Of a DNA stretch of 64,000 nt, positions 1 to 64,000 are shown in pieces; within the stretch, counting starts at the first letter, position 1; the number at the start of each line of letters is the position of its first letter. The notes under the pieces were generated by a model. It did no database searches. It was not told the origin of the DNA and saw only the letters and a program-made list of their open reading frames with translations. The position numbers were made by a program, and so were the translations under genes. The stretch is from positions 558,001-622,000 of the forward strand of contig JAJHTX010000001.1 of the NCBI GenBank assembly GCA_032164295.1, given 5' to 3'. The DNA is from Inonotus obliquus (taxonomy: Eukaryota > Basidiomycota > Agaricomycetes > Hymenochaetales > Hymenochaetaceae).

Positions 1-1
1 G

Positions 2-2402
2 GAGGGATATGATAGAGCTGCACATTCGGCAGAGACGCTGGGTGTGGTTGTGAGGTGTGTGATGGAGAAGGGATTGGATGGCTGGGAGGTTATGGAGGTG
101 CTTGCGGGTGGGGTTGCGAAAAGTGACGAGGTGTTCTTGGTAGGTGGTTTCGAAGAACTCGGGTAATGATTGACCAACCGGCATATCTGTGTAGGGTCTG
201 GTAAATGCAATAGAAGAAGTGCTGCTCGACGACTCGGCCCCGCGTACGTCTTAACACACTCTGATAAAGCCTTGGTATATACTAACGAATATGAATCTGT
301 TCAGCAACTCTCAAACATGCCATCCTCCGTCTCGCGCTCATATTCACGAGTTCGATCGGTCAACTCAGCCCGAGCGCATACCTCCTCCGTAAGAGCCTCT
401 TTCCAACCCTAACAGGTATTACAAAGAACCAGGAGACACGGGAGTATACGTTCGAAGTCGTCGTGCTATTAAGCGTTTTGGCTGGGTTCCATAGGACAGA
501 TGCGCCGAGGTTGAATGGGTATCTGAGGGAGGTGGAGAGGACGGAGGATCGGGAATGTGAGTACTTGCATTGTTTGAAGAGGTGTGCTCACTGAACGATT
601 GGTTGGGCAGTTCTGAGGATATTCATACACACTGCAAACTATACTATGGACAACATCGCCAAGTACGTATATTTCATTATCTCCTCATTCTCGTGTGTCG
701 ACGATTGATGCCAACTCTGCAAATAACGAGTAGAGCATATCAGGAGATCATGGATGACTCTCCGCCGTCGTTTTCGAGCTCCGTTAGCAACCTCCTTGCT
801 TCCTTTCGACCAGATAGAGCGCTGTCGCCGACCCCAAATGATACGCCCAAGGACCTGTTTAAGAATCAGTGAGCATATCCTTTGGACCAAGAGGTTTAGT
901 GTCCTAACTGTGCTTTGCCTGTTTCACAGACCTATCGAAGCCGCTGTCATTCTGTTTCCATTCTACGATTTCTTACACCTCAATACTGTCTTCAACGCGA
1001 TTCTCATCGGACCTTTCATTTCCTCCTCGACTCCTTCTACGTCTCAAACTACAACCATCGGGAAGGCGAAAGCCCGAGCCTCATCTTCTTCCTTACCACC
1101 ACCTTTATGCACTTTCCTAACTCTCGCTTCATATATCCTTACGCACGCGACGTCGGTACAAAGTCCACGAGCGGCAGCGTATGGAAACCTGTGCCTCGCG
1201 ACTATCTTACGCCTTGTGGAAAATGATGTTGCGATGAGCGCGCTTGTTATGCCTGGTGACGTAGGAGTGAGGATATGTCGACAGGTGAGTGTGAATGAAG
1301 TCCTGGTGTACCAACAGGATGGGAGGGCTAATTAGTTGTGTCCTATTTCTCTCTTTGCGAAAGAGGCTCCCTGAGCTTCCAACTGGACCGAATGGACGAC
1401 CTGTCTTATGCGCGGTGTTGGATTGTTGTGTGTTATGGTTGAGACATAATCTGCACAGACGGTTGGAGACTCAGTCTTATCTGTACGTCGCTGCTGCTTA
1501 CCATGCGCGTAACTACGTTGATTGATTCTTTAGAATTTGCGTTTGGATATTGCAACGCGTTGTTTGGTTCTTAAGTAAGACGAGACGGCGATTAGGTCCG
1601 TCCGTCTGACTGTTTCATTCATCCACGGTCTGTGATCGTATTGATTTGGTGTGCATAGAGTACCATTGGGAAGAACTCTGGAGGTCATTGATCTTGCTGC
1701 TTAACTTCTTATCCGCAAAAATGCCCGATTCCTTAAAGGTGGAGCAGCTTGTCCAAGAGGTTATTACTTCTCTCGGTTTTGGTGAGGAGCTGATATACAA
1801 TCGTTTCTGGCCACATAGACCGTCGTCTTGCTTGACTATTCCCTGAGCCACGGCGAAACATTCCTTGGGACTGCTCAAGATATCCATCAAATTGTCGTAA
1901 GTACTTACTCATGCGTTGAATCTCACTGTGCCTTTTGAAATTTTCCTTCATTCAACTAGTATGAACTTGTTCGTTCTACCGTTACTCTACACAATCAACA
2001 CACGATCTGTCAAAAGAAACCAGAAGCAAAACGATCCTTAGCAGGTAGACATCGTTCAACTGCCGGAACAAATCCTTCCGTTGCTTTACGCCGTCTGTTA
2101 GACGCAACGTCTCATTATGAGCAGGTGATCCGAGATGGCGGCGCGAAGAGTTCCAGCGCAAAATCCGTTCTGCGGGCGATAGCGCGAGAGGTGGAGAAGG
2201 ATGGTGTTGTTGGTGCCAGGGAAGTGAATGATGACGAAGCGCCGTATGAGTTTCCTCTTCTCTTCATTCCATTGAAAAGATGTTAATGATTCGTCTCGAT
2301 AGGAAACGCTCGGACGAGCTGGGCGAAATGGGATTTATAAGATATGCATACGCAGATGTGTTAGCACTCATGCCGGGGCCTGATGCTCATATTGATAGGT
2401 GA
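2..2402 (+). CDS. ARMH3/DUF1741-type armadillo-like protein, 3' part (N-terminus outside window)
   Basis: This is the C-terminal part of a large helical-repeat protein that resembles the ARMH3 (C10orf76, DUF1741) family. In animals that family works at the Golgi with PI4KB and GBF1; its role in fungi is poorly known. The frame is open from base 2 and continues through about ten short introns. Exon ends I could place with matching phase include 2-143, an exon ending near 246 that reads EEVLLDDSAP, 305 onward (LKHAILRLALIFTSS), 930-1285 (AAAYGNLCLATILRLVEND), 1364 onward (LCAVLDCCVLWLRHNLHRR) and an exon reading YHWEELWRSLILLLNFL. The last exon ends MGFIRYAYADVLALMPG..DR with TGA at 2400-2402. 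The hydrophobic helical pattern and the CAILDCCVLWLRHNL-type block are what I recognise from memory of the family; no alignment was run. The family name is moderately sure, the presence of a real gene very sure. Confidence 0.7.
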
Positions 2403-2887
2403 TAGCTGAATGTATACTGTATATCGTGCGCGTGCTTGGAGGATTGATACTGGAGTTAGATCTATGTGGAGGCGGATAATTTTGTATTTGCCAGCTGTAG
2501 GATTTCGTATGTAAAGTATGTAAAGGAAGCCCGAGCGTACGGCCCCCGTGCGCAACTTGTTTGGATAAACACGTATTCAGCGAAGATACTGTGTATCCTC
2601 TAAGAAGATTTCTGCTGGTATTTTCCTTCATTTGAATGAATACGAATGAATTCGATTTCAAGACACAGACTTGAATAATCACAGTTGTGAGGACGGATAC
2701 CCGAGTCCCGCCTGCCAAGTGCCCGAAGGAAAATATTTTTCTGAGTTACCAAACTGGGAATAAGAAATTGCAATATTTAGTGTCCACCGAGTTATTTGAT
2801 CGCTGGACATCCGAGAGGAGCCCTTATCAGCCTAGAAATGCATTCTAACAAGAAAATTAACTCTTCCCTGCCACCGACGACACGGTT
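2403..2887. other. Intergenic spacer
   Basis: This 485-bp spacer holds the 3' flank of the ARMH3-type gene and the 5' flank of the glycine dehydrogenase gene. Short open frames here have no start/splice context or family motif. No promoter element was recognised with confidence. Confidence 0.5.
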
Positions 2888-5800
2888 ATGCAGACGGCCA
2901 GTGTATCTGCCGCCGTTCGTGCCCAACGCGTTTGCTCGGGTCTAACCCTCCCGCAGGCTAGAGCGGTTTTGAGGTTGAGGAGTGGAGGTGTTTCTGGTGT
3001 ACAGCAGTCGTGTTCATTCCGGCTGAGATGTCTGGCGAGCGTGGCTACGTCTTCCTCCTCGTCCGCTGCAAAGACCAAAGGCTCATTCTTTGCACCTCTC
3101 GACACTTTCACGCAACGGCACATCGGTCCCAATGAATCGGAGCAAAAATCCATGCTCAACGTCCTCGGGTACGACTCCCTAGACGCGTTCGTCGACGCTT
3201 CTGTCCCTCCTTCCATCCGTCTTTCGAAGGAGGTTGTCAATGATGAAGTTATACCTGCGTTGAGTGAAAGTGAACTCTTTAAACGTGCGAGAGCGCTGGC
3301 GGAGAGAAATAAAGGATTTAGGAGTTTCATTGGGATGGGGTATCATAATGCTGTTGTGCCACCCGTTATATTGAGGAATGTGAGTGTGTTCAATATTGTT
3401 GTTGGTAAAGGAACTGGACCATCTTATGGTCTTCTTCTATTATGTAGATTATAGAGAACCCCGCGTGGTATACGCCGTATACTCCCTACCAGCCCGAGAT
3501 TGCTCAAGGTATTTGTGGTCCCGGATGGCAGTATCGATGGAACTTTACTAACATTTTGAATAGGTCGACTAGAATCATTGGTCAACTTCCAGACGATGGT
3601 CATGTCCCTTACGTCAATGCATATCGCCAATGCGTCTCTCCTCGATGAAGGAACAGCCGCAGCGGAGGGCATGGCAATGGCCTTCGCTCAATCGAGCAAC
3701 AAGAAGAAGACTTTCGTTGTTGACTCTAGAGTTCTTCCTCAGACAAAGGCAGTTTTGGAGACTCGCGCGAAGGGTCTTGGAGTAAAGCTTGCCGTTGGCG
3801 ACGTCTTCAAACTCGTCGAGGAGGAAGCCATTCGTTCAGATCTCTGTGGTGTCTTGGTTCAATATCCAGATGTCGATGGACGTATTACGGATTTCTCAGA
3901 ACTCGCGTCCTCAGTACACTCCTCCAATGGCCTCGTTATCTGTGCAACAGACCTTCTCGCACTGACAATGCTGAAACCACCAGGCGAGTGGGGTGCGGAC
4001 ATCGTCGTGGGCAACTCCGCCCGTTTCGGCGTTCCCATGGGCTACGGAGGACCACACGCAGCGTTTTTCGCATGCACGGAGAAACTCAAGCGTAAAATGC
4101 CCGGGCGTATCATTGGCCGGAGTCGAGATGCTACTGGTTCACCTGCGTACCGACTTGCACTGCAAACTCGTGAACAACATATACGGAGAGAGAAAGCTAC
4201 GAGTAATATTTGTACGAGTCAGGCTTTACTTGCGAATGCTGCGGCCATGTATGCCGTATATCATGGTCCGGTAGGCCTCACACGGATCGCGCAACGTGTT
4301 CATGGGTTCACTCGTGTACTTGCAGAGGAAGTGGAGAAATTCGGATTTAAGGTTGAAAACAGGGAGTTCTTTGACACGTTGGTGGTTAACGCTGTCTCTG
4401 TGTCTGGTGGGGCACAAGGCTTACACAACGCTGCCCGTGAGGTTGGTATCAACCTCCGTGGAATTGATGGAAGTCGAGTTGGAGTCACCCTCGACGAAAT
4501 TGTATCTGCCGAAGACCTCGTCACTCTCATCAACATATTCGCTCGTGCTGGATCCTCTTCCCAAACATCACTTTCTGCACTTACCGAACTTTCCTCCACG
4601 TCACCAGCTCTTCCACCTTCACTATCGCGTACCTCTCAGTTCCTCCCTCACCCTATCTTCAACGCTCATCACTCCGAGACGGAGATGCTGCGATATATTA
4701 CCCACCTGCAGAACAAGGATTTGGGTCTCGTTCATGCTATGATACCACTCGGAAGTTGCACCATGAAGCTTAATAGTACAAGTAGCATGATCCCACTAAC
4801 GTGGCCAGAATTTGGCGGCGTACATCCTTTCGCGCCTGTTGATCAGGTTCAAGGGTATCTTGAGATAATCGACGTCCGTGGTCCTCCTCCGTCTCTTGCT
4901 TGTCTGGAGTATGACGACTGAACTTAATTTGTTTAGGAACTCGAATCTGACTTGTGCAAGATCACTGGCTTCCATGCTTGCTCTTTACAACCCAACTCAG
5001 GCGCAGCGGGTGAATTTGCAGGTCTCTCAGTCATCCGCGCGTACCATGAGTCTCGAGGTGAAGGGCAGCGTGATGTCTGTCTTATTCCCGTTAGTGCGCA
5101 TGGGACGAATCCTGCTGTATGTCCCTTTCGGGTCTTTGAGAGTTATATTAAGATTGATGATTCGCGTGACAGTCGGCTATTTTGGCGGGCCTGAGGGTCG
5201 TCCCTGTCAAAGTACTCTCGAGTGGTGGGCTTGACCTGGCGGACCTTCGTGCGAAGGCGGAACAGTACAAGGATCAACTCGCTGCTTTCATGGTGAGTCT
5301 CGTCAGTGTATTGATGATCTGAAAATTTCTGAACAGGGTGTTTCTAGATTACCTACCCATCGACGTACGGTGTCTTCGAAGACGGGGTCCAGGAGGCGTG
5401 CAAGATCATCCACGAAAACGGAGGCCAGGTCTATCTCGACGGTGCGAACTTGAATGCGCAGATTGGTCTGACGAACCCTGCAACGTGCGGAGGCGATGTT
5501 TGCCATCTTAACCTTCACAAGACCTTCTCAATGTACATAGATAATTTCCTTTCTCTCGACATACCCAATGACTCATCGATTCTTATAGACCCCATGGTGG
5601 TGGTGGACCGGGTGTTGGACCCATCTGTGTCGCAGAGCACCTTGCTCCCTTCCTCCCCAAACACCCTTTAATTTCCACAGGTGGTGAACATGGCATATCC
5701 CCCGTTTCCTCAGCACCTTTCGGCAGCGCTTCCATCCTCCTCATCTCCTGGGCCTACATTAAAATGCTCGGCGGCTCAGGTCTAACAGCCTCCTCCAAAT

Positions 5801-6407
5801 CTGCTCTCCTCAACGCAAACTACATCGCCGCTCGGCTCCGAAACCACTACAGTGTGCGCTTCGTTAATGCTCACGGACGAGTCGCCCATGAGCTCCTCCT
5901 TGACCTAGGTGATTTTGATAAATCGGCTGGATTGAAAGTAGCAGATTTCGCGAAGAGGTTACAGGATTACGGGTTCCATCCTCCGACGTGTTCATGGCCT
6001 TTGAGTAGCGCGATGTTGATTGAGCCGACGGAGAGCGAAAGTTTAAAGGAGGTTGAGAGATTTTGTGAGGCGATGATCGAGATTTGGAAGGAGGCGAAAG
6101 AGGTTGCTGAGGGTGTTCAGCCAAGGGATAATAACCTTCTGAAAAATGCGCCGCATCCAATTAGTGTAATGACGTTGCCGGAGGGGAAGTGGGATAGGCC
6201 GTATTCGCGTGAAAGGGCTGCGTATCCTTTGCCGTGGTTACGGGAGAAGAAGTTCTGGCCTAGTGTGGCTAGGGTTGATGATGGTACGTGGCCTCTATTC
6301 GATTGCTCTGTATTCTTTGTTCATTCCTCTCCTTTTTGACAGCTTACGGCGATCTCAACCTGGTCTGTGACTGCCCCTCCGTAGAGGAAGTTGCTTCCTC
6401 TTCTTAG
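2888..6407 (+). CDS. GCV2: Glycine dehydrogenase (decarboxylating), P protein, mitochondrial
   Basis: This is the PLP-dependent P protein of the glycine cleavage system, which decarboxylates glycine and passes the aminomethyl group to lipoyl-H protein in the mitochondrial matrix. Eight exons fit in phase: 2888-3379, 3448-3508, 3564-4873, 4937-5116, 5173-5292, 5348-5532, 5589-6283 and 6343-6407, giving about 1035 residues, close to the usual 950-1050. The N-terminus is rich in Arg, Ser and Ala and lacks acidic residues, as expected of a matrix presequence. Family hallmarks are [12 protein letters not shown] near residue 75, [21 protein letters not shown] and the PLP-lysine block [18 protein letters not shown], where Lys is about residue 779. 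Both the N- and C-terminal PLP-fold halves are present. The intron before the glycine-rich loop splits the HKTFS-I codon. The gene is convergent with the PPR gene, 244 bp away. Confidence 0.96.
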
Positions 6408-6651
6408 GTGGCCATCTTCCATTCTTTCCTGCTCTGTTCTCGCCACATAGCGCTGTTCAACACGCGCACTTGGGTCTAGGTTATTCATGAATTGGACACT
6501 TTACGCTTTGGTTCAACCCGCAATAGACAACTTTCTCCGCTAGGCAATTACAATTTTTATGTTCCCTACAATAAGATGCACACCCTACCAGTGACAACTG
6601 TGATACCGAATTGTACATCCATTTCCATTACCAATGACATTCTATTCTATA

Positions 6652-8970
6652 TTACTCTATTGGGTGGCTGGGTAAATGCCTTTTGAGATATGATCTCACT
6701 TCTTCCGATCTTCTATGTGCCGTTGCAAACGACAAAAGAATCTGAAACGTTTGCTCGTCGGGCCGCTCTTCAGGATTATTGGCATTCTTCATATCGAAGC
6801 AAACAACCTTCAGAGCTTCATCCATTCGATCCAACCGGCACAAACACTCGACCCACGAGTTCCAGTTTTTCCTATTCAGTTTAAACGCCCGTTCTTTCAA
6901 ACCTTTCATAATTACGTCGGCATGGTGAGATTGCTTGTGATAGCCGCATGCATCGAGTACGATACTGACACTTGCTGGTGTGACGAGTCCAGTAGTGTTA
7001 AGCATCGTCCAAACGTGTAGAACGTCTCGGAATAATCCAACGCGATTGTACGTATCCATGAGTTGGTTTAGTAACGGCGTGTCGATAACCAATCCGGCTT
7101 CCACGGAAATTTGACGGTGGGTATCTTTTATTACATTGCGGAGGAGAGTGATGACGGCGCCTCGGCGTTCTGGAGAATGAATGGATCGTACGAGTGTTGC
7201 AAGAGCTGCGTATCGACCGAGGAGGATTGTGTAAACGTGTGCGGACTTGGGAAAACCGTGGGCGTACATGTCTTGAAGAATTTCGAAGTAGAGTTTGGCT
7301 GAAGGGATTGCAATGGATCTGGTATTTGTATCGTGGTTTACTTCGTTTGCGTCCGAGTCTATGTCTAAGGAGGCATTCTCTGGTTGGAGCGAGCAGAATG
7401 CATGCAGGACGGCTTCGTATCCCTTCTGATCTAGACCTTTGCTGTGTGCGCTGCGTGCGCGTTTATATGCTTGTGCGGCCTCTTCGTACGTGGAAGACGA
7501 ACGAACCAAGAGAACAGCAACGGACGTCCCGGTCATTCGATCCATCATGACACCCTGCGACCTCATATCTTCCAAAAGGCTCATCGCAACTGGGAAATAT
7601 TTCTTTCTGTTCTTGTTAGCAGCAAGCGCACGAAGTAGCGTGTTGAACACTGCAGTGTCTGCGCCAGGTTTTCCGGAAGACTTTGCCTCTTCGGATAAGT
7701 CTTTGTACAACTCCAATGCTTTATCCAGTGCTGATTCTGGGGGTCCCTGGACGAACTTGCTACACATAGCACGTAACAATGGATGAAGCATTGCCGAGTC
7801 AGGTTTGATACCCTGAGATTTTGCGGTCTCAAGAGCCGCAAGCGCGTTTCGCCAACCAGTCTTTTCAAGTATGTTTCGAATGCAGAGTGTCCAGGTAACG
7901 ATGTTTGGCGGTAAACCGAATGCTTCTTGTAGGTAGACGAGTTCGTCGGGTGTTGCCAGCGACGTCATTTCTACGAGCTTGCTTAGAGTGCGCTCATCTG
8001 GCACGAACCCCTCATGACGAAAGGCAATGAGTTTTGTCTCGAACGCGACCTTGGCCCTTTTCCGATACGCTATGAGGTGTTCTACCCATTCCTTGACCTG
8101 GTTGTCTGTTGGCCTGCCGCGAGAGTCGCACATCTCCTTGTACTTAGACGGGAGGAAATGTAACCCGTATTTGTTTGCAATTCTGACGAGAACTTCGTCG
8201 ATACCGGCGTCGTAGGGAAAGTTAAACCTTTGGACTTCATCTAAAATCTGCCACACTTCATACGCTGAAGGAGGTTCCGAATGACGGTAAAGGCCTTCCA
8301 ATAACGCATGGTAGTGAGGGTTCCCTGGGAATGGCAGTTGACGTTTCATGATGCCCAAGCATTCCTTCAACCTTTCCACGTCGCCTATCTGAGCAAGTCC
8401 CCGCATTGCGGTTCTCCAATGCTGGGCGTTCAGTCGGAACGGTTTAACTTTGTAACTGTTAAACAGCATAAGCAGATCATATGCTTGTAACTGCTGCCCA
8501 GTGCGAGCTAAAGAGCTTAGGGCGGCGAGGAGGAGCTCCGAGGATGGCTCGACTCCATACATGGCCTTTGCGTCTCGAAGGAGCTGACCTAGTGCTTCGG
8601 CATCGTCCCTCCTACTTCGTCGAGCAAGTATGCGCGTGATTTCTTCCAGCTCCTGCTTGCTCAATTGGAGATAGTTTTCGCGTGCCAGACGCCATGCGAG
8701 TTTCGGTAAGGTAAAGAACAGTCGCCTCGACGAAGTTAAATTGAAGCATAGCTCATCGATGTTCTTTTTGTCCATGGCATACTTCAACTCATCATGCAGA
8801 CCTTTGAGCTGCTTGAGGACCCCCTTGTTAAGTGCATTCTGAAGCTCAGCTGGGAGCGTGCGTGTACTGATGAATCGTCGCTCGACGCGTCGAGGTACCG
8901 GACTTTGCACATGGAATCGAGTCGCCCAAGACCTGAGTGAGAGTTTCGAGATGCATGGCCTTAGGCTCAT
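6652..8970 (-). CDS. Pentatricopeptide-repeat protein, probably mitochondrial
   Basis: This is a single uninterrupted 772-codon frame, unusual among its intron-rich neighbours. The first 45 residues hold many Arg and Ser and no acidic residues, ending RRFISTRTLPAEL, which fits a mitochondrial targeting peptide. The rest is a string of degenerate helix-turn-helix repeats of about 35 residues. Examples are AVFNTLLRALAANKNRKKY, the segment HVYTILLGRYAALA and PLLNQLMDTYNRVGLFRDVL followed by HVWTMLNTTG. This is the pattern of fungal PPR proteins, which bind organellar RNA to control its processing, stability or translation. The exact target cannot be read from the sequence. The start was taken as the first ATG of the frame, directly preceding the targeting peptide. 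The gene is divergent from SSS1 with about 250 bp between start codons. Confidence 0.88.
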   Translation of the reverse strand: MSLRPCISKLSLRSWATRFHVQSPVPRRVERRFISTRTLPAELQNALNKGVLKQLKGLHDELKYAMDKKNIDELCFNLTSSRRLFFTLPKLAWRLARENYLQLSKQELEEITRILARRSRRDDAEALGQLLRDAKAMYGVEPSSELLLAALSSLARTGQQLQAYDLLMLFNSYKVKPFRLNAQHWRTAMRGLAQIGDVERLKECLGIMKRQLPFPGNPHYHALLEGLYRHSEPPSAYEVWQILDEVQRFNFPYDAGIDEVLVRIANKYGLHFLPSKYKEMCDSRGRPTDNQVKEWVEHLIAYRKRAKVAFETKLIAFRHEGFVPDERTLSKLVEMTSLATPDELVYLQEAFGLPPNIVTWTLCIRNILEKTGWRNALAALETAKSQGIKPDSAMLHPLLRAMCSKFVQGPPESALDKALELYKDLSEEAKSSGKPGADTAVFNTLLRALAANKNRKKYFPVAMSLLEDMRSQGVMMDRMTGTSVAVLLVRSSSTYEEAAQAYKRARSAHSKGLDQKGYEAVLHAFCSLQPENASLDIDSDANEVNHDTNTRSIAIPSAKLYFEILQDMYAHGFPKSAHVYTILLGRYAALATLVRSIHSPERRGAVITLLRNVIKDTHRQISVEAGLVIDTPLLNQLMDTYNRVGLFRDVLHVWTMLNTTGLVTPASVSIVLDACGYHKQSHHADVIMKGLKERAFKLNRKNWNSWVECLCRLDRMDEALKVVCFDMKNANNPEERPDEQTFQILLSFATAHRRSEEVRSYLKRHLPSHPIE

Positions 8971-9220
8971 TCACGAGCATTCCGGTCTATAAGTTACAAC
9001 TATTAGTCGCGTTCCGAGGACGTTTTGATCTCACTGACCTCCACCGGTTATCGTGGCGAATGTCAAAGAAAACGGATGAGAAACATTTTCCGAATCTAAT
9101 TTCGAGGATCTGCATCTCGTGACGCGATTCGCGCCACGTCGCGTTCGCCAGCTCACTTTTTGTGTGCATATCCAACTTGTCTTTGGCCAGCTCATCTCTT
9201 TATATTACTCTACTACTACA

Positions 9221-9638
9221 ATGTCAGAAAAGCTCAAAGAGTTTACTGAAGTACCCCAACAGTTTGTGCGAGATGGGAACCAAGTACGTTTGGCTTGACT
9301 AGATTTACAATCCTTACTGAGACCACCAAGTTCTTAACGCGTTGCACAAAACCCACAAAAAAGGGTGTGTTAGCACAATAGCGTTTCTAGCTGCGATGTC
9401 TAACAAAGAAGCTTAGAGTTCATCCAAATCTGCCGAGCAGTTGCTGTTGGATTCGCTGTTATGGGATTTATCGGATACCTTGTGAAGTTAATCCACATTC
9501 CAATGTGAGTGCTGTATCTTGAGAGTTTGGTGACACGTCCTGACGTGCAATCGTAGAAACAACATTCTTGTGTATGTGGAATGGCTCTTGGACGAAAACG
9601 CTTTACTAATTTATTGACCTTCCAGTGGTGGTGCATGA
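9221..9638 (+). CDS. SSS1: Sec61/SecY translocon gamma subunit (SSS1 homologue)
   Basis: This small tail-anchored subunit of the ER Sec61 channel clamps the two halves of Sec61 alpha during co- and post-translational protein import. No single frame shows it: five exons have to be joined, 9221-9283, 9331-9364, 9417-9504, 9557-9571 and 9626-9638, all with GT..AG introns and matching phase. The product is 70 residues, in the family range of 60-80. It starts [19 protein letters not shown], continues [13 protein letters not shown] with the conserved KPxKKEF block before the membrane helix, then has one hydrophobic helix ([20 protein letters not shown]) and ends NNILVGGA. The last two coding exons are only 15 and 13 nt. 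The gene is divergent from the PPR gene and convergent with the seven-helix gene. Confidence 0.95.
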
Positions 9639-9817
9639 GCCCTTCGCTTCTGCGGGGTTGTTTCACCGTCGGGCGTCTCTGTTGCTTTACTCCATGTTCA
9701 ACTATTCTGAATGACAGCTACATATACCACAAGGTCAAATAATGCTCAGAAGGTGGTTTTGATCCGCGTTCTATGCTACATACGGCTGCAAGATTGCTCG
9801 AGTTCTTTCTACATCCT

Positions 9818-11530
9818 TTACACGGCCCTTGCTTTAAACGTCTCTGAATAGTCCTCATCATTCGATTTCTCCGCCTCGTGGGACAAATCGCTGATAATGA
9901 CTGTCGACGTTGTCAGTATTGAGGGCGCTAGAATTGAATCACCTGAACTCGATGCTGGTCGCGCACGAGCGCTCGGCATGCCCTTTTCGACGCTGTCCAA
10001 GCTACGAGACCTGTTCCGTCGTCTTTGGCAGAACCAGAAATCTAAGACGCTCTGTCATTTAGGAGCATTTCTCAGCATTAATGGCAGCAAATCCGAAGAA
10101 ATTATTAACGCACTCTTTGAGTTCCGAAAAGCAAGAAGGCGGCCGATGGCACTGAAAATATTGCTGCTAAGTTCGTGGTTCAGTTGTGATGCAACTGGTG
10201 TGACTCACAACTGGCCGTAACCATGTATGGAAACGGACTCGGCTTGTTCGACACGAATACGAGGCAAGCGCTAAATGATTGTCGTCAGTGGAAGCCGGTA
10301 TTTCACATTTGTCCTCACTCACGACAACGAAGCAATACTATATATCGTAAAGAGACCCACTCTCGTTGCTATTGAGACCGAAAGCTTCCTGTGCTGATAT
10401 TCCTTTGCAATACCCACAAGTTCGTCCACCTTATTGTTTGCGTATAGATCGTTGACTTCCTTTCGCGCCTTGTACCAGTTGAACGCAATTATGACTGGAA
10501 ACCTCGTTCAGTTACGAGATAACGCAGAGGATGATTTCATCTTACCTTCAACCACTATAATTGCTGCCATTACTACCGCGCAGAAGATTGGGACAACGAT
10601 CGAACTTCTGCGGATCAGCTCCATTCAACATTGCAGCAAGTTCAAACTCACAACCAGTAGTTTTGACTTGAACAATAGACATTGTTTACGGAAGAAATAC
10701 GATTTCTATCTTCGAATCCGTGCTTGAAAGGGTTAAGTGGATCATGCACTTCTCGGAACGAAAGCGACTCACTCCCAGTGTCAGAAGGGAAAATCCCACG
10801 AATGCAATATACGGCGGTAATACGATCTATATACACCAGGTAAGTTCGTTGTTGTCTCATTAGAGGAAATTACTCACCAGAAGGTTTATTAAGAACTCAG
10901 GGAGTCTTCGTACAAACGGAAAGTACGTCCTATGGATGCTCTTTTGAACGAACCATAGCTTCGAAACATTTAACCTGCGACTGGTCTTCTAGTCACAGAT
11001 TGATCTTACCTGGAGTACCATCTCCAGACCGGCTAACGCACACCTATCGAGACTTTAGCCACCACCGAAGGAATAGACGGTTCGCTTACATGGGAGGAGC
11101 GCCATGAATTAACGCAGCCTGCGCCAGGCATATTGATGTAGATGGATCTTCCGCTTGACCGGAATATAATCTATGGTGATGACACGGGGTAAATTCTGTT
11201 AATGTAATAAAAAGCATGTTGTATATACTCACAAAATACAATAAACGACGGAGTATACAATCCAAGTGACGCAGAAATTAATGAGGGTGATGTACCTCGG
11301 CCTGCCTGCAGACTTGGGAGCGAAGACGAATGTAAGGACTGCTAGTGGAAGACCGACTTGGCCACCTGCGATGTGTAACGTGAGCCAGACCGGAATGAGA
11401 CTCTTTAAGTCGTACTGAGCCGCCCAATCTATCGACCATAGCCGAACAGGAATGATGAGCTTGATTTTTCACGATTATTGACTTTTTTTGAAGTATTCTA
11501 CGAACCTGGATGCCCTACAGCGTCTGACAT
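9818..11530 (-). CDS. Seven-helix (GPCR-like) membrane protein, basidiomycete type, function unknown
   Basis: Twelve exons join in phase to a 369-residue protein: 11506-11530, 11233-11428, 11090-11170, 11010-11043, 10878-10958, 10773-10826, 10652-10722, 10546-10607, 10323-10494, 10209-10270, 10114-10151 and 9818-10051. It starts MSDAVGHPDWAAQYDLKSL. Several strongly hydrophobic segments then follow, among them LIPVWLTLHIAGGQVGLPLA, FCVTWIVYSVVYCIL, IVLPPYIAFVGFSLLTLG and IVVPIFCAVVMAAIIVVE. A basic/acidic loop follows (NWYKARKEVNDLYANN), and the C-terminal tail is long, polar and Ser-rich. The exon/helix layout resembles expanded families of fungal heptahelical proteins, but I cannot name a ligand or G-protein partner. 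The gene model is well supported by phase agreement at 11 introns; the receptor idea is an inference. Confidence 0.8.
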
Positions 11531-12335
11531 CGGATAGAACCGCACGTCCCGAATCGAGCCTCTATCGTCCTTTGCAGAGGATCATGAGACGAGGCCCACG
11601 TTGCTGGTGAGTTAAGGAAGGAAGGGATGAAGTAGCAGGCCTACATTACCCTTCCCCCTGTCTCTCTATCAAGGCGAGTGATGCGTTGGTGACCCTAGTG
11701 TAATGACCGGCAGCGCTGATGGTCGTTCAGATGTGATGCGACGATCAAATCGTCACGCAACAAGAGAAGCTGTTGGCTTGATCAAAGCTTGCGCAGCGTG
11801 GAAGTATAGCAGATATGAACAGCTATACAATCGATGAGGACATATGGTGTGGATCAAGCTTTAGGAGATGAATTGTGAGGTGGGCCATCACTCATGCAAG
11901 TTCAAACTTCTGCACCTTGAAGATTTCAGAGCACGCATCAACAGGCATCAACACCGCAACTTAGATCCGCAAACAGCCTCCGGGATGGCAATCTCAAACT
12001 CGGAAGTGATTGCGATTGGATCAGCACCCCCGAGATACGGGCCTTACCATACTTAGAAGTCCTAGTTCGTTGCAAGGTGATAAGGCTACGGATCCGGAGA
12101 TTTAGGTCTGCTCATGTCAGGGAGGTTCCGAGTCACGGCTTTCAAGCGGTAACGATCACTCAAGTGCATGACGGACGATATTCATGGGCATGAACATGTA
12201 TTCAGGTTAAGCATGGCATACGAAATCGAGATACAATTTGTCGAATGTGAACTGGACAGGAATAACTGTGAGTCTTTCTTTCTCGCTTTCTTACATCCAG
12301 CATATATGTTGATATTTGTTGATATCGCAATGTCC
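11531..12335. other. Intergenic spacer between two minus-strand genes
   Basis: This 805-bp stretch lies upstream of the seven-helix gene and downstream of the TauD-type gene. Short frames on both strands (for example around 11868-12056) lack splice context and family motifs. Nothing convincing was seen. Confidence 0.5.
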
Positions 12336-13867
12336 TTAGATCCTTTCTTGACCCAGTGCCTCACGCCGGGATTTACTGTTCTGATCAAAATACGGTTTCT
12401 CTCCCTGATGTAGGGGTTCAATACTACCATCGCGTTTCAAAAGGATTTGAAATGACTCACCAAGGAGACAACGCGATCCCCGGTGCGCCTTTCGGAACCA
12501 TAGTCGAATGTGGCCGTGTGATAATTCGACCTATTTTCCCATATTGCGACAGAGTTCTAACAAATTAAGTTAGTTTCGACTATGGTTATGGAAGCCCTTT
12601 ACGAGGAAGCTAACCTTCTCCCATCTGAACCGTACCTGTAGGTCGTGGTTATACGCGACCAAATTGAAGAGATGGCTAGTTGGTTCTTGAGCCAAAGATT
12701 GGGAGCCGGGAAGAATGATGATAGCTACTTACTTGAGAATGACGTCCGATTCGTCCTTTGTCACCCCGAGGATGCGCTTTGTGAAGCCCCGGTTGACGAA
12801 GACAGACTTCCAACCGGTAACAGGATTGGTCCTATAATAAAGTCTCATAAAAGGCCAGATCAAATCAGGCTCTAGGGCGACTGGATGCACCTGATAACGG
12901 GGTGAACGGCTTCCAAATGACGGCCAACGTTCCCAGGAGAACCGCGCTCGCCTGCACTGGTGAGAAACCGGTGCAGCAACTATAGACAAGACTTGCCCTT
13001 ACCGTCGCGAAGTTTAATATCTTCCCCGTTTGCTACGACCTGGAAAAAGCGGCCTTCATGGACGGCTTCCAAAGTTTCCAAATATCTTGCGAAGGACGGA
13101 GACAAGCGATCGTAAACTTCGTACCCACTTTGGAGTAATGAGCCTCACCAATCGGAAAGAGAGTGTTACCAATAGAGACGTACGATGCCCAAAGCGTGTC
13201 TCCACCGGTTTCGGGCAGAGTATGGACCTTCAGGATAGCATAGTCAGATGGTACTGGCTCGAACGTAATGTCAGCATGCCAGCCTTTCCTGAAAGTTCTG
13301 CTCAATGTGATTCGACACGAAGATAATTGAAAACTTCACGTACGCGCCGAATTGGCTCCCGTCTCCTTTCAATTTCTGGATCGCGACACTTCTCTCCGAG
13401 GAGATAATATTGATCTCATCCCCAAGCTCAGATCCTTCCTTAGTCACGGGGTGGACGTGCAGCTTTGACGAAGGCGGCTTCCCGGTAAGCTCTCCAAGTC
13501 GCCTTCCAAGTTCCTTCTGCTGATCAATATCGATGTTCTGCTCGCGGAAGAAGACAACCCCGCGCTGTGAGACTAGGGTGCCTTGGATGAGTATTAAGGT
13601 TCGTCGAATGGAGGGGTAAAGCATACCGAGTATAGCAAGATCCTTGATCAGGTCATTCGAGTTGGGTGCTGTCAGCCATTCCGATAGCTGAATACCTCTC
13701 TCAAATTCGGTTCCGATAACCGGTGTCAGGTCTGTCTTTTTGAAAGTATCAAGCGATTTGCCAAGTTGCAGAGGGAACGGTGCGCCAGTGAGATGAAGGG
13801 TTGCAATCTTCTTTTCCAACTCTTCCGTCTCAGGAAGCACGATTTGGGTCCTTGTAAGGGTAGTCAT
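12336..13867 (-). CDS. TauD/TfdA-family Fe(II)/2-oxoglutarate dioxygenase
   Basis: This is a cupin-fold dioxygenase of the taurine/alkylsulfonate type, which couples 2-oxoglutarate decarboxylation to hydroxylation of a small sulfonate, sulfate ester or amine. The substrate cannot be read from the sequence. Eight exons fit in phase: 13344-13867, 13184-13288, 13003-13127, 12891-12951, 12733-12831, 12615-12675, 12461-12556 and 12336-12404, giving 379 residues, typical for fungal members. The iron ligands are visible: the HxD pair in GWHADITFEPVPSDYAIL (His179, Asp181) and the distal His338 in NYHTATFDYG, followed by the 2-oxoglutarate-binding Arg in SERRTGDR. The substrate-loop block LPETGGDTLWAS is also intact. 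There is no targeting signal, so it is probably cytosolic. It stands alone, without other sulfur-use genes beside it. Confidence 0.92.
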
Positions 13868-16035
13868 GTCGTCGAGATTCTGAAGATATCGGATAGCAGG
13901 ATAGAGTCACAGTAAAGGGGATGTCGCCAGAGAGCAGTTAAATACTTCAAAGGCCGACGAGAAGCGTACAATTGAGTATTGCGCAATAGATAGTCTCGTC
14001 AGGTGCCTGCATTGTACCCAATGTTCTGTGATACTGGGAGATAGTTGAAGCATTATCAGACCGGTCCGCTGCACCCAGGTTCTATAGATACCAAGTGGTA
14101 TCGTGTGTTTTTGAGTCAGTCGATGCCTCGGGAGAATATTAAAACATACAAGAAGCTGTTTCTTCGGTTCGGCCGAGAACACTGAAGGTCACTTACACTG
14201 GTAATGGCCGTTACAGCCTGAGGGTCCAGCTCACAAGGGCGGGAGAAGAAACAAAAAATATGTCCAAACAAACAAGCAAAGTATTTAAATCTCCGATGAA
14301 CTCCGATTGTTGCCGCTTTTGCCGAACGCCAACAGTGAGAGATCGATTTTGCTTCCAGTATTCAACTACCACCGTTTAGCGACTACTATCGCACGAGCTT
14401 ATACTTACCACTCGGCCTTCTGTTTTCTATACTAACTTCTGAGGCGATTCCCTAATCAGTAAACACTTCCGAACGCATTTCGATTAGGAAAAGGTTGTAA
14501 AAGGCGGGGAAAATATACCTGTCAATTGATACTACGACAACGCTGGAATTAGCACGACTTAATGTAGCAGAATCTAAGGAACTGGAGGGCATTTATTCAT
14601 CGTGCTCGGGGAAGGGGACTTAGGAGGCCTAGGTTTTTGATACTCCTGAAGAGATAGAATGAGAGCACAGGCACGGCAACTTCTCGAGTTTGATTACTCA
14701 GGGGTTTTCCAGCTACGAGGCTTCCAATATACTCCCCTGATCCCCGGAGCAACCATGTTTACCACCCGCTTGGGCCCCATAAAGTACCAGTCCTTTCCTG
14801 TACATACGCAGCTTGAACATTTTTCTCCTGTTGTTTGATATTTGAGTTACTGAGTCAGCGTAAGCATTATTTGAGAGTATCTAGAAGCACAAGAGTCACC
14901 AGTATATGTTTGACGGCTTTCATGGCATATTAACAAATCACACAGTGAGCCTTCTTCTTTTAACCAGATCAGTAGTATCTCACAGCCTCAGGTCTACGTG
15001 TCATAGTATACACGTTGATTCCGCATGTTTTGCTTCCAGGGTCCGGACTTTAGATTAAAGGAGCTTTTCAACCTTTGGGCTGTGCAGCGTGGCGCGATAT
15101 GTCGGTTATACAGCGTTCAATGCATCCCGGAGTGACAGTGGCCAAGTAACAGCCACGCCCAGCTGAGACGTATGTTGACGTCTCTTCATCGAGGCTGCTA
15201 CTGTCCTTGAAAACCTTCATTCGTACATTCATATGTGTCTCAGTGTATTTGCTATGTCTTCCTAGTATAGTCTGAATGTTGAATCGAAGTCTAGACCCAG
15301 TTTGCATACCAACCAAGAGTTCATGTCAAGGTAGTTGTGTTATTGTTTCGTTGACAATGACATGGCAGTAACTTGAATGTGCATTCTTGCCTTTGACTTG
15401 GACCCATATTGGCTGATGAGTAAATTGATCAGTGAAAATGACATGTCCAGAAAGAAGTTAAGCCTTTAGCGAGAATTTGTGTGCCAAGCGAACGCAAAGT
15501 TCATTCTCCGACAAACTCCGATCGCCTTCTGCCGCAATCCTAGTTGCTCATCATAGCATTGTTAGCGGCGGAATCAAAAATACTTAAGTCTGGAAGGCTC
15601 ATTGAAGGGTTTATTTTTTAGTTGACTTGGTCAGCATAGAGGAGGGGGATGTCTTGGACCGACCCAAAACTTAATCGCCGTAAACCGAGCAGGTCCCAGA
15701 GCAAATATCTTGACCCGAAGGGAATCAACGGCCTTTGATCTACTTATAAAAGTACGATCCTTTATTCAAGCTGAAGCAACAGAAACGCCGATAGTTCTCC
15801 GGAGTCATCTTTTATCCTGCCTAATGGAGATTGCCGGACTCACAGAAATTGGGCGGGGGCAAACTTCACAAATTAATGATGGACTCCCAATGCTATACAG
15901 CACATTGATAAAATACATACTACCGGTGATACAAACTGATCATGCGAGGCGAGGAATACGGAATAGTCGTGCTACCGGATACTACAACATTGCGTAAATA
16001 CTGCTCTACAGCTAAGTTACAAAAGGTCCTGGTTC
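13868..16035. other. Long intergenic region without recognised gene
   Basis: About 2.2 kb lies between the start of the TauD-type gene and the 3' end of IES1. The longest open frames (13907-14182 minus, 15068-15316 minus, 15710-15997 plus) show neither codon pattern, splice-linked extension nor any family motif. No transposon termini were seen. Confidence 0.5.
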
Positions 16036-17999
16036 CTAGTCCACTCGTCCATTTGATACATGAGATCGTTTAGCTGTTCGTGGGTAGGGATGCCATCTGG
16101 TATATGCAGGGTCCCGACGCTCAGACTGACAATACCTCGGGCTGCTCGGTGGGGGCGTCGGTGACTTCCGCCGTAAACGTTTTAGAACTCGCAACCGCCG
16201 ATCTGCTCGGTTCGCGCATACACAAGGTAAATCATTAATGAGAACGCGATGGACTTAGAAAATTGTGGCACGCACCATAGTCTATCCTTACGTGTTCGTC
16301 ATACTCTTCGTCTGAATCTGCTAAAGGATCCGACGTTGAGACTATGTGAAATGCATCTAGGTGAAATTTACTTCAGTGCCTGTTTCAAGTAGGTCTTGTC
16401 CCTAGGCTACTCACGCTCGAACATTGTCCTTTGACGTGGTTGCGGATGCTTCGGGACATTTTCCGACATGGGTTGTGAGAAAGGTGGTGGATGTCCTGTG
16501 GTTGCCTGTTACTAACGAGTGATGTATGGGCCTAAGAGATCTGACTGACGTGTTACACTCGGAGTCGGTTCATGGTTACGTGCGACTTGCGGTGCATAGT
16601 GCCTGAAGCTGCTCTCCGTGTCTTCGCTCCGATAAATTTGGCGTGGTGCCCGTGGGCGTCTGGCAGGAGGGGCAAGCTCCAAAACTGTCGCAGTTACGCC
16701 CAGCCAGCTATCAGCGAAAAGCACTGTCGAACTGAGCTGTTTTTAACAAGGCGCACCTTGTGTAGTTGAGAAGTCATTCTTGGTCCGCTTCTCCTCTTCA
16801 GTCGATTTAACCAGCCTTTGCAAGAAATTGGTTCTGAGAGCACACATCTTCTCTCCCCATTCGATTTCCTCTCTTGGGTCAATATTCTCGCGCAAATCCC
16901 GCATCTCCTCGGGGGATAAGCGTGGAAGCAGAGGTACCTTACCGGGATTTGCTTTGGCATAGTCGTCTGCGAAAGGGTTGGTCGTCGGACCACCTATCGG
17001 TGACGATGTTGGGTCTTCCAGATAGTGATAGACGAGCCACAAAAAGGCTCGTGCGCGCCGGTCGGAAGGAATGTTGATAGGCATGAATAGATCTAGAAAA
17101 TCCAGCTGTTGATCGAAATGCGTACGCGCCAGGAGCTGATAAAGGCCACCCCACGGACAGTCAGAACAACATACCGAAGCTGAAGACAGGGCTAGTTCAC
17201 CGTCGTTTGATTAGACATTATGAAAATCAAGTTGACGATGCTGGTGGGCGGCCTTTCACCAGTCCTCTAGTGAGGGTTTAGCTTGCAGAAGCGAGAAATG
17301 ATAGGGTTGACCTTACGAGTTTTTCCAATACGGCTGCCAGGGATGTGGGGGGTACATCCCGTTCTGAGGGTAACAAGGCAGCCTTCAAGCAATTTTTTAT
17401 TCGAGGGGCATCCTGCAGGTTGCCATCGGTTTTTTGAAGTGAGGGAACGGGGTGATAGGTCCGCAATGCTGTCCGCATCTCAGGGAAGACTGATCAATCC
17501 CCATGAGACGAGTACCAAGGGATTGAATAAGGAGGGGCCACCTACAAGCCATTGTCGTATTTATTCGTCCGACATTTGCAAGTAAGGATATTTTGGCAAG
17601 CTCAATCGCAAATGCAGGCCTCTCCTTCATCTTATCTTTGAGCACCTTGGAGCATTTACTCGACTGGCAGAGGGCAGTAATATAGAGATCACGAAAACAT
17701 AACTTTTCGGGGGGATTCCCGGGCCTCTGGTCAGTGAACGCCCTGGTTTCGTCCGAGAAAATACAGTCCAACAGGTCGAACTGAATATCTTGGCGCGTAA
17801 GCATTTCTGCGTCATTTTTCTTGATTGGAAGGATTTTCTTCAGACTGAATTGCGCATGGCTATATAAATAGGAAATCATTGGCTGAATATCTAGCAAAGT
17901 AAATGAAAATAAGGAAAATGGTGTGGCTTACCTTGATTCCAGCTCTCTTTCCTGTACTCCCCGAATGGGGAACAAGCCAGAGGACGTGTTCGAGGACAT
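16036..17999 (-). CDS. IES1: INO80 chromatin-remodelling complex subunit IES1
   Basis: This fungal-specific subunit belongs to the INO80 nucleosome remodeller. Nine exons fit in phase: 17932-17999, 17546-17859, 17317-17489, 17201-17266, 16757-17135, 16557-16684, 16415-16505, 16276-16356 and a last exon from 16202. Recognisable blocks are LTRQDIQFDLLDCIFSDET, KCSKVLKDKM, AIELAKISLLANVGRINTTM running across a splice into AFFPEMRTALRTYHPVPSLQ, PPTSIVNLIF and the C-terminal PINIPSDRRARAFLWLVYHY followed by LEDPTS and NPFADD. A polar Pro/Arg-rich tail follows. The last exon is uncertain: the in-phase frame ends at 16036, but a neighbouring frame reads IPTHEQLNDLMYQMDEWTRN and ends at 16017, which looks more like real coding sequence. 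There may be a missed splice or a frameshift. The start at 17999 is the nearest ATG joined by a good donor; upstream exons cannot be excluded. Confidence 0.82.
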
Positions 18000-20095
18000 G
18001 ACGGTAGAGAGAGAGCCAGAGAGCTGTAGGGCCTGTTCACCACGAGGCGAGAAGCCTCTGGTAAGATACACGAGGCTACAGTGCTGCACTTGGTTCCATC
18101 AAGCCCGCGTAACGGAATCTTTTTTGGGGGGCGCCTAAAGTACACAAGGACCAACAAGACCAAACCGGGAATTAGCTGAAGCAGGATGCGGGGAACAATA
18201 TTTTGGATGTTAAAAAAGAGCATTTGAGAAGTGTATTCCTGTGTCACGGTTTTGGTGAGAAGAGCAAGAAAATAGGCGCGGTTACCTTGAGATGCCCAAA
18301 AAGGGAAGTGGGCTATACGGCCAAACAAAGTCTCACGGCTAAAATGATCTGCACTCTTTCCCTCGCTCCTCGTTGTCGACCTCGTTCAAGAATGCATCTC
18401 CCTGCTTCTGTAGTATCCTCTCACCTCAAAATTCGTCCCTTGCCTCGCGGGCGAAGCTCATCCCATCGGATGCAATCGTATCCATCCGCTCGGCAAACCT
18501 CGGTAGGCCGGTTTAGTCGCGTTTTGGGCACGTTGTAACCGTGTGCCGTAAGGTAAACTTAGTATTGGCGTGGTAATCAACCATCGCAATGATTGCACAG
18601 AGCAAATACAGGAACAATGATGTAGTCGCCTGCCGAAGATGGCAAAGTTACATGTGGCCAAGGTATGGTATATGGTCATGGGAGCCTTTCCCTCATGAGC
18701 ATATTACCAGAATCAGCTTCACTGGCTAGCGCACTACCCCCACGAGTCTAGTTCGCCGCTTTTCCATGATCTTCATTTCTGGGCGATTGCTGCAACGCGA
18801 TATTAGTCTCTGCACTATTGTGCCACTTCGCTACTATGAACAATAGAACCCTTTGGTTTGGTGAGTGCAATTGTACCATTTAAACTAATTAACTACATTT
18901 GGTGAAAGAAAGAGACTCGGGAATGGACGTTCATCATCTCACTTGGGCTGTGTTGACGACTTCTTTCCGCTGAGGACGGGCGAATCTGTTCATTTGTTAA
19001 GATTCTTCACGTCTCTCGGTTCCCGATCATTTCCCAGGCTGACAGAATCGAGGACGACTGGGTTTTTCATTCTCCCCCTTCTTCTCAAACAATACCATCA
19101 CGCCCCGAAAACTGCGAAAGGAAACGAAAACCGGGCCTGATTGACACACTGCGAAGAAGAAGATTAGCGACTCAACGTCCTCTTGACGAGTCATTTTATC
19201 AACAGACTCTACAAAACGTCCTATCTAGCCCCACTCCGATTCGCAGGCTTAGCGTGTTTTTCTTCCTTGTTTTCGGTACTAGCTTATAATTAGTATCATG
19301 GTGGACAGGCTGCAACGTTGTCCTTAGCACGGGATATCCGTTTCCCAGTTTATACCTTGGCTTCACGTATCCCCGAGCTTCAGGCGACGTAGACGCTCAT
19401 AGGTCGATCCTATATGCTCTTAGGATATACCACCAGGCATAATCATTCCAGGGTTCGTGCTTATCACTTTACAGCAAGAATGGTAGTCCGCTTGCCAACT
19501 GAACAGTGACGTCCCTGTCCCCTTGCATACGTCTCTGGACTCGTGAGTCATTCCCCGAAAAATGTGCTTGTTCTGAGAGATCGACTTCCATGCTGACGGA
19601 CTGAGATCCCGCAACTTCCTGTTATTATCCCAACATCCCAACATCTGCGTGGCCCCGTTACAGCTTCAAGGTTTCCGTGACGAATTCTTTTACTAGAAGA
19701 AACGTAACTTGCTCCGTATGATTCACTTTCGTGTGAAAGTTTTCGTAAGAATCAGGTGGGGAGTTGCGATGGGATCAGTCGAGTGCAATGGATCCTGCTA
19801 CTTCCATGCTAGTTTAGACCGGAGCCGATAGTTGCTTTGCTAGATTTCATTCATAGTGGCAATTAACCGGGTTTCACCATCGGGGAACTTAGAACATGGA
19901 TAATTATTCAATTGGAACCATATGAACTCACTTGTGGATAATCATGTAAGTAAGTATACAAGTAGCAACAAAAATGTTACAATTGTTTTCCGCACAGATA
20001 CTGTTTTTGTAATGCTCGAACGCATCAATGACATGCCCGCTATTATATTTCATACATGTTTTCGCTAAAAGAAACCGAATTGCTTTGTGTAACAC
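18000..20095. other. Long intergenic region without recognised gene
   Basis: About 2.1 kb separates the IES1 start from the 3' end of the GHITM-type gene on the same strand. Frames such as 18203-18538 plus and 17891-18328 minus partly overlap the first IES1 exon and show no motif. No repeat termini were found. Confidence 0.45.
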
Positions 20096-21524
20096 CTACT
20101 TACGTCTGCTCTGCTGCATCATAAGTATCTGGACCATGCGAATGCTTCGATTCAAGATTTAGAATAAAGTCTGCAAGCGAATTAGAAACACGTACAAGAT
20201 ATTAATGAAGTCAAGCTCCAGAGAAATTGACTCTCTCATCGGATCACGAGAGACTATACCAGCTTCAGCTGCACGCGCAGTGGCGAGGATTTTCTGAGTG
20301 CTAAACAGTGAGGCATATTAATCTCAATGTAAAGACTTCTGGTCTACGAATCGAATCGACTTACTCAAACAATACGAAGCCACTGAATACTGCTAAACCG
20401 CCGTAAAGTGAGATCGCCTCAGCGATTTGCAGTCCGCGAACGCCTATTGGAAGAGCCATGGGCGCGAGCGAGGAGAGAGCTACGACTGTTAACCCAGCTA
20501 GAAGCGGACCACCCATGTACAGATATGTTTCATTCCTAGAATCGGAAGTCAGATACAAGATGCTACATGTTGAATAACAATCTCACTTCGCAGTTGCACC
20601 GACATAGGACAGCGATCCGACTACTCCAGCAGTGTACAATGCGGCCCGTGAGAGAATAGCAGGATTCAAGAAGAACAAAGGACTGAGCGTAGCGGCTTGA
20701 GCAACATTAAAACCCTACAGACGATTCCATGAGATATACGTTAGAAAGGAAATAAGCGGTTACTCACGATCCAGAACGTGTGCTTAAGAAGAGTGTTTTC
20801 GGGTGGCGTGTAGAAGACACCCAACATAGTTCCAACACCGCCCCTGGTGAAGATCGTCAGTTCAGTCAAGAACATTCTAGATAATTAAATAAACGAATCG
20901 AACATACACCAAGCTAAGCCCAAGTACGGCCCCTAGAGAAAAGGTTAGATTAGCTCGTCAAAACATGATGAGAATGTCCACTCACAAGGATTAGCAGACA
21001 TAACCCGGAAAGCGAAACCATTCTTGAACATCATACGTGCAGTAGCTGCAGCAATCGCTAATCCACCACCCATGTACTTGAAACTATCATTGAGGTACGA
21101 CCTCTCAGCCGGAGACAACGCCTCTCTTGTTTCCCTGTTCAGAATAGCATTTGTCCCTACGATGGCCCCAGCAACAACAGCCTAAAGAATGTCAAGCAGT
21201 GAGCAAGGATGGATCAAAGTCATGCTGCACGCCACGTACAACTGCAATGCCCAAACGCTTCCATGCATCTGCTTTCGACGCAGGTGTGATAACTTCAGCA
21301 TCTGTCGTAATCGTGCGCCGCGCCGCTAGAAGAATGGGGGACGTTACTGCGAATGCAGCCTTGTTCTTTGGTGCAGCCTTCAGCGAGCTTGAGAGTAAAC
21401 TCGAACGGAAGAATGCGTTTTGGCTTGTTGAGGCCTTGGAATGGAAGGCACTACATCTAAGAGTCACTGTTGCGACAAACGGTCTTGGACGAAAAGCGGA
21501 GGAAAGCAGTCGTGTCTGCAGCAT
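20096..21524 (-). CDS. Mitochondrial Bax-inhibitor-1 family protein (GHITM/MICS1 type)
   Basis: This multi-pass inner-membrane protein of the TMBIM/Bax-inhibitor-1 family belongs to the GHITM branch, which in animals supports cristae structure and cation (Ca2+/H+) exchange. Eight exons fit in phase: 21240-21524, 20986-21181, 20908-20932, 20768-20843, 20587-20714, 20365-20535, 20196-20300 and 20096-20144, giving 344 residues, nearly the length of the human protein. The N-terminal 70 residues are rich in Arg, Ser and Leu (MLQTRLLSSAFRPRPF) and fit a matrix-targeting peptide, which is why this ATG was preferred over in-frame upstream ones. Family blocks are FKYMGGGLAIAAATARMMFK, FNVAQAATLSPLFFLNPAIL, TYLYMGGPLLAGLTVVALSS, ISLYGGLAVFSGFVLFDTQK and the C-terminal LELDFINIFIRMVQIL. 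Confidence 0.94.
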
Positions 21525-21768
21525 TGCGGTTGTTCGTGGAGGGTGAAGGCAAAGTGTGAAGGTCGGAGGTACTTGCGTCTTTTTATAGTCCTTGCCGTTT
21601 CCAACGTCATCCATCGGCAACCCGGGACTAGAGCTTTCCATGATGACTAATCGCACCTAAATTATTCAAACCAAATTACGATCTGTAAGACTACAAAAAT
21701 ATGCCATATAGTGCTACAGCGATGATATGCTATTATATCCACGTTCATAATTTACCAATGAAAAATGA

Positions 21769-24097
21769 CTACGATTCCATTAGTGCAGGGACCCGTGTAG
21801 CGTCGACAATGGCAATTGCACCAGTGTCTAGACACAAAACTATCCGATTCAGCTTGTCCGTTTGCTGCCAGTTGACTTCGTAGATCCCAGACCTCTCCGA
21901 GCCGCCGAACCACGACCAAATTTGTTTACCGGTCTAAAAACATATTATTGGCTAAATTATACATCAAAGGCAAAAAGAAATAGAAGCACACCTCAACATG
22001 ATAAACGAATAACCATCCATCACCACCTCCAGTCGCAAGGTATTTGCCATCGGGACTGAACGTGAGCGTGTAAGCTGCTTTCTTATGGTCATGTATCGTA
22101 TGTAAGCATTTAGTATCTGTTGCATCCCATATGTATACCGATCCGTCAAAAGCAACCCTGCACTCATACTCATTAGCTTGGGATCCAGCGAAAACAGATA
22201 ACTTACGTTGCAATAATTTCATGGGCGCCCTCCGGCTGATTGGGGCGCCAACTGAGGCTTGCTATCGTATCCGAATGACCGCCCAACACAGTAGCACTCA
22301 TGTTCTCGTGCTGAGGCTCCGCCAAGAATCGGGCAATCTCCCATAATCGAACTGTCCTATCGTCTGAACAGGATGCAAGCCGCGTCTTCGATGGATTAAA
22401 TCTGATCGAGTTGACTTCGTTCTCGTGCCCCCTTTGTAAGAGAATTAGTTAATTTCACTAGGAGAACAATTGACATTGGTGACACACCGAAGTGTTAATA
22501 ATGGATGTTGTTCCCCCATTCGCATGACCATAATCACTTTGTCGGCGCCGCAGGTCGCAAAAGTGCTTTCATCAAGCCAAACGGCGTCCAGACAGCATTC
22601 TGTCAATGGAGGCGATCAGTTTTTCAGCGAGAATAATCATCCTCAAAGGTCACCTGTATGACATCGGAATTGCATTTGAAGTTTCTTTCCCACAACATCC
22701 CAAACACATGCTGTGCCGTCCAGGCTACAGCTTAGTAACCATCGCCCAGATTTCGAGAACCTCGCGCCGAATATTGGCCCCTTCTCAAACCCATCCCAGA
22801 AAGGTGAATCAGGTGTCATGAAACAAAGGATTCGATACATACCTGGTGCTGAGGATGTGACATATAGAACTCTCCCGTCCTCGTAAATATACGTAGAACA
22901 GAATCAAAAGAACCAGTCGCTAAAAGATTTCCATCCGAGCTCCAGTCAACAGACGTTACATCTTTTTGCTCGCTGTCTGGCAAATGCCGAAGAACTATTG
23001 GCGGTTTCTCGGGTTCTTCAGAAAATAGACTGGGATCATCTGGCGGATCAGGCAACTCCCAGATTCGTACTGTTGCATCCTTGGCTCTTTGTATGATGAA
23101 AAACATTCAGAATGGTTCGCATAATTTTATAGGCAAAGAATAATCCGTACCCTGTCGCAAGCAAATCAGGTTTCACCGGATTCCATGCACATACGAAAAC
23201 CTCGTAATACAATTAGTCTAATCACTACCGCAACAAACGAGTCGCTCACTTCTGATGTATGCCCTGTTAGCATAAGAATGGCCTTTGAGGGTGTCCTATT
23301 ATCTCCGGGTCCTGCTTCTTTGATAGCTCTCGATTTACTTCGCGATCTCCCACCGTTGAATTGTGCAGCTGATGCAGGTGGTACAAGGGACATTGGAGAA
23401 GCATCACGTTCGTAATCCATCCGCTCATCGGGAACACTCGCCGGGGCTGATTTGAGAAGATACGAGCAATGATAGAACCCGGACCGTTGTCAGGAAAACG
23501 GAAGCAATTAAGGGAATGAATGAAGTAGCGGGACGAAACGCACAATTACGGGATGGTCCAGTATTCGTATCCACCGATTCTGGTTCCAAGCTTCTTTTGA
23601 CTCTCCTGCCTTGCGCGTCTCCTTCTGCTGGTATGCTTGCCTTTCGCTTCAAAGGCGGTTCCACAACCCCATTACTCACAGACAGCCTCCCAACCTTTTC
23701 TGCAGTTCCGCTCACAGCATCGTCCATTAGATCTACGGCACATTCGTGACGTTTTAGCAAGGAGAAGGGCGCCTTGCAGTCCGTTATAAGTCCATCGCCT
23801 TTGCAATGTGTTTCAACCTCGGTGTATAACAACGCTTTCGTAAGGAGTTCGACGAGTTCGCCCCGTGGAATATGTTCGTCGAAGGGTTTAGACTGTTCGA
23901 GGCGCCCCTCGACGCGCAACGCAAACGCAGTATGGAGAAATCCTAGTTTTTGTTGTAATATGAGGATGAATCGAGCGCCGGAACACGTCAGGGAATCAAT
24001 CCAAGCATGGGACAGTGGGCTCTTTACCTGAATCCTGAAGATACGAATACACGATTTTATTCACTTCATCTGCCGTTATCTGAATGAGAGGAGCCAT
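21769..24097 (-). CDS. LisH/WD40-repeat protein of the TBL1/SIF2 (NCoR/Set3C) type
   Basis: This is a scaffold subunit like TBL1 in animal NCoR/SMRT and Sif2 in the yeast Set3 histone deacetylase complex. The N-terminus MAPLIQITADEVNKIVYSYL, spliced to THSAFALRVEGRLEQSKPFD, is a LisH dimerisation motif followed by the TBL1-specific extension. A polar linker with a basic cluster (EPPLKRKASIPAEGDAQGRR) may be a nuclear signal. WD repeats follow across several exons: AILMLTGHTSEV, KDATVRIWELPDPP, VDWSSDGNLLATGSFDSVLR, FSKSGRWLLSCSLDGTACVW, NSIRFNPSKTRLASCSDDRT, VAFDGSVYIWDATDTKC and LTFSPDGKYLATGGGDGWLF. The last exon gives the seventh blade (GIYEVNWQQTDKLNRIVLCL) and ends PALMES with stop at 21769. 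The start ATG at 24097 was chosen because it directly precedes the LisH motif; an upstream in-frame ATG exists. Confidence 0.9.
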
Positions 24098-24510
24098 TAT
24101 TTCTCCTCTTCGAATGTCGAATCCAAGCAAGCAGGGCGCTTCGAAAAATACGTGTAAATAGAGTGTGAGGGGTCGAATCAAGTTTTGGTTGGTATGAACG
24201 AGGTGTGGCGGGTCCGCCATTATGGGCAAGCGGTGATCGGAGTTTGAATTACGTCATACAGTAACAAAACTCTAATCTCTGAGAAAGATCTGCCCGTTCC
24301 TCCGAATTCGATCTTCGTGATAGGTAAATCAAGGTTCTGCACGCGTACTCGTGCCCCAGCTTCTCTGCTCCCAGGGCTTAGAATGCATGTGGCTAGATAT
24401 CATTCTACAATCGGTTCGCAACGCTACACGAACGGTCACTGGTCAGGCTACATGTGCAGTTACATCCCTATTTTACATTCCGGACAAGAGAACCAGTAAG
24501 TGCGTCTCTA
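24098..24510. other. Intergenic spacer between two WD40 genes
   Basis: This 413-bp stretch lies between the TBL1-type start and the DCAF11-type stop on the same strand. An upstream in-frame ATG of the TBL1-type frame lies at about 24229, so part may be 5' leader. Nothing else was recognised. Confidence 0.45.
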
Positions 24511-27258
24511 TCACTCGTCTTCAGTATAGAATCCATCATCGTCCGAATCACCAAAATCGTACGCGCCGGGTACGGCGGAAGAAAGTCGTAATGACCGCCT
24601 TACTCCCCGACTCCTCGACGAAAGTATTTCAGATTCTTCCGCAACACGCTTCTCCTCCCAGTCTTCCAACCAACCATTCATCTTTGTTAGGCCTTTCCAT
24701 TCGTGCCGCGCAACCGAGCTTGCCCCATGCGCACCCCAAGCAGCACTCAACATAACGGGTTCTTGCGTGTGCCAGCTGACGTCTCGGACACAAGAACCAT
24801 CCATCATACCTCGAGAAGATGAAATCTCTACCGCTGAAGAATCATAACTCATTGGAAGTGTATCAGAACGATCGAGGACCTGAACAAGTCGACCATCCAA
24901 TGACCATATCTAAATCAATGCCATAAATCCCCGTCTGTCCCAAACGCAATGAACGAGAACGTACATGTATCCTCCCGTCAAGTGATCCGGAGTAGATATA
25001 TCGACTTCCCGTAGTCTCGGCCGGGCTAAAGTGGCATCTTATCAAGGTACGCATGACCGTGTGTCCTCTATAGGTCATTATGCTACAATCTTTAGGGTGC
25101 GCTGGTCGTTTCTGTGTTCTGTTATCGGAATATCTACTCGAACGGCTCGGTGTCAATTTTTCAGCCTCTTCAGACGTGCAGACGTACCGGTAATCAAAGT
25201 CGGATAGTCCGTAATGTTCATCTCTTACAGCCCTGTAGTCTGCGTCGGACGCCATCTTACGCAAGTCCCACAATCTCAGTGCTTGATCCTTGCCGTTTGA
25301 AATCACATATCGTCCGTCCCCTTTAGCCGATACATTTGTGATGCCTTCTGTGTGGCCAATCAGGACTCCGGATGGACGCGGTGATGAACCTAATGATCGA
25401 CGATCCCTACAAAGAATAACGTTAATTTGACGCTTAAAGCTTGACTAATAGCACTCTCACCAGACTTTAATAAACGTATCGTCGGATGCACTGATCAAGA
25501 CGTTACTTCCTTGGTCCGCCCAACAACAACTGTTGACATCATCACGATGGGCTGAAATCTTTACCGTCCGCTTATCTTGTAGTAAGTCATACACTGAAGA
25601 AAGAGATCAGTTAATTAGGCACTCAGCACGAATAAGGCCGCAAAGAGGACTTACCAAAAATCATCCCTCTTCCTCCCGCGATGACCTAAAGCGAAGACAT
25701 TTAGTTATATTACTGAGGATTTTGAGAGAAACTCGCCTCATTCCCGTCAGCAGAGAATCTACAGCTCCAGATAACGGTTTCATCTCCCCAATCCCAGCTT
25801 CGCAATCTCCTTGAAGGGTCGGCAAAGTTGATAGGAGTTTGGGAAGAATCATCATCGAGAGTCTTCACCATATGCACAGTAGGGCTCTAGTATGAGCCCA
25901 TTAATATATGTCAAGGAGAACCATTAATATCCTACCATGGAGGAGTAAATTAATCTGAGTCCAGGAGGTTGGTCATTAAGAGATAGGAGACTATTATAAA
26001 AGGGCACATGCCTGTCATTGTCGGGACTGAGATGGGAATCCGTGATCGTCCATCCTTCTTGTATGCCACGTATACTCTTGTGCACCTTCATTGTGGTCTT
26101 ATGTTGCACACTGTAATCATAATACACACGGCCTTGGAGTGGATTGAGCTCCCGAAGCGCAACCGTATCGTAAATATGCAAATTGAAGTCTGCGATATTT
26201 GCGATATTTGCTCAATAGACTGTCACAAGGAAACCTCACACCCGATGCATGACAGACCTTTGCAGCAGACGTAATAAAATGAGGAATCTTAACGAGCTCA
26301 GTCAGCCTGATAACGAAATTGGAAACGGAAACTTACCTGCACTGAACTGTCCGCAGTAAACGCTTGCGGGATAGGTGGCCACTATGGCTCCTGCAGAGTT
26401 TGGTACCATGAACTGCATGGGTATGAACAATAAACAAGACATCCATTCTCCAAACCTGACAATAATTACCTCACACAAATCCTGCTTCGGCATAGGGCGA
26501 ATACTCCTCGATTTTTCCCATAGTATCCGCGAGAAGTTACGATGACCATTGGGCTGCATATATTCCCTCTTTCCTACGCGACCAAACTCTCCACTCATCA
26601 GAAGTGCTATTCCTTGCGCCTGCGGTTCCGTGTGGGGTTTCTTCCACCACGTTTGAATCCACTTGCTACGTTCCTTCGCATTCTTGGGTCCGCAGCTGTC
26701 ATCTCTGTTGGAGTTCTGCTCTTCATTATTAGATCTAGCCCCTATGTTCAACAATCGTCCTATTCCGGGCGACGAACGTGTTCGCAAAGCCGTGATGAAA
26801 TTATTAAGAGCATTGGTGGCGGTACCATCGGAATCGACACCTTCCGAGGCTGCATCGGCCTGTGAAGCGACGATATCTAGCCCATCGATCCATCAGTATG
26901 AGTTTACTAGTACTCCTTTCAACTTACTTTGCAACAGCGTGTTGAGGTGAGAATTATACGATGAATCGATATATATTGTCCCCATACCGCTCGGGTCAGC
27001 TTCCCCGTCGTCGACGAATTCATCGTTCATTTCTCCATCGTCGACTCCCGGTTCGGACCCATCAAATTCCGCCTCGTCGGCGTCTTGGTCCTCGTCTACA
27101 TAATCTTCGTCATCCGAATCGTCGTATACCCGAATGCCATAGATAGTCTCGTCATTTGCATCGTCCTCGTCTCCGGCATAAGCGTCTAGGCCTACGTAAG
27201 CAACGGGACCATCATCGACATCGTACGCGTCTTCGTGGGCTCCAGCAATGCTCGCCAT
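24511..27258 (-). CDS. WD40-repeat protein of the DCAF11 (WDR23)/LEC14B type
   Basis: This is a probable substrate receptor of a CUL4-DDB1 ubiquitin ligase, by family. The first exon encodes a very acidic N-terminus (YGIRVYDDSDDEDYVDEDQD). The following exons read LRTRSSPGIGRLLNIGARSN and MSGEFGRVGKREYMQPNG, then the family block MVPNSAGAIVATYPASVYCG. The propeller follows with FNLHIYDTVALRE-like text, QEGWTITDSHLSPDNDR, MIYSSM, ISNGKDQALRLWDLRKMASD and CSIMTYRGHTVMRTLIRCHF with IYSGSLDGRIH. The C-terminus has MLSAAWGAHG (the typical last blade of the family) and ends with an acidic tail, SDDDGFYTEDE. At least ten exons are involved and I did not fix every splice site. The gene is divergent from the beta-trefoil-like gene with 190 bp between start codons, which suggests a shared promoter region. 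Confidence 0.85.
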
Positions 27259-27448
27259 ATCTAGTCGAAGGACAGCTATCGGCGATGAGAAAGCTGGAAC
27301 AAGTTAAGCCCCGCCCCTGCATATCGTTGCTGTATATAATTAGGACGTGCCGAATGGCCGAGTCGAATCGTCATGCATTTCTGAAAGAGGCAATCCTGGT
27401 GATCGACAACTGGCTAGTGCCCATAGTGCTTGAACAGTTACTACTAAC

Positions 27449-28461
27449 ATGTCCTCCACACCCGAAGCAGCTCCCGAGTCTCGAACTCCACCACCTTACT
27501 CTCCTCCTCTGTCTTTGGCGGCGGCGGAAGCAAACCTAGGCTTTCCATCTGGGTACTTCGTCATCAAGTCCTTGGCTACTGGTCGTGTCCTTGATGTTGA
27601 GCTTGATAGTCTTGATGATGGCGCGGAGGTCATCCTGTGGCCGGAAAAGGAGACCCTCCTTGTTGATGGTAAGTGGTCTCTGTTTGAGTGCTGCTGGAGG
27701 CACTAACTCAGGGACGAATGCATTGCAGGGCTAAGGAAACCTGAGGCAGACAATCAAGTAAGGACCTCTCAACGGTCTTGAGAGTTGGGAGCTCACATCC
27801 AGCAGGTGTTCTACATTGATACGACAGGTGCTCTGTGCTCAAGATTGAGTGGCCATGCGATCGATATTGATGGTAGCCATTCATACTCTTGAAGTAGGTG
27901 TAAGCACTGACTATCCCATCATTAGATGGTCGACTTGTCCAAAGACATAGACGCCCTGTCTCTTACCCTTACCCAAATGCCTTTTCCCACCCTCTTCCCC
28001 AATTCTGGTACTCTGCCGCTACGAAGCAGATCCTAGTACGGTATCAATGCGATCCCTCATTCCAGTATCCGAGCACACCCTCATCAAACGCTTGGCGTCA
28101 GAAGCAGTACGTCTTGTCTTCCGTTCCGATGCGCCGACCACGTTCGTTTCTGGAGAATGCAGGTGATACGTTCAACTCTATAATCGCAAATCCACTATCC
28201 CCCCTTACGTCTATTTTCGGCGGTACTTCGAAGGCAACTGCCCAGGAAGTTCAAAAGAGCGATATTGATCTCCGGGAGGACGAACTCCTAGAAGAGGATA
28301 GAGGCGAGGGAGAAGAAACTGACGACTCGCCCGAGCACTTACGCAAAGTTGTCGTGCTTTCAGTTCCGGAAAATGAAGGGCATCTAACGCCGGCGACTAT
28401 CTTGAGAAGATCTTGGGAAGTTTTACCACTTCGGAGGACACGAGCGAGTAATTCAAGATAG
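27449..28461 (+). CDS. Protein with ricin-B/beta-trefoil-like N-terminal domain
   Basis: Four exons fit in phase (27449-27668, 27729-27757, 27806-27872, 27926-28461), giving 283 residues. After a Pro/Ser-rich start the text GYFVIKSLATGRVLDVELDS then DDGAEVILWPEKE, followed by NQVFYIDTTGALCSRLSGHA and then IDIDGRLVQRHRR, has the spacing of ricin-B type beta-trefoil repeats (Gly-Arg-Val-Leu-Asp-Val, then a Trp/Phe-containing strand). The second half (QFWYSAATKQILVRYQCDPS) continues the fold, and the C-terminal 90 residues are acidic and probably disordered. There is no signal peptide, so the protein is probably cytoplasmic. The QxW sugar-binding signature is weak, so lectin activity is an inference. 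The gene is convergent with the kinase gene (98 bp between stop codons). Confidence 0.78.
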
Positions 28462-28559
28462 CATGGCGTCCCAATCCGATCATCGTGGTCAAATACGGCC
28501 TCGGGGGTATTTTTCTGGTACAATTTTCCTGGTACTGGATCAAGATCACTTTGATGTAA

Positions 28560-29829
28560 TTAACTTGAAGCCCTACTCGCTAGTAGGTTACCAACAAGAG
28601 AGGCTTCCAACCACAGCGAATCACCATGCAAACCTCCCAGTACATATTCAATGCCCTCTTTAGCAACCTCTCGCCTCTTCTCCATCGGACCCCAACCCTT
28701 TACATCCGGTGTAACGGTCAACATATGTGCACCAACGTGCGAAGCCGCGCTTCTAGCGAATTCCTCATCAACCCGCACACCTCGTGTATACGCTTCCATG
28801 TATGCGCGCAGAGCCGTGATGACACTGGCGTCCGTTTTAGGATGAAAGCGTCTTAGAGTATTCATTTCGGCTGTGAATTGCGCGACGTCTATGAATGGTA
28901 AACCAGGCTTTGCTACCTCCCAGTCGATTATGAAGATTCGCTCGATTTCGTTGTGTCCATTTAGTCGTACGACAACGTTGCCGGTCCAGAAGTCACCCAT
29001 GGTGAACGTCGTTTGCGCTTCGAAAATCTTCTTGACCGTAGCATTAACAAGCATACCGATCTCCGCCATCTGTGTCTCCGAGGGTACTTCCGCGCCAGAC
29101 AAGGGAGGTTCAACGATTCCTCCTGTCTCTTGACTCGTTTGCTTCAATACATCGACAAGTCTCGTATAAGTTATCCACGCTGTAATCGTCCTTCCTTCAT
29201 CGTTCTTCCGTACGATATCCATGAGTTCTTTATCCGCCGACCCATGTATATGTATCGCAGCAAGGAACTGACCGATAGCAGTCCCCAGATTGCGCGAAGC
29301 TGGTTCGCTCAGCGGAGTTTCGCGTAGGAGGTCTTTGAGGTTTCGCGCGTTCGGACCTGCATCTTCTGTAATCAGTATGTGCGCATCCGGGTCGTAGAGA
29401 TACAGTGCAGGAACTGTTGCAAGCGAGTCGGATGGAAGAAAAGCGTGTACATGTTCCAAAGCAGCCGCCTCGAAGTTCTGTCATTTTAATCATCACCCAA
29501 TAAATATATCAGAATCACTCCTGCATCCCAACCCCATCAATCCTATAAAATCCATATATACATACCTGCCTTATAACATCCAACTCGAACTCCGTATTAC
29601 TCGCTACCCAAGCTTTCGCATGCTTCAAAATAACCGTCTTTGCACCTATACCACCAGCGATTTCAAGCGGTTTTGTAAGGTATAACCTAAAAACAAAATT
29701 TGCGGTTCCACCGGAGACTTTTTCGGCGCGTGTACTGGCGAATGGTGTGTCTGTGAGGTATGATAGTACGTCTTCTTCTCGGGAGAGGTCGAGGTTGGAG
29801 TTTGTAGGGTTTATGGTGACAGTGGTCAT
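28560..29829 (-). CDS. Aminoglycoside-phosphotransferase-fold small-molecule kinase
   Basis: Two exons (29566-29829 and 28560-29477) give a 393-residue protein of the APH/choline-kinase-like fold, similar in layout to fungal methylthioribose- or fructosamine-kinase-like proteins. The N-lobe shows the Gly-rich strand ASTRAEKVSGGTANFVFRLY and the ATP-binding lysine in KTVILKHAKAW. The Brenner-like catalytic motif is TMGDFWTGNVVV near residue 240, so the usual His before Gly-Asp is Met here, while Asp and Asn are kept. The metal-binding Asp is in IFIIDWEVAKPGLPFIDVAQ. The substrate is not readable. The left end of the 4-kb segmental duplication lies in its single intron, so a stray copy of exon 1 occurs near 57.2 kb. 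The complete gene is only here. Confidence 0.86.
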
Positions 29830-30346
29830 TTTCTTAGGGGAGGGGTGGAAGGGATGGCAACGAAAACTTAGTAGATCCTGTGCTGGCTTTAGTTGTTTAA
29901 CGTCATGAATAGGTTGTACCGTGAAGCTTTGCAGACATCTAACATTTATAAACGAACTTTGCCCACAGTCGAGTCAGAAACATAGTGCCATTCGGCACCG
30001 CTGGAACTGAGTCACCTACGTCTGCTGCTCGACCATTCATGACTCGCTTGACAGTTCCAGGGTGTACATAACGATCACATCGCCAGCGCCCACTCCAAAA
30101 CTGACAGATACAAAATGATTCGGAATTTGGATTCAATCCGAAAATGTATTTCGTACAACACGTCGTACATCTCCAAAGTAGTTCTACCTTGGCACTCCCA
30201 GCGTCAGCTTTAGTTAGTCTACACTGATGGGGGAAGTTTGACAAAAACAGGGGAGCTACAGTAGGGATACAGAAAATAAAACAAATTGTAAGTTAGCACA
30301 GACAGGAGAGTATTCTCCATAATCTTCCTCCACAACACATAGACCA

Positions 30347-33323
30347 TTAGAGTTTGTCGTAGTAGGTGTCGAGGGACGGAATATCGGGCTATTGAAGGAG
30401 GAATGATAAAAATTTGAGATGATACATTGGCAGGCAGAAATTACAAACCTTGAGACCCTTGCGAACACGGATGTTTCTGACCATCTCTTCGAGCTTACTT
30501 CCCTTTGTGGTAGGAGCTACAGAGGGAAACCATGAGTCAACTGTGCCAATCTTACTGTAGACAGTCAAAATACATACATCCATTCATGACCTCCCAGTGG
30601 TCGAAGACCGATTGGGGGAAGGCTTGGCCTTGTGTATGTGAACGGAGATCCGCAGTGAAACCAAACGATTCGTTGACAGGCAGATATGCCTTGACAGTGA
30701 ACATTGGTGTTCCCGGACGTTGCTCCTCGGAGAATACCTGACCACGACGCCTGTTCAGACAACTGTAGATACCACCAATCGCGTTCTCAGGACACTGAAT
30801 CTCAACTGTGAAGGGAGAGAAATGGATTAATAGCGGTAGGGTAAGACAAAGCAAGTACGGCTAACCAAGGTAAACTGGTTCTTGGATACCTGGAGTTGCC
30901 AACAAGCATGCTGCGTAGCAAACACGACGGGTAGTCGGAATTATTTGTCCACCACCACGGTGAATGGCATCAGCGTGTAGCTAGAAAGCGTTCTTAGCCG
31001 ATGGGGAAGGGGAAAAACGCTGGTCAAATAATGCTTACCGTGACATCAATGACGTTGAAGCGAACACCACGCATGTTTTCTTCAGCGCAGACACCTTCCT
31101 TGGTTGCCCACTGGAATCCAGCAATACATGAATCCTTGATTTCGTTCAGGTACTGCACACCCTTCGTGACGTCCACAAGCAGGTTGGGACCAGTCGTCTC
31201 AGGACCGAAACACCAGATCTTACGAGCATCGGTGACATCCCAGCCATACTCGTCCGCGAGGATACGTGCACGAGCCTTGAAGTCGTCACGTGGGTTGATC
31301 TTTCCAGCCTCGATAGCTTTCGAAAGCTCCTCATCAAGAGGCTCAGCCTTGACGTACAGACGATTGTGCTTGTTCTGTGATTTCGAAAGAGCAACAATCG
31401 ATGACTCGGCCTTAACGGTCTCACGATAACCGACAACAGGGTCCGATTTCTTGAGTGGGACACCGGCATGATCCTCCTCAAGATCTTTCAAGCAGATCTC
31501 GAGGTGAAGCTCACCGACACCAGCAACGATGTGTTCACCAGACTCGTTAATCAAGACCTGTACGCACGGGTCTGACTTTGACAGACGTTTGAGACCTTCG
31601 ACCAGCTTCGGCAGGTCAGCCGCGTTCTTCACTTCAACAGCAACTTGAACGACAGGGGAGACGGAGAACTTCATGACCTTCATGTTGTGTGCCGTTTCAC
31701 TCTCCGTAATCGTGCCGCTTTTGAGCAGGAACTGATCAACACCGACGAGACCTACTATATTACCAGACGGGCAGTCTTCGATGGGCTCGATGTAGCGACC
31801 CATCATGAGTACTGTGCGCTGAACAGCTTTGACAAAAAGATCTTCCTTCTTTCCAGGGAGGTAGTTCGGGCCTTGAATTCGGTACTTGGGGCCAGAGCGT
31901 ACAGTTCCAGAGAAGACACGACCGAACGCGTAGAAGCGACCCTTATCGGACGTCGGCACCATCTTCGAGACGTACAAGACGAGAGGGGCCTTCGGGTCAC
32001 AATCACGGATACCAATGGCAGATTCGTCATCCATCGGACCCTCGTAAAGAGTCTCAACACGGTAGCGTTGTGCCGTTGCAGGTGACGGAAGGTTGATGAC
32101 AATCATTTCCAACATGGCTTCCCCAGCCGGGAGGAATTTGCGCATGCAGGCCTTGAGAAGTGCCTTTCCTTCAAGATCCTTCTCTTTTTGAGTGAGCTTC
32201 ACATCGAGCTTTTCAAGCATGCTGAAGGCGTGTTCCTTCTTGAAGTTCATGACGGCATCGAAGATCTTGTAGATTGGGTCAAGAACGAACATGTTAAAAG
32301 CACGTTCCAGCTGTTTGCCATCGGCGTCGGACGACTTTGTCGACCATTTCTTTGTCGCTGGGTTGAAGAAATTGTCACCCCAGAGCTTGGCCATCATCTT
32401 TTCCCTGTCAACACCGAACTTCTTCGCGTAACGATTTGCGAACTGACGGAGGGTGAAACCCCAGCCGTGCTTACCAGAACCAAACGCGATGGTACCCGTG
32501 TCAGGATAAACTTGGACATCACCAAGGGCAGGGTCATGATAAGTTGAGATGATGACATTCACAGACTCGATTGTTCGTAAGAAAGTCTGGAAGAGGTCTT
32601 CTTTGTTGACTTGAAGCTCAAGAAGGGCACGGTCCACTTTGTTGATGACCAATACGGGTCTGATACGCTCTGCCAAAGCCTGGCGCAACACCGTCTCTGT
32701 CTGCACGCAAACCCCCTCGATACAATCGACGACGACGAGAGCACCATCAGTAACACGGAGGGCGGCCGTGACCTCTGACGAGAAATCGACGTGTCCCGGT
32801 GAATCGATCAAGTTGATCAGGAACTCGTTGCCTATTAAACATGAATACTCTGCGAGAAATTCCAAACAGAAAGACGACTAGCCATCTGTCTTTTGCTTAA
32901 TAGATTCTACTTGCTCTTTGTCGATTTCAAAATACATCGATATGGCCGTTGATTTAATCGTGATACCGCGTTCTCTTTCATCGGGTCTTGTATCCATAAA
33001 CACAACGTCACCAGCTTTTGCCGATGCGATAATACCGGCCTTAGAAACGAGAGAGTCTGTAAGCGTGGACTTTCCGTGGTCGACTGCAGATAGTCGGTTA
33101 GAAACATGCGATCTAGTTAAGAGCATATATGCGCATATAGTCGGACGTCGACTCACCATGAGCAATGACACTCATGTTACGGATATTTGTGGGCTTGTCC
33201 ATCAGGGCCCTAATCTGATCTACCGTGAAGTTACTGTATGTATCGCCATCGTTTGAGATAGGCAAAGGAGATCAGGCAGCACGATCAAAGTGAGACACGA
33301 GGAACTACATCAACATACACCAT
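30347..33323 (-). CDS. EF2: Translation elongation factor 2 (eEF2), left copy
   Basis: This is the GTPase that drives ribosomal translocation. Eight exons give 842 residues, the usual eEF2 length: 33319-33323 (ATGGT only), 33157-33233, 32883-33083, 31039-32831, then four C-terminal exons ending at 30347. GTPase motifs are intact: HVDHGKST (P loop), DSPGHVDF and NKVD. The diphthamide site is His699 in [12 protein letters not shown]. The intron 32832-32882 starts with GC instead of GT. The copy is complete, but it differs from the right copy at about 15 residues, mostly in the N-terminal part, and at nearly all of these the right copy has the residue usual for the family. The most striking is Met57 in [13 protein letters not shown] where eEF2 normally has RFTDTR. 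Others are Lys for Leu in GSGKHGWGF and Val for Ala in AGVGELHLE. Expression is uncertain because its upstream region is cut at -162. Confidence 0.95.
32832..32882 (-). other. Non-canonical GC-AG intron in eEF2 (left copy)
   Basis: The coding text needs Gly from g+gc between QKTDG and NEFLIN. This requires a donor starting GC (TG/GCTAGT) and the acceptor ATAG. The only nearby GT would create an in-frame stop. The same intron occurs in the right copy (60323-60378). Confidence 0.8.
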
Positions 33324-33665
33324 GGTGTCCAGATTTTGTTTGAGAACAGAATCAAAGAGTTTTTGGTATGTGAACACCCGAAGCGAAGTATCTGACTATT
33401 CTGAGACTAAAGGAAGAGGTAGGTCCAAGTCGAGCAGGTCCTGCAACGACTTGGGAGGAAATGAGAGAGGTGGAACTGCACAGTTGTGTTACTGGTGACT
33501 GGCAATTATAAGACTTGACCCGTTCCCACGGCCATGCCGCGACATGCCGGCGATTGAAGAAGGTCCACTCGACTGCACATTCACTGTGTTTTAAAGGTTG
33601 CTATTAGCTTTTTGTTAGCTTCGAATATCTCGAATAAATGTGGCTACACAGATTACCTTACATGG

Positions 33666-33735
33666 TGAAGAGAACTAGGTGTGGCTGAGCTTGGTATTGA
33701 GCCTGGTATCCCATTCTACACTTACCCCATGCTAC
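33666..33735 (+). repeat. Fragment of 1.3-kb TACCG-rich LTR (family C)
   Basis: About 70 bp starting TGAAGAGAACTA matches the 5' end of the LTR-like repeats at 40952 (plus) and 47192 (minus). It is broken off where an LTR of another family begins, which suggests insertion of the latter into the former. Confidence 0.75.
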
Positions 33736-34095
33736 TGTTACAATGTACTTTTCCTAGACATTATTCGATACCTTCTTTTCCTTTTTCGTCATCCATTCTT
33801 TAATCTTCTGACACTGTGACTTGAACCCACAACCACTCACTCCTTTCTTTCTCTTACATAAAAGACTGAACCACCAACTGACACTGATTGGTCTGTACAC
33901 CGTCAATGATGTTGGTCTGTGCACGCTTAATGTTGTAGATAGTCCCACAGTCCAATACAGTATAAAAGGAGTGGGGAGTCCACCATAGCCACCTTGGCTT
34001 TGGTATTCTCTCCATCTCCTGGTGTTAAGTCATCTGATGTGTGCTGTCCTTCTAAGGGGGCGTAGCCTATCTTGACGTTGTACCTTGTAAGTGCA
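33736..34095 (+). repeat. LTR-like repeat, family B, copy 1
   Basis: It starts TGTTACAATGTACTTTTC and contains a TATA box (TATAAAAGG at 33961) followed by a conserved leader. It is similar along its length to 35442-35830 and 53394-53743. Between start and TATA it carries a reverse-oriented tRNA-like T arm (box B complement at 33818-33827). The 3' limit is approximate and no target duplication was found. Confidence 0.65.
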
Positions 34096-34740
34096 GTAAA
34101 GCTGGTGAGACTGGGTTAATTGCCAGGCCATCTCTACCGATGTCGACTCAAGCTACATCTGGCTCTGTCCAGACCTTGTAGTCTTGGGTCTCTGATGTTG
34201 GGTTCCTCCCTGCTTACTCTTGCTAAAGAGAAATACCAGAGGCTATGATTGATACGGGCTCAACGCTGTGATTCTACCACTTCTTACTTCTCTTTGGTCT
34301 ACAGTACTTCTGCCATCCTATCTACACCTGTGGTTCAGACGGAATACGAAGCTTCTGCAATTCGACAAGGCTAAGATCAATTTAGAACTGGTCCTGCATG
34401 CTTTAAGCCAGACTTCTGTGCCATTACTGAACCACCAATTCTTTCGCCCATCCTCCATCACAGTACCGAACCACCAGTCTTTAATATCAATGATACCAAT
34501 ACTGTACCATCCACCTGTCCTGATACCAACATTTAATAGTCCACCATTAGTCGATACTACGCTCTCGACGGTCCATACCAAGAGAAAGGTTACAAACTGC
34601 AATCGGTCTGCCCTACGTTACTGCAAAGAGTTGGATCATCAAAAGTATCAAAGCTCCAAGCCTGACGGTCTGCCCTACCAAACCGCCACACATCGATACC
34701 AGTGATACCAGTGTTGATACTGGTGGCCCACTCTGGTACT
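34096..34740 (+). pseudogene. Gypsy internal-region relic with protease-like DTG motif
   Basis: After the family B LTR a short leader leads into a stretch containing the peptide EAMIDTGST, which looks like a retroviral-type aspartic protease active site, followed at once by many stops. The downstream 400 bp is repeated at 42700-42823 plus 43371-43646, where a solo LTR interrupts it. There is no usable frame. This is a degenerate retroelement remnant. Confidence 0.5.
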
Positions 34741-35441
34741 GATGTTCGTGACATGTGCTAGGTTGATTCCGCACCCTCAAAGATCTATGTCAAGAGGAAG
34801 GTTGGGAAATGAATCAAATCTGTCATACGCTACTTCAATCTCGAAGGAGACCATCAATCCAACTTGGAAGCAAAGTCAAGCAACGCCCAGTTGAGCCAGG
34901 CAACGCGTACCAATAGATATCAAGAGGCACGAGCGATCTTATCGATGCCCAGAGATGATCCCAGTGTACTGATTGGTACTGAGCGATAGAGTACTCCAAC
35001 GCCAAGGTTAGGTTATACTGACATGTCAGGATCGGTGCACACCGTCCGATCACTCGGTAGATGCCCAGACTGACGCCGCACAGATCATAATACCGGAATA
35101 AAGGTAAATCTGGATGACGCACTTCTCTAGAGAAGAAGACAACAGGGCTATCATCAGGAGCACCCTTGCTGTAGCTTGAAACACATCCTTACTTTAGCAC
35201 TGGTTAATGTCGGTACCGCCACCCTACCTCGGTATCACTCGTCATGAGTTTTCATTGGATTCCTGTCTTGTTCCACCCTATTCTTAGCTTCCCCCTGATA
35301 AAACTTCTTATTCATTCGACATCTTATGTTTCCCCTGATTATATTTTTACATTTATATCGACCTTATGTTCTCCTTCTTGTACCAGATTGTGGTACAATT
35401 CAACTTGTAAAATTCCTCATTTGGTATCTTAGATGGCTATG
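34741..35441. other. Unassigned repeat-region DNA
   Basis: About 700 bp without an open frame of meaning lies between two family B LTR-like repeats. It is likely decayed retroelement interior, but no motif was recognised. Confidence 0.35.
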
Positions 35442-35830
35442 TGTTAGGATCTGCATTTTCATTACATTATCCATTTCCTTTTCCATCATCTTTGTCATCC
35501 TTTCTTTTATTTCTTCTGACGTCATGACTCGAACCCACGACCTCTCACTCCTTACTTTCCTTTTCTTAAAATAGTGACCCGGCGACTGACTTGCCTTGGT
35601 CTGTGCACAGTCAATGATGTTGGTCTGTTCACCATCAATGTCGTAGATAGTTCTCATGATCAAAGTGAATAAAAGGAGAACTGGGGCCATCAGAGCAACT
35701 CACTTTGGTATCCCTTCATCCTCCAGGTGCTAGGTCTAAGCCCTGCGTGCTTCCTCCCTTTCTAAGGGGCGCAGCCCACTTGGACGGCATATATCGTAAG
35801 TGCGTCAAGCCTGGTGTTATCTGATCTGAT
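35442..35830 (+). repeat. LTR-like repeat, family B, copy 2
   Basis: It begins TGTTAGGATCTGC and shares with copies 1 and 3 the tRNA-like T arm in reverse orientation (35526-35535), the CTGTGCAC..CAATG block, a decayed TATA (GAATAAAAGG near 35669) and the CTAAGGGGCGCAGCCC leader. The 3' end is approximate. Confidence 0.6.
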
Positions 35831-35945
35831 TGCCAAAGTCACCTCTTCGTCACTGTTCCACTCTTTGGCGTACCACTCAGTGTTGTTCCACTCTTCACTG
35901 CTCTTCTGTGCTCGATGTTAGGACGGACGAGGTGGCGGTGCACAC

Positions 35946-36337
35946 TAGGGCTCCGCGCGTATCTTATCCGGAAAATAGCGGATCCGTGCGGATATTTTCT
36001 TAAAAAATTTGTACTGAGACCATTTTATACCCTATACAGTATATTAGGGGTTGTAAAATCGTCTAAAATAGCAATCTTTCGATTTGACATAGTTTTATCA
36101 TGTGACCCCAAAAATTGATGTCAGCACAACTGATTTAATGATTTAGCTTATCCGGTTTTGGCGCTGCTTATAAGGACACGTTTAACTCCATACCTTGCTG
36201 GCATCTTGTTTCTACTTCTCCAAAATTGCATGGTAAGTAACCCATAGGAAGGTCTATCTGATGCTGCCATAAAAGTTAATTAAAGTGTTTTACTTTCCGA
36301 GGAACCTTAAACCACCGGATCCGCGTGCGGAGCCCTA
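35946..36337. mobile_element. hAT-type MITE (392 bp) with 8-bp target duplication
   Basis: The ends are inverted repeats, TAGGGCTCCGCGCG at the left and CGTGCGGAGCCCTA at the right. It is flanked on both sides by GTGCACAC (35938-35945 and 36338-36345). An 8-bp duplication fitting nTnnnnAn and ends starting TAGGG are typical of hAT transposons. The interior is AT-rich and has no transposase frame, so it depends on an enzyme coded elsewhere. Confidence 0.88.
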
Positions 36338-36353
36338 GTGCACACTCAAGGCC

Positions 36354-36873
36354 TGTTCTCACGAAGGTTGTCTGGTGATAACCTCTACTGCACCTTGGGA
36401 AGAGTACACAGTCATCGGCGATGTTTGTCTAAGGTGATGAGCCTTGAGTAATGCACGCGTCTAGGAACAGTATACGACTGAGACGTCGTGGTGGTAAATA
36501 GATTGAATAAACTAAGTAAGTACAAGAGAGGAATACCTGAGATGTCGTGGTGGTAAGTAGAAGAGTCGAGTGGGGAAGACTAGACAAGATCTATCTACTT
36601 ATATACACCTGGATTGTGGGAAGGTATTACTCTAAGAAGGTGCTGCGCAGCAGCATAACAATATAACCAAATAAGCAACAGGGCCGACGAGTCAGCAAGA
36701 ATGAGTAAGCGTGAGTAAGCGTCGTCGGGGTTGGGGCAGAATTAGTAATGCAGTATTAGTAATATATCGGGATGGGGCGAAGGGAGTCATAAGGTATTAG
36801 TAATGAAAGGAAATTAGTAATATAATGGAATATGAAAAATAAGAAAAGACAAAAAAGAAAAAATGTTCTTACA
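36354..36873 (-). repeat. LTR of the chromovirus group, reverse orientation
   Basis: Read on the minus strand it starts TGTAAGAACA, holds TATATAAGTAGAT and two CTTACCACCACGACATCTCAG-like blocks, and ends GTGAGAACA. The TATA-to-leader part is clearly related to the LTRs at 43647 and 49136. No matching target duplication was found, so it may be a rearranged LTR rather than a clean solo LTR. Confidence 0.6.
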
Positions 36874-37976
36874 CTCAAGTCTCTTTAGGGATGTCGGCAA
36901 GGCTCCATCTGAGTCTTCCCAGTCCTGCTTCTGTCGTCCTCTCCTGACGAAGATCTTCTGTGCTGTCCTCTGATTGCTTCTAGTCTAGTCTGCTAGTCAA
37001 CGATGTCCCTCCTCTCAGACCTCGTAGGAGAAGTACATGGTGTTGGCCACATGTCACTAATCCTGCCCACAAGTTGCCGTGGCTGTGTGCAAGCAGCCTA
37101 CCTGGCGTTGCCTGGGATACCCTTTGTGGATCCTACCTAATGCTGCCTAGGTGGATCAGTCTCCTGGTCCTGCAAGTATAAGGCTTCCCTAACGAACGGG
37201 AAGTATCTCTGCCTTGGTCAAGTTCTCCCAATCCTTGGTAGAGCATGTCAGCCTCTCCCTCCCTCGATGATGTATGTTGGTGGAGGTTATTACTAATCAA
37301 AGCCCAATGACATCTCTGTCGTCGTGTAAACCTGCAAGTCCCCCCTTTCTCCAGTCCGCCCTATACCTGGTGTAGTGACCTTGCGTTGCTATGTCTCCCT
37401 TCTCTTGTCATCACCTGCGATGGTGCCCTCTACTTGGTTTGGTGGTTTAACTACTAGACCTCATACTCCCTTCCTCCGACATATTATATTCATACTGCTC
37501 CTTCTTCTATCCGAGACTCTTTAGGTTAATGGTTGTAGGTTTGTCAGCCATGCACCTCCTCCTCTCGTCTTCTCAACGACCACACCGATCCCCTCTCTTC
37601 CTTCTTGTTGCCTCTGCTGGGTAAGGATTATGTTCCTCGCCCATTCCTCTTATGTAATATGCTTGGCCCTTTGTGCCGAGGTTGTTGGGAATGTTCTCCT
37701 AACAGCATAGTAGTTATCTGACGTTATCTGTACCCTCTTAACGATTGTGAAGTGTTACCCCTGGCCTTGTTTGCTAGTTGACTAAACACCTCTCTCAATC
37801 AGCGCTGCCTGACAGGAATCATGAGATCCAACAGACCAGCAGTGCCTTGCGGAGAACAGACATATCGTTAGAACTCTAATTGTGCTTGTGTCTTAGTTAT
37901 TAACGATAGGTAGTGTTAACCTGCAGACTGGTAGTCGTCACCATCTGTTCCCCTTAAAGGATCTTAACCTTGCTGA
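36874..37976. repeat. Retroelement leader-like region (shared with 53.9-55.4 kb)
   Basis: This C/T-rich region (on the plus strand) has several blocks similar to 53940-55440, such as CTCTAGTCTAGT and the CTGTGCCGAGGT..GG block near 37672. It probably corresponds to the untranslated leader between an LTR and the gag relic that follows. No gene was recognised. Confidence 0.45.
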
Positions 37977-38880
37977 TGTATGCAATCACCAGTAGACTTC
38001 CAAACCATCCAAAACCCTCCATCTGAAACATCTGAAACATCCCGAACCTCTCCTATGGCTGAAGGGAATGTACCGCTTCCTCCGCCGCTAGGAGGAAATC
38101 TACAAGAACCCATCCTAACCAAAGAAGACGTAGGTTGCATCGCAAGAGCTATCACTTCTAACAGAGAAATCGACTGCATTCTTAACAAACCTGATGAACA
38201 GTCCCAGCCCAGAAGCCGTAACAGCCACATGGCTAAACCTGAAGAGTTTGATGGACAAGACTTTGACAAGTTCATGCAGTCCATCCAACTGTACATTCGG
38301 GCAAACTGACACGACTTCAAAGTGGACTTGGACAGAATCTTGTTTGTACTGTTATACATGAAGGAAGGCACTGCCAATATGTGGGCCAAGAATTACGTCG
38401 AGGAATATCTTGCAGATGAATAAGTAGAACCAAACTGGGAAAAATTTCTGGAGCTACTAAAGGAGTCGTTCCAAGACCCGAATAAGCAAGCAACGGTGCA
38501 AAATGAACTGGCCAACTGCCGCATGGGAAAAGACACTGCAGAAGCATTCTTTAATAAATTCGACATCCTGAGGTGCACAGTGGGTTACATCAAAAACCAT
38601 GATGCTTACCTCATTCAATTAATTGAAAATGCGGTACCGGAGGGTCTTGTACGCTGTATATATCAGTCAGGAACACTGCCCATGGACTACGAAGGATGGA
38701 AGAAAGTCATCATCCAATTGGACAAGCTGGAGAGGTGTTGGAATGACTGAAAGAAAGTCCATGCGCCGTTCCAACCGATCTCAAAACCAGCAACTCGCCC
38801 AGAGGCTCCCTCTCCTAAACCAGCACCACTGACAGACTGACGCGATGCAACGGGCATCACATTCAGAGGAAGGGGGCAGC
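37977..38880 (+). pseudogene. Gypsy gag relic with in-frame stops
   Basis: One frame runs from 37977 and reads a Gag-like protein similar in layout to the Gag at 44505: AKPEEFDGQDFDKFMQSIQL, then LFVLLYMKEGTANMWAKNYV and GKDTAEAFFNKFDILR. It is broken by stops at 38307, 38421, 38748 and 38838, all in the same frame. Every stop (TGA or TAA) can come from CGA or CAA by one C-to-T change. After 38880 the gag text stops abruptly; its zinc-knuckle part reappears near 40640, so about 1.75 kb was inserted. Confidence 0.82.
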
Positions 38881-39546
38881 CTATGAAAATGGATCAAGCA
38901 TGCCGTTGTCAGGCCAGGATATTGCCTGGTCATAAACAATTGTAATATTGGCACGCTTTACACTATCAGAAGCAAGAACAGAGCAGGACATCAGAAAGGA
39001 TAAACAAGAAATATCGGACGTCGCAGTAACTCGTAATTCTGCATACAAGTTAGTAAATCGAAAGCCGATGGAAAGTGCCAAGCTTACTATCAAGCATTGA
39101 GCACAACTCGTCTAGTAACAAGCACCGGTACCCACTCGACCCACTCCTCCTCGATCATTATAGTCGTCTCCACAAATACTCTTCGTGCTATTAACCATAA
39201 AGATCGCAAAGTGTCGAGAAAGTAACTCACTGAATCGGGTTAGAGGAAGCACGACGATACACAAAAGCCAGCCTGAGAAGTTCAGAAGTGTGGCAGAGCA
39301 GATGGTGAAGTCGTGCACGAAGTCGTGAAGGTGGCATTAGAACAAAGAATTGCAGAAAAGGAACTCGAGCGGCGATAGATAAACAAACCATTCTTTATAT
39401 GGTCATGCTCTAGAAGCAGAAATGAAGGTTCAAGAACCACTGGTTGCACCATTCATTTGGTCTTATCTGAGAAGCCATCCAATCCATCGCTCTGGAAAAA
39501 CCAAAGACCATAGTCCAGATACCAAAAACCAAATAAGCCCAAATCG
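38881..39546. other. Unassigned sequence inside split gag relic
   Basis: This is the first part of the DNA separating the two gag fragments. No frame, terminal repeat or motif was recognised in it. Confidence 0.35.
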
Positions 39547-39712
39547 GGTAATTGATTATATCATCCATCAAGTAATCGATTATATCATCCATCAGGTCAT
39601 CGATTATCTTATCCATTAGGTCATCCATTAGATCATCCATTAGGTCATCCATTAGATCATCCATTAGGTCATTCATCAAGTCATCGATTAGATCATTGAT
39701 CAGGTCATCACC
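39547..39712. repeat. 12-bp minisatellite (GTCATCCATTAG type)
   Basis: About 13-14 degenerate head-to-tail copies of a 12-bp unit, GTCATCCATTAG/ATCATCCATTAG. Because the unit is a multiple of three, the minus strand shows a false Leu-Met-Asp-Asp repeat protein. Confidence 0.85.
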
Positions 39713-39724
39713 TTGAACCATATT

Positions 39725-39945
39725 CTGGACTCATCAACTGACTCATTGATGACACATCATTCATCAAGTAACTCATTGATGCGCATCATTCATCAAATAA
39801 CTCATTGATGCACAGCATCTATCAAGTAATTCATTGATGCACAGCATTGATCAAGTCATGCATTGATGCACATCATTCATCAAGTAATTCATTGATGCGC
39901 ATCATTCATCAAATAACTCATTGATGCATTGATACATATCACTTG
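39725..39945. repeat. 29-bp minisatellite
   Basis: About six to seven copies of a 29-bp unit beginning TAACTCATTGATGC and ending TTCATCAAA/G. It lies directly beside the 12-bp array and shares the CATT(G)ATC/TCATC word, so the two may have a common origin. Confidence 0.8.
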
Positions 39946-40630
39946 ATTTGGAGTATTTGATGCATAGCTTTGGAAGGAGACATCAAATTTTGATGATGTG
40001 GTTGATGCAGATCTATTTTTAGCTTATGCTGTGGATTATGTAAATTGGTCTTGGAATTAGTATTTAAGGACCAGCATGTAGCCCCCCAGAGGAGCATAGA
40101 GAACTAACTCATCAGAGAACTAACTAAGCACAAGTTTCCCCCAGGACAAGACCAGCTCACATCACTCTGTGATCTCTTGTCACACTATTTGCAAGTCAAG
40201 TCAAGGTTTCGTCGCATACAGTTGACCTCAGCTCAAGACTGGGTAACTGTATTGCTCAAGGACTAGTTTGGTACTAGTCAAAGGTATTGTATTGCCTCTG
40301 TTCCAATTGGACATTGGTGATAAACCCCCCTCTCAAAGTCGATATCTGATATCTTGAGACTTCGAGTGTGTGTGTCCCTCTAGACATTGACATCTATTCT
40401 GCATAGCTTGTCATTGCCTACCTCGGTGTGGACAATTTAATTGCTCCTCACCCATTGTGACCTATCACTCGCTTTCAAGAGAATTGGATAAAGACTCATC
40501 TCTCACTCACTCTACCTCTCTACTCAAACTTGAGTCCCTCAACCCTCCAACTACAACAAGTTGCCCATAGCTTCAACGAACAACTGGGAAGACTACCCGC
40601 CTAGATAATTAGACCGGTTGACTCAGTGGG
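39946..40630 (+). repeat. Possible LTR with TATA-like box inside split gag relic
   Basis: Before the gag zinc-knuckle fragment there is a 600-bp stretch with TATTTAAGG near 40061, followed by a C/T-rich leader-like region. This resembles the promoter half of a gypsy LTR. Clear terminal TG..CA ends were not found, so the call is tentative. Confidence 0.35.
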
Positions 40631-40639
40631 AGTGTACTT

Positions 40640-40951
40640 GGTTATTCAACAGCCAATACCATCCCAGCACGACACCGTGAGGGACGTTGCTATTACTGTG
40701 GAGATCTTGGCCACATCAAAGCCAACTGTCCTAAGCAAGTGAAGCAGATTCGTGCATCTATCCGGCGAATGACAATGGATAAAAGACAGGATTGGGTAAA
40801 TGCCCTTAGCCACGTCAAAGAAGATGACATGTCTGAAGAAGAAGAGGTGCTTGACCAACAGGAGGATTTTGCAGTGTCCCAGCAGTGATCGCGGCGCTGA
40901 CTGGGATAAGTTTGGGCTTGATTTATTTAATGGGCACTTTTTCTCGAACGT
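40640..40951 (+). pseudogene. Gag zinc-knuckle fragment
   Basis: The frame reads RHREGRCYYCGDLGHIKANC, a CCHC zinc knuckle (C-x2-C-x4-H-x4-C), then RASIRRMTMDKRQDWVNALS and an acidic tail EDDMSEEEEVLDQQED before a stop at about 40888. It is the C-terminal end of the gag relic that begins at 37977, displaced by inserted DNA. Confidence 0.8.
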
Positions 40952-42266
40952 TGAAGAGAACTACATGCGGCTGAGCTCGGTATCGAGCCCGGTATCCTAT
41001 TCTATGCTTACCCCATGCTACGGTATGGTCCCATCTACGCCTTCCAGTATCCACCAGCACACCTAGAGAAACCGTCGGTCCTATTTCTCAAGATACCGAA
41101 CGCCGAGAGTACCGGTACCGAGTGCCAAGAAACCCAGTACCGAGAATACTGAGAGTACCGAGTGCCGAGAAACCCGGTACCGAGACAAATTGACAATTCG
41201 ACATGCTCTCATAACATGGATCGGACGTCTCCCTCTCTGGTATTTATTCCTGATGGTTGGACTATGCATGCCAGTTCTTTGGGAAAGCTCAGGGTCAGTA
41301 TCTGTTAAGGTTTTCAGGTCCGGTACCACCAGGAACATGTCGGTATCAATCAGCAGGGGTGCAGATCTCTTGTCCTGAGGACTTTTCATCCAGGGGTACT
41401 ATATACTACGTTTTCATTGGTATCTTGTCCTCCCTAACCCTTTCTTGTTGTCCCCCTGATGGCGCTGCAATGTTCACTTTCCTTGTTACATTTTTCTTCA
41501 GACTTTTCTTTATTTTGATCTTCCTTTCTACTTTCTCCTTTTGGACTTATGAGCTAACTACGGTACAGTAGTATAAATATCTCCTCCTGTACGTAGTAGC
41601 TCTCCAGGTAATCTTAGGAGCTAGCCTCTAGCATGAGGGCTCGGGTTTCCTCACCCCCTTCTCAGTTCCGTCTCAGTCTCCTCTCAAGCTTCATCCCAGT
41701 CCCATCCCAGTTCCGTCTCAAGTGAACCTTTAGAGTTAGCCTCCTATGTGAGGGCTCAGGTTTGCTTCCCAGTCCAGTCGACACCTTCATCCACCAGTCT
41801 CTCCCATTCAGTTTCTTGCTATACCACCCCGTGCTAGTTGTTTTCTTGCAGTACTGACATGTACCGACGTTTTTCCCATGGTACTGACGTTTTGTTATCC
41901 TTCGTATTCTGCACATCACCTCTTTGTTTCTGTACTGACCTTTGTGCTTGACAACATACCTCCACATACCGACCCCTTTGCTTCTGTACTGACCTGTACC
42001 GAGGTTTTTCCCATGGTATTAGACTTTTGTTTTGCTACGTTCTCCCTTGTACCGACCTATACCGAAGTTTTTCCCACATTCTGACCTGTCCTTTTTGTAC
42101 CAGAATCTCATACTCTTCACTTCCAGCCCATCCATTCACTCCCCCTTTTCATAGACAACAAGTACCGTGACCGTACTGGTTAAGTACCGGCACGTATTAG
42201 CCCTCCCCCACTTAAAACCATACACCCCTCGTCTCGGTATTTCGGTACCAGACGCAATCTTGCACA
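40952..42266 (+). repeat. 1.3-kb LTR-like repeat, family C, plus orientation
   Basis: It begins TGAAGAGAACTACATG and ends TTGCACA (TG..CA). It contains a TATA box (TATAAATATC near 41571) and tandem-like GGTACCGAG words near 41095-41185. A second copy lies in reverse orientation at 45953-47192. It sits between the gag zinc knuckle and the protease relic. The text TTTAATGGGCAC lies 26 bp left of it and TTTAACGGGCAC directly right of it. Membrane-like short frames inside are not genes. Confidence 0.75.
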
Positions 42267-42339
42267 TTTAACGGGCACTCGTAGGATACAAAATAACATA
42301 GAAAAACCATCTCAAAAACAACCAAAAACCACGAAAAAT

Positions 42340-42700
42340 AAATCCTGCCAGAAGGGTCCCACTCGATGCAGTAGAGATTCATTACCTAAGCCACACACTG
42401 CCCCTTGGGTAGTGAGACGAATCAGAGAAGACTCATTGAGCGAGGCCCAGATGGTCCTAAAGCTGTGGATGCAAAAACAGAAGCACAGTGAAATAAGCAA
42501 AGGACTGGTACAGAACCTTCGGAAGCTAAGCCCTGTAGAAGCTGAAGCAGCAGTGCAGCAATTAGCTGCATTTAAATGATTTGTTCAAGGCAGTCAGGGA
42601 CAGCAACTCACAGTCCCTGTAATGCTTCGAACCATGGACAATAGAATCCAAGTTCGAATGTCAGCCCTACTAGACAGTGGTTGTACCAGTAAAGGGTAAT
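42340..42700 (+). pseudogene. Gypsy protease-region relic
   Basis: The frame reads VVRRIREDSLSEAQMVLKLW, VEAEAAVQQLAAFK, a TGA stop, then GQQLTVPVMLRTMDNRIQ and VRMSALLDSGCT. The last block is the LLDSG(A/C)T active-site motif of the gypsy aspartic protease. It belongs to the same broken element as the gag relic. Downstream DNA is unrelated pol debris. Confidence 0.7.
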
Positions 42701-42823
42701 ACCGGAGGCTACAATCGATATGGGCTTAATTCTGTGATTCTACCGCTTCTTTCAATTAACAATACTTCTGCAATTCTACCGCTCTTACTTCTCTTCGGAC
42801 CATGGTACTTCTGCTGTCCTATC

Positions 42824-43370
42824 TGTTACAACACCTTTTTCCATTTCCTTAAATGGCCTTTCTTTCTTTTTCATTGACACATATTTACATTCCTTTAACC
42901 ACATTCCTTACTTAATACTTAGGGGCTTAGTTAATCACAATCTATAACAACTTTATCCACTTCCGTTTCTCATTATTCATTCTCGCTGACTCATTACTTC
43001 TTCTTTCCGTTCAACCCGATGACGCTTACTCATCATTACTCATTCTTGCTGACTCGTCAGGCACTGTTGTTTGTTTGTTCATATTTGCTTGCTGCTAGTC
43101 AGCACCTATTTAGAGTAGAACTTACCCGCGACCAAAATGTATATAAGGCTGGATCAGAGAGTTAGGGATTCCCCACTCTCTTGTTCTAGTACTATCACCT
43201 ATGTCGCAGGTAAGTCGCATGATACCTGTATATTAGATAGACGTTCTAATCTAGTACTATCACCTACGTCGCAGACTACGGTCTTTTGTGATTTAGTGGT
43301 AGCTCGCTTTCTTGCCCGTCGATGTCTCTAGTCCCTGTGATCGACGTCTCCGACTGCACAAAGCGTAACA
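42824..43370. mobile_element. Solo LTR (547 bp) with 5-bp target duplication CTATC
   Basis: The ends are TGTTACAAC and GCGTAACA, with the perfect 6-bp inverted repeat TGTTAC/GTAACA. It is flanked by CTATC at 42819-42823 and 43371-43375. Removing it restores the sequence found uninterrupted near 34320. It holds a TATA box (TGTATATAAGG near 43138) in plus orientation. Confidence 0.9.
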
Positions 43371-43375
43371 CTATC

Positions 43376-43646
43376 TACACCTGCAGTTTGGACGAAGTAT
43401 GAGGCTTCTGCAATTCGACAATTGAGAACTGGTCCTACATGCATTTGCCAGACTTCTGCGCCAATACCGAATCACCAATTCTTACGCCTGTCTTCCATCA
43501 CAGTACCAAACCTCCAGGCTTTGATACTGTACCATCCACCCATCCTGATACCAACATTAAATAGTCCACATTTAGTCAATACTATGCCCTCGACAGCCCA
43601 TACCGAGGGAAAGGCTCACAAGCTACGATCGGTCTGCCAAACGTTG
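43376..43646 (+). repeat. Right half of interrupted pol-relic repeat
   Basis: This continues the sequence split by the solo LTR and is similar to 34325-34610 (shared TTCTGCAATTCGACAA and TCCATCACAGTACC). It ends where the chromovirus 5' LTR begins. Confidence 0.65.
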
Positions 43647-44087
43647 TGTTAGGACTTGAACTTTTCCTTCTTGCTCTGCTTACTTAATTCCTTATTTGTC
43701 ATCTTCCTTTTCCATATATGCTTACTCATCCTTATTATTCATCTTGCTTAGTCGCTCTTTACCAGAATGTTCCGTAATATTCTATTCCCACCCTTACTAA
43801 TATTCTTCTTAAAGTAATATCTTCCCACAACTGGTGTGTATATAAGTAGATAGTCTGACTCATTTGTACCCCGTCTCACTATTCTTCTTACCACCACCAT
43901 CCCTTAGTTATTTACTCATTGTTTGTACTAACTTAAATATATCTTCTTACCACCAGCATCCCTTAGTCTGTGTGATTGTCTCCGTCATTGTACAAGTCTT
44001 CGATGTTTGAGGCAGCGTACCCTAAGCCCTAGTGTGAGAGACCCTGACTCCGTTCGAGTACCCCCGAACCTGTCGTTTTGCATAACA
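43647..44087 (+). repeat. 5' LTR of chromovirus (441 bp)
   Basis: It starts TGTTAGGACTTG and ends CATAACA. It matches the 3' LTR closely but carries an extra segment of about 59 bp that repeats the CTTACCACCA(C/G)CATCCCTTAG block. TATA is at 43839-43846; the inferred transcription start is at 43873. Confidence 0.92.
43839..43883 (+). promoter_or_regulatory. LTR core promoter and predicted RNA 5' end
   Basis: TATATAAG lies 27-34 nt upstream of GTCTCACTATT (43873-43883). That 11-mer is complementary to the stretch just after the LTR, so it is the likely first part of the transcript. The same arrangement is kept in the 3' LTR (11-mer at 49362-49372). Confidence 0.75.
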
Positions 44088-44088
44088 T

Positions 44089-44099
44089 AATAGTGAGAC
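44089..44099 (+). other. Primer binding site of self-priming type
   Basis: AATAGTGAGAC starts one base after the 5' LTR and is the exact reverse complement of GTCTCACTATT inside the LTR. No match to a tRNA 3' end was noticed. This is the layout of Tf1/sushi-type elements, whose folded-back mRNA 5' end primes reverse transcription. Confidence 0.75.
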
Positions 44100-44504
44100 C
44101 TACGTACCAGGACCGTTCAGCGATCTCTGAGTTACCCAGACCTTGCTGTTCCCTCCTGCGGTCTCCCGTTGACGTCAAGTACCACCTGACGAACACGAGT
44201 TTTTACATACCTGGTTTCTACTGAGATAACAACAACCAGCCCGGAGACTGTCAAAGGTTTCCGTGTATTTCCGATCCGTTACAACCTTTCACATGAAGTC
44301 ACCCTGGCGCTTATCGTTACCATTTGGTGCCGAGGAAATGTCATCTACACCAAGGAGTTCCCACACGTTCATAGTGCCCTGGGTTTCTCCATTGTCTTTC
44401 CTGCCTGGATCTTCCGCATTGTATTAAGACTTACTGACGGCTTGCCAACAAACTTACATCAGCACCTAGACCCATTACCTGTACCTCCTCCTCATCGTTA
44501 AACA

Positions 44505-45818
44505 TTGTCGAGAACTCATCGTCGACGTGCCTTACTACTAGACACCGTAGAGAGAGACATAGATGAACTATTTGTTCAGACTCAGCCTATGTCGCCCCCG
44601 TTCCCTACTCCGACGTCAAGAAGCGACTCGGACGTATCCTCTCTAGAGACTCCTGTGCTACGAATGTCAGGCGGACAAGGACAACAACCAGTACCCCCTC
44701 CTGTTCCTCCTAGAGCACCAACCCCTCCAATGGTGCAAGGTTTCAATCAGGCGCAGATGCAGCAGTTTGCGCAGATGTTCGCATTGGCCCTAGGGCAGAT
44801 GCCGCAACCTACAGCCCCCCCAGCCCCACCACCAAAGACTCGTGCAAAGAAACCGAGTGAGTTTGATGGCAGCAACTATAAGGACTTCAAACGCGAGTAT
44901 ACCCTTTGCTTTGAGTCTGATCCAAGATCGTTTCCAACAGGCAAGAGCAAGATCCTCTTCATTCTTTCGTATATGAGAGGAGGAGCAGCCAGCACATGGG
45001 CTCAGAACTACGTCGATGCAAACCAAGCGAATGGTATTCCGGATGACTGGGCCGCCTTCCAAACAACCCTAGATAAGTCGTTTGACGATCCGAACAAGAA
45101 AGAGAAGGCGCTGGAGGATCTTAGGTGCCTGACTCAAGGGAAGATGACAGCTGACGAATTCTTTGTCAAGCTCGACATCAAGCGACAGGCAGCTGGTCTT
45201 ACGGATGCACTGCACGATGGTATCCTTATCGATCGCTTGAAGTATGCACTGAACCTGGAGGTTGTCAAGGGAGTCATGCGCTCAGCCATCGTCCCTACCA
45301 CCTATGATGGCTGGAAGGCCAAAGCGATAGACATCAATAGGATTGAGCAACAGTTGCATCGTGTCTCGACAACTAGGATAGGTCCTTCCCACTTGAACTG
45401 GCCAAACCAAACCCAGACGAGGAACCCACCCCAAGTCCAACAGCCACAGCAACGTCAGCAGCAGGTCTCTCCAGTTCAGCGTGATCATCAGGGAGTAGGA
45501 CCAGGAACTCACCCTGGGATGGGCATACCTATGGACATCATTGTCAAACGAGCAAAGAGGAGCTTTAACTGCTGGGCCTGTGGAATGCCAGGACACATTG
45601 CAGCCAAATGCCCTAGGAAGGAGCAGATTGTGCGGGCAACAATAATGGCATGGGAACCAGAGATGCACCAGCTTTTTGCAGACGAACTGGGAAGAATGAG
45701 GGAGAGCGCCTTTCAATCGATCGACCAAGGTCCCGAGGAGCTGCGAGTGATGCAAGCTGATGTGGAGGATGTCAATGAAGAAAGGGGAGTGGAGGATTTT
45801 ATCAAGGACCAGGAGTAG
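44505..45818 (+). CDS. gag: Chromovirus Gag polyprotein
   Basis: The intact 437-codon frame has a Pro/Gln-rich N-terminal region (QGQQPVPPPVPPRAPTPPMV), then the retrotransposon capsid-like domain (KKPSEFDGSNYKDFKREYTL, ILFILSYMRGGAASTWAQNY, residues about 115-260), a Gln-rich linker, and one CCHC zinc knuckle NCWACGMPGHIAAKC at about residues 354-368. An acidic tail follows. The start is the first ATG of the open frame; an untranslated leader of about 400 bp separates it from the primer binding site. It is the only intact frame of the element. Confidence 0.9.
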   Translation: MSRTHRRRALLLDTVERDIDELFVQTQPMSPPFPTPTSRSDSDVSSLETPVLRMSGGQGQQPVPPPVPPRAPTPPMVQGFNQAQMQQFAQMFALALGQMPQPTAPPAPPPKTRAKKPSEFDGSNYKDFKREYTLCFESDPRSFPTGKSKILFILSYMRGGAASTWAQNYVDANQANGIPDDWAAFQTTLDKSFDDPNKKEKALEDLRCLTQGKMTADEFFVKLDIKRQAAGLTDALHDGILIDRLKYALNLEVVKGVMRSAIVPTTYDGWKAKAIDINRIEQQLHRVSTTRIGPSHLNWPNQTQTRNPPQVQQPQQRQQQVSPVQRDHQGVGPGTHPGMGIPMDIIVKRAKRSFNCWACGMPGHIAAKCPRKEQIVRATIMAWEPEMHQLFADELGRMRESAFQSIDQGPEELRVMQADVEDVNEERGVEDFIKDQE

Positions 45819-45952
45819 TCATCAGGACAACTGGTCAAACCTCACAAGATTTCGTTTTGTCGCATGTATTCCATGACTCATCGTCTGTATACTACATTAG
45901 AGATTTGAAACACGATGACGCTGCACCCTACTATGAAATCTTGACCGATAAA

Positions 45953-47192
45953 TGTGCGAGATCGCGGCCGGTACCGGTCGAGGGGTGTATGGTATAAGAA
46001 TACGGGGAGGGCCAAATGAGGCAGTACTTATCCAGTACGCTCACGGTTCTTGTTGTCTGTAGTAGGGGGATGTAAGGGGAGTCAAAGAAATAATAGAATG
46101 GGGTGCTGGATCAGCTAGACGTTGGGGGGAATGTGTTCTTGTCCGGAATCGAGAGGGTTGGTACCGTGGGAAAAATGTCGGTACAGGTCGGTACAGAAGC
46201 AAAGGGGTCAGTACGTGGAGGTATGTTGTCAAACAAAAAGGTCAGTACAGAAATGAAAGGGTGATGTGCAGAATACGAAGGATAACAAAAGGTCGGTACC
46301 ATGGGAAAAACGTCGGTACAGGTCGGTACTGCAAGAAAACAACTAGCACGGGATGGTATAGCAAGAAACAGACTGGGGGAGGCTGGTGGATGAAGGTGTC
46401 GACTGGACTGGGAAGTAAACCTGAGCCCTCACACGGGAGGCTAACTCCTGAGGTTCACTTGAGATGGAACTGAGATGGGACTGGGACAGAACTTGAGATG
46501 AGACTGAGACGGAACTGAGAAGGGCCGAGCCCTCACACTAGAGGCTAGCTCCTAAGATTACCTGGAGAGCTACTATGTACAGAAGGAGATATTTATACTA
46601 CTGTACCGTAGTTAGCTCATAAGTCCAAAAGGAGAAAGTAAAAAGGAAGATCAAAACAAAGAAAAATGTCATAAGAAGAATGAATACAGTAGAGCCATCA
46701 GGGAGACAACAAGAAAGGGTTAGAGAGGACAAGATACCAATGAAAATGTAGCATATAGTACCCCTGGATGAAAAGTCCTCAGGACAAGAGATCTGCACCC
46801 CTGCTGATTGATACCGACACGTTTCTGGTGGTACCGGACCTGAAAACCTTAACAGATACTGACCCTGAGCTTCCCAAAGAACCGGCATGCATAGTCCAAC
46901 CATCAGGAATGAATACCAGAGAGGGAGATGTCCAATCCATGTCATAAGAGCATGTCGAATTGTCAATTTGTCTTGGTACCGGGTTTCTCGGCACTCGGTA
47001 CTCTCAGTATTCTCGGTACCAGGTTTCTTGGCACTCGGTACTGGTACTCTCGGTGTTTGGTACTTTGAGAAATGGGACCAACAGTTTCTCTGGGTGTGCT
47101 GGTGGATACTGGAAGGTGTAGATGGGACTGTACCGTAGCATGGGGTAAGCGTAGAATGGGATACCGAGCTCAGCCGCACATAGTTCTCTTCA
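45953..47192 (-). repeat. 1.3-kb LTR-like repeat, family C, minus orientation
   Basis: This is the reverse copy of 40952-42266: on the minus strand it begins TGAAGAGAACTATG and ends CTCGCACA. It carries the TATA stretch near 46590-46600 and the tandem GGTACC/CTCGG words near 46975-47055. It replaces the protease and most of the reverse transcriptase of the chromovirus. The bases on its two sides (ATAAA and CCGTG) are not a target duplication, so insertion was followed or accompanied by deletion. Confidence 0.78.
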
Positions 47193-49092
47193 CCGTGCTT
47201 GCTATCCCAAGTCACGATCGACCTTATCAAGTGGAAGCCGACTCATTAAACTATGCTACAGGAGCAGTCTTGCTACAACAACAGGAGGATGGCAAATGGA
47301 AACCAGTGGCGTATCGATCTGCAGCACTCAGTGATGCAGAACGGAACTATGAGATCTATGACAAAGAGATGTTGGCAATTGTTGAAGCACTTTGAGACTG
47401 GCGACAGTACCTTTTGGGCGCTAAACATCGCTTTGAAGTCTGGTCGGATCATCTGAATCTCATATACTTTAAGGAGGCGCACAAGCTCAATTACCGCCAA
47501 GCACATTGGAGAACGGAGCTAGCCAAATTCGACTTCATATTAGTACACAAACCAGGAACGTTAATGGGAAAGGCTGATCTATTATCACGGCGAGCAGGGT
47601 TTGATGAAGGCAAGGAGGATAACAAGGATATCGTCTTTATCAAGGAGGAATGGCTAGTTTGGGCCCTTACTACTGGAGATCTGACGACTCTAAGGGAAAA
47701 GATTAAGAAAGCACAGGAGGGTCTGCCGAGGGAGGAAGTGCCTAGAGGAGCAACAACGGAAGGCGGGATGCTGCAGAAGGATGGAAGGATCTTCATGCCA
47801 GATGAGATGCGAGACAAGGTCTTCCAGGTTTGTCATGACTCACCATGGGCAGGACATCCGGGTTCATCAAAGATGGTCGAACTGGTCAGATGTGATTTCT
47901 GGTAGCCAACGATGTTTACAGACGTTAGAAGTTATGTACGAGGATGCGACAAGTGCCAACGGACGAAAGCAGTCAGAACGGCGAAACGACGTGTCTTGCA
48001 CCCAAATGAGATACCTGAGGCACCTTGGCAAGTGGTTATAGTAGACCTGATTGGGGAACTTCCGGAGTCGAGCAGACATAATGCGATCTGCGTCATAGTG
48101 GATAGGTTCAGTAAACAGATACATGCAATTCCGACAATGACAAAGTTAACCTCAGAAGGGATGGCAAAAATCTATCGGGATCACATCTTCAGGCTTCATG
48201 GGCTACTGCGGAAGATCATCCATGATCGGGGAACTCAGTTCAAGGCAAAGATGATGAAGGAATTGTACAAGTTACTATGCATCCAAGGAAATCCGTCGAC
48301 AGCATATCACCCCAGATGGATGGACAGACAGAGAGAGTAAACCAGGAACTTGAACAATATCTTCGCCTGTATGTCAACCACAGACAATCGGATTGGGTTG
48401 ACTGGCTTCCTCTCGTGAAGTTTGCATACAACAACAGAGAGCACTCTGCGACAAAACTTTCCCCATCCTTCGTTAACACGGGCATGCATCCAACGGGCTT
48501 CACAGATGTTGTGATATCATCTTCCAACTACTCCGCAGAAGACTTTGCTAAACATATCAAGGAAGTACATGAGATAGCTCAGAAGAATCTCAAACAGGCA
48601 GCGGAAGACATGAAGAGGTTCCATGACAGACATGCGGGCGCATCCGTGGAGTATAGGCAGGGTGACAAGGTTTTCCTAGATGGATGTAACCTTAAGACAT
48701 CCAGACCAACAGCCAAACTCGAGGACAAGTGGTTTGGACCATACGAGGTTGTCGAAAAGGTTGGAGCTAGTGCTTATCGTCTCAAACTCCCCCATTCGTG
48801 GAAGACAGTACACCCCGTGTTCAACGAAGCATTACTTAAACCCGCAATCGAACCGGTCTTTGAGTCTCAGAAATACCCGCCGCCGAAACCTCCTATGATC
48901 ATCGACAATGAAGAAGAGTATGAAGTCGGAGAGATATTGGACTCGCGCATCTATCGCCGAAAGCTTCAGTTCTTGGTCAAATGGGAAGGATACAAAGACC
49001 CGACATGGCAGCCTGAAGAAGATTTGATGAATGCTGAAGAGGCAATCAAAGAGTTTTATGACAAACATCCCAAAACACTACAAAAGCCATAA
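47193..49092 (+). pseudogene. pol: Chromovirus pol relic: RT end/RNase H, integrase, chromodomain
   Basis: The text resumes within the end of the reverse transcriptase and runs into RNase H (VEADSLNYATGAVLLQQQED, VAYRSAALSDAERNYEIYDK). Integrase follows: an HHCC region ending GCDKCQRTK, then the catalytic Asp regions IVDLIGELPE and IIHDRGTQF, and the Glu region GQTERVNQELEQYLR. A chromodomain closes the protein (EVGEILDSRIYRRKLQFLVK, WEGYKDPTWQPEEDL, 48919-49075). Breaks are TGA at 47393, TAG at 47903 and a frameshift near 48310. Catalytic residues are otherwise present, but protease and most of RT are absent. Confidence 0.93.
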
Positions 49093-49122
49093 ACTCGCTC
49101 TTGATCGGGACGATCAAGCCTT

Positions 49123-49132
49123 GAAGAGGGGG
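49123..49132 (+). other. Polypurine tract of chromovirus
   Basis: GAAGAGGGGG ends three bases before the 3' LTR, the normal place for plus-strand priming. Confidence 0.7.
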
Positions 49133-49135
49133 TAA

Positions 49136-49517
49136 TGTTAGGACTTGAACTTTTCCTTCTTGCTCTGCTTACTTAATTCCTTATTTGTCATCTTCCTTTT
49201 CTGTATATGCTTACTCATCCTTATTATTCATCTTGCTTAGTCGCTCTTTATCAGAATGTTCCATAATATTCTATTCCCACCCTTACTAATATTCTTCTTA
49301 GAGTAATATCTTCCCACAACTGGTATGTATATAAGTAGATAGTCTGACTCATTTGTACCCTGTCTCACTATTCTTCTTACCACCACCATCCCTTAGTCTG
49401 CGTGATTGTCTCCGTCATTGTACAAGTCTTCGACGTTTGAGGCAGCGTACCCTAAGCCCTGGTGTGAGAGACCCCGACTCTGTTCGAGTACCCCCAAACC
49501 TATTGTTTCATATAACA
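49136..49517 (+). repeat. 3' LTR of chromovirus (382 bp)
   Basis: It starts TGTTAGGACTTG and ends TATAACA. It is nearly identical to the 5' LTR except for scattered substitutions and the absence of the extra 59-bp block. Confidence 0.92.
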
Positions 49518-50280
49518 ATAACTAATTCCTTTATTGGACCTCATGATGAACACTCAACAGCAGACAAACTAAATATCGCCTCACATTGTAACATTAGATA
49601 TCATAAAAGCACGTTAAGCCATTCCTCTCACAAAGCATCATACTTGACAAGTCTAATGGTACTTGAGATAATGTCACCCAAAGAAACAAGTAACCATACT
49701 CACTTAGACACTCTATAGACAAGACGCAATTCAACGACTCAATCTACCTATTCAATTTCTCGACAAATAGTTGTTTCAACCCATATTCTAAATAAAGGAA
49801 CATCAGGTATTTTACCCAAATAATTAAACAATAGAATTCATACCTGATTTGTTCTATGCGTCCATCAGAGTCACTTGATGAACGATAGGCCAGAAGACGA
49901 TGCAAGAGAAGATGCAGATGATGGATAAAGCGAGCATGTTGTAGCCTCATGACAGTTAATGATGAGATGTATTTTCACTCATCGGCAATAATTAATATAA
50001 ATTTGCTTGAAAAGTGAAGCTTGGGGAAAGTAGTATTGGGAAGGTCTCCGATCAAAGTATTTAGTGTCTCATACAGTAGAGAAATGTGCTAAGAGAGGTA
50101 CAGAAGTCGCATACAATTGCAGACTCTATTGTTGAGAATAAGTGAGTTTTATTAAACTAAACGCTAGATGTACTCATTAAACCATTCACAGAATGGTGAG
50201 AAATACCTTCTAAATTGGGACAAGTAAAGGTAAAACACTAAGCTTCTCTCAAATAAATTGGTAATGTAGCAGGATCTATG
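49518..50280. other. AT-rich unassigned region
   Basis: Low-GC DNA after the chromovirus with no meaningful frame and no clear element ends. It probably belongs to the element whose promoter-like part follows. Confidence 0.35.
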
Positions 50281-50830
50281 TGTATGAGTCAATATAAGTC
50301 AGTATGAGTCAAATTGAGTCATTCAGTGTTGTCTGATGCATTCTGACTCACACCTGACCACTATGAGTCATAATGAGTCACAACTGAGATAGTACCTGAC
50401 TTATAAGTTGCAACTGAGATGAGATGAATAGTTCTGAGTCATATTTCATTCAAACTTCAATATATACTATTTTTTCTTCTAAATTTAGGTAGATAGAAAT
50501 GACTCACTCATGTAGCACAGCCACCCCTGTAGTAGCATAAAAGGAGAGGCATTTTGGCCCTCATGAGAAGAACACACTTCTGAATAACACACTACTAAGG
50601 AACACACTTCTTAGAATCATTTCTTTACAAACAATACTCTTGTGAACAATCTCTCTTAAGAACAATAATAGTCTGCTGAGAACACAGCAGTGTGTCTCTC
50701 AGAGTCATTAGTATACCCTCTAAGGAGATTTATTGGTGTGTGATTTGTAAGCTCAAGGCTTGGAACTGCCGAGTTCTAAGTTACTTCTAAGTCTATCTCA
50801 ACGTCTTTGTCAGAAGAAATTGACTTATTT
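50281..50830 (+). promoter_or_regulatory. Promoter-like region with eight TGA(G/C)TCA sites and TATA box
   Basis: TGAGTCA or TGACTCA occurs at 50285, 50305, 50315, 50344, 50364, 50374, 50435 and 50500. CATAAAAGG (near 50538) and a leader with repeated AACACACTTCT words follow. TGASTCA is the site of Gcn4/AP-1-type bZIP factors. The whole looks like the U3-R part of an LTR or another element promoter, but TG..CA ends were not located. Confidence 0.55.
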
Positions 50831-50847
50831 GGCATGCAGATCCAGAG

Positions 50848-51588
50848 ATGCTACAACCCGATAAATTCCCACGATCATCAGACATGGAAAGACAATTCGA
50901 TCGAACATATTATACACGCACACGCTATTGTCCCTGGGGCTCGACATTACCAGGACAAATCAATACACCAATATGCAGGTTCTGTGAATGGGCACATGAG
51001 GAAGCATGGATACTGCAGACATGGATACTTGAGGACGCAGTAAATCATATGCTTCGAAGTGACCCGTATTCAATTTGAACCAACCACCATTGGTCAACGG
51101 TTGCAGAAACAACTCAACTATTGTTCACACCTACACTAAATGCATACTTGCACGAAGTTACGGTTTGGACAGGAAGGGGGTTACACTACATTGCGAATGC
51201 AGGTGTAATTGCATGGACAAGAAGATCGATACATTCCCAGCTATGCCGACGAGTGGCAATACAACTCGACTGGCCAATACATGCGGAAGCTACAAGAGAA
51301 CATCAAGCACTACGCAATAATCTATTTGGCAACATAGTGGCACAATGGAAATCGGAGCAGAATCAACTACCGGGAATGATAGCATTGGAAATCTCTCAAC
51401 CGAGAGAACGGATCAACGGGGCAATCTTAACCTTCGTCATGGAAGGAATCAATGGCGATCAGGTGCAAGGAACGAAGATACGGATACCCGACGGATATCG
51501 CCGAGCAACGATCTGGCAGACTGGATTACCTGCCATAGTACAGGCAGAACCATATAGGCCCGCCGCTCTGGTGATTGATAATTGAGCT
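50848..51588 (+). pseudogene. Unrecognised long frame with one internal TGA, probably transposon-derived
   Basis: One frame is open from 50848 to 51588 apart from TGA at about 51076. It reads protein-like text (ICRFCEWAHEEAWILQTWIL, LHYIANAGVIAWTRRSIHSQ, NNLFGNIVAQWKSEQNQLPG). I recognise no family. Its place directly after the promoter-like region suggests it is the first protein of that element. The single stop could come from CGA. Confidence 0.4.
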
Positions 51589-51899
51589 AATCCTATTGAG
51601 GGAGGAAGCCCGAGTCAACCGAGACAGCCGAATGGCCCAGCAGCACCTGCAGAAGATGAAGACATGGCAGACTGTTCGAGTTGCTGTGCATGACATTATA
51701 AGGAACATTCGAGAAGGACTGACGTGGCAGTATGGAAGGCACGGAGCTCCGCACAGCCACAGGATTGGCCGGTGATGGCGTGATTGCCATGCACCGACCA
51801 GGTATGAAGTCATATCGAAGGATCTGGAAGATTGCAGGAGGAAATCGGAAGTGCATCACCACCCGATTGGAGATTGCGGGGTATCGGACAAGATAGGGG

Positions 51900-52250
51900 C
51901 TATGCTCGGAAAGATCAGGAGGCTGTGCCCGAGGGAGCCCGGGTAACTCAATAGATAGAAGCTTCGGGTATAAATAGGCCAAGCGAGGGTGGCTATGTTC
52001 CTCAGCAAAATTCTTCTGTACTAGTGAATACAAAGAAGCCCCACAAAGCTTCTCTTCTTCGCTACCACTCTTATCATTGGTACTAGTGTCCGGCCGGTCC
52101 CTTGACCCCGACTAAGTACTGTTGCTACTCTGCTCTACAAAGCACTGCCTCGCACTTCCCATCGCTTATCAAGACGGACTGCGAATATTGCTGGAGTGAG
52201 TGGACTTGTTCTGGTGCGTCGATCGTGTTGATCAGTCAATCAATGTCGGT
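51900..52250 (+). repeat. Possible LTR promoter part (TATAAATAGG)
   Basis: TATAAATAGG at 51969-51978 is followed by a C/T-rich leader with GGCCGGTCCCTTGACCCC, the typical look of a gypsy LTR R-U5 region. Ends were not found. Confidence 0.4.
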
Positions 52251-52420
52251 CTGCTGATCCGATCCGCACTGGTCCTAACAAGAAATAAGTCAAAGAACAA
52301 TGCCGAATTGAAAGACCCCTCTACAATTGTGCAATGGATCATGCCATCTAATGAGATCACAGGAAGGACGGAATACCTAATAGTATTATTATCACGGGGA
52401 TTACACCTGAAGGGTTGAGA

Positions 52421-53110
52421 CTAGATGTACTGTTTGCCCCTTAGGAACACCTGTTTGCGAATTGCTTGATGACCCTGTAGAGCCCATGCCCTCTTCTGCA
52501 AGAAGGTATGCCTATCGCATGCACTCTCATTGACGAATACCAGCTGATCCGTCCTGTATCGACAGCCCATCCAGAGCTGGTACTGTATCTACTTCTCTTC
52601 GTTGCACTCCAGTGCTTCCTTGGTGATCTATCATTGACAAGGCATGAGTCACAAGTCATGCAACAGACAAGCCGTAGCCATACCTCTTTCAGAGTGAATC
52701 CGGCTCGCTTCAGTGTCCTTTCTATTGTTGTTGTCGATGCCTCCTTGCCTTGGATGAGTCGGAGCATGTCTTTCAGCTCGACAAGATAAAAATTGCGGTT
52801 TCAGTCTATTGAGCTCAGGATAAACTAGTGGTGAGTTGCACAGTCAGCAAAGTCAAGAAGGGAACTGAGTAGACACTAACTCATATTTGTATCTGCATAA
52901 GAGAGTATCCTTGGTCGACCGGGTTGGTTTACATTCTCTCTGACCCTCTACATTGCTCGGTGCTGCCTTATCACATTGTTGACTGTGGATTTCAAGATGC
53001 CCGTCAGCCTCGATATGGCTTGAATAGTAAACTCTCCCAAGGAATGGATGTGGATGAGCATATTCTGTGCATCGTGTGATAGGGGCTTCCTACAGACCAT
53101 ATACTTTAGG
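52421..53110 (-). pseudogene. Tc1/mariner-type transposase relic
   Basis: On the minus strand, pieces of a Tc1-like transposase can be read in changing frames: RKPLSHDAQNMLIHIHSLGE with AISRLTGILKSTVNNVIRQH (DNA-binding helices), a GRPRILS hinge, LKDMLRLIQGKEASTTTIER with TLKRAGFTLK, then DQLVFVNESACDRHTF and RAWALQGHQAIRKQVFLRGK. The first catalytic Asp, expected in FVDES, is Asn here. Several stops and frameshifts are present and the C-terminal half is missing. No inverted terminal repeats were recognised. Confidence 0.75.
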
Positions 53111-53393
53111 TTATAGGATGTGATGGTGGTTGCTTGTTGAGAGAGACAGACTGAGTAAAGGTGCTGCCACACCAAGAAACAATGCTCGCAACATTTGTAT
53201 GCCTCACATATTCCCAATCTCGCTTTCGGCAGTCAACCTCTCAATCTATGTCTCCAGCAACACATACCTCCTTTGCTTCCCAATGGACATCTACATGTCA
53301 TTACAATTTCAGGAATGGAGTGACAACCAAAATGGGGTGACCAGAGTGTGCCCACCTTGTTTGCGCAAAACAACTCTGCTTGCTGTTACGACG

Positions 53394-53743
53394 TACTTTT
53401 CACAAGCATTCGCCGATCCCTTTTCTTCCCTTTTCGTCATCCATTCTTTAATTCTCCGACATCGTGACTCGAACCCACGACCTCTCACTCCTTTCTTCCG
53501 CTTACATAAAAGACTGAACCGCCGACTGACACTAGTTAGTCTGTGCACCATCTTTGATGTTGGTCTGTGCATGCTCAATGTCGTAGATAGTCTCACAGTC
53601 CCAAATAGTATAAAAGGAGTGAGGAGTCCACCATAGCCACCTTGGCTTTGGTATTCTCTCCATCTCCCGGTGTTAAGTCATCTGATGTGTGCTGTCCTTC
53701 TAAGGGGGCGTAGCCCATCTCGACACTGTGCATCGTAAGTGCA
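53394..53743 (+). repeat. LTR-like repeat, family B, copy 3
   Basis: It starts TGTTACGACGTACTTTTC, has the best-kept tRNA-like T arm in reverse orientation (box B complement 53466-53475), TATAAAAG at 53609, and the leader block CTAAGGGGGCGTAGCCC. It is very similar to copy 1. The 3' end is approximate. Confidence 0.65.
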
Positions 53744-55440
53744 GTAAAGCCGTGGAGACAGGGTTAATTGCCTGGCTCACCTCTACCGATGGCAGCTTAT
53801 GCTGCATCTGGTGTCTGTCACGCGTTCCTTGTGCCTATGACAGCGCTAGATCTTGTAGCCTCTGGGCACTTGTCGTCGGGTTCCTCTCATGCTCACTCTT
53901 GTGTAGACCTAGTGGTAAACGACAAGACTCTGTCGCCCCCCGTTACTAGCTGCTTCCGTCTCTTACACATATCCTCTGATCGTCCTCTAGTCTAGTTTCC
54001 TAGTACGACGATGTCCCTTCGATTAACCTCGTGGGAGAAGTGCTCAAGCGCCGACTGTGAGTACAATCCTGTTGACGAGTTGTCTAGGTGTCTTGGTGTG
54101 CCCCTTCCATCTGTTAGCCCTTGTGCATCGTCGGTATCCTCATTGGTGCCTTTGACAGTGTACGGTGCAGTAGTGGAGTTCTGGCGTGCTGTTTCACTAA
54201 TGATGGCGAACGACGAATGTCTCGGCCTTCAGACCGAGCGTGCTGGCTTCCCCTTACGTTGAAGATGTTGTTCAGCGTTAAGGTTTATTACCCAGGCCCG
54301 GCGGCAGTAATGTCGACCGTGTAATCCCGATAAGTCCTCCCTCCTTTCGCCCCCTCCCCTTCCGATCTCGATGTCGTAAGTGATCTAGGGAGTTGTGTCA
54401 AGCCTTCACGGGTGAGGACTACTCCTTGGTGATATGATGTTGGGGTCGCCCCTATACCGATGTCCGGCCCCTCGCTGGATGTCATTTTCAATGCAGAGCT
54501 GTTACTGTACCACAAACAGGGTTTGACGAGGAGTACCTTACTCGTCATCGGAGTGCTCGCCAATGAGACTCTATCATGTGTGCCTTGAAATGCCCGGTGT
54601 ACAGGCATGGGGAGCAGAGACGTACTGCGTTATAAACGTCGGTGTGAGGGCATTACTGCTAGCTCTTAACGAAGACCGCAGGGGAGTGTTGTGAAGTAGA
54701 TGTACCAGTAGCGCTCTGGGATATTAAAGTGCATACACCTTCGTTGATGACATTGGTGCCAGTCTCACGGTTGGGTAGTTTAACTATCTGATCCAATGGC
54801 TGAGGGATGTGCCTAAGATAGGACGTCATGGTGTATTGTGGATGACGGGATGTAGTTCCTCATCTGAGGTTGCAGAGTCGCACTGTGTAATAAACGACGT
54901 CGTGACACATGGACGATAGCATGTCTCTTGGATGTCCTCTTCGTAGGATAGACTGGTGGGTGGTTGTGTAGTAGACGTACCTGAGTCATACAGGGTTATT
55001 AAACGAGGTTACTGAGGATGTGCCTCACCTCACGTGTCGTCTTTCTTCGACGGTGTATCTCCTTAGTTTAGGGATTACATCTCTAAGGCCTCGTACTCCG
55101 GAACATACGTGCTAAGGGTGTGGGAACCCCTGGGCCGTTGTCATCGTTCCTCCGACGTATCACGTGGATACCGTCCCTTCCTAATACTCCGACGTCCTTT
55201 AGGTTAGTAGTAGTGGATCGACTATTGCTTGCTCTCTTCTCTCGTCTTCTTGATGACCGTATTGACCCTCGCCTCCCTCTTGTACTCCTCGACGTCATCT
55301 CCTCCGCCGTCCTTGAGAACCTCCTCCTACCCCTTGGATGAGATTATGTGGTTGGTAATCATGTGACCTCGTCCGTCCTCCCCATGTGATGCGACTCGGC
55401 CCCCTGTGCCGAGGTAAGTTAAGGCTATTCCAGTTTACAC
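53744..55440 (+). repeat. Retroelement leader-like region
   Basis: This follows family B copy 3 and resembles parts of 36874-37700 and 34096-34230. It is full of short words such as CTAGTCTAG and GTGCCGAGGT. Short frames are not supported as genes. It is probably the long untranslated leader of the family B element. Confidence 0.4.
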
Positions 55441-56975
55441 CTTAACACTTGCTCAACTGCCAGCACCACAGGTACTACAAGCATTTCTTCTTCTGCCTCG
55501 ACCACCGACCCAGAGAAGTTCAGCGAGTCTGATTCTGATTCATTATCCACTAATGGGATCACGGGAGTGGGATCTTGCTAATTCAATATAAGCAAGCCAG
55601 AGAAAGCACAGGCAACAGGTCAGGCACAATCGCTATCCCTTCCCCTTAGCCCTTTCGATGCTGATGGCAGTTCCTGGTCAATGTTTCTGATCTTGGTGCA
55701 AGTCTTGCCATTGAGGGACGAAACACTCTAACGAGTTTCTTGCCCCAATCGGGATGTATCTCAACTTCGTACTCACATTCTCACTACCTTATCTGTACAG
55801 ATCCTTACACAAACTGTACAGAGCATCATCGGCAGCTCACTCAGTTTCATTCTTCCCCAAAATTGTTGTTCAACTAGCTCACCTGACCACCAACACCTTC
55901 TGCTGAACTCTGCTTCACCTGCGATCAAGCACCTCGTAATTCTTTGAGACGAACACAAAATCAGACAGGTCGTTGAATGCCAGGTCACCTTTGATGGAGA
56001 GCACATCAAGTACTGGTGAATAACAGGTACAGGTGAACAGTCAAGCATTGGCGCAGGATGGAAAAGCTCAGCATAACTGGTTGAGCAACTTCTAATTACA
56101 GGCTCCATAGGTACAACCTCAGTAGCAGCAGCAGCAGCAGTGAGCGTTGAACTCTGGTATGTCAGGATATGTGTACAATTGCTTCTCTGCAGACAGAGAT
56201 ATCAAAGTGCGTTCTTGTTTGTCCTTCACTCGCATCGACCTTGCATCCCTTCCTTCCCACTGACCAATTACCCACATCAGCAATGGTGGACAATCATTTC
56301 CAACTCCCTCATGCTATCCTGCAAGGCTTGTTTGAGCTACCTGAACCTCCCACAGGTGAAGGATGGGATGGTTTCGTTTTGCCCATGTTACAGTAAGAAT
56401 CTGTACTATAGAATGACTTGTATACTACAACTGCATGCCCTGCTAATCAAACTCGATTTGATATCGTAAGAACCTATAAAAGGATTATTTCAGCAAAAAG
56501 AATCAGAATTTTAGATGTCAAAATACATGAGTTATGGTAGACCCACTCCTCTTGGGGGAGGGAATGGAAGTGACCAGACAGGCATGTTGCCCTCCTCCAT
56601 CACGAAAGGTTCAACGATATGCCACAAAACTTCAATTGTGTATATCCTAATGTATAACATGAATTATGCCGCTTGAATCAGATTTTTACATGCGGTATTT
56701 CACAAGCCGTGATTTTTGCATTACCTGAGGGAGGAGGTAAGGTATCGACTTGACGACGTCATTTTTTTTGTTCCTCCACACACACATCACATTTCTCAGA
56801 AACTTTTACATGGATGGAAGCGCGTTGTTGAGTACTTTTTTTACGTGGCTATATCATATCCTGATATGCAGTATTGAGTGAGAAATCGGCCCGTTTGTTG
56901 ATTTTAGGACAATTTTGGGGTGACGCGTCAAAAGTCACAGAGAACCACGTGTCCAGATTATTATGAATTTCCCTG
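55441..56975. other. Unassigned DNA up to the right duplication border
   Basis: Around 55470-55580 a Ser/Thr-rich frame (ISSSASTTDPEKFSESDSDS) may be the start of a decayed gag. From 56490 on, the DNA is AT-rich and non-coding. It ends abruptly at 56976, where the right copy of the 4-kb duplication begins. Confidence 0.35.
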
Positions 56976-57054
56976 TAATCATCACCCAATAAATATATCA
57001 GAATCACTCCGACATCCCAACCCCATCAATCCTATAAAATCCATATATACATAC

Positions 57055-57315
57055 CTGCCTTCTAACATCCAACTCGAACTCCGCATCACTCGCTACCCAA
57101 GCTTTCGCATGCTTCAAAATAACCGTCTTTGCACCTATACCACCAGCGATTTCAAGCGGTTTTGTAAGGTATAACCTAAAAACAAAATTTGCGGTTCCAC
57201 CGGTGACTTTTTCGGCGCGTGTGCTGGTGAATGGTGTGTCTGCGAGGTATGATAGTACGTCTTCTTCTCGGGAGAGGTCGAGGGAGTTTGTAGGGTTTAT
57301 GGTGACAGTGGTCAT
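57055..57315 (-). pseudogene. Truncated copy of kinase exon 1
   Basis: This 87-codon exon is the duplicate of 29566-29829 (reads MTTVTINPTNSLDLSREEDV, one Asn codon fewer). Its donor site is kept, but exon 2 with the catalytic motifs was not duplicated and 56976 is the border. No functional kinase can result. It differs from the parent at several residues, for example Ala/Thr and Val/Ser exchanges. Confidence 0.92.
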
Positions 57316-57838
57316 TTTCTTGGGAAGGGGTGGAAGGGATGGCAACGAAAACTTAGTAGATCCTGTGCTGGCCTTAGTTGTTTAACGTTGTGAATAGGTT
57401 GTACCGTGAAGCCTTGCAGAATATCTAACATTTATACACGAACTTTGCCCACACCACAGTCGAGTCAGAAACATAGTGCCATTCGGCACCGCTGGAACTG
57501 AATCACCTACGTCTGCCGCTCGACCATTCATTTTCCAGTTCCAGGGTGTACATAACGATCATACCACCAGCGCCCACTCCAAAACTGACAAATACAACGA
57601 TGATTCGGAATTTCAATCCGAAAAAATGTATTTCGTACAACACGTAAAACATCATCGTACATCTCCAAAGTAGCTCTACTTCGGCACTCCCAGCGTCAGC
57701 TTTAGTTGTTCTACACTGATGGGGATGTTTGACAAAAACAGGGGAACTACAACAGGGATACAGCAGATAAAACAAATTGTTACTTAGCACAGACAGGAGA
57801 GTATTCTCCATAATCTTCCTCCACAACACATAGACCAT

Positions 57839-60820
57839 TAGAGTTTGTCGTAGTAGGTGTCGAGGGACGGAATATCGGGCTATTGAAGGAGGAATGATAA
57901 AAATTTGAGATGATACATTGGCAGGCAGAAATTACAAACCTTGAGACCCTTGCGAACACGGATGTTTCTGACCATCTCTTCGAGCTTACTTCCCTTTTCG
58001 GTAGGAGCTACAGAGGGAAACCATGAGTCAACTGTGCCAATCTTACTGTAGACAGTCAAAATACATACATCCATTCATGACCTCCCAGTGGTCGAAGACC
58101 GATTGAGGGAAGGCTTGGCCTTGTGTATGTGAACGGAGATCCGCAGTGAAACCGAACGATTCGTTGACAGGCAGATATGCCTTGACAGTGAACATTGGTG
58201 TTCCCGGACGTTGCTCCTCGGAGAATACCTGACCACGACGCCTATTCAGACAACTGTAGATACCACCAATCGCGTTCTCAGGACATTGAATCTCAACTGT
58301 GAAGGGAGAGAAATGGATTAATAGCGGTAGGGTAAGACAAAGCAAGTACGGCTAACCAAGGTAAACTGGTTCTTGGATACCCGGAGTTGCCAATAAGCAC
58401 GCCGCGTAGCAAACACGACGGGTAGTCGGAATTATTTGTCCACCACCACGGTGAATGGCATCAGCATGTAGCTAGAAAGCGTTATTAGCCAATGGGGAAG
58501 GGTAAAAACGCTGGTCAAATAATGCTTACCGTGACATCAATGACGTTGAAGCGAACACCACGCATGTTTTCTTCAGCGCAGACACCTTCCTTGGTTGCCC
58601 ACTGGAATCCAGCAATACATGAATCCTTGATTTCGTTCAGGTACTGCACACCCTTCGTGACATCCACAAGCAGGTTGGGACCAGTCGTCTCAGGACCGAA
58701 ACACCAGATCTTACGAGCATCGGTGACATCCCAGCCATACTCGTCCGCGAGGATACGTGCACGAGCCTTGAAGTCGTCACGTGGGTTGATCTTTCCAGCC
58801 TCGATAGCTTTCGAAAGCTCCTCATCAAGAGGCTCAGCCTTGACGTACAGACGATTGTGCTTGTTCTGTGATTTCGAAAGAGCGACGATCGATGACTCGG
58901 CCTTGACGGTCTCACGATAACCGACAACAGGGTCCGATTTCTTGAGTGGGACACCGGCATGATCCTCCTCAAGATCTTTCAAGCAGATCTCGAGGTGAAG
59001 CTCACCGGCACCAGCAACGATGTGTTCACCAGACTCGTTAATCAAGACCTGTACGCACGGGTCCGACTTTGACAGACGTTTGAGACCTTCGACCAGCTTC
59101 GGCAGGTCAGCCGCGTTCTTCACTTCAACAGCAACTTGAACGACAGGGGAGACGGAGAACTTCATGACCTTCATGTTGTGTGCCGTTTCACTCTCCGTAA
59201 TCGTGCCGCTTTTGAGCAGGAACTGATCAACACCGACGAGACCCACGATATTACCAGACGGACAGTCTTCGATGGGCTCAATGTAGCGGCCCATCATGAG
59301 TACTGTGCGCTGAACAGCTTTGACAAAAAGATCTTCCTTCTTTCCAGGGAGGTAGTTCGGGCCTTGAATTCGGTACTTGGGGCCAGAGCGTACAGTTCCA
59401 GAGAAGACACGACCGAACGCGTAGAAGCGACCCTTATCAGACGTCGGCACCATCTTCGAGACGTACAAGACGAGAGGGGCCTTCGGGTCGCAATCACGGA
59501 TACCAATGGCAGATTCGTCATCCATCGGACCCTCGTAAAGAGTCTCAACACGGTAGCGTTGTGCCGTTGCAGGTGACGGAAGGTTGATGACAATCATTTC
59601 CAACATGGCTTCCCCAGCCGGGAGGAATTTGCGCATGCAAACCTTGAGAAGTGCCTTTCCTTCAAGATCCTTCTCGTCTTGAGTGAGCTTCACATCGAGC
59701 TTTTCAAGCATGCTGAAGACCTGTTCCTTCTTGAAGTTCATGACGGCATCGAAGATCTTGTAGATTGGGTCAAGAACGAACATGTTAAAAGCACGTTCCA
59801 GCTGTTTGCCATCGGCGTCGGACGACTTTGTCGACCATTTCTTTGTCGCTGGGTTGAAGAAATTGTCACCCCAGAGCTTGGCCATCATCTTTTCCCTATC
59901 AACACCGAACTTCTTCGCGTAACGATTTGCGAACTGACGGAGGGTGAAACCCCAGCCGTGCAAACCAGAACCAAACGCGATGGTACCCGTGTCGGGATAA
60001 ACTTGGACATCACCAAGGGCAGGGTCATGGTAAGTAGAGATGATGACATTCACAGACTCGATTGTTCGTGAGAAAGTCTGGAAGAGAGATTCTTTGTCGA
60101 CTTGAAGCTCAAGAAGGGCACGGTCCACTTTGTTGATGACCAATACGGGTCTGATACGCTCTGCCAAAGCCTGGCGCAACACCGTCTCTGTCTGCACGCA
60201 AACCCCCTCGATACAATCGACGACGACGAGAGCACCATCAGTAACACGGAGGGCGGCCGTGACCTCTGACGAGAAATCGACGTGTCCCGGTGAATCGATC
60301 AAGTTGATCAGGAACTCGTTGCCTATAAAACTCATTCATGAATACTCTGCGAGAAATTCCAATCAAAAGATGACTAGCCATCTGTTTTTTGCTTAATAGA
60401 TCCTACTTGCTCCTTGTCGATTTCAAAATACATCGATATGGCCGTTGATTTAATCGTGATACCACGTTCTTTTTCATCTTCTCTTGTATCCGTAAACCGC
60501 ACTTCGCCAGCTTTTGCCGATGCGATAATACCGGCCTTAGAAACGAGAGAGTCTGTAAGCGTGGACTTTCCGTGGTCGACTGTAGATAGTCGGTTAGAAA
60601 CATGCGATCTAGTTAAGAGCGTATATGCGCATATAGTCGAACGTCGACTCACCATGAGCAATGACACTCATGTTACGGATATTTGTGGGCTTGTCCATCA
60701 GGGCCCTAATCTGATCTACCGTGAAGTTACTATACGTATCGTCATGTTGAACGGATAGGCAAAGGAGATCAGTCAGCACGATCAGAGAGAGACACGAGGA
60801 ACGACATCAACATACACCAT
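57839..60820 (-). CDS. EF2: Translation elongation factor 2 (eEF2), right copy
   Basis: Same eight-exon structure and 842-residue length as the left copy, including the 5-nt first coding exon (ATGGT at 60816-60820) and the GC-AG intron (60323-60378). All signatures are standard: [27 protein letters not shown] with Thr57 kept, [30 protein letters not shown] and the diphthamide His699 in [11 protein letters not shown]. It also keeps its complete upstream region, shared divergently with the ureohydrolase gene. Both sequence and context suggest that this is the copy doing the standard job. Large parts of exon 4 are almost identical to the left copy, while the first third of the protein has most of the differences. 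Confidence 0.97.
60323..60378 (-). other. Non-canonical GC-AG intron in eEF2 (right copy)
   Basis: Donor TG/GCTAGT and acceptor ATAG join QKTD-G to NEFLIN, as in the left copy (32832-32882). Length 56 nt versus 51 nt there. Confidence 0.8.
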
Positions 60821-61139
60821 GGTGTCTAGATCTTGTTTGAGAACAGAATCAAGAGTTTTTGGTATGTGAACGCCCGAAGCGAAGTATCTGACTATTCTGA
60901 GATTAAAGGAAGAGGTAGGTCCAAGTCGAGCAGGTCCTGCAACGACTTGGGAGGAGATGAGAGAGGTGGAACTGCACAGTTTTACGGGCAGTGGGTATCG
61001 GTATCGATGAGTCTGATTTTGATGAGGGCCGGTTTGCTTTGTCATCCCATTTCCACGGACCGACGAACATCTTTACCGCTCGATTGAATATTTCAGTCCG
61101 TTCTCGCTTCTCAGTCGTGGGTTCTTTCTTATCGTCCTC
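60821..61139. promoter_or_regulatory. Divergent promoter region eEF2 / ureohydrolase
   Basis: About 320 bp separates the two start codons. Only the 161 bp next to eEF2 are also present at the left copy. No sure TATA box or known factor site was recognised. Confidence 0.6.
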
Positions 61140-63020
61140 ATGTTCAAGCAACTTATCGCTTCTATAGCTCTCATTGCGGCGTGTCAGGCTCACCACGATC
61201 ATGAAGACGAGCATATTTTCTCGGTCAATGACAAGCTCAAGACTGAACAGTGGACAAAGAAATATGGTCAACAAATAGACCTACCATTCACTGGTCCATT
61301 ATCATTTTCGCATATCTCGTATGAACGCTGCCTAGATGATATAGAGGTATGATAATATTTCGCTGTATCATGAGCTCGGTTTGACATGTACTCTGTCTGA
61401 AGGCAAAGAATCCATTCGACATTGCTATTCTAGGCATGCCATTTGATACAGGTGTTACTTACCGCCCTGGTGCACGTTTCGGTCCATACGCAATTCGCTC
61501 AGGCTCACGCAGACAACGAGAATCTCGTGGCTATACAATAGCCTGGGGAATAGACCCGTTTGCTCTCGGATCCAAGATTGTCGATTGTGGTGATGTGTGT
61601 TGAACCTCGTTCAATGCTACTGAACAAAACATGAATCGAGTCATTTGGTGTACAGGTTCCGGTTTCTCCTTTTGATAACGCATTGGCTGTAGATCAGATG
61701 GAAGTGGCTTACTCGACTCTACTGGCCCGACCAGTTGTAAACGATACTACTCATGGGAGCAACGGAACACAAGCTCTAGCTCTTGACAGCAAAGCACATC
61801 CTCGTATCATCAGGTACGTGAGCCCCATTCTACTTTCTTTCGGATGCAAGGATAATTTAACATACACTCTAACTTCAGCCTAGGAGGGGACCACACCATC
61901 GTCCTACCAATCCTACGCGCACTACACAAAGTGTACGGACCAATCTCTGTCATCCACTTCGACGCACACCTCGACACTTGGGCTGCCTACCCCGGCCAAA
62001 TGACTGAACAATCACGCGTCACCCACGGAACGTTCTTCTTCCTCGCAGCGGAGGAAGGACTCATGAGCTCACGCTGCGTACACGCAGGTATACGTTGCAA
62101 GATGAATGTACGTAACTCTTTTCCTTTACTTTGATACTTTCGAAAAACAACCGATGTCCGATGGTTTTTTTCTTATGATGGTCAGAGCTCTGCGGACTTG
62201 GAAAACGATGATACAGTTGGCTTTCAAGTAATTTCTACAGATGATATCGATGATCTTGGGATTCCTGAAATCATCAGCCGTATCCGAACACGAGTTGGGG
62301 ATACACCAGTTTACCTGAGGTACATTAAGGAATCCGATTCCAATTGCCTTTGTATTTGCTCTATCTCTTATCTCTAATGTGTTATTACTCTTCAGCCTAG
62401 ATATCGATGTTCTCGGTGTGTTCATCCCCATCTCTATTCCAGAGCTTCTCTTCTAACTACTCATAACACTTCTCGATTTATACCATATATCATACAGATC
62501 CAGGCATCGCACCTGCCAGTAAGTCAAGTCACTTCACCTCAATACCTACAACAACTCCAATCACTAACCACACAAATCGCCCCTCTCTGATAGCCGGCAC
62601 ACCCGAGGCAGGCGGGTGGACTTCACGCGAAGTAAAACGTATTCTCCGAGGTCTCGCAGGACTCAACTTCGTGTACGTTTTTCTCAATTTCCAGAACACT
62701 CCATATCTCAATATCCTAACCTCTTATTACCTCAACCCCCTACGATTCTCAGAGGCGCAGATATAGTAGAAGTCGCTCCAAGCTATGACCACGGTATGTC
62801 CCTTCCAAATTCCAAATGATACCGTTTTTTGACTTTATTATTCTATCTACCCTACTCATTCGCAGCTGAGATAACAGGCATAGCAGCAGCCGATATCGTA
62901 CACGACTTTATCGCTATGATGCTTACAGACTCTCCTCCTCCTCCTTCATTCTCACCAACTACGACCTCGGAAGAACGAAAGTCGAATGTGGTTACTTCAC
63001 AGGTTAAAGATGAGTTGTGA
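61140..63020 (+). CDS. Secreted agmatinase-type ureohydrolase (arginase superfamily)
   Basis: This is a binuclear-manganese ureohydrolase that splits urea from a guanidino compound; agmatine is the likely substrate by family. Ten exons fit in phase: 61140-61346, 61403-61594, 61656-61813, 61879-62107, 62186-62319, 62396-62415, 62498-62518, 62594-62672, 62753-62793 and 62866-63020, giving 411 residues. The first 18 residues (MFKQLIASIALIAACQAH) are a signal peptide, so the enzyme is probably secreted or vacuolar. All six metal ligands are seen: His191 in LGGDHT, Asp214, His216 and Asp218 in FDAHLDTW, Asp309 and Asp311 in SLDIDVLDPGIAPA. That last motif is spread over exons of 20 and 21 nt. VAPSYDHAEITG completes the family pattern. 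Confidence 0.94.
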
Positions 63021-63457
63021 ATGATTATGAAGATAGAGGAAAACGGACGAACAAAGGGAAAGTTATGCGAAAGGAAGAAAGGAGTAGAAGTGGAGCTGTA
63101 GAACAAGTAAACGTGGAGATTGATTATCTTTGTTGGATTGTGGTCAATATTAATGTTTTCTTTTCTGTGGGGTTCTATGCACATGTACAAGAAGTTGGAC
63201 AAACGAAGGCGAAAGGAGTGTGTCCGTATATGATGTGAAGTATAAAGTCAGTTGGTTACTAGTACTGTGGGTAATGTCATTGGAAATACAACATTCAAGA
63301 AGAGTCCATGCAGCAGGTAATGGTTAGTCACGAAATAGGCGAAGCGACAACAACAACAAAATAGCCAACGAAGAGCGAACGAACAAACTATCTACCGTTC
63401 ATGACGGTCTTAAAACAGCAATCTCGAAGACGATGAGAAAACAACAGTCCATCTCAA
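63021..63457. other. Intergenic spacer between convergent genes
   Basis: This 437-bp stretch lies between the ureohydrolase stop and the stop of the last gene. Nothing was recognised besides 3' flanks. Confidence 0.5.
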
Positions 63458-64000
63458 TCAAGCAAGCAAAAACTCATCAACACCAGTCAACACCTCAGCC
63501 CACCACCTCTGAATCACACCATCCCCAAACCCTTCCTCATCAAATCCAAGACTCAACCAAAGCTTCCCAGCAAACGTATACCCAAATAACAACGCAGCTC
63601 CATTCCGTTGACGCGACCCAGTCGTCAAGTTATGTACCACCAACGACGGATAATCAGCATGCGCGTACATCCCATCCAGGTTACCCAACAGCGACAAACC
63701 AATGAGGGCAGTTGAAGGCGCAGGGGGAAGAGTCCAAGGTTTCTTCTTCGATACTTCGGCATCCTCACGTTCTTCCTCACGAGTGATTTTGGGAGTAGCG
63801 GCAGGTGTGGGAGGCGTCCAAATCCCCGCATCCTTCTCATCATCTTCTCTCGCCCATTTACGTGCTCGTTCCCCTCTCACAATCGCCATCTGTCTCGTCC
63901 GACTCACAAGAAGCGGATGCTTCGCTGCTCGTGAGATCTGCTTCTTCGCAGATCGAGCCCTATGCCAAAACGTCTTGCGTAACGCTTCGCTTTCTCCTGA
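63458..64000 (-). CDS. C-terminal part of an unrecognised protein (5' end outside window)
   Basis: The minus frame is open from the window edge to a stop at 63458, 180 codons. It begins SGESEALRKTFWHRARSAKK, continues with a charged linker (REEEREDAEVSKKKPWTLPP) and ends with a compact hydrophobic domain: ALIGLSLLGNLDGMYAHADY, VHNLTTGSRQRNGAALLFGY and TFAGKLWLSLGFDEEGFGDG. The Ser-Arg-Gln-Arg plus FGYTFxGKLW pattern reminds me of the C-terminal end of fungal proteins with an acyltransferase (BAHD/alcohol-acetyltransferase-like) fold, but this is a weak memory. Safest is a conserved fungal protein of unknown function. Confidence 0.7.
   Translation of the reverse strand, partial: SGESEALRKTFWHRARSAKKQISRAAKHPLLVSRTRQMAIVRGERARKWAREDDEKDAGIWTPPTPAATPKITREEEREDAEVSKKKPWTLPPAPSTALIGLSLLGNLDGMYAHADYPSLVVHNLTTGSRQRNGAALLFGYTFAGKLWLSLGFDEEGFGDGVIQRWWAEVLTGVDEFLLA

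What the first reader, a model, noticed from the sequence alone, without database searches (positions are those of the whole stretch)
32883..33083. One of two eEF2 paralogues has lost the regulatory threonine at residue 57 (Thr to Met) and has a rewritten switch I region
Seen: the left eEF2 reads [17 protein letters not shown] where the right copy reads [17 protein letters not shown]. Counting from the start, the changed residue is exactly 57 (codon 32995-32997; in the right copy 60491-60493). Known: the equivalent threonine (Thr56 in mammals, Thr57 in yeast) is the site whose phosphorylation inactivates eEF2. Inference: the left copy would be blind to that control, so the pair could be one regulated and one unregulated eEF2, or the left copy is starting to decay. 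Seven changes within 17 residues is far above the divergence of the rest of the gene.
Basis: partly seen in the sequence, partly recalled or inferred. Interest (0 to 1): 0.8.

Follow-up and report, generated by a model that had tools for sequence, protein, structure and literature searches.

The report
Young eEF2 duplicate lacking Thr57
A fungus carries two nearby copies of the translation factor eEF2, and the faster-changing but still intact copy has methionine in place of the phosphorylation-site threonine, a swap that some other fungi also carry.

Summary
The left eEF2 has Met57 where the right has Thr57; the quoted stretch differs at five residues, not seven (8 codons, 11 nucleotides). Both genes have 8 exons and 842 codons; the left keeps the motifs tested, with Lys for Leu at 215. 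They come from a 4.0-kb duplication (96% identity), now split by 23.5 kb of repeat-rich DNA. Against five outgroups, 14-15 of 16 differences are left-derived. The switch I cluster exceeds chance and interspecies variation. No coding indels or stops, so the left copy does not look long dead. But Met57 recurs in fungi: 32 of 219 collected eEF2s, a sample enriched for it (1 of 120 in the untargeted list), 7 changes on a tree; Laetiporus carries the same [10 protein letters not shown] string. Best reading: a young, constrained, fast-evolving eEF2 isoform whose GTPase module is changing and which cannot be phosphorylated at residue 57. Whether escape from that control was the reason is untested; expression is unknown.

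The parts
30347..33323 (-). left eEF2 gene, coding exons 33319-33323, 33157-33233, 32883-33083, 31039-32831, 30866-30980, 30578-30805, 30449-30516, 30347-30388; 842 codons, Met57
   Evidence: gene model with open frame and splice borders; motifs
32883..33083 (-). exon 3 of left copy with the changed switch I block (codons 52-66)
32995..32997 (-). codon 57, ATG (Met)
57838..60820 (-). right eEF2 gene, coding exons 60816-60820, 60653-60729, 60379-60579, 58530-60322, 58357-58471, 58069-58296, 57940-58007, 57838-57879; 842 codons, Thr57
60491..60493 (-). codon 57, ACG (Thr)
29487..33485 (.). left copy of the duplicated block (96% identical to 56976-60981)
56976..60981 (.). right copy of the duplicated block
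28560..29459 (-). downstream part of an APH-like phosphotransferase gene; a matching first exon lies inside the left block, so the gene reads as complete on the left, while the right block holds only the first exon (exon joining by eye)
   Evidence: Pfam APH; translations of both sides
33486..56975 (.). repeat-rich DNA between the copies: dispersed repeats; retrotransposon gag (44505-45818), integrase H2C2 (47414-47905), SH3_Tf2-1 and chromodomain (48277-49092)
61140..63020 (+). arginase-family gene (agmatinase-like; that finer name is recalled), divergent from the right eEF2; limits by eye
   Evidence: Pfam Arginase on two stretches, 61385-61600 and 61856-62131

Best explanation
The left gene is a young tandem duplicate of the ordinary eEF2 gene of a fungus near Sanghuangporus. 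It still encodes a complete eEF2 and was probably kept under constraint for most of its life, but it evolves much faster than its sister, with replacements concentrated in residues 53-322: switch I residues 53-64, position 215 (in the G5 motif, recalled) and others up to 322. Such a protein should still work as a translocase, because Met57 is found in many otherwise ordinary fungal eEF2s, but it cannot be phosphorylated at residue 57 and may differ in GTP handling or ribosome contact. Shown: sequence, intactness, duplication, polarity, clustering. Inferred: that it is made, that it is active, and that phospho-blindness matters.
For: No third eEF2 copy was found in the genome. Tandem origin: the left block runs on into the APH gene, the right block into the arginase-family side, and each lacks the other's neighbour. 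No gap openings in 2529 eEF2 coding columns against 13 in the other 1453 columns of the block, which include the APH first exon. dN 0.0116, dS 0.058. Terminal branches left 0.0193, right 0.0011. 14 left-derived against 1 right-derived changes, p 0.001, with each of four Sanghuangporus outgroups; 15 to 1 with Fomitiporia. 14 of 16 replacements in residues 1-322, against 42% among relatives (p 3e-4). 7 codons with 2-3 nucleotide changes, all replacements, about 1 expected. Met57 in 32 of 219 eEF2s, enriched sample. The EFL1 of the same genome also has Met at the matching place (best solved match is an EFL1 chain).
Against: No expression data. Only 162 bases upstream of the left ATG are duplicated, so its promoter may be incomplete. 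Lys215 replaces a residue that is Leu in 177 of 177 relatives and Thr810 is seen in 0 of 171, which fits weakened constraint. The patch also has 3 synonymous changes in 15 codons (about 0.6 expected, hand arithmetic), so a local mutational event is possible. The neutral simulation rejects free drift of the left copy only if it carries about half or more of the 30 synonymous codon changes: p for at most 16 replacements without a stop is 0.55, 0.12, 0.01 and 0.0005 at 5, 10, 15 and 20.
Confidence: 0.6

Rival explanations
1. Regulatory pair: the left copy was selected to escape Thr57 phosphorylation, so elongation continues from it when a stress kinase shuts off the right copy.
For: Thr57 to Met and loss of the nearby Arg55 in the same copy, clustered beyond chance; Laetiporus P0102 has the same V55-M57-P61 combination and a second eEF2 on a contig of the same length; yeast eEF2 is phosphorylated at T57 by Rck2 (PMC12869077, passages).
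Against: 11 of 16 replacements lie outside the patch; Met57 also occurs in fungi for which the capped lists show no Thr57 partner (copy number not tested); no alpha-kinase was found (controls silent); phosphorylation in this lineage is unproven.
Confidence: 0.17
2. Early decay: a redundant copy with a truncated promoter, released from constraint too recently to have acquired indels.
For: About 18-fold longer branch than the right copy; replacements at nearly invariant sites 55, 64, 215, 322, 533 and at 810; in Laetiporus the second annotated copy P0127 lacks four of five motif patterns.
Against: No coding indels or stops, all seven introns with usable borders; 2 replacement against 21 synonymous codons in 323-842, which free decay would not spare.
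Confidence: 0.2
3. Positive selection on the GTPase module for a reason unrelated to Thr57, such as a changed effector contact.
For: Multi-nucleotide replacement codons 55, 61, 173, 215, 310, 322, 810; Arg55 is replaced in 7 of 219 eEF2s and 4 of those 7 lie in same-species pairs on contigs of equal length.
Against: The pair association rests on few, partly selected records read by eye, and only 3 of the 7 proteins match all five motif patterns (147 of 195 among Arg55 proteins); no agent is known; no biosynthetic core gene was recognised among 28 ORFs scanned.
Confidence: 0.12
4. Assembly or haplotype artefact: two alleles laid end to end.
For: 96% identity is within the range of divergent alleles (recalled).
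Against: Different neighbours, complementary breakpoints and 23.5 kb of other DNA between the copies.
Confidence: 0.03

Closest known systems
Saccharomyces cerevisiae eEF2, genes EFT1/EFT2
   Same: same length and numbering; T57 phosphorylated by Rck2 (PMC12869077, passages); two genes (recalled)
   Different: the two yeast genes encode the same protein (recalled); here the copies differ at 16 residues, including 57
Met57 eEF2 of Malassezia, Wallemia, Mixia, Mrakia, Thecaphora and others
   Same: Met at residue 57 in an otherwise ordinary eEF2
   Different: 31 of the 32 Met57 proteins keep Arg55; here Met57 is in one of two paralogues and Arg55 is lost
Laetiporus sulphureus 93-53 eEF2 P0102 with P0127
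   Same: V55, M57, P61 and V533 as in the left copy (V533 in P0102 and P0127 only, of 219); a second eEF2 on a contig of the same length
   Different: nearest to other bracket fungi, not to this window, so independent; the partner P0127 looks broken as annotated
Sanghuangporus vaninii EFT2_1 / EFT2_2 (P0005, P0109)
   Different: more diverged paralogue, Thr57 kept; not sister to the left copy
EFL1 of the same genome, contig 7 near 1.31 Mb
   Same: Met at the position matching 57 (AGKIRYMDSREDEQERG)
   Different: a separate GTPase (best solved match is EFL1, 80 bits against 57 for eEF2); not the source of the left patch, which keeps eEF2 codons between the changed ones

Membership tests
eEF2 | full length of about 842 residues, sister to known eEF2 | tested here: met
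eEF2 | GTP-binding motifs [22 protein letters not shown] and G5 | tested here: met
   first three exact; G5 stretch reads FGSGKH instead of FGSGLH
eEF2 | diphthamide-loop histidine in DAIHRGGGQ | tested here: met
eEF2 regulated at Thr56/57 | threonine at residue 57 | tested here: not met
   left copy Met57, right copy Thr57
eEF2 regulated at Thr56/57 | a kinase that phosphorylates it | tested here: inconclusive
   no PF02816 alpha-kinase match in the genome, but no control genome rang; the same search type found APH genes, one of them in this window; Rck2-type kinases not searched
pseudogene | frameshift, stop or lost splice border | tested here: not met
EFL1 | nearest relatives are EFL1 proteins | tested here: not met
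   98% identical to the right eEF2; sister in the tree
expressed functional isoform | transcript and protein | not testable with these tools
   no expression data

The most novel reading that the evidence does not exclude
Agaricomycete fungi repeatedly duplicate eEF2 locally and rewrite the switch I segment around residues 55-61 of one copy, in this fungus and Laetiporus to the same V55-M57-P61 set, producing a second eEF2 that escapes a switch-I-directed control: a convergent bypass of elongation braking.
Probability: 0.13. Interest if true: 0.75.

Novelty: new variant of a known kind. Interest (0 to 1): 0.42.

Why it matters
If the left copy is made, one cell holds a phosphorylatable and a non-phosphorylatable eEF2, a natural version of an experiment otherwise built by mutation, and the role of Thr57 in a fungus becomes directly testable. 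Independently of that, the survey shows Met at residue 57 in eEF2 of several basidiomycete groups, so the regulatory threonine should not be taken as universal in fungi.

Tried and rejected
Gene conversion from EFL1 as source of Met57: the own EFL1 segment does not match the patch, and unchanged eEF2 codons lie between the changed ones. A third eEF2 copy as donor: none found in the genome. Retro copy: rejected, introns and flanks are duplicated. Self-resistance gene in a biosynthetic cluster: no core biosynthetic enzyme among the 28 ORFs or exon pieces scanned (10, 8, 10; intron-split genes can be missed). Structure prediction was not run: an eEF2 model would not separate the explanations. No DNA of fungal relatives was fetched (genome search reported no relatives for this genome; genome contigs holds bacteria and archaea; the viral, phage, plasmid and E. 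coli collections were not tried), so branch-specific dN/dS was not computed. Literature: 9 of 10 searches used; none of the listed titles or abstract beginnings described a Thr57/Met57 eEF2 pair in a fungus; subscription papers are mostly missing, so this is weak. One search's pattern used wrong codons and says nothing.

Full report
What is there. The window lies in contig 1 of a 36-Mb, 30-contig genome. Its left eEF2 is nearest to Sanghuangporus (94-95%) and Fomitiporia (93%) among named proteins, so the organism is probably in the Hymenochaetaceae (family name recalled); the species was not identified. Two eEF2 genes lie on the minus strand, at 30347-33323 (left) and 57838-60820 (right). Each has eight coding exons, the first only five bases long, and 842 codons; the introns are GT-AG except the third, GC-AG in both. 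No third eEF2 was found in the genome; the other matches to the eEF2 query are at 31-56% identity, one of them EFL1.

How the pair arose. A block of 4.0 kb is duplicated in direct orientation, 29487-33485 and 56976-60981, at 96% identity. The left block runs on into the downstream part of an APH-like gene and ends 162 bases before the eEF2 start codon. The right block holds only the first exon of that gene but continues into the region before a divergent arginase-family gene. Complementary breakpoints of this kind are what a tandem duplication leaves. The 23.5 kb between now contains dispersed repeats and retrotransposon pieces. The order APH, eEF2, arginase as ancestral is inferred; relatives' DNA was not fetched.

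The finding itself. Codon 57 is ATG on the left and ACG on the right. The quoted 17-residue stretch differs at five positions (53, 55, 57, 61, 64), not seven. Codons 52-66 hold 11 of the 55 coding differences; the maximum in 20,000 random placements was 9. Compared with how relatives differ from the right copy, the stretch is also enriched (5 of 16 against 2.3%, p 2e-5; 157 relatives of more than 820 residues out of 180 aligned, some of them found by a search with the left switch I). 14 of 16 replacements lie in residues 1-322 (42% expected, p 3e-4). Seven codons carry two or three changes and all seven are replacements; about one such codon is expected. Three synonymous changes also fall in the patch, more than the gene average predicts, so a local burst of mutation is not excluded.

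Which copy changed. With each of four Sanghuangporus proteins as outgroup, 14 of the 16 differences are left-derived, 1 right-derived (residue 53) and 1 undecided; with Fomitiporia 15 and 1. Terminal branch lengths are 0.0193 and 0.0011. At 55, 57, 64, 215, 322, 533 and 810 the left residue is rare or absent among relatives: 1, 9, 1, 0, 2, 2 and 0 of 171-180.

Is it dead? The left gene has no stop, no gap opening in 2529 coding columns (13 in the other 1453 columns of the block, the APH first exon included), and usable borders at all seven introns; of the motifs tested only G5 differs, FGSGKH for FGSGLH. dN/dS between the copies is about 0.2. A neutral simulation gives 16 or fewer replacements without a stop in 1% of runs if the left copy carries 15 of the 30 synonymous changes, 12% if it carries 10 and 55% if it carries 5. 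So long-standing neutrality is unlikely and recent release remains possible.

How unusual is Met57? Of 221 stored proteins, two are pieces of the window's own genes; the other 219, from three searches whose lists are capped at 120, read 187 Thr and 32 Met. The sample is enriched: 1 of 120 has Met in the first, untargeted list, 8 of the 62 added by the search with the left switch I, and 23 of the 37 added by the search aimed at Met57. Named Met57 holders are Malassezia (9 of 9 named records listed, in the search aimed at Met57), Wallemia, Mixia, Mrakia, Thecaphora, Parajaminaea, Sympodiomycopsis, Microstroma, Chytridium and Laetiporus. Whether these species have further eEF2 copies was not tested. 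On a FastTree of 203 rows (the two window copies and 201 of 217 relatives; P0011 and P0123 were dropped beforehand, the others by length; the trait columns were left in) the Thr/Met state changes 7 times. [quoted passage not shown] pombe (PMC4712817, passages seen). The title of Bartish et al. [quoted passage not shown] Met57 therefore looks compatible with a working eEF2.

Recurrent changes at 55. Arg55 is replaced in 7 of the 219, and in the left copy. Four of the seven (P0102, P0127, P0109, P0131) belong to species with a second eEF2 on a contig of the same length; by eye I found four such species pairs (Laetiporus, Russula, S. vaninii, Suillus clintonianus), Suillus without the change. Three Somion models on one contig were not counted because they may be alternative models. 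Laetiporus P0102 shares V55, M57, P61 and V533 with the left copy, although its nearest rows are other bracket fungi. This is convergence, by selection or by tolerance of the loop. Against function: 3 of the 7 match all five motif patterns, compared with 147 of 195 Arg55 proteins of 740-900 residues; P0127 misses four patterns and P0131 two, so some may be decaying or badly modelled.

Regulation. In yeast eEF2 is phosphorylated at T57 by Rck2, with lower GTP affinity and ribosome binding (PMC12869077, passages; Rck2 under osmotic stress also in PMC6492140, passages). No alpha-kinase domain was found in this genome, though no control genome rang for that family; the same kind of search did find APH genes, including the one in this window. 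Rck2-type kinases were not searched. So a Thr57-directed control in this fungus is possible but unproven.

Verdict. A real, coding-intact, asymmetrically evolving eEF2 duplicate with a changed switch I and no Thr57. It is a new variant within eEF2. The regulated/unregulated pair remains a good hypothesis (about 0.17), not the default; Met57 alone is weak evidence for it.

Noticed in passing
window 32832-32882 and 60323-60378: third intron of both eEF2 copies starts with GC (GCTAGT) rather than GT
   Followed up: no
window 33319-33323 and 60816-60820: first coding exon is only five bases (ATGGT); four Sanghuangporus records (P0003, P0004, P0005, P0007) begin at residue 13 (MDKPTN), perhaps because this exon was missed
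   Followed up: partly
window 56976-57300: orphan first exon of the APH-like gene beside the right eEF2, left at the duplication breakpoint
   Followed up: yes
protein list: 9 of 9 named Malassezia eEF2 records listed have Met57; the search was aimed at Met57, so other records may differ
   Followed up: partly
P0127 (Laetiporus) and P0131 (Russula): second eEF2 models that miss four and two of five motif patterns, possibly decaying paralogues or poor gene models
   Followed up: partly
P0206: a protein filed under the fern Adiantum nelumboides is 89% identical over 842 residues to the fungal eEF2 P0207 (Parajaminaea), probably fungal DNA in that record
   Followed up: partly
own genome C5:3017761-3028643 and C6:851925-944687: clusters of APH-type phosphotransferase matches
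   Followed up: no
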